In this document: positions 1-32,362 of the stretch, piece after piece
Numbering within the stretch: the first letter of the stretch is position 1
How the letters are laid out: every line of letters starts with the position of its first letter
The notes under the pieces: model-generated
Databases searched by the model: none
Told to the model about the DNA's origin: nothing
Seen by the model: only the letters and a program-made list of their open reading frames with translations
Source: a virus
Direction: 5' to 3' (one strand)
Virus record (IMG/VR): IMGVR_UViG_3300029798_000021
Coordinates: 1 to 32,362 of that record
Length of the DNA: 32,362 bases
Program-made: the position numbers and the translations under genes

Positions 1-51
1 CAAACTTGTATCGACATACAGTTGGTTGCTCGACCTGATCTTTGTAGCCAT
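1..51 (-). CDS. tail-fibre-like protein, N-terminus only (partial)
   Basis: An ATG on the minus strand (complement of CAT at 49-51) opens a frame reading MATKIRSSNQLYVDTSL before the window edge. It lies 28 nt downstream of the preceding tail gene and has an A-rich upstream stretch (AAAAAAGTAAGATT) instead of a strong Shine-Dalgarno sequence. The opening 'ATKIRSSNQLYVD' resembles the start of phage tail-fibre or receptor-binding proteins, and the position at the 3' end of the tail module agrees. Only 17 residues are visible, so the assignment rests on context and a short N-terminal resemblance. Confidence 0.5.
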   Translation of the reverse strand, partial: MATKIRSSNQLYVDTSL

Positions 52-79
52 AATCTTACTTTTTTAAATTAAACTTGTG

Positions 80-1645
80 TTATTGTTTTATAAAAATTGC
101 CTCCACAATATCCGAAAACCCACGGTTCAGCGGGGCTTCGTCCATGGTGACCTCCGTAGTTCCCGTTTCTGTATATCCCCTCTCTTTCAGACCGTTCACA
201 AAAAGGATGACCGATCCTGGGGCGTAAGCGACCGAGGTATTGAAAGTTTTGTTGGTCCCGTTTACCGCCCCCATGAGCTGCTCCTTGTGCAGGGCTGAAT
301 AAGCCTCCTCTATTTTGGTTATCCTCCCGGAACCGTCCACCGTGATAATGGCATGTTTGACCGTGCTCCCATAGGTCCCGGCCCCTGCAACATTTGCAGT
401 GTTCGCCCTTAGTTTCCCATCGACTACCGTTATGCTCGTACCGTCAACCAGTGACGGAAGGGCGGAACTCCATAACTGCGAAAGCGCGAGCTTCATCCAT
501 CCGGAAGCAAGTGGGTTTTGTACCGCCACCAACAAGTTGTCGGAATATTGGGCTGTCGTTAGGGAGGAAAGAAGCTCAGTCAAAAAAAAATCCCCCGGTC
601 CCTCCGGCACCGGCAAATCTTCAAAGTTCTGGTCAAGGTTAAGGAGCTGTGTGTCCGATGCGAACCTGTAGCTGAACTCGAATTCAAAAAGGTCGTCCAC
701 CGTCGAGGTCTGTACCTTTGAGCCCAAGATCACGATCTGCCTGACGGAACCGTCGGGCATTACTTTATATCGCTGTTTGGAGTAGAAAAAATCCTCTATC
801 CAGAGGCTTTCGCGCAGCGTGAGGTAGCCGGTTGACTGTTTTATCTCCGCGTTTTTGTTGACCTGGTATTCACCGAACGATCCGTCGCACAGTTGGGCAA
901 CTAGGTGCTCAAGCTTGCGGTCGTTCTCCGATTTTCCGGTGAAGGAAACGCTGTCCGTCCCGCCCAAAGTGTTGGCCCAAAGGAAAGGGTGCTCGTCAAC
1001 GCCACTGTTCCGGAGCCTGTACCGTTGTACCGGAGTGAGGGGCGCATCTGCAAGGTTGACCAGGCAAATGTCCCAAGCGAAAACATTGCCTGAAGAAAAT
1101 GCCCTGACCGTTGACCAGCTCACGTCAATGGTCACCAACTGGTTCGTGACCGATCCCTGGACCAGGTCGAAGTAAGTTGTTTCCATGGTCCCATCAACGA
1201 GATATGCAATACATTTTATGAGGCAATCCATTGTTGCGTAAAAAGTTGCATACTCCGGTTGGTTTTGTGTCACCGTCTTTTCCTGTGGCTGCCAGCTTAA
1301 AAAGTGGCTGCCGACAAAGGCCGCTGCCGTTCCGGAAAGTTCGGCCACCCCTCCTTTTATGGCCCTGAAATTGACGGCCTCGCCGTCGATGATGGCGGTA
1401 AAATCCCCGATGGCGTTGTCCTGGATTGTAATTGGCGAAATGGGAAAATTGACCATGAGCAGCTTTTCTATTATCGCTTTCATGCTTATCGAGACGGCCC
1501 CGCCGGAAGGTTGGTATTTTTCTTTCAGTATCAGGGCGCTGCCTTTCCACAGTTCGAAGTCCACTTCTGAATTGGAGGAAACCTCGAAGGATTTGAGGTT
1601 GCCCGAAAAGGAAAATGTGTCCGGTTGCTGTAAAATGGTGCCCAT
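80..1645 (-). CDS. large phage tail protein (521 aa)
   Basis: A 521-residue protein of the tail module, located after the tape measure gene and a 587-aa tail protein. I chose the start at 1645 (MGTILQQPDTF). The open frame continues upstream to 1819, but that extension is rich in H, R and C and lies inside the preceding gene in another frame. The start at 1645 sits 62 nt after that gene's stop. The N-terminal half looks beta-rich. The C-terminal third carries glycine-rich, fibre-like segments (AGAGTYGSTVKHAIITVDGS, then SVILFVNGLKERGY), as in host-contacting tail proteins. A baseplate hub or fibre-attachment role is inferred from position. No catalytic motif or named family was recognised. 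Confidence 0.7.
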   Translation of the reverse strand: MGTILQQPDTFSFSGNLKSFEVSSNSEVDFELWKGSALILKEKYQPSGGAVSISMKAIIEKLLMVNFPISPITIQDNAIGDFTAIIDGEAVNFRAIKGGVAELSGTAAAFVGSHFLSWQPQEKTVTQNQPEYATFYATMDCLIKCIAYLVDGTMETTYFDLVQGSVTNQLVTIDVSWSTVRAFSSGNVFAWDICLVNLADAPLTPVQRYRLRNSGVDEHPFLWANTLGGTDSVSFTGKSENDRKLEHLVAQLCDGSFGEYQVNKNAEIKQSTGYLTLRESLWIEDFFYSKQRYKVMPDGSVRQIVILGSKVQTSTVDDLFEFEFSYRFASDTQLLNLDQNFEDLPVPEGPGDFFLTELLSSLTTAQYSDNLLVAVQNPLASGWMKLALSQLWSSALPSLVDGTSITVVDGKLRANTANVAGAGTYGSTVKHAIITVDGSGRITKIEEAYSALHKEQLMGAVNGTNKTFNTSVAYAPGSVILFVNGLKERGYTETGTTEVTMDEAPLNRGFSDIVEAIFIKQ

Positions 1646-1707
1646 CCGCTGTTTTTTTGGCGAAAATATGGCCCTGCGACAGGTGGGCAAAGGACAAAAA
1701 AAGAAAT

Positions 1708-3471
1708 TTAGACCGTGAAAAGTTCCGCTTCGACAAGGGATATCCCTTTTGTGCCGATGTCGAACCTGAGGGAGTTGACAAGGTAATTGACTGACGATAT
1801 GTTGTAGGTGTCCTGCCACCGGAAGTTGGCACAGTCAAGGACCGACAGCCTAAAGGACTGCCTTTTTTGCTTCCTGCGGATAGCCCAGTCCTGTTCGTCC
1901 TTGACGAGTTGGGCAATGATGCTTTTCTCCCCATGGGTCCGCATCGAGATTGTCCCTTTTGAGGTTTGGTCGCGGGCGTAGGCATCGCCGGAAATAATGG
2001 GGTACTGGGCATAAACACGTGTGTCGGGCGAATAATAGACCTTCATCCCCCAATTGAAAAGGAAGACAAGGGGGAAATCCTTGTAGCTGCCGATATATCC
2101 CCCGAAAAAACACTCGTTCATATTTTGGGCGATCTGGGGCATCTCGATGTCGATGTCCCACGTCTGGGTGTAGGTGGTGCCAAGCTCATAGACCGATTTT
2201 GTGACCCTGCGGGTCTCGTACCTCTGGCCCAAAACAGTGGCGTTGACCTCTATCTTTTCTTCGGCATCGCCTGAAACGTATGGCCTTTGGTTGCCAACGC
2301 TTTGCCATTTAAAAACGTCCGGGTCCGTCTCCACTGCCTTTGGCTGCAGCACCGACATGTAATAGGTGCCCGTCGATTGGACAAGGTACATCAAATGGTA
2401 ATCCGACCAGTAAACGCTGGGCACTGGCAAAGCGGCAAAATCGGCAACTTCGATAATGTTGTTTGCAATGGCCTGTACGGCCAATGGGTCGCCGGAACCT
2501 TTGTAGGCGATGCTGTACCCGTCTTTTGGGGCCGAAAAAACAAGCGTTTCGGCAAATGCGTTTGCGCTGAGAAGGTTGTTTGTCGGGCCGGATTGGAAAA
2601 TGTCCCTTACCAGCCTTATGGAAGCTGTTTTGTTTTTTTCATCAACGATAATGGCGATCCCAAATTGCCTTATCGTTTTGAGGAAATCGCGGACCGTGAT
2701 TTCCTCAAAGGAGTACCTGTAGGCGATGTTCTGGTGGTTTATCCTTTCCGTGAGCGATAGGCAGAACCATCGGTTCAGGTCCGGGATGGAGGCCATATCG
2801 TCCTCCCCAAGTGTCAGGCCACAATACTCGATAATTTTTTTTAGGATGTACCGTACATAAAAACTGTAGGTTATTACGTTCCAAAGGTATTGGGTCCCGG
2901 TATCGATCCTGTCATCGAGCGAAGCCGTGACAGGGTCGAACCGATTGATATAGTTTGGGATTTTGGCCTTCCCCCTTTCGGTGTCCCATGCCTCCGGATT
3001 GTAAAACGGGGCTATGGTATAATTTACTGAAGGGTAGCAATGGGCAACATGCCCTGTCCTTTGGCGCAACAGTTCTTCTTCGGTGGTATAATAGTTGTCG
3101 GGGTCTGTCCCAAGGTCAAGGCCGTTCATTTTACAGTTTTCCAACAGTTTGGCGAACGAAGTTTTTGTGGAGCGCAGCACTATGGGGAAAGACCCTTCCA
3201 CGATGGGGAAATCCCCTTCGGCAACAGCTTCCCCTGTCAGTACCTGGATGCCGTCAACCTCAAGCACAGCCACCCAAACAAAGTTTTTTGCCGTGGCCGT
3301 GCTTTGGATCCTGGCAGCGTGCAAAAGGATGGCTTCGTTGGGCTTGTAGGGGATGGTGAAAGGGTAGGAGAATGCCCCAACCTCGTTAAAGTAGGGGTTC
3401 ATGGCCGTTATCCCGATTTTTGTATCCGTGTAAAGCGCAACTGGTGAACCGTTTAAATATAGTCTTATCAT
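1708..3471 (-). CDS. phage tail/baseplate-like protein (587 aa)
   Basis: It begins MIRLYLNGSPVALYTDTKIG, a start typical of beta-rich tail proteins such as distal-tail or baseplate components. Its place directly after the tape measure gene, where such proteins are usually encoded, supports this. The residues SYPFTIPYKPNE and the segment around GEAVAEGDFPIVEG resemble Bacteroidota phage tail proteins, but I cannot name a Pfam family. The start is unusual in context. The ATG at 3469-3471 overlaps by four bases (ATGA) the stop of an open frame formed by the 9-bp repeat array upstream, so the ribosome binding region of this gene lies within repeat DNA. Confidence 0.7.
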   Translation of the reverse strand: MIRLYLNGSPVALYTDTKIGITAMNPYFNEVGAFSYPFTIPYKPNEAILLHAARIQSTATAKNFVWVAVLEVDGIQVLTGEAVAEGDFPIVEGSFPIVLRSTKTSFAKLLENCKMNGLDLGTDPDNYYTTEEELLRQRTGHVAHCYPSVNYTIAPFYNPEAWDTERGKAKIPNYINRFDPVTASLDDRIDTGTQYLWNVITYSFYVRYILKKIIEYCGLTLGEDDMASIPDLNRWFCLSLTERINHQNIAYRYSFEEITVRDFLKTIRQFGIAIIVDEKNKTASIRLVRDIFQSGPTNNLLSANAFAETLVFSAPKDGYSIAYKGSGDPLAVQAIANNIIEVADFAALPVPSVYWSDYHLMYLVQSTGTYYMSVLQPKAVETDPDVFKWQSVGNQRPYVSGDAEEKIEVNATVLGQRYETRRVTKSVYELGTTYTQTWDIDIEMPQIAQNMNECFFGGYIGSYKDFPLVFLFNWGMKVYYSPDTRVYAQYPIISGDAYARDQTSKGTISMRTHGEKSIIAQLVKDEQDWAIRRKQKRQSFRLSVLDCANFRWQDTYNISSVNYLVNSLRFDIGTKGISLVEAELFTV

Positions 3472-3479
3472 TGGTGTAT

Positions 3480-3983
3480 ATTTGTGAAATTTGAGTAATC
3501 AGTGCCATTCGTGAAATCAGGACAATTCGTGCCATTCGTGAAATCAAGATAAATCAGATTAATCCGTTTAATTCGTTCAATTTGTGGCATTTGTGTAATC
3601 CGTGCCATTTGTGTAATCCTCGGAATCCATTTAATTTGTGTAATTTGCGTAATCCGTGCCATTCGTGAAATCAGCATCATCCATTTAATCCGTTTAATTT
3701 GTGTAATTTGAGTAATCAGAGACATTCGAGAAATTAGTTCGATTCGTTTAATCCTTTCAATTTGTGTAATTTGCGTAATCCTTGCCATTCGTGAAATCAT
3801 GGGAATCCGTTTAATTTGTTAAATCCGTGCCATTCGTGAAATCACCATCATTCTTTTAATTCGTTCAATTTGAGAAATCCATGACATTTGTGAAATCAGC
3901 GCAATCCGTGCCATTCGTGAAATCAGCATCATCCATTTAATTCGTTCAATTCGTGAAATCATCCTAATCCGCGCCCTTCGTTA
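3480..3983. repeat. ~500-bp array of a degenerate 9-bp repeat between two tail genes
   Basis: The sequence is almost entirely nine-base units of the type ATTCGTGAA, ATCAGCATC, ATCCATTTA, ATTCGTTCA, about 55 in all. The AT[TC] anchor recurs every nine bases. One unit near 3545-3555 is ten bases (ATCAAGATAA), which shifts the phase once. Because nine is a multiple of three, the minus strand has a long open frame (3468-3800) reading as x-I-x triplets (RITQITQIERIKRI). After the one-base shift it reads as DFT-NGT-type triplets. The array ends at the stop codon of the tape measure gene and abuts the start of the next tail gene. I treat it as a repeat and not a gene. Confidence 0.9.
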
Positions 3984-6900
3984 TTTCGTTATCGAGTTGA
4001 ATTTAGTGATGTCCGAAAGTGCCTCGTCCAAACCGTTGTGGCCATATTTGTTGATCGTTGCCTTTGCTACGATCCCCTTCTCGATATGGGCGTTCAAACG
4101 GTTGATGGCCGCGACCAGTGCGGCATTGTCCTGGGCTGGCTGAAGGTTTAACAGTGTCTCTCCCGTTCCGGTGGGCTGAACAAACCCACCCGACACATAG
4201 CCGTTTTGGTTTCCCCTGGCAACTTGTACCATCGGTCGTAGGTCGAGCCGTGCAAGGCTGTTGTTCTTTCGCGCCTGTTCAAAAATATGGATGAACGGCA
4301 GCAGCCCCGGATTGTCAACCCCTTCTTTGGGTATGACATACTCCCCTTTGTGAACGACACCAGCGGGTTCATACTTTCCACCGGGTTCGGTAAAGCCGCC
4401 TTCGGACATCCCCTTGTCTTTTTTGCCCGACATGGAGCCGATTGTCTGTGCCAAAACGCTCGCAATGCTCACCCCTGCCGTTATTGTGTTGATCGTTACC
4501 CAAGGCTGGCCGAAGGTGATGGGCGAAGCCGCGACAGCTTTTGAGTTGGCAATGGCCGTGTTGAAGATGATCTGTCCGATGGCGGCAGCTTGCTGCGCCA
4601 AAAACATTGCTTTTCCCAATGCTGTTTCTTTTCCAAAGACATCTGCCAACGCTCCGAAAAGGTTGTTTGCCGCGCCGAAAACGGCATCGCCGATCTGTTG
4701 CCGCTTATTGAGTTCATCGGTCTTAATGGCGATCAACTTGTCCGACAGCCCTTTTTCGGCCTGTGCTATCCTGGCGGCGTTGCCTTTAGCGGCTGCTAAT
4801 TCTTCGTTGTACTGTGCCTGTGCAAGCTGCTTTTCTGCTGCCCACCGCTGCACGTCAGTCCCTGCCTTGGCCTGGTCGAACAGGGCAGCGTCCATTTGTT
4901 CCTGCAGCAACTTTGCGGTATCGATGTCAGTCAGAACCTTGTCGTGGGCCAGCTTTTTTTCGATGATCGTCTGGTTTATGGCATCGTTCAAGGCCATTTC
5001 GTCATTCGAAAGGATTTGCTTTTCTATTTTTTGCTTGTTCAGCCTTTCAAGTTCAGCTTTCCATTTCTGCTCCTGCAAAGCTTTTTCTTTGTCCAGGCCT
5101 TCCTGAAGGTTGGCGATCCTGGCATCCGAAAGCTCTTTTTCTGCCTTTAAGAGCAGGTCTTTGACAACCTCCTGTGCCTTGAGTTGTTTTTCGGCAACCT
5201 GGGCCATCGCGTCTTCATATTCTTTGCTGCCAACCTTATAGACAGCGGCTTTCGCCGCAAGGAACTTCAGTTCCTGGGAAAGCAGGTCGGCCTTGAACTG
5301 GTCCTCGGAATACTTTTCGTCCGTCCGCCTTTTATCGTTGATCGCCTTCACGGCCTTTGCGTTGTCGGCCTCGGCCTTTTCCAGCCCATCTTTTTCAGTG
5401 TCCCTCTCTTCCTTTTTTGCTTTTTTCTCCGACTTGGCCTTTCCAAGTTCGTTCAGTTTGTTGATCTCGTTTTGGATCGCCTCGGTTGCCCTGTTCCTCG
5501 CGGTGACCTCTTCGACTGTGGTACCCGGCATCCGTTTTGCCGCTTCAAGTTCCTGCTCCTTTAGTTTGATCAGGTCCTCGGTTGCCTTTTTCTCCCTGTC
5601 GTTGTTGCCGGGACCATCGGGGACCGCCGTATCCGAAGGTTTGTTGATGATCCCCTTCACCGCCTTTATCGATGCAAGGTAGGTTTCGTTCGATTTTGTC
5701 GCGTTTTCGGTTGCCTGGGCCTCCATCAAAGTTTGCATCAACAGAAAGTTGCCCCCCGATTTCAAGGAAGCCCCCACTGTTTGCCAAAACCCAACTTTGC
5801 GGTCGGCACCGCTTGCGAGGTCGTCCAAACGTTGTTTTTCGATCTCGGCAAACTTCTGTTCTGCGGCCATAACTTTTGCCTTCTCCAAAAGTGAATCGGT
5901 ATAAGCCTTAACGCTCATTTTTGCCTTGTCGGTATTAATGGTCTCAAGGGTAAGGTTGCCTAAATATTCAGGGGAAATGGCATTAATCTTTTTTATCGCA
6001 TCAAGCCGTTCAGCTTTTGAGAGGTTTTCGTTGCGTGCCATATCGAGAAGGGTTTCCAAACGGATCTTTTCCTCCACTATGTTTTTCCTGGCTTCGAGGT
6101 TGATGTCGTTTACCGCTTTTTGTGCAACCTGCGCTGCCGTCAGTTTTGCGGTGTAGAAGTACAGTGCCGACCCTGCAGCCACCAGGAGGCCAACAACAAG
6201 GCCGATGGGGTTTGCCATCAGGGCGGCGGAAAATGCCCTGAACTGTATGGCTGCCCTGCCCAAATTGCCGGTCAGCAAGGCGGTTGCGGCATTGTAAAGG
6301 GCGATGGCGGCAAACTGGGCGTTGTAGGCCAATGCCTGTGCTTTACCTATAACGATGGAGATCAGGCTAGCGGCATTTTTTCTCTCCTCCCACATGGTTG
6401 CCAGTTTGGTCGCAACCGTATAGGCAACGATGGAAGCGGTGGCCGTGACGATGACAGGGGCATATTTTACGAATACATCGATCAGGGTTGAAAAAAGCTT
6501 TATGGCCTTGCCAGTCCATCCGGTCACAAGGGTGAGCGAAGGGGAAAGCTTTTCTCCCAGTTCCATCGAAACCAGGTTGAGCCTGTTCTTTGCCTGTGCG
6601 AGTTTTGCGTTGTTGTTGTCGGTGTTGATTGTTGCCTGTTCGATGGCAACATTTGTTCCGGTCACTGCGGTCTCGAATTTCTTGAGCTCCCCCACGTTGT
6701 CGATCAGGATCTTGGCCACCGTGATGTTCTCCACCCCGAACCTTTTTGTCAGTTCGGTGACCGAATAGTTCTTTTTGCCCATGTTTTCAAGTGCAACGGA
6801 GAGGCCGACCAGAGCGGGGTTGGTATCGTCCGCGCCGTTCTGGAGGTCGAGCAGCACCGCTTTCAGGCTGCGCCCAGCGATTTCAGGCTGGGTGATGCGC

Positions 6901-7709
6901 GGCGCTAGTGTCTCTATGGTGGCCACGAGTGTTTCGATGCTGATCCCGGCATCGGCGGCAACCGTCCCTGCCTTTTCGAAAGCTGCTGTGATATAGGGGA
7001 CTTCTCCCGCCCCCTCTTTTGACCCTGCGGCAATGGCGTTGATGATCCTTCGGGCTTCTGTGGCAGGCACATTGTACTGGTTCATCACCATTGTCAATGC
7101 CTCGATGGCCGGCTGGAGATCGGTCTTTGCGGCGTTGCCAAGGATGAGGGCTTCCTGTGCCACCTCGGCCAATGCCTCTTTGTTCTTGAGAAGTTCCGGC
7201 CTGGCGGAACCGACTTTGGTAAACGCATCCACGATGTCCTGGGCGCTCTGGGTCACAAGGATGCCGTTTTCGAGCGTGGAAATGCTCATCTCTTTTGCCT
7301 TTTGCGAAAGCCATTCCAGGGAGTCGCCGGTCAGGCCGGTCAAAGCAGAAAGGTTGCCGACACGCTCCTCAAAGTCGTTGAAGGTCTTTACCAGGTTTTT
7401 GATCCCCATTATGGCCATGGTGGCACCTGCTATCCCTGCGGTTATCAGCCCGAAATATTTGTTCAGGCCATCGGCCATCCCCTGTAAACTCCAGGAGTTT
7501 GATACTGCGGCTATGTCCTTGTTGTGCTGCGCCATGATCCCGCGAAGCTCCTGTATCCCCTTTGCGTTGCGGACATATTCGTTGCTGCCGATGATCATGC
7601 GCGACTGCTCGTTTATGAGCCTTGTCATTTCTGCCCTGACGCTCTTAATGTCGTTGCTGACCTGTTGACCGTTGATGTACAGCGTGATCCGCCTGTCGTA
7701 ACTTGCCAT
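3981..7709 (-). CDS. phage tail tape measure protein (1242 aa)
   Basis: This is the longest gene in the window. Tape measure proteins set tail length and pass through the tail tube during DNA entry. The N-terminal ~100 residues (MASYDRRITLYINGQ) lead into a hydrophobic stretch (GLITAGIAGATMAIMGI, around 88-104). A TP901-like domain follows (about 110-400) with repeated 'A..VGSARPE', 'TDLQPAIEAL' and 'SLKAVLLDL' helices. Further hydrophobic segments lie around 430-530. Long Lys/Glu/Ala-rich coiled coils span about 530-1020. The tail end has the GGFTEPGGKYEPAGVVHKGE motif (near 1105), common in this family. A bidirectional-looking terminator lies upstream at 7801-7832, so the gene is either read through from the portal side or has its own unseen promoter. 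Confidence 0.92.
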   Translation of the reverse strand: MASYDRRITLYINGQQVSNDIKSVRAEMTRLINEQSRMIIGSNEYVRNAKGIQELRGIMAQHNKDIAAVSNSWSLQGMADGLNKYFGLITAGIAGATMAIMGIKNLVKTFNDFEERVGNLSALTGLTGDSLEWLSQKAKEMSISTLENGILVTQSAQDIVDAFTKVGSARPELLKNKEALAEVAQEALILGNAAKTDLQPAIEALTMVMNQYNVPATEARRIINAIAAGSKEGAGEVPYITAAFEKAGTVAADAGISIETLVATIETLAPRITQPEIAGRSLKAVLLDLQNGADDTNPALVGLSVALENMGKKNYSVTELTKRFGVENITVAKILIDNVGELKKFETAVTGTNVAIEQATINTDNNNAKLAQAKNRLNLVSMELGEKLSPSLTLVTGWTGKAIKLFSTLIDVFVKYAPVIVTATASIVAYTVATKLATMWEERKNAASLISIVIGKAQALAYNAQFAAIALYNAATALLTGNLGRAAIQFRAFSAALMANPIGLVVGLLVAAGSALYFYTAKLTAAQVAQKAVNDINLEARKNIVEEKIRLETLLDMARNENLSKAERLDAIKKINAISPEYLGNLTLETINTDKAKMSVKAYTDSLLEKAKVMAAEQKFAEIEKQRLDDLASGADRKVGFWQTVGASLKSGGNFLLMQTLMEAQATENATKSNETYLASIKAVKGIINKPSDTAVPDGPGNNDREKKATEDLIKLKEQELEAAKRMPGTTVEEVTARNRATEAIQNEINKLNELGKAKSEKKAKKEERDTEKDGLEKAEADNAKAVKAINDKRRTDEKYSEDQFKADLLSQELKFLAAKAAVYKVGSKEYEDAMAQVAEKQLKAQEVVKDLLLKAEKELSDARIANLQEGLDKEKALQEQKWKAELERLNKQKIEKQILSNDEMALNDAINQTIIEKKLAHDKVLTDIDTAKLLQEQMDAALFDQAKAGTDVQRWAAEKQLAQAQYNEELAAAKGNAARIAQAEKGLSDKLIAIKTDELNKRQQIGDAVFGAANNLFGALADVFGKETALGKAMFLAQQAAAIGQIIFNTAIANSKAVAASPITFGQPWVTINTITAGVSIASVLAQTIGSMSGKKDKGMSEGGFTEPGGKYEPAGVVHKGEYVIPKEGVDNPGLLPFIHIFEQARKNNSLARLDLRPMVQVARGNQNGYVSGGFVQPTGTGETLLNLQPAQDNAALVAAINRLNAHIEKGIVAKATINKYGHNGLDEALSDITKFNSITK

Positions 7710-7800
7710 AAATGGAATTTTTGGGCAAGGTAAGAAGGAAGGATTGACAGGAAAAGGACAGAAATTTAATTGATAGAAGGTTTAGGAAATAGGTAGAAAC

Positions 7801-7832
7801 AAAAAAAACCGGAATGGTCTCCGGTTTTTTTT
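7801..7832 (-). terminator. intrinsic terminator after the protease gene
   Basis: An eight-base stem, AAACCGGA paired with TCCGGTTT, has a six-base loop (ATGGTC). An A tract flanks one side and a T tract the other, so it can act in either direction. On the minus strand it lies 18 nt after the stop of the aspartyl protease gene. Confidence 0.85.
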
Positions 7833-7849
7833 GTTTAAAGTATGTATTC

Positions 7850-8416
7850 TTATTTGCCGTGGCAATTTTTAAATTTTAATTTACTACCACATGGGCAAAT
7901 ATCGTTTCTACCAACATTTTTGAATTGAAGCATTGTTATATCGTTTGCTTCTTGCACATAGTCGATGCTTTTAATTGAAGGTATCCTGAATGTAACGGTG
8001 GTATTATTGTTAAAATTGGTTATAGAGAAATCTCCTTGAGTGATCACGTCCATTCCAATTATTACTCCAAAAGTTCCGGCCTCTTCCGAACATTCCGTAA
8101 CACGGATATTTGGAACAATTAAATTATTGGGCAAATAAATATTCACAAGATATACATTTGCCCATGTAACACCATCAGCATGATGAACCTGTGTTTTTGA
8201 AATCGGCTTTAGGTTTAAATCTAAGGCTGTTTGCTTTGTTACAACACAATTTGTGGCACCAGTGTCCCAAAGTGCATTTGTTTTATAAATCCGACTATCC
8301 GACGGATCAAATTTATCTCCTATGATGAGTGGGATGGATACACCTATTTCGGTAATGATTTCCCGTAGTTTACCAACTGCTTTGGTTGTGAATGCATGAA
8401 ATACAGGACTCTTCAT
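7850..8416 (-). CDS. retropepsin-like aspartyl protease fused to a SEC-C zinc motif
   Basis: A 188-residue protein. Residues 47-60 contain [13 protein letters not shown], the D-T-G-A active-site loop of single-lobe aspartyl proteases (A2/retropepsin-like), which act as dimers. A downstream hydrophobic-Gly segment ([15 protein letters not shown], around 135-150) matches the family's second psi-loop. The last 20 residues ([20 protein letters not shown]) are a textbook SEC-C metal-binding motif with C-x-C and C-H ligands. The start at 8416 directly follows the stop of the 78-aa gene, so the two form a pair. Low GC compared with the surrounding tail genes suggests it is cargo. The substrate is unknown. 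Confidence 0.85.
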
Positions 8417-8653
8417 TTACCTGAAAATTACGCGGGTCCTAAAAGTCTGGGTATAATTTTCAGCACCTGGCTGGCATTCTTGAATCAGGAAAGTTCCTAA
8501 CTCATAAATTTTTACAGCTTCAGAGTACGCTTCAATTTCTGTATTGTAAACCCCAACTATCGACTGATCTTTAATCACTAGGTATTTACCTTTGTATTTG
8601 GTAACCAGATCAGACTGGTTATCGATGTAGTATTTGAATTCTTGATCAAGCAT
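8417..8653 (-). CDS. small DUF5678-like partner of the aspartyl protease
   Basis: A 78-residue acidic protein. The core 'LVTKYKGKYLVIKDQSIVGVYNTEIEAYSEAVK' has the pattern of DUF5678-like proteins: a short strand pair (GKYLVI, SIVGVY) followed by a helix. The end, ENYTQTFRTRVIFR, resembles what I recall of such proteins next to retroviral-type aspartyl protease genes. The stop abuts the protease start without any gap, so the two are probably translationally coupled. A TAnnTTTG box lies 50 nt upstream. Whether the pair is a toxin-antitoxin, a protease-substrate or another kind of module cannot be told from sequence. Confidence 0.75.
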   Translation of the reverse strand: MLDQEFKYYIDNQSDLVTKYKGKYLVIKDQSIVGVYNTEIEAYSEAVKIYELGTFLIQECQPGAENYTQTFRTRVIFR

Positions 8654-8702
8654 CGTGTATTGTAATTAAAGTTTGATAAATGAAATACATTTTTTGAACG
8701 TA

Positions 8703-8710
8703 CAAAAGTA
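8703..8710 (-). promoter_or_regulatory. promoter -7 box for the protease pair
   Basis: The minus strand reads TACTTTTG, a match to TAnnTTTG, about 50 nt before the start codon of the 78-aa gene. TTTG-type sequences lie further upstream, but at about 12 or 25 bases, so no -33 box is spaced ideally. Confidence 0.5.
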
Positions 8711-8842
8711 AATAAAGTTGCAAATGAATAACACACAAATAACAAAATAACAACATTTGTATGCTTTTAAAATAATTGCTCATTTCAATCGTTGTTGGAG
8801 TCCACGGCTTTAAGGTAATAAAGAAACCCTACCGCAAATTAA

Positions 8843-9901
8843 TTACTCAAATTTTATACTTAACATTCTCCAATTTGCAGGTTCTGAAATATCAGAATCA
8901 ATTAGTTTCAATACAATAGTATATTTGTTTCGCATTTGTACCCCTAATGGATTTTGAGCATCTACATGAGACTTGATTTCAATTACATTCTCTTTTATTA
9001 TTGAATAACTAAAATCATTAAATGGGAAGTCAGCCGATTTAGGCGATTTAAGGTTTTGTTCTACAAAGGTTTTTGAAATAATGAAAGCACCTCTTGAAAA
9101 TTCCTTTTCATCAACAGTGAAGGTTTGTTGTATTTCTTCCCTCGGAGCTTCAATATATACTTTAACCTCCTTTTCCATTATTGTTTTTCCGCTATTTTGT
9201 TGCGAACTGGGTTTATCTGTGATTTTTTTAGCTTCTGAAAATTTTCCATTCTCCCCATACATTCCTAAATTCCCATTCTCCTCAATCAAAAAGAATTCTT
9301 TGTTACTATTTCCTTTTTCATCATAACGGTTTTTACCCTTGTATTTCGTTTTAATAATATCTACATCAGATGACTCGCCACCTTTTAAAACCTGTTTTAG
9401 GAAGATTTTCTTATTTTTATCGTAAAGAATATAAACGCGTTCAGCATACAATATCTCACTATTCCATTTACCAATAACCTCACCATCAACACTTAAATTA
9501 TTCATGTTTTTTTCTTCCAGTTCAGTAGTGCCAAGTATCTCAGCTTCTAATTGAGGGGTAAAATTGCTTGTAGCCCAAACACTCCCTTTATTTTTAGTTT
9601 CAGGAAGATAATAACCAATCCATAATTTATCGTAGCTGCTTCGAGTGTTTCTCAACTGCCTTGCCAGTGCAACCAATTGATCAATTGTGATTTTGTGCTT
9701 TAACTCAATTTCTAAATTACATTTATTGAATCCGTATTTGGGATCAACATGCGGTTTTTCCGAAATAATAGTAAACAAACTATCATTTAAAGCTGCGGTT
9801 TCTGTTTGATTTTTGGAAGGTGCTTGTTTTTTGGGGGCTGTAGTTTGCCCACAGGCATAAATTAATAATAATAAAGTAGTTGCGATCAATAATCTTTTCA
9901 T
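8843..9901 (-). CDS. lipoprotein of unknown function (352 aa)
   Basis: The N-terminus MKRLLIATTLLLLIYACGQ is a clear lipoprotein signal with lipobox IYAC (Cys17), so it is predicted to be lipid-anchored in the envelope. A first domain (about 45-125) contains 'IGYYLPETKNKGSVWATSNFTPQLEAEILG'. That pattern (YYLP..., WATxxF.P.LE..ILG) recurs in many uncharacterised bacterial proteins. A C-terminal domain (about 265-350) with 'VEQNLKSPKSADFP' and 'VDAQNPLGVQMRNKYTIVLKL' matches another recurrent domain of secreted proteins. The gene has its own TAnnTTTG box and is AT-rich, so it is cargo and not a structural gene. Confidence 0.8.
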   Translation of the reverse strand: MKRLLIATTLLLLIYACGQTTAPKKQAPSKNQTETAALNDSLFTIISEKPHVDPKYGFNKCNLEIELKHKITIDQLVALARQLRNTRSSYDKLWIGYYLPETKNKGSVWATSNFTPQLEAEILGTTELEEKNMNNLSVDGEVIGKWNSEILYAERVYILYDKNKKIFLKQVLKGGESSDVDIIKTKYKGKNRYDEKGNSNKEFFLIEENGNLGMYGENGKFSEAKKITDKPSSQQNSGKTIMEKEVKVYIEAPREEIQQTFTVDEKEFSRGAFIISKTFVEQNLKSPKSADFPFNDFSYSIIKENVIEIKSHVDAQNPLGVQMRNKYTIVLKLIDSDISEPANWRMLSIKFE

Positions 9902-9928
9902 AATAAATCCGTTTTTTAGTTTATCCTA

Positions 9929-9936
9929 CAAACGTA
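9929..9936 (-). promoter_or_regulatory. promoter -7 box for the lipoprotein gene
   Basis: The minus strand reads TACGTTTG (TAnnTTTG) 27 nt before the start codon. No TTTG is found 19-21 bases upstream, where the second copy of the tail gene's 3' end begins. Confidence 0.5.
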
Positions 9937-9945
9937 CAAATTAAT

Positions 9946-10050
9946 CTATTACCTTATCATCATCCTTGTCGCATCGACCATTGCATCGGCATGGCAATTA
10001 CTGGAAGGGGTTGTTCGATGGGGCTGTCCAATCGAACCTTTCGAGTGGAC
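9946..10050 (-). pseudogene. decayed second copy of the 3' end of the 11490-12005 tail gene
   Basis: The minus strand contains two in-order fragments of the intact gene's C-terminus. A segment reading LDSPIEQPLPVI corresponds to FNPIIEQTLPEL. After a deletion and a frame change, VDATRMMIR followed by a stop (9949-9978) corresponds to VVNATRMMIR-stop of the intact gene. At the DNA level, 'CATCATCCTTGTCGCAT' is shared with the intact copy near 11500. The fragment lies on the far side of the 103-bp repeat/53-aa-gene cassette from the intact gene, so the two copies flank the cassette. Confidence 0.8.
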
Positions 10051-10285
10051 ATTGATACATTTTTTCGGGTTCTGGTCCATGGGGTTGCGAAGTAAAAGTG
10101 GCTTTGGCCAACTTTTGAAATAACGTCACCTAACCAAAAGTAAAGCTGGGGGACGTTGATACGTTTTTTCGGGGTCCGGTCCATTGGGTTGCGAAGTAAA
10201 AGTGGCTTTGCCAACTTTTGAAATAACGTCACCTAACCAAAAGTAGAGCTGGGGGACGTTGATACGTTTTTTCGGGTTCCGGCCC
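10046..10285. repeat. 103-bp repeat array 1 (two units plus a partial one)
   Basis: Units start with GTTGATACGTTTTTTCGGG at 10051 (as ATTGATAC), 10155 and 10258, giving periods of 104 and 103 bp. Each full unit holds two inverted repeats: AAAAGTGGC-TTT-GCC(A)ACTTTT, and AACGTC...GACGTT separated by about 24 bases. The third unit breaks off after about 28 bases into the terminator of the 53-aa gene. Confidence 0.9.
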
Positions 10286-10318
10286 TTGTTTCCGAAGTTG
10301 GCTCTTAATGTGCTGCCA

Positions 10319-10346
10319 CAAAAAAAGCCCGCTTTCGGGGCTTTTC
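10319..10346 (-). terminator. terminator of the 53-aa gene
   Basis: On the minus strand AAAAGCCCCGAAAGCGGGCTTTTTTT forms a short GC stem around GAAAGC and ends in a T tract, 20 nt after the stop codon at 10366. Confidence 0.9.
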
Positions 10347-10365
10347 CTGGTCAACAAGTTGCAGG

Positions 10366-10527
10366 TTACTTGTCGAAATTGATCAGTTCCCAGGAGGCAT
10401 ATTCTTCATTTTCTTCTTCCCATGCTTTAAGGCTGGCAGAATCCGTATTTGAAGCCCATTTGAATTGGAAATTAGTTGAAGGGTTTTCTACACTGTAATT
10501 TGCGGAAGTTTCTTTAGATGTTTTCAT
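10366..10527 (-). CDS. 53-aa acidic protein, duplicated at 25876-26052
   Basis: A short frame of 53 codons starts at the ATG at 10525-10527 (MKTSKETSANYSVENPSTNF) and stops at the TAA at 10366. It is rich in Ser, Asn and Glu and contains the cluster KAWEEENEEYASWELINFDK at its end. It is very likely real. A near-identical gene stands at 25876-26052 with the same leader and terminator, and substitutions between the copies (K/N, W/L, S/P) keep the frame open. No family or membrane segment was recognised, and the function is unknown. It carries the M-type leader directly upstream, and the 103-bp repeat surrounds the whole cassette. Confidence 0.75.
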   Translation of the reverse strand: MKTSKETSANYSVENPSTNFQFKWASNTDSASLKAWEEENEEYASWELINFDK

Positions 10528-10757
10528 GGCACAAAAATTTTAGTTAAAAATTATATGCCGGTTACAAGTGCGTCGTGGAGGGGCAGTCAAGGAGGAACTG
10601 GAATACCGGAAAGCAGTGAGGATATGCCGGGAAAATCCTTTAATGAGGGGACCGTTACCCGGAACGATACACAACCTTTGCAGAGAATTTCAACGGAATT
10701 TTGCCTTGGGAATAGCAAAACGGACGCCCAATCACATCGAAAACCTAAAAAACCAGT
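10528..10757 (-). repeat. M-type leader, copy 1
   Basis: The region directly upstream of the 53-aa gene is repeated before three other genes (22094, 26053 and 26922). Shared blocks are TTACAAGTGCG, GGAGGGGCAGTCAAGGAGGA, ATACCGGAAAGCAGTGAGGA and ACACAACCTTTGC (plus strand). This copy and the one at 26053 stay alike over a further ~100 bases (CCTAAATTCTGCCGG). Confidence 0.85.
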
Positions 10758-10885
10758 TTCCTAAGTTGGTGCCTAAATTCTGCCGGTCAAATCAAAAGGA
10801 AGAAAAATGAACTGCCACCGGTCTTATTACATTTGGCAAACCTGCAGTCCATTGGGAAAAGCTCAAAGGGGTTAAAGAATACGGG

Positions 10886-11410
10886 GGTTCAGGCCCATGG
10901 GGTTGCGAAGTAAAAGTGGCATTGCCAACTTTTGATATAACGTCACCTAACCAAAAGTAGAGCTGGGGGACGTTGATACGTTTTTTCGAGTTCCGTTCCA
11001 AGGGGTTCTGAAGTAAAAGTGGCTTTGCCAACTTTTGATATAACGTCACCAAACCAAAAGTAGAGCTGGGGGACGTTGATACGTTTTTTCTGGGTCCTGG
11101 TACATGGGGTTTTGAAGTAAAAGTGGCTTTGCCAACTTTTGAAATAACGTCACCTAACCAAAAGTAGATCTGTGGGGGACGTTGATACATTTTTTCGGGG
11201 TCCTAGTACATGGGGTTGCGAAGTAAAAGTGGCTTTGCCAACTTTTGAAATAACGTCACCTAACCAAAAGTAAAGCTGGGGGACGTTGATACGTTTTTTC
11301 GGGTTCCTGTCCATGGGGTTGCGAAGTAAAAGTGGCTTTGCCAACTTTTGAAATAACGTCACCTAACCAAAAGTAGAGCTGGGTGACGTTGATACATTTA
11401 TTCTGGGTCC
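10886..11410. repeat. 103-bp repeat array 2 (about five units)
   Basis: GTTGATAC anchors lie at 10972, 11075, 11181, 11285 and 11388, giving periods of 103, 106, 104 and 103 bp. The 106 and 104 spacings come from small insertions (for example GATCTGTGGGGG). Units keep AAAAGTGGC...GCCAACTTTTG and AACGTCACCTAACCAAAAGTA. The array runs directly into the region downstream of the tail gene ending at 11490. Confidence 0.92.
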
Positions 11411-11489
11411 TGGTTTGTGGCTTGACAGGTTGGTTCCCAAAAGTCAATGGCCAGGATGGGGACCGCGGGTTTCATCCTTTTTTAATTTC

Positions 11490-12005
11490 CTACCGGATCA
11501 TCATCCTTGTCGCATTGACTACCGCGTCGGCGTTGATTTCAGCCAACCTGTCGGCAAGTTCCGGAAGTGTTTGTTCGATAATGGGGTTGAACCACTCGAA
11601 AGGTTCGCGTGGGCGTTGGCGGTCGGTGCGCGAAAGCATCTGCCGCGTTTCGGGATCCGCAACTTTTGCCGTGCGGATGACCATTCCCCCCTGCATTTCA
11701 TAGCCACGGCCAACTCCCTTATGGACAAACACCCCGTGCCTTTCGAACACGAACGACAGGCCGGTTATTGCTCCGTAAGTTTGCCTTGTGTTGGTGCGGA
11801 TGCTGTTTGCGAGTTTGCGCTCCGACCTGCCAGGACGGCTAACGGTCCCACCTTTGCCGTGTGCCAATACAAAAGTGGCCCCGCGCATGTAGCTCTGCAC
11901 TTTTGAAGCCCATTGTTTGACCGCTGCGTTCTGCTCTTCTGGATTGAACCCGGTTGCGGAAACTATTGGAGCCGGAGTGCCATTTGCGATGTTCTGGTTT
12001 GCCAT
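11490..12005 (-). CDS. phage tail-completion/neck-like protein (171 aa)
   Basis: A 171-residue protein. The start MANQNIANGTPAP at 12005 is preferred over an in-frame ATG at 12038, because 12005 has an A-rich run upstream (AAAAAGAACC) and lies eight nt after the preceding stop. The central 'GGTVSRPGRSERKLANSIRTNTRQTYGAITGLSFVFERHGVFVHKGVG' resembles HK97-gp10-type tail-completion proteins in composition and position, but I cannot confirm that family. The last gene before the inserted cargo, it probably acts at the head-tail joint. Its 3' end exists a second time at 9946-10050. Confidence 0.65.
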   Translation of the reverse strand: MANQNIANGTPAPIVSATGFNPEEQNAAVKQWASKVQSYMRGATFVLAHGKGGTVSRPGRSERKLANSIRTNTRQTYGAITGLSFVFERHGVFVHKGVGRGYEMQGGMVIRTAKVADPETRQMLSRTDRQRPREPFEWFNPIIEQTLPELADRLAEINADAVVNATRMMIR

Positions 12006-12013
12006 GGTTCTTT

Positions 12014-12523
12014 TTAAAGCGAAACATTGAAGTCCCATTTTGCTGGGTCAACATCGACGGACAATGGCGATACCACCGTAAAAGTGCAGCGGATGCCATA
12101 ATTGTTGTCGGTAGTGTTGGCGATCAAAGCTACCTGCAAGCTGTTCAGGTCGATCCCTTTGATGACCTGGATTGCAGGGTTGCGCTTGTCCGTCCTGATC
12201 CGTGCTACCAGATCGTCACAGATGGATTCCATATTGTCCCATACCTGGTGCATCGAATCGAAATCTCCAACATCTTTGAGGTGGTCGATGAGACAGAATG
12301 CACCGGTGCGTTCCTTCAGCACGTTGTCGCTTTGCTTGTCGGTCAGGGAATAACGATATCCTTCCAGTATCAATGCAGGATAATGTACGTTTTTGAGGTT
12401 GGTTAGCACCTCCTCCAATTCGAAACGGTAAAAATGCTTTTCGTTCTCGCGGTGCATGATTGCAACATGTTGGGCAGCAAGGATGGCGAAATAGGATATG
12501 AGGTCCGAAAATTTTGTATTCAT
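12014..12523 (-). CDS. phage head-tail/tail assembly protein (169 aa)
   Basis: It starts MNTKFSDLISYFAILAAQHV at 12523. The in-frame ATG at 12541 lies in a short copy of the GATT-type repeat and is less likely. The protein has an N-terminal helical part, a middle 'NVHYPALILEGYRYSLTDKQSDN' and a beta-rich C-terminus ending KWDFNVSL. The eight-nt gap to the next gene and the position between portal and tape measure suggest a tail-completion or tail-terminator role. This is inferred from context, and no family was recognised. Confidence 0.65.
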   Translation of the reverse strand: MNTKFSDLISYFAILAAQHVAIMHRENEKHFYRFELEEVLTNLKNVHYPALILEGYRYSLTDKQSDNVLKERTGAFCLIDHLKDVGDFDSMHQVWDNMESICDDLVARIRTDKRNPAIQVIKGIDLNSLQVALIANTTDNNYGIRCTFTVVSPLSVDVDPAKWDFNVSL

Positions 12524-12529
12524 TGGAGA

Positions 12530-12575
12530 AATGGATTGCATGGATTATTAAAAGATTACATGGATTTCAGGCGGG
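12530..12575. repeat. short copy of the 9-bp-type repeat at a gene junction
   Basis: The plus strand reads ATGGATTGCATGGATTATTA then AAGATTACATGGATTTC, with GATT words every 9-11 bases. It spans the stop codon of the 12556-13320 gene and the region before the next start. Confidence 0.7.
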
Positions 12576-13320
12576 AACTTTCCTTGAATTTTTCGGTAAG
12601 GTGCCTAAATACGGAGTGGACCGGAAGCTCTGCATAACGGTCGCGGTTGATCAGGTCGTCACCAACAAGAGAATCGAACAGTTTCAACCAGGACGATTGG
12701 GAATTTGGGGCTTTTTTAATGGTTTTTTCTTCATCGGTCGAAGGGGCCACAAAAATCAATGGATATGCTTTTTGTAACCACGTGACCACCAGCCCCCAGT
12801 TGAAGGCAATAGCCTGACGGGTGCCGATCCTTGTTTTTGAGACCAAAACCGCACGGTCGGCAACCTTTTCGCTGTCGAATTTCTCCCCCTTGTTCAGGAA
12901 GATGGTCGCAACTAAATTGTCCAATGCAGTTTCGTTTTTGGACTTTATCCATTCCATATAATAGGCATCGGCAAAAATAAACTGCCCAAATTGCATATTC
13001 GAAAGTTTGGGGCGGGGGCAAACCAGATTGGTTCCTGGCAACGATCGGACAATAAATTCGGGGTGCAACATACCAGAATTGCCAACAAACGAAATGCTTT
13101 CTGAAAGTTTCAAAATGTTGTATGGGTGCATTTTGCGCAACAACCGTCTGCCAATTCCTGTGATGGCAGAAAGGAACCGGATGTCTGGCACAGCCCCGTT
13201 GACAGTGCCTACGATTGCGACAAATTGCAGCGGTGTAAGTTCGCCCCAACTGGTCGGCACCCTAAATTCAAGGCTCCGGTTGAACCCCAAAACTGGATAG
13301 GTAATACAAACATTGTTCAT
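12556..13320 (-). CDS. phage structural-module protein, unknown (254 aa)
   Basis: It starts at 13320 with MNNVCITYPVLGFNRSLEF. The segment RVPTSWGELTPLQFVAIVGTV has the look of phage head-tail or tail-chaperone-type proteins that begin with a beta strand and a 'W.ELT..Q' helix. Later parts are helical (IGTRQAIAFNWGLVVTWLQKAYP). Its last codons run into the short GATT repeat at 12530-12575. The gene follows the DUF6712-like gene after 45 nt. No enzyme motif was seen, and its role is inferred from position only. Confidence 0.65.
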   Translation of the reverse strand: MNNVCITYPVLGFNRSLEFRVPTSWGELTPLQFVAIVGTVNGAVPDIRFLSAITGIGRRLLRKMHPYNILKLSESISFVGNSGMLHPEFIVRSLPGTNLVCPRPKLSNMQFGQFIFADAYYMEWIKSKNETALDNLVATIFLNKGEKFDSEKVADRAVLVSKTRIGTRQAIAFNWGLVVTWLQKAYPLIFVAPSTDEEKTIKKAPNSQSSWLKLFDSLVGDDLINRDRYAELPVHSVFRHLTEKFKESSRLKSM

Positions 13321-13365
13321 GGAATCTGTTTTTTTAGTGGGGGACTATTTGGACAGTTTGGACAA

Positions 13366-14376
13366 TTAGGCCCAGAAAGTTTTTTTTGTGGTGTTGTTCC
13401 TGCGAAGTATCCTCCCTGGAGAAGCGGTCGTTCTGGGGAAGTCGGCAGCATGTACGGTAAGGTACGAGCGCAAACTGTCCAAAAACGTGTTCCCAATGTT
13501 GCGGTTGCGCATGACCAGGATCGCAATGCGGTCAGCCGGTGATGGTTTTACCTGAACATCGCTGTTGCCCAACGCAACGGTTGACGCGAAATATAGGCCG
13601 TTGTCGGTAAGGTCCGCACCACTTTCTTCCATCAAAAGTGCCGATGAAAGGTAAGCCAATGGCACCCTGATTTGCTCGACAAGTGCCGAAACAGCCGCTG
13701 CCGGTGTCTCTTTTTCCATCTCGCTTTTCACGTAAGCATACGTTTCTGCTCCCAAGAGCGGAATAATATCTGTATATTCCACCAAAACCAGCAGCGGCTT
13801 CAACCTCAAAAAGGTCAACCGGCTGTTGTTGATGTTTACGATCCCATTGTAAATTGTTGTGGAAGGGATAAATTCTTCGCGCAATGCTGCCCTTGAGGGA
13901 CTGTCTGCAAAAACTGGCAACCGGGCAATGTTGGTTTCCATATAGGCCAACACTGCATCGATGCCATTGAAGCCGTTGTCGCGGAAATAGCGTTTTAGCC
14001 TGTCTTCCTGATATTTGAACAATCCTTTAACGGTATCGGATTCCGACCGCTTAAAGCCGCTGTCGGTGATATAGGCGTTCATGACGTCGAAACCAATGTA
14101 ATAGGCAATGTTTAGGACTGCCGGTTGCACCAAATGCAACAAGCCATCGAGCGTGGCAAGGAGTGCCGAATCGGTCGAAGATCCAGCACCGGTAAGGTCA
14201 CCGTTGTAATATGCCTGGAGTCCATTGTACATTTCCTGACCGATGACCGGGACAAGGTAATCGCGTTCCGCGTTAAGGAGGTGGGGCTGCAGCGTGTCGA
14301 AATTGGCTGAAGAACTGACGGAAATGTACTGTTTCACTTCCTCCATTTTGGGGTTTTTATCTTTGCTGAACAACAT
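13366..14376 (-). CDS. DUF6712-like phage head-tail protein (336 aa)
   Basis: It begins MLFSKDKNPKMEEVKQYISV. The segment 'LLNAERDYLVPVIGQEMYNGLQAYYNG' (about 28-56), followed by paired helical halves, matches what I know of DUF6712 proteins. These occur after the portal gene in Bacteroidota phages and are thought to be head-tail connector components. The C-terminus (ATTASPGRILRRNNTTKKTFWA) is basic. The gene lies 54 nt downstream of the portal gene across a GATT-type repeat patch. The family call comes from memory of sequence pattern and context, not from a search. Confidence 0.7.
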   Translation of the reverse strand: MLFSKDKNPKMEEVKQYISVSSSANFDTLQPHLLNAERDYLVPVIGQEMYNGLQAYYNGDLTGAGSSTDSALLATLDGLLHLVQPAVLNIAYYIGFDVMNAYITDSGFKRSESDTVKGLFKYQEDRLKRYFRDNGFNGIDAVLAYMETNIARLPVFADSPSRAALREEFIPSTTIYNGIVNINNSRLTFLRLKPLLVLVEYTDIIPLLGAETYAYVKSEMEKETPAAAVSALVEQIRVPLAYLSSALLMEESGADLTDNGLYFASTVALGNSDVQVKPSPADRIAILVMRNRNIGNTFLDSLRSYLTVHAADFPRTTASPGRILRRNNTTKKTFWA

Positions 14377-14432
14377 GATTATGCGGATTATTAAAGGATT
14401 GCACGGATTTTTAGGGATTGAACGGATGGATT
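14377..14432. repeat. short copy of the 9-bp-type repeat between the portal and DUF6712-like genes
   Basis: The plus strand has GATTATGCG, GATTATTAAAG, GATTGCACG, GATTTTTAGG and GATTGAACG in succession. Spacings are 9-11 bases, and the whole intergenic stretch is built from these units. Confidence 0.75.
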
Positions 14433-15792
14433 ACGATAACGTTTTGGTGGTACCGGAACCTGTATCGAGCGTAGTGAGGACGGTGTTGCGGAAACGCCAT
14501 TCGATGTCTTCGTCTGCACCGTTGTAACGCGTCACCATCTCAAGGGCGTCCATCAGGTCCTGGCGGTCGAGCCAACAGTTGGCAATGTTCACCAAATAGG
14601 CTTCGCGGATGTTCGAGCCTCCCTGGTTCCCGGCATAAGTGCCACCCGGCATACCTGCACCCAAAACGTTGGGGTTGACCATGATCGAAAACATGATCTC
14701 GGAGTTGGCTGCGGCACTTGTGACAAGGTTCTGGTCATTCGAGAGCTTGTTTTCCAACGGTTTTATGATCCACTGCTCTTCGGCCCTACCGTTGTTCGGG
14801 TTGATCTCAAAAAAGGTGAAGATCGGTTTGTCCGCACCTTCAGTTCCACAAAGATTCGCCTCGATATCGTCCATGTAGCTGTCGATGGCCTGTTTACGAA
14901 GTTCGATGTTTGCAAAATCGGTTTTGGGGAACTGTTTGTCCCAAAAGGCATACGGGATCTGGATGTGCCATTTCCATGTGATCTGGTTCTCGTAGGCTTT
15001 TTTTAGGAACGAAGGGACTGTTTTGGCAATGTCCACCCATCCGGCCAGGTAGGCGGCCCACCAGATGGGGGAACTGTAATACTCCCCGTTGCCCCAACTG
15101 TCGCGGATCACATAGACGAACGATTTGCCGGCAGTCTTGTTGCCATACCTGCGGCGCTGGAGGTCGGCGAACGGGTCGTAATCGTCCAGCACATCATAGA
15201 CTTGGTACTGCCCTTCGGCAGGGGTATCGGGCCATTTGCCAGATACGACGCAGCGGTTCACCGTCCCGGTCAACGGGTCGGCAAACTCCAACCTGCAATA
15301 TTTTGCATTTATCGTGTTTATGCCAACGATTTGCGATCCATCGGCGTTCATGAGCACCTGCACGAAGGCACACCCAAATTTCAGGTAATCGCGAAGGGCT
15401 TTTGCCATGTATTTGCGGACCAGGCGCGAATTGGCAAACACCACCAGCGATTTGTCCTTAACCCGCTCAAGGATTTCGTTCCCTGCTTCATCGTAATCGG
15501 CAACCTTGCAGGCAAATATCCCCTGGCCCAAAGTGAAGTTCCGCGTAAACTTCAGTCCGCTGTTCAGCACCCCTACACTGCTGATGATCGCATCTGCCTT
15601 CGATGGGAAATCGTTGGCCGCCCCCCATGACGATATTTTGATATCTCCAACGGTGGTAAAATCCTCCAATGGGTTTTTGGGCTGAGCCGTGTTCTTGAGC
15701 TTTTCTACAGGCGTTCCTGTGGTGTTGGCCTGGTAACTCTTTGAATAGACCATCAAAGGGATGCCCGATTTGTTGTACAGGATGTTTGCCAT
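14431..15792 (-). CDS. phage portal-like protein (453 aa)
   Basis: The portal forms the dodecameric ring through which DNA enters the capsid. Supporting features are its 453-residue length, an N-terminal region (ISSVGVLNSGLKFTRNFTLGQG), the segment 'KYMAKALRDYLKFGCAFVQVLMNADGSQIVGINTINAKYCRLEF' (around 120-170) typical of portal wing/stem regions, and 'NSEIMFSIMVNPNVLGAGMPGG' near 370, a common position for the clip/crown. The start ATG at 15792 shares a base with the stop of the 94-aa gene (TAATG), so translation is probably coupled. No capsid or terminase gene adjoins it in this window. Confidence 0.75.
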   Translation of the reverse strand: MANILYNKSGIPLMVYSKSYQANTTGTPVEKLKNTAQPKNPLEDFTTVGDIKISSWGAANDFPSKADAIISSVGVLNSGLKFTRNFTLGQGIFACKVADYDEAGNEILERVKDKSLVVFANSRLVRKYMAKALRDYLKFGCAFVQVLMNADGSQIVGINTINAKYCRLEFADPLTGTVNRCVVSGKWPDTPAEGQYQVYDVLDDYDPFADLQRRRYGNKTAGKSFVYVIRDSWGNGEYYSSPIWWAAYLAGWVDIAKTVPSFLKKAYENQITWKWHIQIPYAFWDKQFPKTDFANIELRKQAIDSYMDDIEANLCGTEGADKPIFTFFEINPNNGRAEEQWIIKPLENKLSNDQNLVTSAAANSEIMFSIMVNPNVLGAGMPGGTYAGNQGGSNIREAYLVNIANCWLDRQDLMDALEMVTRYNGADEDIEWRFRNTVLTTLDTGSGTTKTLS

Positions 15793-16076
15793 TAGAGTTT
15801 GATTTTCATTCCGTTAAACTCGATCAATCCATCTATATGAAAGGGGGTTACGTGGCCGGTGGACTTGTTTTCTGCATCGACTGGCACAACGCCCCGCATC
15901 CGGTTGGATTTCATATCAAAACGAAGCCCTGCGGCCACGGCTCTAGGCATAAAAACGAGTTCGCCAATTTTGGTGACGAATTTGATCGAAAAGGCAACCT
16001 GCTTGCCGTCGGGTGTCTCTTTTGCCTCAAATTCCTTGAGGGCTAGGTTGCGCCGGATGGATTGTATTTCTGCCAT
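15792..16076 (-). CDS. small phage protein before the portal gene (94 aa)
   Basis: A 94-residue protein, MAEIQSIRRNLALKEFEAKE, with alternating charged and hydrophobic strands and a conserved-looking end (HIDGLIEFNGMKIKL). It is the first gene of the leftward structural operon, and its stop overlaps the portal start by one base. A TAnnTTTG box stands about 50 nt upstream. No family was recognised, and a structural or assembly role is inferred only from the tight coupling. Confidence 0.7.
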   Translation of the reverse strand: MAEIQSIRRNLALKEFEAKETPDGKQVAFSIKFVTKIGELVFMPRAVAAGLRFDMKSNRMRGVVPVDAENKSTGHVTPFHIDGLIEFNGMKIKL

Positions 16077-16115
16077 AAAAATTACGAATTACACGAATTA
16101 AAACCGGATTGTAAG
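16077..16115. repeat. short copy of the 9-bp-type repeat upstream of the structural operon
   Basis: The plus strand reads ATTACGA, ATTACACGA, ATTAAAACCGG and ATTGTAAGA in succession (spacing 7-11), directly before the start of the first structural gene. Confidence 0.6.
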
Positions 16116-16124
16116 AATTTTCGG

Positions 16125-16132
16125 CAAAAATA
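16125..16132 (-). promoter_or_regulatory. -7 box of the structural operon
   Basis: The minus strand reads TATTTTTG, matching TAnnTTTG, about 49 nt before the start codon of the 94-aa gene. A T-rich TTTG lies about 26 bases further upstream, a longer spacing than usual. Confidence 0.5.
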
Positions 16133-16302
16133 GATGGCAGGTAAGGGGAGGGAAAGGACAAAAAAAACAGCGACTGTCCAAAATCTTTTATGCCAAATGT
16201 ATGATCCAATTATCTAATGTTGTTATCGTTTTACAATTCATTTAGGACGTACAACTTTGCATAAACAACACAATATTTTTAGACTTATTACTGAATAAAT
16301 AG

Positions 16303-16333
16303 TTTGTGGACATTAAAATAATGTGTAAATTTG
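16303..16333 (+). promoter_or_regulatory. promoter of the Sel1-like gene (TTTG-N19-TAAATTTG)
   Basis: TTTG at 16303-16306 and TAAATTTG at 16326-16333 are separated by exactly 19 bases. This is a full match to the Bacteroidota consensus, ending 22 nt before the start codon. Confidence 0.75.
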
Positions 16334-16355
16334 TATTAAAAAGGAGGAATTCAAA

Positions 16356-17168
16356 ATGCATTTAAATTCAAAATTACTCGTATGTGTTATTGTTTTGCCA
16401 GTTTTAATTCTATTATGCTGTTCTTTTATTTCTTTCAATCAAAAAGATAAGAATTACGATTTGGCAAAAGCTAATATGCTGGAATGCATTAAAATTACAA
16501 AGCTTGCATATGATGAGCTAAACGAATTAGGTCGTAAGGATATTAAAGGTGATGCCCTTTTTTTAGAAATTAAAAAAATAAGTGAAAAGCAATTGAAAGG
16601 AATTGGTGTTCTACAAAAAGAATATAATAAATTGCCATCATCTTCAAAATTGAACTTTTCCGATTCAGAAGAAGGGAAAATTTGTTTTAAACAACTTCAT
16701 GAAGAGATGAGCAAATTTAATGCGAAAGCAACCTATTTGCTTAAAGACAATAATATTGTACCATTTGACCTAGGTCGTACTAAAGATTTAACCAAAACAT
16801 TAAAGAAACCGATTACATTGCCAACTGAATCGAAGAAAAGGATAGAGGAAAAATGCAAATTTCTAAATTATTTAATAGGGGATATCACTAACATAAATGC
16901 ATTGAAAAAAAGTGAGCTGCTTAGCGGTTTGAATAATCTTCGTCTTTCAGCTATTAATGGAGATAGAATAGCTATTGCTAGAATTAATGAATCATTGAAA
17001 GGAATGATTGAAATAATCCCTAAAGATAATCCCATCGAGCAGAATAATCTAGGTTTGTTTTATTTGAATATTGGGGAAACAGAAGAGGCTATACATTGGT
17101 TTAAGAAAGCTTCTGAACAAGGTAATTTAAACTCAATCAAAGAGTTAGAAAAATTGAAAATCAAGTAA
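16356..17168 (+). CDS. membrane-anchored/secreted Sel1/TPR-like protein (270 aa)
   Basis: Residues 6-26 (KLLVCVIVLPVLILLCCSFIS) form a signal or anchor segment. The Cys pair could serve as a lipobox, but this is not certain. The middle is Lys-rich and helical. The C-terminus, 'NNLGLFYLNIGETEEAIHWFKKASEQGNLNSIKELEKL' (about 227-264), has the pattern of a Sel1/TPR repeat, a protein-interaction helix pair. The gene is preceded by an unusually strong Shine-Dalgarno sequence (AAGGAGGAATTC) and by a consensus promoter. It is AT-rich and divergent from the structural operon, which marks it as cargo. Function unknown. Confidence 0.75.
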   Translation: MHLNSKLLVCVIVLPVLILLCCSFISFNQKDKNYDLAKANMLECIKITKLAYDELNELGRKDIKGDALFLEIKKISEKQLKGIGVLQKEYNKLPSSSKLNFSDSEEGKICFKQLHEEMSKFNAKATYLLKDNNIVPFDLGRTKDLTKTLKKPITLPTESKKRIEEKCKFLNYLIGDITNINALKKSELLSGLNNLRLSAINGDRIAIARINESLKGMIEIIPKDNPIEQNNLGLFYLNIGETEEAIHWFKKASEQGNLNSIKELEKLKIK

Positions 17169-17657
17169 GAATTAGTACTAACCAACGAGATGTCATTATC
17201 TATGTTGACTTTTTCAAAGTTTTTCTTCTATGTTGTAGTGTGGCGATTAGACTTACAACTTTGTTCGAGTATTTGCCAAGGCAATTGATCCATTGAATTT
17301 ATTGTGTGGTCCCGATGTCTCCATTTGAAAATAGAGTTTGAAGCAATTTTTAAAATATCGTCAAATTTTACTGTATTATAATAGGAATTACTTATTTAAT
17401 AATAAACATTTTGTATCAACCGATCATAATTAGCTATATGAGTTCAATAATAAAATCGAGATAAATGTAAACATTGGATGGCATTCTACATTTTCTTATG
17501 CCAACTAAACACTTTATATCTAAAATTTTCATTATGACTATTCCCGAGATTGAATAAAATATCCAGCAGAGTTCTTGTATATAAACAAATTTAAGTTTGT
17601 CTAAAGTTTTATCACGTATTAAAATATTTTGTTGCTACTCAATTAGAAGTCCATACT
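17169..17657. other. 489-bp AT-rich intergenic stretch
   Basis: It lies between two convergent genes. I see no open frame of note, no repeat shared with the rest of the window and no clear terminator. Confidence 0.6.
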
Positions 17658-19202
17658 TTATTTCTTATTCCTATAAGTAATAAGTAGGTTTTTTATTTTT
17701 GAATTTGCAGCAAAATCTAAAGCAGTTTGACCATTAAAGAATTTTAAATCTGGATTTGCCCCTTTATCCAAAAGAAGCTTTACCACTTCAGCATGACCCT
17801 CATGTGACGCCATTATCAAGGCGGTAAATCCCTCTGGTGATTGTAAATCTATCTTTGCACCGTTATCCAATAGTAGCTTAACTACATCAAAATGTCCGTT
17901 TGCCGAAGCCTGGATCAGGGCAGTAATCCCATCAGAGGCTTGTAAATCTGCCGTTGCCCCATTCTCCAACAGAAGCTCAACTATTTCTGTAAGTCCGTTT
18001 CGAGAAGCCATCCACAAGGCGGTAACTCCATCTGACCTTTGTAAATTTACGTTTGCCCCTTTATCAATTAGAAGCTTTGCTACGTTTAAATATTTGATTT
18101 CTAATGAAGCCATCATCAAGGCGGTAAATCCATTAGATTCCTGTAAATCTACCTTTGCCAATTTTCCCAAAAGCAGGTTAACCACTTCTAAATGTCCTTT
18201 TTGCGAAGCCATCATTAGGGCGGTAACTCCGTTAGATAAATGTAAATCTACCTTAGCACCTTTAGCCAATAGAAGCTTTACTACTTCGATATGTCCATTT
18301 CCCGAAGCCTGTATCAATGCGGTCTTTCCATCTAAACCCTGCAAATCTGGATTTGCCCCTTTATCCAATAGAAGCTTAACCACTTCATTAAGACCGATTT
18401 GCGAAGAAATCGACAAAGCGGTAGCACCATCTGACCTTTGCAAATTTACGTTTGCGCCTTTTTCCAATAGAAGATTTATTACTTCTGTATGTCCCTCTTG
18501 TGACGCCACAAACAAGGAGGTGCCGCCATTAGTTTCAAGTAAATCTACCTTTGCCCCTTTTTCTAAAAGAAGCTTTACCAAATTGGCATTCCCTATTTGA
18601 GAAGCCATCATCAATGCGGACACTCCATCAGATTCCTGTAAATTTACTAAAGCCTTTTTATCCAAAAGTAGTTTTACCACTTCAATATGTCCGTTTTTTA
18701 AAGCCGCAGTCAAGGCACTAGATCCATCAGACATCTGTATATTTACGTTGGCTCCTTTTCCCAATAGATGCTTTACAACTTCTATATGTCCCTCTTGTGA
18801 CGCCACAAACAAAGAGGTACAGCCATTAGTTGCAAGTAAATCTACCTTTGCCCCTTTTCCTATTAGAAGCTTTACCAATTCGGTATTTCCTAATTGTGAA
18901 GCCATCATCAAGGCGGTAGCTCCATTAGTTGCCTGTAAATCTATTTTTGCTCCTAAATCCAGCAATATTTTTACAACATCCGTACAACCATATAATGTGC
19001 AATACATCAACAGGCTCCAACCATTGGTAGTCGTATAATCAACAGATTTAATGGAAGATGCTAATATTTTGGAGCTAATACAATCTTTTGCTTTAAGCGT
19101 GCTGATTAACTTTTCAGCTTGAGAATCTGTTTGAGCCTGAATTTCTGTTACATTTGGTAAAAGGAATAAGGCAATCAATGCAATTAAACAAATTTTTTTC
19201 AT
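17658..19202 (-). CDS. secreted ankyrin-repeat protein (514 aa, about 14 repeats)
   Basis: An N-terminal signal peptide (MKKICLIALIALFLLPNVTEIQAQ) ends in an AQA-type cleavage site. The rest, from about residue 58, is a continuous solenoid of 13 full ankyrin repeats plus one partial, each 33 residues (one is 34). The form is 'DG.TALMMAS..GH.EVVKLLLDKGA.VDLQ'. Ankyrin repeats bind other proteins, and no catalytic domain is attached. The repeats are very alike, which suggests recent internal duplication, and some pairs are nearly the same (repeats 3 and 6 share TSLFVASQEGH). It lies in the cargo region with another ankyrin gene in divergent orientation. Partner unknown. Confidence 0.9.
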   Translation of the reverse strand: MKKICLIALIALFLLPNVTEIQAQTDSQAEKLISTLKAKDCISSKILASSIKSVDYTTTNGWSLLMYCTLYGCTDVVKILLDLGAKIDLQATNGATALMMASQLGNTELVKLLIGKGAKVDLLATNGCTSLFVASQEGHIEVVKHLLGKGANVNIQMSDGSSALTAALKNGHIEVVKLLLDKKALVNLQESDGVSALMMASQIGNANLVKLLLEKGAKVDLLETNGGTSLFVASQEGHTEVINLLLEKGANVNLQRSDGATALSISSQIGLNEVVKLLLDKGANPDLQGLDGKTALIQASGNGHIEVVKLLLAKGAKVDLHLSNGVTALMMASQKGHLEVVNLLLGKLAKVDLQESNGFTALMMASLEIKYLNVAKLLIDKGANVNLQRSDGVTALWMASRNGLTEIVELLLENGATADLQASDGITALIQASANGHFDVVKLLLDNGAKIDLQSPEGFTALIMASHEGHAEVVKLLLDKGANPDLKFFNGQTALDFAANSKIKNLLITYRNKK

Positions 19203-19588
19203 GTAATTTTGTTTTAATTTATCAATTATTTCACAATGTTAAGTAAACAAAAAATTATATAAAACTAAAAGTGATTTAAATCGGATTCTTTTTTTGCCCG
19301 AATGCTAACGTCTGAGTTATGAAGCGTTTCTGCATTGCACTGACATTATTGAAGTATTAAACTTATATATTTTCATTTACTTGTCCAAAATGGCAAGTAG
19401 ATATGATTTTTATCGTCTTGTCAGCTTGCAAGGATATCAATCCAAAATAAATTATTTTTAAAATTCAAAATTAAAAAAAAATGTTAGGAATCAATTAAAT
19501 AAAATATTAAACATGCCTAATATATAGGAACTACATGTTGACTCGTTTGATTTTTAAGAAAGTTCAAAAACTTGGAGGCAGTTAAAAT
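19203..19588. other. 386-bp divergent intergenic region between the ankyrin genes
   Basis: AT-rich and holding the start regions of both ankyrin genes. I found no TAnnTTTG box with convincing spacing and no repeat. A Shine-Dalgarno sequence (TTGGAGGCAG) precedes the rightward gene. Confidence 0.5.
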
Positions 19589-20461
19589 ATGAAACTTATA
19601 AAAAATTTGCTCAACCTTATGATTATAATGCTGCTAGTTACAGCACCACTGTCCTACGTGAATGCTTCAGAGCTCCTTAAAGCAATTAAAGCAAATGACA
19701 TTAAGGGAGTCGAAGCCCTGGTCAAAGACAAAAAGCAGTTAAACCTGCTTTTATCCGATGAAAATGGAAATAAAAGGACACCGTTGATGGATGCATCTGA
19801 GTTTGGATACTCCGACATTGTTAGATTGTTGATTAGGTATGGCGCAGATCCTAATATTGCACCTAATGACGGCCCTTCAGCCCTATTGCTGGCATCAAAT
19901 CGAGGGCATCTCGTTGTGGTAGAGTTGCTAGTTGAAAATGGTGCTAATATCAACGCTACAAATAATTGGGGTGCAACACCATTGATAAATGCTGCAAGCA
20001 ATGGACACACGGATGTAGTGAAGTTCCTATTACAACATGGTGCAAATCCAAATGCAAAACTACAAACCCCATTTGATGTGGAAGGGAGAACAGCGTTAAT
20101 GATGGCTGCTGCACAAGGCGACAAGACGACTGTTGACGTAATCATCAAAACATCTCCAATTATTGATATTGATGAGCGGAATAAAGCATATTCCATTCTC
20201 AAAGAAGCTGAAGGCAACAGGGAATATATTTCCGGAACAGTTTTGGAGGTCTCTAGCGATTTTCTGCGTGTTAAGATGATGAATTCTATTTATAAGTTTC
20301 CAATACAACAGCAAACAAAAATTGTGGACAATCAAGGCTTGAGCATTGCAATAAACCAATTTAAGAAAGGCGATGCAGTAGCTGTTACATATAATCGCGA
20401 TAACGTCATAGAAATCATTAAAGGTGGTTGGACGGTTACGATTGAGCCATTGCAGAAATAG
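19589..20461 (+). CDS. secreted ankyrin-repeat protein with a C-terminal beta domain (290 aa)
   Basis: A signal peptide (MKLIKNLLNLMIIMLLVTAPLSYVNA) is followed by about four ankyrin repeats (28-200; 'RTPLMDASEFGYSDIVRLLIRYGADPN', 'GPSALLLASNRGHLVVVELLVENGANIN', 'GATPLINAASNGHTDVVKFLLQHGANPN', 'GRTALMMAAAQGDKTT'). The last ~75 residues (EYISGTVLEVSSDFLRVKMM...KKGDAVAVTYNRDNVIEII) look like a small OB-type beta barrel. The start is supported by GGAGG 11 nt upstream. Unlike the 14-repeat protein, this one resembles common chromosomal periplasmic ankyrin proteins. It could be host-derived cargo or could mark chromosomal DNA between two element parts. Confidence 0.88.
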   Translation: MKLIKNLLNLMIIMLLVTAPLSYVNASELLKAIKANDIKGVEALVKDKKQLNLLLSDENGNKRTPLMDASEFGYSDIVRLLIRYGADPNIAPNDGPSALLLASNRGHLVVVELLVENGANINATNNWGATPLINAASNGHTDVVKFLLQHGANPNAKLQTPFDVEGRTALMMAAAQGDKTTVDVIIKTSPIIDIDERNKAYSILKEAEGNREYISGTVLEVSSDFLRVKMMNSIYKFPIQQQTKIVDNQGLSIAINQFKKGDAVAVTYNRDNVIEIIKGGWTVTIEPLQK

Positions 20462-20956
20462 CAACATGTCGCCGTCTTGAAAATTGCAACATCTGACCGC
20501 TTTACCGCTGCGCTTTATGATGCCTGAGCTTAAACATTAATCTGGAATTTATGACCTCAAAAAGGGAATCCGCGATAAATTTCTATCTATGTATTATGAC
20601 AAAACCATAGTAAATTATCGAATGTAATATTGTAGTTCTTATCAGCAGTACCGAACAAGATTTACATGACTTTCTTGAACAGCAAAAGATTTTTTTAACA
20701 TAAATTATTCATCCTGAAAATATCATCATCTTTAACATGTCAATTCGACTGTATAAGCCTGACTGTCATTAGAATAGATTTACAGAATTAATTATTAATT
20801 TTACAAATTATCTAAAGGAAAATTAATCGTTTGTAAACTATTTCTGTCACGTCAATATAGATTTCTGAAGCTTTTCTGTTTTTTTTGTTCCAGAAGTTAC
20901 ACTAAATTAGATAAATATGTTCCTATCTTAAATCACTGAAACTTTTCTCCCCACGA
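20462..20956. other. 495-bp intergenic stretch after the ankyrin gene
   Basis: AT-rich. No gene, no repeat of the families described here and no RNA structure was noticed before the terminator at 20957. Confidence 0.55.
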
Positions 20957-20985
20957 TCAAAAAAAGGGAGCTTTCGCTCCCCTTC
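20957..20985 (-). terminator. terminator of the 130-aa gene / end of the small-gene region
   Basis: On the minus strand GGGGAGCGAAAGCTCCCTTTTTTT forms a GGGAGC/GCTCCC stem with a T tract, starting one base after the stop at 20987. Confidence 0.9.
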
Positions 20986-20986
20986 T

Positions 20987-21379
20987 TTAAAGATTGATTT
21001 GGTTTTCAATCTCACGGACTTTTGAATCGAGGGTCCGTTTCATCTCGTCGATCACCGATGCAATCACCGGCGAATTCGATGTCTTGAACTCATTGCCGGC
21101 GGCATCTTTCAACAATAAAATCGAACTCATCGAATCGGCTCCGATGTTGAATGTCTGTAACTTACGGCGGCTTTCGTTCAACGTCCTCCACCTGTCGATC
21201 AGCAACGTGAGGTCCTCTACCCTTTGGATCCTTTCGTCCAAGGTGAGCTTCCGCGGCTCTTCCTTGATCTCGCTCTTTACAACCGTCATCACCGGAGCTG
21301 CAACAGCTTCAACGGCAGTTTCTTCGACAACTTCTGCAACACCATTGGTGATCTTCTCTGCAACACTTGCTTTTCCCAT
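20987..21379 (-). CDS. small helical protein, unknown (130 aa)
   Basis: An N-terminal Ala/Val/Glu-rich stretch (GVAEVVEETAVEAVAAPV, low complexity) leads to a helical region 'KLTLDERIQRVEDLTLLIDRWRTLNESRRKLQTFNIG' (about 44-80) that is probably a coiled coil. A C-terminal helix follows (IDEMKRTLDSKVREIENQINL). It is the last gene of the leftward small-gene series and has a full composite leader upstream, including the 38-bp element 10 nt from the start. No family was recognised. Size and helices suit an oligomeric accessory protein. Confidence 0.7.
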   Translation of the reverse strand: MGKASVAEKITNGVAEVVEETAVEAVAAPVMTVVKSEIKEEPRKLTLDERIQRVEDLTLLIDRWRTLNESRRKLQTFNIGADSMSSILLLKDAAGNEFKTSNSPVIASVIDEMKRTLDSKVREIENQINL

Positions 21380-21389
21380 AACACATCTG

Positions 21390-21669
21390 CCGCTGCCCTG
21401 CGGACTTATTGTGGCTTCTGGCTCGCCGTTAAACTTAAATTTCGGGCAAACCAGATTGAGCCGGGCGGATTCTTGTCAAGGGTGAATGTCTGAATCCCCT
21501 CCCTCACCCTTCGACTTCGCTCAGGGATCGGGAGGGGAATCTGACCAAACACGAAGTGCCTGAGGTTGCTGCACCAAGGGTTTCAATACTGCGGCAACCG
21601 GAAGGCCCTTGACGTTTCCGATCCGGCGATCAATACCTTTGCCCCGTAATTTGAGTATAACTAGTTATA
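21390..21669 (-). repeat. composite structured leader E1 (38-bp element at 21390-21427)
   Basis: The 38-bp element lies 10 nt before the start of the 130-aa gene, with stem CCGC-TGCCCT-GCGG. Further out are TTGAGCCGGGCGGAT (21456), a long hairpin with arms 21489-21503 and 21530-21544 (13 of 15 pairs) around TTCGACTTCGCTCAGG, CACGAAGTG, a second hairpin GGTTGCTGC/GCGGCAACC (21564-21572/21591-21599), and GGCGATCAATACCTTTG ending at 21641. A perfect palindrome, TATAACTAGTTATA, follows at 21656-21669. Confidence 0.88.
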
Positions 21670-21740
21670 TTTCAGAACACAAAATGAATACCGGAGACAG
21701 GAGAAGGAAACAAGAGAATGATAGTGGAGACTGCGACCAT

Positions 21741-21770
21741 AAAAAAAGCCCCGGTCAACGGGGCCTTTCT
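21741..21770 (-). terminator. terminator of the 106-aa gene
   Basis: On the minus strand GGCCCCGTTGACCGGGGCTTTTTTT forms a five-base GC stem with a T tract, just after the stop at 21773. Confidence 0.9.
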
Positions 21771-21772
21771 CC

Positions 21773-22093
21773 TTAAAAAGGCAATTCGTCCTGATCAGCT
21801 TTGGCTGTCGATTTTTTCTTGTTTGTGGCCGGTTGCGCGGAAGCTTTCTTGTCCTGCCTTTTTGGTTCAGATTCATCGACCTCTTCTTCAGTGTTTACAT
21901 AAACGGTGTATTCGCGGCCAAAATTGTCAGGTTGCTTCATCTTTGCGACCTCGAAGGTGACATACGCCACATTGCCATCTTTGTAGAAGTAGGCAAATTT
22001 CTCAAGGTCTTCCAGTTTGCAGGTGATCTTTGCAATTTGCCCTCCGGCAACTCCTTTTCCTTTTCCAATGTAGTTTTTTACGAATGTTTTCAT
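21773..22093 (-). CDS. small conserved protein with SSB-like acidic tip (106 aa); paralog of 26613-26921
   Basis: The first 74 residues (MKTFVKNYIGKGKGV...VTFEVAKMKQPDNFGREYTVYV) align with the paralog without gaps. The pattern 'KITCKLEDLEKFAYFYKDG' and 'FGR.YTVYV' occurs in small proteins of Bacteroidota mobile elements. After an acidic EEEVDESE and a Lys/Ala-rich linker the protein ends ADQDELPF. This closely resembles the acidic C-terminal tip (DDDIPF-type) by which single-stranded-DNA-binding proteins recruit partners. The paralog lacks this tip. An M-type leader stands directly upstream. A DNA-metabolism role is inferred from the tip only. Confidence 0.75.
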   Translation of the reverse strand: MKTFVKNYIGKGKGVAGGQIAKITCKLEDLEKFAYFYKDGNVAYVTFEVAKMKQPDNFGREYTVYVNTEEEVDESEPKRQDKKASAQPATNKKKSTAKADQDELPF

Positions 22094-22255
22094 GACAGCG
22101 ATTTTTAGTTTAAAATTATGTGCAGGTTACAAGTGCGCCGTGGAGGGGCAGTCAAGGAGGAACTGGAATACCGGAAAACAGTGAGGATATGCCGGGAAAA
22201 TCCTTGAATGAGGGGACCGATACCCGGAGCGGTACACAACCTTTGCATGGAATTT
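22094..22255 (-). repeat. M-type leader, copy 2
   Basis: The same leader as before the 53-aa gene: TTACAAGTGCG, GGAGGGGCAGTCAAGGAGGA, ATACCGGAAAACAGTGAGGA and ACACAACCTTTGC on the plus strand. Similarity to the other copies stops near 22255. Confidence 0.85.
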
Positions 22256-22587
22256 GGAACAAAAACTGTCAGCAGGACATGCCGGAAAATTTGGGAAGGG
22301 GAATTTGCGGGGGCAGCAGCCATTAATCAACCAAAACGCGAAGGACTTTTTTTTGCCACAAAAGAGGGATGGGGCAATGTCGCCAGGCAGCAATAGAAAC
22401 CCGACAGGGCGCAACATAACCAAGTAAACACGAAGTGGGGGTTGCCAAAAAGAGCAGGACGGTTCCGGGCTGTCCCAAATTGGCACAAAAAAAACGTTGC
22501 CGAAGCAGGAGGATGCCCATTAAGGCGAAAGGCCATTGATCGGGGCTTCGGAAAAAAGGGGAGCAATGTTGGGATTTGTGGGGTTAT
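22256..22587. other. 330-bp stretch without a clear gene
   Basis: Frames open here on both strands, but none shows protein-like composition. The word AAACACGAAGTG at 22426-22437 matches the CACGAAGTG block of the composite leaders, so this may hold a decayed leader element. Otherwise nothing was recognised. Confidence 0.4.
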
Positions 22588-22619
22588 CGACCAAAAAAGG
22601 GGGAACCCCTTTTCTTTTT
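22588..22619 (-). terminator. terminator of the zinc-ribbon gene
   Basis: On the minus strand AAAAGGGGTTCCCCCTTTTTT forms a GGGG/CCCC hairpin with flanking A and T runs, just after the stop at 22621. Confidence 0.85.
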
Positions 22620-22620
22620 T

Positions 22621-22842
22621 TCAACAGGCATACGGGTTTCCGGTGCCTGCATAGACCTCTTCGTCTGCTACCGAAGATAGGAACTTGCGGTAAGGTGCAT
22701 CGCCACATGTGGGACAAAACACCTCACGCGACGATGGCCAATAATAAACCGAAGTCCCCTTCTGGATCTTCGTTTTGCATTTGGAGCAAGTGGACGAGAA
22801 CTTGGCTGTGATCAGCCGTGGATCATTCGAATAATGTGACAT
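22621..22842 (-). CDS. small zinc-ribbon protein (73 aa)
   Basis: The sequence STCSKCKTKIQKGTSVYYWPSSREVFCPTC (about 17-46) has two CxxC knuckles 22 residues apart, the spacing of a zinc ribbon or PARP-type small zinc finger. The N-terminus MSHYSNDPRLITAKF leads straight into it, and the C-terminus is short. The fold suggests nucleic-acid or protein binding without enzyme activity. A 38-bp leader element lies nine nt before the start, and that element is itself the end of the coding region of the upstream gene. Confidence 0.75.
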   Translation of the reverse strand: MSHYSNDPRLITAKFSSTCSKCKTKIQKGTSVYYWPSSREVFCPTCGDAPYRKFLSSVADEEVYAGTGNPYAC

Positions 22843-22848
22843 GGAAAA

Positions 22849-23229
22849 TTACCGCTGCCTTGCGGGTTTGTTTTGGCACCTGGCACGCCTGTTTGTTTTA
22901 ATTACTAAGTTTTCAACCGAATCGACAATGAACCCTTTGTCGCGGTGGTGGACAATGGTGGGAATTTCCATAAATCCCATGTTGACGTAGGTAAAAAGGA
23001 TATTGCCCCAATAACCGTTCTGCCATTCGCCCTCCACCAATTCGACACCAAACCCAAAGAGGATCTGGTCGAAAGCGCACATCTTTTGTTCATCGAGCCT
23101 CGGTGGGTTGAAGCACTTTGAGAGCCAATGCCTTACGTGCGAGAATTCTTTGGGGTCAAGTTTGTTCGAAAGGATCTTTCTGATATTGGATTCCTGCTGT
23201 GGATTAAGGTCGAGAATTTTTAAGTCCAT
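22849..23229 (-). CDS. unknown accessory protein (126 aa) whose C-terminus is encoded by the leader
   Basis: MDLKILDLNPQQESNIRKIL starts at 23229. The middle has 'EFSHVRHWLSKCFNPPRLDEQKMCAFDQILFGFGVELVEGEW' and 'IPTIVHHRDKGFIVDSVENLV'. The latter looks like the end of the real fold, because the last ~15 residues (TNRRARCQNKPARQR) are a translation of the 38-bp leader of the next gene. The stop lies six nt before the next start codon. It is preceded by its own short 38-bp leader with a CCCC/GGGG stem. No family was recognised. The globular composition supports a real protein. Confidence 0.75.
   Translation of the reverse strand: MDLKILDLNPQQESNIRKILSNKLDPKEFSHVRHWLSKCFNPPRLDEQKMCAFDQILFGFGVELVEGEWQNGYWGNILFTYVNMGFMEIPTIVHHRDKGFIVDSVENLVIKTNRRARCQNKPARQR
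22852..22889 (-). promoter_or_regulatory. short 38-bp leader for the zinc-ribbon gene
   Basis: CCGC-TGCCTT-GCGG (plus strand) is followed by GGTTTGTTTTGGCACCTGG and CACGCC, nine nt before the start at 22842. It lies inside the coding region of the upstream gene. Confidence 0.85.
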
Positions 23230-23238
23230 AAAAAAATG

Positions 23239-23276
23239 CCCCTGCCCTGGGGACTTGCTGTGGCTACTGGCACGCC
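23239..23276 (-). promoter_or_regulatory. short 38-bp leader for the 126-aa gene, with a changed stem
   Basis: The plus strand has CCCC-TGCCCT-GGGG in place of CCGC-TGCCCT-GCGG. The stem changed on both sides and the loop is kept. TGGCTACTGGCACGCC follows. Distance to the start codon is nine nt. Confidence 0.85.
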
Positions 23277-23292
23277 GTTAAAAAAAAATCTG

Positions 23293-23475
23293 TTACTCTA
23301 CCGATGTGATCACAAGGCGGCCATTCTCAACAGCCACTTTGATCATTTTCGATGGTTCGAAGCCGGCTTCCTGTAACCAGTTGCCGCATAGGGTCAACTT
23401 TGGGACTTTCTTGGGTACCCGGTCATACTTCCCTTGCCGGTACTGTGGCTGAAGCTTGATGATGCGTGGTTCCAT
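23293..23475 (-). CDS. SymE-like toxin-family protein (60 aa)
   Basis: Residues 25-60 (PKLTLCGNWLQEAGFEPSKMIKVAVENGRLVITSVE) carry the SymE core: 'P.L.L.G.WL.EAGF..G..I.V.VE.G.LVI', an AbrB-like beta fold. SymE is an SOS-induced RNA-cleaving toxin controlled by an antisense RNA in E. coli. Many SymE-like genes in mobile elements have not been tested. The N-terminus (MEPRIIKLQPQYRQGKYDRV) is basic. It lies four nt after the preceding gene's stop, so it is co-transcribed and has no leader element of its own. An antisense RNA is not visible. Confidence 0.8.
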   Translation of the reverse strand: MEPRIIKLQPQYRQGKYDRVPKKVPKLTLCGNWLQEAGFEPSKMIKVAVENGRLVITSVE

Positions 23476-23479
23476 ATCG

Positions 23480-23902
23480 TTAGTCCTCCGATGGTTTCAT
23501 GATGAATATTGCGGGCGACGGATCGTCAATATCCTGCGCGGTGATCACTGCCTTCAACTTTACCAACCGGTTCAGACGAGCGTCCCCGTGCCGGTATTCG
23601 TTGGCTTCCCAGTCGCCATCATCGTTCAACCGGCAGACAAACTTGAACGAAATGGTTGCGGTTTCACATTTTTTGGCGGCATGCATGAACATCCAGAGGA
23701 TATCCCAAAGTCGGCCATTTAAATCCTGCTCGTTACCCAACCCCTCCGGGACTTCGACATATTTTGACCAAGCTGCCTGGGTGAGGTACACCGGGTAAAT
23801 TATGCCACATTCCTTCGACTGCCCATCGGCAACCCGGACCAAAGAACCGTCCTGTACGGCTTCTTTTGTGGTGTAGGTCGAAATGATCTTACAATTTTCC
23901 AT
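23480..23902 (-). CDS. DUF6573-like protein (140 aa)
   Basis: The N-terminus has 'ISTYTTKEAVQDGSLVRVADGQSKECGIIYPVYLTQAAW', where 'Y...EAV.DG.LV' followed by 'A...G...PV..T...W' is the hallmark of DUF6573 proteins found on plasmids and phages. A helical middle (GRLWDILWMFMHAAKK) and a C-terminal beta part (ATISFKFVCRLNDDGDW..., LKAVITAQDIDDPSPAIFIMKP) follow, in keeping with the family. Full length appears present. A 38-bp element lies nine nt upstream as part of a composite leader, and the SymE-like gene follows after four nt. Biochemical function is unknown. Confidence 0.8.
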   Translation of the reverse strand: MENCKIISTYTTKEAVQDGSLVRVADGQSKECGIIYPVYLTQAAWSKYVEVPEGLGNEQDLNGRLWDILWMFMHAAKKCETATISFKFVCRLNDDGDWEANEYRHGDARLNRLVKLKAVITAQDIDDPSPAIFIMKPSED

Positions 23903-23911
23903 TTGATTTCA

Positions 23912-24151
23912 CCGCTGCCCTGCGGGTTTGTTTTGGCTTCTGGCTCGCCTATTAATTTGAACCAGTAGAGATTGAGCCGGGCGGATCAGGTCAAGGGTGA
24001 ATGTCAGATTTTTAACCTTACCCTTCGGCTTCGCTCAGGGACCGGTTAAAAATCTGAACTCACACGAAGTGCCGGAGTGTGCTGCATATGGATTGAAAGC
24101 GGCAGCACACGCAAGCCCTTTACCGTTCCGCATCGGCGATCAATAACTTTG
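23912..24151 (-). repeat. composite structured leader E4 (38-bp element at 23912-23949)
   Basis: The 38-bp element is followed by TTGAGCCGGGCGGATCAGG. A perfect 13-bp hairpin comes next: CAGATTTTTAACC at 24005-24017 with GGTTAAAAATCTG at 24044-24056, loop TTCGGCTTCGCTCAGG. Then come CACGAAGTG, a perfect 9-bp hairpin GTGTGCTGC/GCAGCACAC (24077-24085/24102-24110) and GGCGATCAATAACTTTG, ending at 24151. Confidence 0.92.
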
Positions 24152-24277
24152 GTGAAAATTGTAGGAGAGAGAATCTCCTCAGAGATTGATAAGTTCTGAA
24201 GGTTGTTTTTCTTATGACGGATTCTGGGGTTCAAAGGTAAATTTCTATAACAATGTAATATCCTAAACGACAATTGT

Positions 24278-24916
24278 TTAGTAAAATTGCTTCTCAACCT
24301 GGCTTTTAACGTACAGTTGATGGAAGGTATCCAGTGAGTTGAACCGAAGCAGGTAGTCGATCTGAACGATGGTAAGCCGTGCCATGTCAAAGTATCTTTC
24401 GATGTCGGGATACCTGGCCTTCAGCATTTTCAGTTTAAGTTTGGAAGCTTCGAAAAGCAGGGTCTTGCTGCTTCCCAAGGTATATGCCGAAACAACATTT
24501 CCACCGTTCGACTCGATGTAGGTCTTGAGACCTTTCAATGTCGCGCCTGTGGTAAAGACATCATCGACGAGGATATATTTTCCGGCAGGTACATCACCGG
24601 AGTATTCCGGATCGAAGTACATCCTGTCGATCATCGAATCTCCCGGACGGTTGTTCATCAGAAAAATTGAGCCACAAAGTTCTGAATTGGAATTTTCGAC
24701 GATCCTTGTGGCCAGTGCCAATGGGATCTTGTTGCCTGTTGGTTTTTGCACCGGACAAACAAAACCTGTTAATTGCATGAAGGCATCAAAATCCCTGACC
24801 AGTTCATCGATCAGCAAAAAGGCAGACTCAAGGCTGCCACTGTTGGCGGCTTTGTAATGTTTGTTCCGGAGCATTGTGTTTGTGTTCGACAACCGGTGGA
24901 TAAGGTTAATTTTCAT
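24278..24916 (-). CDS. phosphoribosyltransferase-like protein (212 aa)
   Basis: Residues 114-128 (KYILVDDVFTTGATL) are the PRPP-binding loop of type I phosphoribosyltransferases: two acidic residues followed by T-T-G-A-T, with preceding beta-strand hydrophobics. The N-terminal half includes 'SAFLLIDELVRDFDAFMQLTGFVCPVQKPTGNKIPLALATRIVEN'. The start at 24916 (MKINLIHRLSNT) is chosen over 24988 because the longer frame runs through the 38-bp leader element. Such genes in phages may act in nucleotide salvage or modification. The substrate cannot be judged. It lies in series with the SLOG gene, which also handles nucleotides. Confidence 0.8.
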   Translation of the reverse strand: MKINLIHRLSNTNTMLRNKHYKAANSGSLESAFLLIDELVRDFDAFMQLTGFVCPVQKPTGNKIPLALATRIVENSNSELCGSIFLMNNRPGDSMIDRMYFDPEYSGDVPAGKYILVDDVFTTGATLKGLKTYIESNGGNVVSAYTLGSSKTLLFEASKLKLKMLKARYPDIERYFDMARLTIVQIDYLLRFNSLDTFHQLYVKSQVEKQFY

Positions 24917-24924
24917 GGGGTACA

Positions 24925-25172
24925 CCGCTGCCCTGCGGTTTTGTATTGGCTTCTGGCCCGCCGTTATGATCAAATTTCGGGCGGACACCGTTGAGCCGGG
25001 CGGATTGGGTCAAGGGTGGATGTCACTTTTCGCCCCTTTTCACTTCGGCTTCGCTCAGTGAACGGGGCGAAAAGTGAACCCACACGAAGTGACGGCGGGT
25101 GCTGCAGCCATTGTTTCGATCAGTGGCACCCAAAGTCCCTTGACGTTTCCGACCTGGCGATCAATAACTTTG
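24925..25172 (-). repeat. composite structured leader E5 (38-bp element at 24925-24962)
   Basis: The 38-bp element stands eight nt from the start at 24916. TTGAGCCGGGCGGATTGGG follows, then a perfect 14-bp hairpin TCACTTTTCGCCCC (25023-25036)/GGGGCGAAAAGTGA (25064-25077) with inner TTCACT/AGTGAA and loop TCGGCTTCGCTC. CACGAAGTG, GGGTGC/GCACCC (25097-25102/25126-25131) and GGCGATCAATAACTTTG complete it. Confidence 0.92.
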
Positions 25173-25211
25173 CGCGGAATTTGGGCATGACAGGATCTCT
25201 AACGATATCTG

Positions 25212-25562
25212 TTATGTGAACCTGATGATCCTCAATTGCTTTCCCAGACTATTGGCTTTGTCGATCATGTGCAGGGTGCCAGGCGATTTCCCGTCCCAAA
25301 AAGCGATTACATGGGTGCAGGCTTTTAATATTGTCAGATTTCTTTTCATGCCGGCACTTTTCCCATGCAGGTCCCAATCGGCTTTGTACACCTCGACGGG
25401 AAAGTTCTTCTCCGCAGCATATTTTTCGGCGAGCCTGTCGGTACCCCTTGCACCTCCCGAAACGATCTCAACAGATTTTGAATTGGACAGTATGGAATCA
25501 CATTTTACCTTCAACAGTTCATAATCGGTAAAGCTCCTTGATCCTATAATTGCAACTTTCAT
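25212..25562 (-). CDS. SLOG-family (DUF2493/YspA-like) nucleotide-binding protein (116 aa)
   Basis: It begins MKVAIIGSRSFTDYELL, the Rossmann-like first strand with 'GSR.F.D' of DUF2493. 'EIVSGGARGTDRLAEKYA' (33-50) is the SLOG signature loop (SGGA.G.D), which binds a nucleotide or nucleotide derivative. 'VEVYKADWDLHGKSAGMKRN' follows, as in YspA-like proteins. The protein is complete at the typical length of about 115 residues. SLOG proteins are found in nucleotide-signal sensing or hydrolysis and in anti-phage systems. The role here is not known. The neighbour downstream is the phosphoribosyltransferase-like gene. Confidence 0.88.
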   Translation of the reverse strand: MKVAIIGSRSFTDYELLKVKCDSILSNSKSVEIVSGGARGTDRLAEKYAAEKNFPVEVYKADWDLHGKSAGMKRNLTILKACTHVIAFWDGKSPGTLHMIDKANSLGKQLRIIRFT

Positions 25563-25571
25563 AATGGTTTA

Positions 25572-25764
25572 CCACTGCCCTGTGGGTTTCTATTGGCTCC
25601 TGGCCCGCCGTTAATTTCCGTCAAGCAAGGTTGAGCCGGGCGGATTAGGTCAAGGGTGAATGTCAGAAAATAACCCCCTTCGACTTCGCTCAGGGACCGG
25701 TTATTTTCTGAACAAACACGAAGTGCCTGCCCTTTACTGTTCCGCATGGCGATCAATAACTTTG
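25572..25764 (-). repeat. composite structured leader E6 (38-bp element at 25572-25609), short form
   Basis: The stem reads CCAC-TGCCCT-GTGG, a compensated change on both sides. TTGAGCCGGGCGGATTAGG follows, then a perfect 13-bp hairpin TCAGAAAATAACC (25663-25675)/GGTTATTTTCTGA (25699-25711) with loop TTCGACTTCGCTCAGG. CACGAAGTG leads straight to CCTTTACTGTTCCG and GGCGATCAATAACTTTG, and the second hairpin is missing. Confidence 0.9.
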
Positions 25765-25771
25765 ACGGCAA

Positions 25772-25843
25772 TTAGCTGGGGGATTTTTTCTCCAGATCCT
25801 TCCATTTTCCGGATGTGGCTTTCTGTTCCTTATCTTGCGACAT
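25772..25843 (-). CDS. possible 23-aa microprotein
   Basis: An ATG at 25841-25843 opens MSQDKEQKATSGKWKDLEKK and stops at 25772. It starts right after the terminator of the 58-aa gene, and its end abuts the outer end of composite leader E6. The composition is charged and plausible, but the frame is short and no comparison is available. It could equally be chance or a gene remnant. Confidence 0.25.
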   Translation of the reverse strand: MSQDKEQKATSGKWKDLEKKSPS

Positions 25844-25873
25844 AAAAAAAAGCCCACTTTCGGGGCTTTTCCT
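25844..25873 (-). terminator. terminator of the 58-aa gene
   Basis: On the minus strand AAAAGCCCCGAAAGTGGGCTTTTTTTT forms the same hairpin as at 10319-10346, three nt after the stop at 25876. Confidence 0.88.
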
Positions 25874-25875
25874 GA

Positions 25876-26052
25876 TCAACAAGTTGCAGGTTCCTTGTCG
25901 ATATTGATAAGTTCCCAGGAGGCATATTCTTCATTTTCTTCTTCCCATGCTTTAAGGCTGGCAGAATCCGTATTTGGGGCCAATCTGAACTGGAAATTTG
26001 TTGAAGGGTTTTCTACACTGTAATTTGCGGAAGTTTCATTAGCTGTTTTCAT
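25876..26052 (-). CDS. 58-aa acidic protein, paralog of the 53-aa gene at 10366
   Basis: It starts at 26052 (MKTANETSANYSVENPSTNF) and aligns with the 53-aa protein over its full length. The last shared residues are KAWEEENEEYASWELIN(I/F)DK. The TAA stop of the other copy is GAA here, so five residues (EPATC) are added before a TGA. It has the same M-type leader and the same terminator hairpin. The differences are mostly substitutions that keep the frame, as expected if both copies make protein. Function unknown. Confidence 0.75.
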   Translation of the reverse strand: MKTANETSANYSVENPSTNFQFRLAPNTDSASLKAWEEENEEYASWELINIDKEPATC

Positions 26053-26340
26053 GGCACAAAAATTTTAGTTAAAAATTATATGCAGGTTACAAGTGCGTCG
26101 CGGAGGGGAAGTCAAGGAGGAACTGGAATACCGGAAAGCAGTGAGGATATGCCGGGAAAATCCTTGAATGAGGGGACCGTTACCCGGAACGATACACAAC
26201 CTTTGCAGAGAATTTCAACGGAATTTTGCCTTGGGAATAGCAAACGGATGCCCAATTACAGAGAAAACCTAAAAACTGGTTTCATATATTGGCGCCTAAA
26301 TTCTGCCGGCCAAACCATAAGGAAGAAAAATGATCTGCCG
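26053..26340 (-). repeat. M-type leader, copy 3, with extended similarity to copy 1
   Basis: It shares the core blocks with copies 1, 2 and 4. With copy 1 alone it also shares the outer part (AATTTCAACGGAATTTTGCC, CCTAAATTCTGCCGG, AGGAAGAAAAATGA). Confidence 0.85.
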
Positions 26341-26420
26341 CCGGACTTAAACAATTGTCAAACCTGCTGCCTATCGGGAAAAGACCGAAGGGGCCAAACC
26401 AATTGGGAGCTGCATTTTAT

Positions 26421-26525
26421 TTGGGGTTAACTAAAAGTGGCTTTGGCCATCTTTTGATATAACGTCGCCTATCCAAGAGTAATCCTGGGGGACGTTGGTA
26501 CTTTCTTCCTGTGTTCCTGTTTGTG
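26421..26525. repeat. single decayed unit of the 103-bp repeat
   Basis: AAAAGTGGCTTTGGCCATCTTTTG, ATATAACGTCGCCTATCCAA and CTGGGGGACGTTGGTAC follow the order of a full unit with several substitutions. It lies upstream of M-leader copy 3, as array 2 lies upstream of copy 1. Confidence 0.8.
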
Positions 26526-26566
26526 GATCCTAAGGAGGTTGGGTGGGGTGCCAATGTTGCGACCAT

Positions 26567-26594
26567 AAAAAAAGCCCCTGTTGTGGGGCCTTTC
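26567..26594 (-). terminator. terminator of the 102-aa gene
   Basis: On the minus strand AAAGGCCCCACAACAGGGGCTTTTTTT forms a GCCCC/GGGGC stem with a T tract, 19 nt after the stop. Confidence 0.9.
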
Positions 26595-26612
26595 TTGCTT
26601 TGCAGGCAACTT

Positions 26613-26921
26613 TTACATTGTGCTTTTGGCTTTTTCTTTTTGGGAGGGTTTGCCGGTTCGTGCGGCAGGTGCTTTGTCCTTGCCCTTTTTTGGGGCTTCG
26701 TCTTCGGCTTCCTCCTCTGTTTGCACATAAACGGTATAGTCGCGTCCAAAATTGTCGGGTTTTTTCATTTTTGCAACCTCGAAGGTGACATACTCCTCTA
26801 CTCCATCTTTGTAACAGTAGGCAAAATTTTGAAGGTCCTCCAGTTTGCAGGTAATTTTAACGATGTCCAGGGTGGCAACTTTCTTACCTTTTCCAATGTA
26901 ATTTTTTTTGTACGTTTTCAT
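26613..26921 (-). CDS. paralog of the 106-aa protein, without the SSB-like tip (102 aa)
   Basis: It starts at 26921 with MKTYKKNYIGKGKKVATLDI. A longer in-frame reading from 27092 runs through the M-type leader and is rejected. It aligns gap-free with the 21773-22093 protein through 'VTFEVAKMK.PDNFGR.YTVYV.TEEE'. The C-terminal tail is Lys/Pro/Ala-rich (APKKGKDKAPAARTGKPSQK) and ends KSTM, not DELPF. The leader is M-type copy 4. Two divergent paralogs under the same leader suggest a past duplication of gene plus leader. Confidence 0.75.
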   Translation of the reverse strand: MKTYKKNYIGKGKKVATLDIVKITCKLEDLQNFAYCYKDGVEEYVTFEVAKMKKPDNFGRDYTVYVQTEEEAEDEAPKKGKDKAPAARTGKPSQKEKAKSTM

Positions 26922-27085
26922 GACAGTAAATTTTAGTTTAAAAATTATATGCAGGTTACAAGTGTGTCGTGGAGGGGCAGTCAAGGAGGAATTGGAATAC
27001 CGGAACGCAGTGAGGATATGCCGAGAAAATCCTTGAATGAGGGGACCGATACCAGGAACGATACACAACCTTTGCGTAGAATTTA
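26922..27085 (-). repeat. M-type leader, copy 4
   Basis: TTACAAGTGTG, GGAGGGGCAGTCAAGGAGGA, ATACCGGAACGCAGTGAGGA and ACACAACCTTTGC on the plus strand. Similarity ends near 27085. Confidence 0.85.
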
Positions 27086-27440
27086 ACAACAAAATTCTGT
27101 CGCCAAAAACAAATCAAAAACAACCATTGGCTAAAGGTAATTTGCCAAATTGGTACACCGGAATACCAAAAACGTGGGGAACGCAAATTGCCACATTTAC
27201 AGATGGTGCCGGGAGGGTGTTGCCAGGTTCAAAAAATACGCCCTTTTCAATTCTGGCATACCAATATTTATGCGACCACAAACGGGGATGCCAAGCCACA
27301 AAGCAATGCTCAAAGCCATGCCAAAAAAAACCAAGCCACTTGCCCCAAAACAGCCAAAGGCACAAATGTTGCCGCAAAAGCGGGACGGACAACAACGGGG
27401 CAGCTGTATCCAGGAGCAAGTGTTTCATTGGGGAACGAGC
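27086..27440. other. 355-bp stretch without a clear gene
   Basis: Open frames exist on both strands, but they are rich in Lys/Pro/Gln or Cys/Phe and do not look like folded proteins. It is C/A-rich on the plus strand. No shared repeat was seen. Confidence 0.4.
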
Positions 27441-27468
27441 AAAAAAGGGGTTTTTCTCCCCTTTTTTT
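27441..27468 (-). terminator. terminator of the 97-aa gene
   Basis: GGGG and CCCC around TTTTTCT are flanked by an A run and a T run. It lies four nt after the stop at 27473 on the minus strand. Confidence 0.88.
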
Positions 27469-27472
27469 GTTG

Positions 27473-27766
27473 TCATTTCATTTTTGAGGCTCTCCTGGCA
27501 ACCGGGAACCGTTTTATATTTTCGTAACGGTCGGTTATCTTGGCCAGGTTGTTGTAACGGTCGGAATTGAAATTGTTCAGCAGCCATATCGTTTCGGCCA
27601 CAAGGGCAATGTTCATCGCGTAGTTATCGATGGTCTTGTAATAAGTACTGTCCCGGACTTTTGTGGTAAAGGTATAGTCGTTCATCTTCCGGATCAGGCC
27701 GATGCGAAGGGACTCGAACCTCCTTTGGGATTGGGACATACTATCGAGGAACTGGTGTTCTGTCAT
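27473..27766 (-). CDS. unknown small helical protein (97 aa)
   Basis: It starts at 27766 (MTEHQFLDSMSQSQRRFESL). The frame stays open to 27925, but that part translates the 38-bp leader and the end of the preceding gene in another frame. The protein is helical with 'YYKTIDNYAMNIALVAETIWLLNNFNSDRYNNLAKITDRYENI', and no membrane segment is obvious. Its ATG overlaps the stop of the preceding gene (ATGA), so it is translationally coupled while also carrying the leader nine nt upstream. No family was recognised. Confidence 0.7.
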   Translation of the reverse strand: MTEHQFLDSMSQSQRRFESLRIGLIRKMNDYTFTTKVRDSTYYKTIDNYAMNIALVAETIWLLNNFNSDRYNNLAKITDRYENIKRFPVARRASKMK

Positions 27767-27996
27767 TGGTTTTTGCCGCTGCGCTGCGGACTTGTTGTGG
27801 CACCTGGCACGCCGGGTTTGGTTTTGTTGTCCAGTATCTTGTCCCACAACCGGTTCATCTTTTGCTTTTCTGTCCTGGATGCCTTGAAACCAAAAAAGGC
27901 CTTGCCAAACAGCGACCAGCCACAAATGGCCAATTCATAAATTTCATCGTTTGTCTTTCCGTGGAGTTTTAAAGCGGTAATTTTCTTGTTGTTCAT
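27763..27996 (-). CDS. unknown small protein (77 aa) with leader-encoded C-terminus
   Basis: It starts at 27996 with MNNKKITALKLHGKTNDEIYELAICGW, where the HGKTNDEIYELA part resembles a helix-turn-helix-like region. 'LFGKAFFGFKASRTEKQKMNRLWDKILDN' follows. The last ~20 residues (TKPGVPGATTSPQRSGKNQ) are translated from the next gene's 38-bp leader. They are in a different frame from the comparable extension of the 126-aa protein, so the peptide itself is not conserved. The stop overlaps the next start by four bases. It has its own 38-bp leader eight nt upstream. Confidence 0.7.
   Translation of the reverse strand: MNNKKITALKLHGKTNDEIYELAICGWSLFGKAFFGFKASRTEKQKMNRLWDKILDNKTKPGVPGATTSPQRSGKNQ
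27776..27813 (-). promoter_or_regulatory. short 38-bp leader for the 97-aa gene
   Basis: CCGC-TGCGCT-GCGG, then GACTTGTTGTGGCACCTGG and CACGCC on the plus strand, nine nt from the start at 27766. It lies wholly inside the upstream coding region. Confidence 0.85.
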
Positions 27997-28004
27997 TTTG
28001 AATG

Positions 28005-28042
28005 CCGCTGCCCTGCGGACTTGTTGTGGCACCTGGCACGCC
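28005..28042 (-). promoter_or_regulatory. short 38-bp leader for the 77-aa gene
   Basis: CCGC-TGCCCT-GCGG, then GACTTGTTGTGGCACCTGG and CACGCC on the plus strand, eight nt from the start at 27996. It lies in the 63-bp gap after the RadC-like gene. Confidence 0.85.
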
Positions 28043-28059
28043 GGATTTGGTTTTGTTGT

Positions 28060-28503
28060 TTAAAGTTGGCCGTCGTCCGCCATCGAGTGGAAACCGTCGG
28101 TTGTGAGGATGATGTGGTCCACCAAGGCGATGTTCAGGATCTTTCCGGCATCTTTGACCTCACGGGTTATTTTCTTATCTGTTTCACTTGGCTCAAGATT
28201 CCCAGATGGATGGTTGTGGGCAATTATTATTGCGCTGGCATTTGCTTTGAGCGCAACCTGATAGATGACCCTCAGGTCGATAATTGTGCCTGTGATGCCG
28301 CCTTTGGATACCTGGTGGTAACCGAGGATCTGGTTTTGTCGGTTGAGCATTATCATGTACATAAATTCGATGTGGTCGTAAGACGGCCAAAATTCTCGTA
28401 ACGCACTGGCAACGGACTGCGATCCAACAACCTTGAACCGGTCAACGGATTTTACAGGGTTCGAATAGGTAATCTGGACTTCTGCAAGGAATTCTGGAAT
28501 CAT
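28060..28503 (-). CDS. RadC/JAB-domain protein (147 aa)
   Basis: Residues 96-101 are HNHPSG, followed by SETD at 106-109. Together they form the JAMM/JAB zinc motif (H-x-H-P-x7-S-x2-D) of RadC-type proteins. The part before it ('FMYMIMLNRQNQILGYHQVSKGGITGTIIDLRVIYQVALKANASAIIIAH') is also typical. The N-terminal helix-hairpin part of chromosomal RadC is absent, as in the short RadC proteins often found in mobile elements. The exact function is unresolved (DNA processing or anti-defence have been proposed). It is the first gene of the leftward small-gene series and carries a full composite leader. Confidence 0.9.
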   Translation of the reverse strand: MIPEFLAEVQITYSNPVKSVDRFKVVGSQSVASALREFWPSYDHIEFMYMIMLNRQNQILGYHQVSKGGITGTIIDLRVIYQVALKANASAIIIAHNHPSGNLEPSETDKKITREVKDAGKILNIALVDHIILTTDGFHSMADDGQL

Positions 28504-28512
28504 GGTTTTTCA

Positions 28513-28790
28513 CCGCTGCCCTGCGGGTTTGTGTTGGCATCTGGCTCGCCGTTAAACTTAAATTTCGGGCAAACCAGAATTGAGCCGGGCGGATCAGGTC
28601 AAGGGAGAATGTCAGTTTTCGCCCCTTTTCACTTCGGCTCCGCTCAGTGAACGGGGCTAAAAGTGAACAAACACGAAGTGCCGGGAAGGGGCAATATTGT
28701 TGGGGATTTGGTGATGTGAGCCTGGACGGCCCTTTACCGTTCCGCCCCGGCGATCAATAACTTTGCGCGGAATTTGAGTGTAATAGTTTA
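28513..28790 (-). repeat. composite structured leader E9 (38-bp element at 28513-28550)
   Basis: The 38-bp element stands nine nt from the start. Next comes a block shared almost exactly with E1 (TTAAACTTAAATTTCGGGCA, then TTGAGCCGGGCGGAT). A hairpin with arms 28612-28625/28653-28666 (12 of 14 pairs) follows, with inner TTCACT/AGTGAA and loop TCGGCTCCGCTC. CACGAAGTG and GGCGATCAATAACTTTG (to 28765) complete it. The second hairpin is poorly kept. GCGCGGAATTTGAGT beyond the box is also shared with E1. Confidence 0.88.
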
Positions 28791-28900
28791 CTTCTCAGAC
28801 CAGGAATAACACAAGAAATACTTCCGATGGGTAATGGGTGCGTTTATCTTATCCTTAAGCAATATAAAATCAAAAGAATTCTGAAAATAATTTAAATAAG

Positions 28901-28971
28901 TTAGGTAAATTTACCTAATATTGTTTTTAAATACAAATTATTGCCTATATTTGCAAGGTAAATTTACTTAA
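28901..28971. promoter_or_regulatory. two operator-like palindromes flanking a promoter
   Basis: TTAGGTAAATTTACCTAA (28901-28918) is a perfect 18-bp palindrome. A second copy, AGGTAAATTTACTTAATATT, begins at 28956. The GGTAAATTTAC cores lie 53 bp apart, about five helical turns. Between them is TATATTTG (28946-28953), a TAnnTTTG box, with TTG at 28921. This is a layout for autorepression by the HTH protein that follows. Confidence 0.7.
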
Positions 28972-28985
28972 TATTTCAATTTAAA

Positions 28986-30206
28986 ATGAGCGATAAAATT
29001 TTTAATGTATTTCTTCAATCACTCATTAAGCCCATAAATGAGACAGATAGTAATATCGAAGAGGTATCACTAAAGATACTTTTCGAGAAACGAATGAAAG
29101 AGCTTGGTTTGTCTCAAAACCAAGTTGAAAAATTGCTTAATATTGAAAAAAAATCACTAAATGGTATTTTAGACAGAACAGCAAAAAGGGTTGACGTAGT
29201 CAATATTTTGAAACTTGGCAATTTTCTTAATCTACCACCAGAGAAATTTTTGGATATTTATATTCTTGAAATGCCTTCCGAATCAATTGGAGATTTGGAA
29301 CAGGCTCGAAAGTCAAATTTTATCATTAGTCGATTCGATCTGAGCGGACTTCACAAAGCAAAATTTCTTAACTCAAAGAGTGATTTGGATTATATTGTAC
29401 ATCGAATTAATAAATTTTTCGGTATTAACAATATATTTGAATACGATCAGAATAATATATTTTCTGCATTTAGTCGTACAAAAAAAGGATCAAGTAATTT
29501 AATGCGTGATTTTTGGGTCAAATCTGCATATGTTCAATTTGTTGGTATCAAGAATCTTAATCCTTACGATCGGAATGCCTTAGTTGAATTGATGCCAAAG
29601 ATTCGACCATATACTATGAACGTAGAAAGGGGATTACTTACTGTTGCACAGGCATTGTATTGTGTTGGCCTTACTGTTATTTTTCAACCAAATTTGCCAA
29701 ATGTTCAAGTAAGAGGTGCTACTTTTTTAGTAGATGAAAAACCTTGTATTGTATTAACTGATTTTAATAAGAGTTATCCAACAATATGGTTCGCATTAAT
29801 GCACGAAATACACCATGTATTGTATGATATGGATACAATAAAAAGTTATTCCTACCACATAACTGGTGAGCCAGACTTAATATTGATAAATGAAGATAAA
29901 GCCAACGATTTTGCACGAGAATATTTATTTTCAGCAGAACGCAGTAAATATATTTCATCTTTTATTAATAATGAACTGATTGTTAAGGAGTACGCTAAGC
30001 AATCTCAAGTTCATCCAAGTTTTATCTATAACTTTTACAATTTCGACAAGTATCTTCAAGGCGATAATTATGCTTGGAGTATGTACAAATCATATTTTCC
30101 CGATATTAAATTGGCAATCAGCCGTCTAAATACGAACCCATGGGATAAGGAAAAAATTGAAGAGAGTATTATGCATTTAAAAGAAACTGTGTTTAATTTC
30201 ATTTAA
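28986..30206 (+). CDS. HTH (XRE) - ImmA/IrrE metallopeptidase-type protein (406 aa)
   Basis: Residues about 30-90 form an XRE-type helix-turn-helix (ILFEKRMKELGLSQNQVEKL, then LNGILDRTAKRVDVVNILKLGNFLNL). The C-terminal part (about 210-330) is an ImmA/IrrE-like zinc peptidase domain with HEIHH at 273-277 and a downstream helix containing EDKANDFAREYL. Proteins of this layout serve as repressors or antitoxins, and ImmA-type members cleave a repressor. Palindromic operators at its promoter suggest self-regulation. The gene is AT-rich compared with the phage genes. It is followed after 10 nt by a small gene, so the two probably form a unit such as a toxin-antitoxin or regulatory pair. Confidence 0.88.
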   Translation: MSDKIFNVFLQSLIKPINETDSNIEEVSLKILFEKRMKELGLSQNQVEKLLNIEKKSLNGILDRTAKRVDVVNILKLGNFLNLPPEKFLDIYILEMPSESIGDLEQARKSNFIISRFDLSGLHKAKFLNSKSDLDYIVHRINKFFGINNIFEYDQNNIFSAFSRTKKGSSNLMRDFWVKSAYVQFVGIKNLNPYDRNALVELMPKIRPYTMNVERGLLTVAQALYCVGLTVIFQPNLPNVQVRGATFLVDEKPCIVLTDFNKSYPTIWFALMHEIHHVLYDMDTIKSYSYHITGEPDLILINEDKANDFAREYLFSAERSKYISSFINNELIVKEYAKQSQVHPSFIYNFYNFDKYLQGDNYAWSMYKSYFPDIKLAISRLNTNPWDKEKIEESIMHLKETVFNFI

Positions 30207-30216
30207 TTAATAGAAT

Positions 30217-30702
30217 ATGAAAAAAGTTATTTCGGATGAGAATGTCAAAAAAGTAAGACTGGAAGAGGAAGAAAAGCTGCTAATTCTTGCAAAAGCAGAC
30301 GATGTCAAAGGTGAGCAGCTTGTAATCACAGCTACTGGAATTAAAACGGAGAATGAATTAAAGCAGTTTGCGTTAGGGGCAGTTGACAATCCGGACAGGA
30401 AATTCGAACTTTACTATAAGGGTATTATGAAATTACTTCGAAAATTCCTGCCAACCGGCAAACCGAATCGTAAAGCCAGGGCATTCATTTATGAGGAAAA
30501 AAATACATTTCTAACACGGGGTAAAAGAATCGGCGTTAATGGTATTCGTGGAGGTGATAGTCGGATGGCGTATATAAGTGATATTCAAGAACTCCTTGAT
30601 GTCATTACCGAATGGATCGTTTCACATGGCACAATGGTTGAATTGTATAATTCAATCCGTGAACTTAATGTATCAAAAGGATATGGAACGGGTAAAGAGT
30701 AG
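30217..30702 (+). CDS. small partner protein of the HTH-ImmA/IrrE gene (161 aa)
   Basis: MKKVISDENVKKVRLEEEEK starts 10 nt after the metallopeptidase gene. The middle is basic (LLRKFLPTGKPNRKARAFIYEEKNTFLTRGKRIGVNGIRGGDSRMAYISDIQ), and the C-terminus is helical (LLDVITEWIVSHGTMVELYNSIREL). I do not recognise a family. Length and tight linkage would suit a toxin or effector controlled by the upstream protein, but this is inference from gene order only. No membrane segment or catalytic motif is evident. Confidence 0.7.
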   Translation: MKKVISDENVKKVRLEEEEKLLILAKADDVKGEQLVITATGIKTENELKQFALGAVDNPDRKFELYYKGIMKLLRKFLPTGKPNRKARAFIYEEKNTFLTRGKRIGVNGIRGGDSRMAYISDIQELLDVITEWIVSHGTMVELYNSIRELNVSKGYGTGKE

Positions 30703-30831
30703 GGAGGAATCCAATAAAAACGGTTTGGCTTCCACTTATGATGTACTCTTTTTTCTTTTTATAAAAATCGAATTTGCACTAATTCTTTGAATGGTTGATT
30801 ATCTTTCTCAGATGCAATTAATTTAAAATAT

Positions 30832-32325
30832 TCATGAGTTTTCCACAATCTTTATCTCCTCTTCCGTTAAGCGGTAAAGCTGGTAAACGAGTTGGTCGAT
30901 TTTGGATTCAAGGGAGCTAGTATCAACATATGAATCTTGCTTTTTTGAGTTTAGAATACTACTAACAGAATTAACTAACTCATCTGTAATATTATGAGAT
31001 ACTATGTTTATTGGAATTTGAGATAAACTGAATATTGTTACTTGAGGGAAGGTTGATTTAAAATCGGAAAACATTATTTGCCAAAAATACTTTATCAATT
31101 TGGAATTTATTATTGCAAGAAGGTATTTTAAAAAGTTTTTATCAGGATTAATAACTGTGAAAATATTTCCTGTAACGGCAAATGGATCTTCTATTAAAGT
31201 TGCAATGGGTCGTGTTCCAATTTGACGAATGCATATCTTAAAAGGAGATAAATGCACATCTTTATCCCAACATCCACCAGAAGTACTTGGTCTTTTAAAT
31301 AGCACATACTCAGTGGGTAAATTATGAGAGTACCTCAATATATCTGAACCTGATAAAATTTTTATATGCATCTCTGTATCTTTTGTTTTAGAAAAATACA
31401 TATGCTTATCCCCTGTAATTAATCCTCTATTAATGGCACAAAACTCACTCAATTTATCATATTTTGTTATCTTCTGAATTACTGAGATATTATTATTGTT
31501 GATTAAGAGATTCCAAATATTGTTGGCAACAGAACTAAAATATTTTTGACTAAGGTGGTTATAATGATGATTACCACTAATAGTTTTTTCAAAATGTGTA
31601 GTTGTTTCAACCAAATTGTCATGTACCCCATTTGTGTTTTTTTGAAATAGATAGATAGCTGTATGAACATCTGCATCATCAAAAACCTTTTCAGTTGATA
31701 CAATAATTTTTAAAATTCGATTGTTTTTATCAATATAAGTTCGCAAATTTTCTGCAAAAACATTATTTAAAAGAGTACTGGGGGCAATGAATGACAAATA
31801 GGAATCCTCCTTGCCTAATAAGCCACCCAATTGAAAAAATAGATGAAACAAATCAATTTTAAAATCTGCAAATGGAAATTTATTTTTCATCAGTGAAATT
31901 TCTTGAACTGATGTATTATTAGGTTGAATCATCTTATAAGGTGGATTCCCAATTATTACATCAAAACCAATGAATTCGCCATCATCATTCAATACCTCAG
32001 GAAATTCAAACCTCCACTCAAAAGCGTTTTCATATATTTTACTGCTCCGGATCTCTTCGAGTTCAGTTTCAAGTTGGCTCATTGTATCAGTGAGTTCCTT
32101 GACTTGTTTGTTCCAGATTGTTTTCTCATTTTTGGTCTTTTCAAACAGGCTGGTTTGGGTCGTTAGGGCAAAAAGTTCGCCTTTTACTTTATTGAGTTTT
32201 AAGAGCCTTTTATCGTTGGCTGCAATTTCACTTTCAAAGTCGTTTTTTATTCCGTTGATCATCCGTTCCATAGCCCTTTTCTCCTCCTTAGGATGTGATA
32301 TGAAATAATGTGTACATTTGTGCAA
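30832..32325 (-). pseudogene. 5'-truncated Eco57I-type restriction-modification methylase (C-terminal ~497 aa)
   Basis: The frame contains 'IYENAFEWRFEFPEVLNDDGEFIGFDVIIGNPPY', with the N6-adenine methyltransferase motif NPPY at 127-130, and then a TaqI-C-like target recognition region. The ending 'LESKIDQLVYQLYRLTEEEIKIVENS' is typical of these enzymes. Family members have several hundred more residues upstream, including the AdoMet-binding motif, and here these are absent. A TGA stops the frame two codons before the only available start, a TTG at 32325. A fragment without the AdoMet site is unlikely to be active. A frameshift, or a break by the element starting near 32336, would explain it. 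Confidence 0.7.
32313..32320 (+). promoter_or_regulatory. rightward -7 box at the window edge
   Basis: TACATTTG (TAnnTTTG) lies 15 nt before an ATG at 32336. No -33 box is clear. Confidence 0.4.
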
Positions 32326-32335
32326 AATTCAATGT

Positions 32336-32362
32336 ATGCAAGACGATAAACGTTTGGAAGAA
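32336..32362 (+). CDS. possible start of a rightward gene (MQDDKRLEE...)
   Basis: ATG at 32336 opens nine codons before the window ends, directly after a TAnnTTTG box. It is too short to identify. If real, it replaces the missing 5' part of the methylase gene on the other strand. Confidence 0.3.

Follow-up and report, generated by a model that had tools for sequence, protein, structure and literature searches.

We describe a cis-acting structured RNA of about 39 nt, a compact kissing-hairpin pseudoknot ending 8–10 nt before the AUG of the gene that it leads. Its fold, its strand, its fixed spacing to the start codon and its spread over unrelated genes are all shown by the sequence evidence laid out below, while its binding partner and its effect on expression are matters of inference.

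Leader copies in the window

The window, i.e., the whole stretch of 32,362 nt that was analysed, is a 32-kb IMG/VR virus record. Since it encodes a tail tape-measure protein and shows a weak similarity to portal proteins, it likely represents a fragment of a tailed prophage or phage. A pattern scan on the invariant columns identified nine leader copies of 38 nt each, all on the minus strand and all (9/9) with an ATG 8–10 nt downstream, and a reversed control pattern resulted in zero matches in the window. The copies are as follows:

21390..21427, minus strand: leader copy 1, 10 nt before the ATG of a 130-aa protein (20987-21379)
22852..22889, minus strand: leader copy 2, 9 nt before the ATG of a zinc-ribbon-like protein (22621-22842)
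23239..23276, minus strand: leader copy 3, stem CCCC/GGGG, preceding a 126-aa unknown protein (22849-23229)
23912..23949, minus strand: leader copy 4, preceding a DUF6573 protein (23480-23902)
24925..24962, minus strand: leader copy 5, preceding a phosphoribosyltransferase-like protein (24278-24916)
25572..25609, minus strand: leader copy 6, stem CCAC/GTGG, preceding a YspA-type SLOG protein (25212-25562)
27776..27813, minus strand: leader copy 7, loop AGCGCA, preceding a small unknown 97-aa protein (27473-27766)
28005..28042, minus strand: leader copy 8, preceding a small unknown 77-aa protein (27763-27996)
28513..28550, minus strand: leader copy 9, preceding a RadC-like JAB protein (28060-28503)

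The phosphoribosyltransferase-like assignment of 24278-24916 reached 18 bits, which is under the Pfam cut-off of 26.3. The copies at 22852 and 27776 sit within the 3' end of the preceding reading frame (22849-23229 and 27763-27996, respectively), and the deviating loop AGCGCA of the latter disrupts one pair of the helix P3 described below. The original prediction, made before any database search, of nine minus-strand copies of 38 bp at these positions and 8–10 nt from an ATG held in full, and the paired stem changes it had reported (CCGC/GCGG, CCCC/GGGG, and CCAC/GTGG) were confirmed in the window copies. Its description has been extended by a 39th base, a second hairpin (P1) and a loop–loop pairing (P3).

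RNA fold and covariation

The leader folds into two hairpins, namely P1 (GGC/GCC) and P2, which consists of a 4-bp stem of the type CCGC/GCGG and one pair across a bulge. Both are joined by P3, a 3-bp loop–loop pairing of GCC with GGC. The 39th base is part of the element, as a purine located two bases 5' of the P2 stem forms a pair with the base directly following this stem (G-C 76, A-U 59, G-U 1, other 2). Across 138 distinct copies, 98.6% of cells were paired with 143 double changes, compared to at most 46% paired and at most 21 double changes in slid-partner controls on the same copies.

Since the retrieval pattern itself had fixed some of the paired bases, blind scans were run with paired bases left free. 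When the six variable P2 bases were free, 50/50 distinct matches formed all three pairs, displaying 14 pair combinations and an ATG at the usual spacing in 48 of 50 cases. With P1 free, 31 of 39 matches paired; among the eight that did not, seven carried a GGC shifted by one base, and the last one lacked a start codon and is apparently a chance match. When P3 was left free, GCC/GGC was found in all 26 matches. Finally, 44 held-out copies from other genomes revealed 99.6% of cells paired, with compensatory changes in P1 (GGU/ACC six times, GGG/CCC once), in P2, and in P3 (G-C to A-U in three copies, wobbles four times). One training copy (L067:4514) showed GUU/AAC as its P3. P3 is nevertheless invariant in most copies, and the evidence for its covariation consists of four copies with double changes (L067, L173, L174, and L180) and of wobbles. 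Altogether, we regard P1 and P2 as firm, and P3 as well supported but on few changes. It should be kept in mind that descent and transfer link the copies to one another, and these counts hence do not represent independent events.

G-U pairs outnumbered A-C mismatches (38 vs. 6), and therefore it is the sense strand that folds. The predicted folding energy was no better than that of shuffled sequence (z of -0.53 to 0.75); the support for the fold thus comes from covariation and not from stability, which suggests selection on shape. Unpaired positions are highly conserved, namely an A-rich linker, an AG in P1, and the loop A-GGC-A. Long variants of 57–96 nt harbor an extra peripheral hairpin of 5–7 bp, inserted at one site of the P1 loop, and retain the core fold and the ATG spacing. 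With a conserved structure showing compensatory changes and a fixed position in the 5' leader on the sense strand, the element meets the criteria for a structured cis-regulatory leader.

Occurrence and spacing

A partial pattern of 20 fixed bases was used to scan public viral and genome contigs and matched 94 stretches (28 from viral contigs and 66 from genome contigs), nearly all belonging to Bacteroidota. Scanning these 94 loci led to the recovery of 159 distinct leader copies. In 155 of the 158 copies with sequence past the element, an ATG was found 8–10 nt downstream, in the other three at 11 or 12 nt, and the single copy without a start codon is truncated by the contig end. Because the matches of the collection scan lie nearly all on Bacteroidota contigs, and nearly all with an ATG at the same spacing, a chance origin of the window copies is excluded. 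Two outcomes had been named beforehand as refuting the element, a lack of covariation once more copies were aligned and copies lying mostly away from start codons. Both tests were run and passed, with 98.6% (138 copies) and 99.6% (44 held-out copies) of cells paired and 158/159 distinct copies at start codons.

A covariance model detected the leader in 1 of 395 genomes sampled across the phylum, this one being the seed genome, and two weak matches in other genomes of this sample look like chance. The same approach identified it in 19 of 295 genomes of one order, a seed among them, and in 0 of 191 other Patescibacteria genomes. Weak model matches at three loci (L127–L129) were rejected as chance or unrelated, as they had no start codon at the usual spacing. 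Genomes carrying the leader harbored 1 to 22 copies. This widespread but patchy occurrence is the pattern of mobile DNA. A search with a 49-nt consensus resulted in no match to an annotated phage collection and in just 23-nt chance matches (E 0.8, Enterobacteria) to an annotated plasmid collection.

Genes served and mobile-element context

Proteins led by the element form about 32 clusters, so that the genes behind it are indeed unrelated, as had been predicted. Pfam names assigned to them were RadC (22), ArdC N-terminal domain (20), DUF6573 (10), SymE (4), DnaJ (4), and YspA SLOG (3), with single cases of RecT, ArdA, PcfK, DNA methylases, and others; many of these genes blunt host defences. 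On four contigs, the leader is located 0.6–30 kb from the conjugation gene traN (DUF4138), with TraM adjoining traN on one of them, and on three other contigs about 7–20 kb from a phage tape-measure gene. It is thus common to conjugative elements and prophages. No gene family accompanies all leader-bearing loci (107 loci, most of them only about 8 kb long). Among the 107 loci, RadC was present in 47, a small coiled-coil-like protein in 44, and an SSB-tipped protein in 31; for the latter, a fold search revealed no significant match.

Operon positions and upstream hairpin modules

In regard to operon position, 73 of 150 copies are operon-first and lie downstream of a promoter-like module, and 47 copies are intercistronic, lacking such a module and lying behind, or overlapping with, a reading frame further upstream. 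Stops of these upstream frames cluster 10–30 nt before the intercistronic element, and in several cases, including the window copies at 22852 and 27776, the upstream frame reads through it. Operon-first and intercistronic copies are equally conserved. Since copies occur operon-first, between cistrons and inside a preceding frame, and since internal cistrons would not each need a transcription signal, we infer from sequence alone that the leader acts on the mRNA at translation initiation; an effect on expression is likewise an inference. The predicted action in translation is therefore supported by position and by the intercistronic copies, in the absence of expression data.

Upstream of 46 operon-first copies, at a distance of tens to about 230 nt, we found an imperfect inverted repeat, each arm of which spans about 45 nt. 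Pairing was stronger between native arms than between swapped ones (mean -37.7 vs. -31.5). Read as its reverse complement, the distal arm carries TTGAC or TTTAC followed, after 21–22 nt, by TANNTTTG. The latter was detected there in 33/43 modules, and in the gene-proximal sense arm in 0/43. The strand opposite the genes folds better in 33/43 modules and in 5/5 modules of the window, where the following were inferred:

28551..28790, minus strand: hairpin-promoter module with a putative consensus-like promoter at 28733-28765 (plus strand), facing away from the gene
25610..25790, minus strand: hairpin-promoter module with a putative outward promoter at 25733-25764 (plus strand)
24963..25200, minus strand: hairpin-promoter module with a putative outward promoter at 25140-25172 (plus strand)
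23950..24180, minus strand: hairpin-promoter module with a putative outward promoter at 24119-24151 (plus strand)
21428..21670, minus strand: hairpin-promoter module with a putative outward promoter at 21609-21641 (plus strand)

As the hairpin arms unite both strands of a consensus promoter, the module meets the structural criterion of Frpo/ssi. By analogy, its layout matches that of single-stranded-DNA promoters like Frpo, which drives early anti-defence genes in conjugative plasmids (PMC11541004); transcription from single-stranded DNA is inferred here and not shown. Frpo/ssi and the module share a long imperfect hairpin, promoter boxes together with their complements, and a location before anti-restriction or SSB-like genes of mobile elements (PMC11541004). 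The module, however, displays Bacteroidota-type -33/-7 boxes and occurs in prophages too, and the use of a single-stranded-DNA promoter in phages would need explaining. A second hairpin type was observed to precede small proteins with an SSB-like acidic tip.

Comparison with known RNA families and signals

A search against Rfam 15 revealed no match of any window copy to any of its 4227 families at E up to 5, including RF02914, RF01754, and RF02923 (HTH-XRE). For 20 further leader-bearing loci, it resulted in only one DUF805b match, away from the leaders. This lone match, though at gathering level and in a leader-carrying locus, appears to be a short open frame rather than a leader in front of a start codon. 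DUF805b RNA (RF02914, clan CL00115) resembles the leader in being short and of a cis-regulatory class, and its consensus AAGGcGGAAgCCGAAAAgCCUuAAaAGAGUAGGcA contains a GGC/GCC stem, a GCC within the loop, and a downstream GGCA, so that a similar pseudoknot can be drawn. It lacks the P2 hairpin, however, and membership was rejected despite the drawable related topology, as the covariance-model test was not met. The radC RNA (RF01754), which like the leader is a cis-regulatory candidate and is named for radC, was rejected on account of its assignment to Proteobacteria (PMC2864571) and the lack of a match in the window.

Riboswitches of the preQ1-I size class and phage RNA operators are compact pseudoknots at the position of ribosome binding. 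They serve one gene or pathway, whereas the leader serves about 32 unrelated families and has no known ligand or protein. With respect to a riboswitch identity, the leader-led genes name no ligand, and direct binding of a small molecule has not been shown. A Shine-Dalgarno sequence resembles the leader in position, 7–9 nt before the start codon (PMC6847099), but is a single-stranded purine run and not a folded 39-nt structure, and the phylum of the leader has mRNAs without it. Nor is the leader a single-stranded complement of the 16S 3' end, as its start-adjacent bases form the P2 pairs and change freely as long as pairing is kept. No paper describing the leader was found in the literature searched, the coverage of which was partial. 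We thus classify it as a cis-regulatory leader RNA, its regulatory effect being inferred from the sequence. What makes it unusual is that dozens of unrelated genes carry it at a constant distance from their start codons.

Proposed mechanism and alternative explanations

The ribosomes of Bacteroidota make no use of Shine-Dalgarno sequences (PMC6847099, PMC9976891). Flavobacterium johnsoniae genes that are structured between -20 and +20 are generally poorly translated, and its well-translated genes show little structure in this region and adenines at -3 and -6 (PMC6847099). The leader, with its conserved fold up to -8 to -10, is an exception to this rule and must therefore either be read by the initiation machinery or gate it; low translation with structure near the start would equally fit an OFF switch. 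In our proposal, many unrelated mobile-element genes would have the element as the part of their 5' leader nearest to the start codon, its fixed spacing would place P2 at the site of a Shine-Dalgarno helix, and it would be read by the 30S subunit of the host or by a protein that the host encodes and that acts together with this subunit. In this way, hosts without Shine-Dalgarno usage would translate the establishment genes of an incoming element efficiently or under control.

A role in translation initiation is suggested by the presence of a separate copy for every cistron of an operon and by the fixed spacing, which puts P2 at the Shine-Dalgarno position, and a host reader by the occurrence of the leader in both conjugative elements and prophages. 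Docking on, or gating by, the host 30S subunit or a host protein is favoured because of the tight spacing, the differing element types, and the absence of a common companion gene. Altogether, we put the probability of this reading at roughly 0.55, a slight lead over its competitors, with the binding of a ribosome, protein or ligand and any effect on expression remaining inferences. Of the three readers that the original prediction had allowed for (a protein, the ribosome, or a small molecule), the evidence does not choose one, though its interpretation of the element is supported overall.

The closest rival, which we rank only a little behind, is an OFF switch or operator, in which a protein or small molecule binds the kissing hairpin and blocks initiation, so that all establishment genes of an element make up one translational regulon, much as with phage RNA operators or riboswitches of the preQ1 size. 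The highly conserved unpaired positions suggest a bound partner, mRNAs of this phylum are normally translated less well when structured near the start codon (PMC6847099), and a separate copy per cistron is reminiscent of coordinated translational repression. Against it stand the lack of a gene family common to all leader-bearing elements as a candidate repressor, a spacing of 8–10 nt that is tighter than plain occlusion requires, and the fact that the genes behind the leader share no pathway that would name a ligand. It seems very unlikely that the leader acts as DNA, i.e., as a promoter, a single-stranded-DNA hairpin signal or a recombination site. Operon-first copies do follow a large hairpin resembling single-stranded-DNA promoters, and the leaders are located in mobile elements. 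However, the wobble pairs indicate folding of the sense strand, whereas a single-stranded-DNA promoter would fold the template strand; furthermore, the promoter module is absent from intercistronic copies, and orientation and ATG distance are fixed. For the leader itself, the single-stranded-DNA reading was rejected based on the wobble asymmetry and the intercistronic copies.

Equally improbable is a mimicry of the 530 loop of 16S rRNA (GUGCCAGCAGCC), by which the leader would bind a ribosomal protein or factor of that site. The stretch GNGCCAGNNGCC matches this loop, and the GCC of the 530 loop is known to pair with an upstream GGC, as in P1. Yet the match (14.2 bits) stays below the 95% level of shuffled sequence (15.0 bits), with the sub-window chosen afterwards, and is thus not significant, and P2 has no rRNA counterpart. 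A REP-like repetitive element spread by chance beside genes can be all but ruled out. Nine copies in one window would fit it, as would REP-like hairpins nearby, which are even inserted into two leaders (L158), but it is contradicted by the fixed strand and spacing, the compensatory changes, and the low copy number per genome (1–22).

Going beyond our preferred reading by the host 30S subunit or a host protein, it is possible that the leader is a self-sufficient portable RNA that docks on the 30S subunit and replaces the Shine-Dalgarno interaction in an IRES-like manner, common to conjugative elements and phages of a phylum that does without this interaction.

Significance

How start codons are selected in Bacteroidota without Shine-Dalgarno pairing is an unsolved question (PMC6847099), on which a compact RNA of fixed spacing, common to dozens of unrelated genes and to two kinds of mobile elements, offers a direct handle. 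The leader could also serve as a genetic part in Bacteroides. Moreover, it would provide a homology-independent sequence tag for anti-defence and establishment genes, many of which are uncharacterised, in the mobile elements of Bacteroidota.

Occurrence and variants of the leader

Copies of the leader were also detected on three contigs binned as Patescibacteria (L073), Gracilibacteria (L080), and Oceanicaulis (L047). Since it was absent from the 191 other Patescibacteria genomes searched, these contigs are probably misbinned mobile DNA of Bacteroidota. Contig L050 (CAIYPA010000561.1), 10 kb long and assigned to a MAG of uncultured Bacteroidia, carried eight of the nine leader copies of the window with identical flanks, and both likely represent the same element.

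Two leaders of locus L158 harbored a REP-like hairpin (CCCTGAGC...GAAGTCGAAGGG) exactly at the P1 peripheral-hairpin site, i.e., the point in the P1 loop where long variants carry an extra hairpin, while core and spacing were unaltered in both:

2816-2908, minus strand: leader with REP-like hairpin
5343-5438, minus strand: leader with REP-like hairpin

The leader segment GNGCCAGNNGCC resembles the 16S 530 loop (GTGCCAGCAGCC, sequence L130), a likeness that was not significant in a shuffling test. At another locus, L025, a match to the cis-regulatory RNA family DUF805b at gathering level (3504-3537, minus strand) doubles as a short open frame immediately 3' of the promoter-like TATATTTG.

Further repeats and small proteins

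A second type of repeated hairpin, a leader or promoter, revealed four copies in the window that were 84-97% identical, folded better on the plus strand in all four cases, and stand 5' of small proteins lacking the 38-nt leader:

10506-10690, second-type hairpin
22071-22255, second-type hairpin
26031-26215, second-type hairpin
26900-27084, second-type hairpin

Besides, a repeat of about 103 nt was present in at least seven copies at 10047-11414 and once more at 26429-26514, and a dense repeat of 9-nt period (ATTYGTG... units) at 3480-3980 adjoins the tape-measure gene.

Two proteins of about 100 aa are encoded in the window:

21773-22093, protein of about 100 aa
26613-26921, protein of about 100 aa

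The C-terminus of the former is of the DELPF/EDDLPF type, resembling the acidic tip of SSB, and many relatives share this ending, which was found at 31 of 107 loci in all. AlphaFold predicted a small beta-rich domain for the SSB-tipped protein, for which a fold search against the PDB gave no significant match.

Inverted repeats upstream of operon-first leaders

Leaders heading an operon were preceded by large covarying inverted repeats, at 46 loci and at five sites in the window:

21428-21670, inverted repeat 5' of leader
23950-24180, inverted repeat 5' of leader
24963-25200, inverted repeat 5' of leader
25610-25790, inverted repeat 5' of leader
28551-28790, inverted repeat 5' of leader

Their distal arm bears a consensus-like Bacteroidota promoter directed away from the gene. 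By analogy, this is the layout expected for a single-stranded-DNA promoter similar to Frpo of mobile elements.
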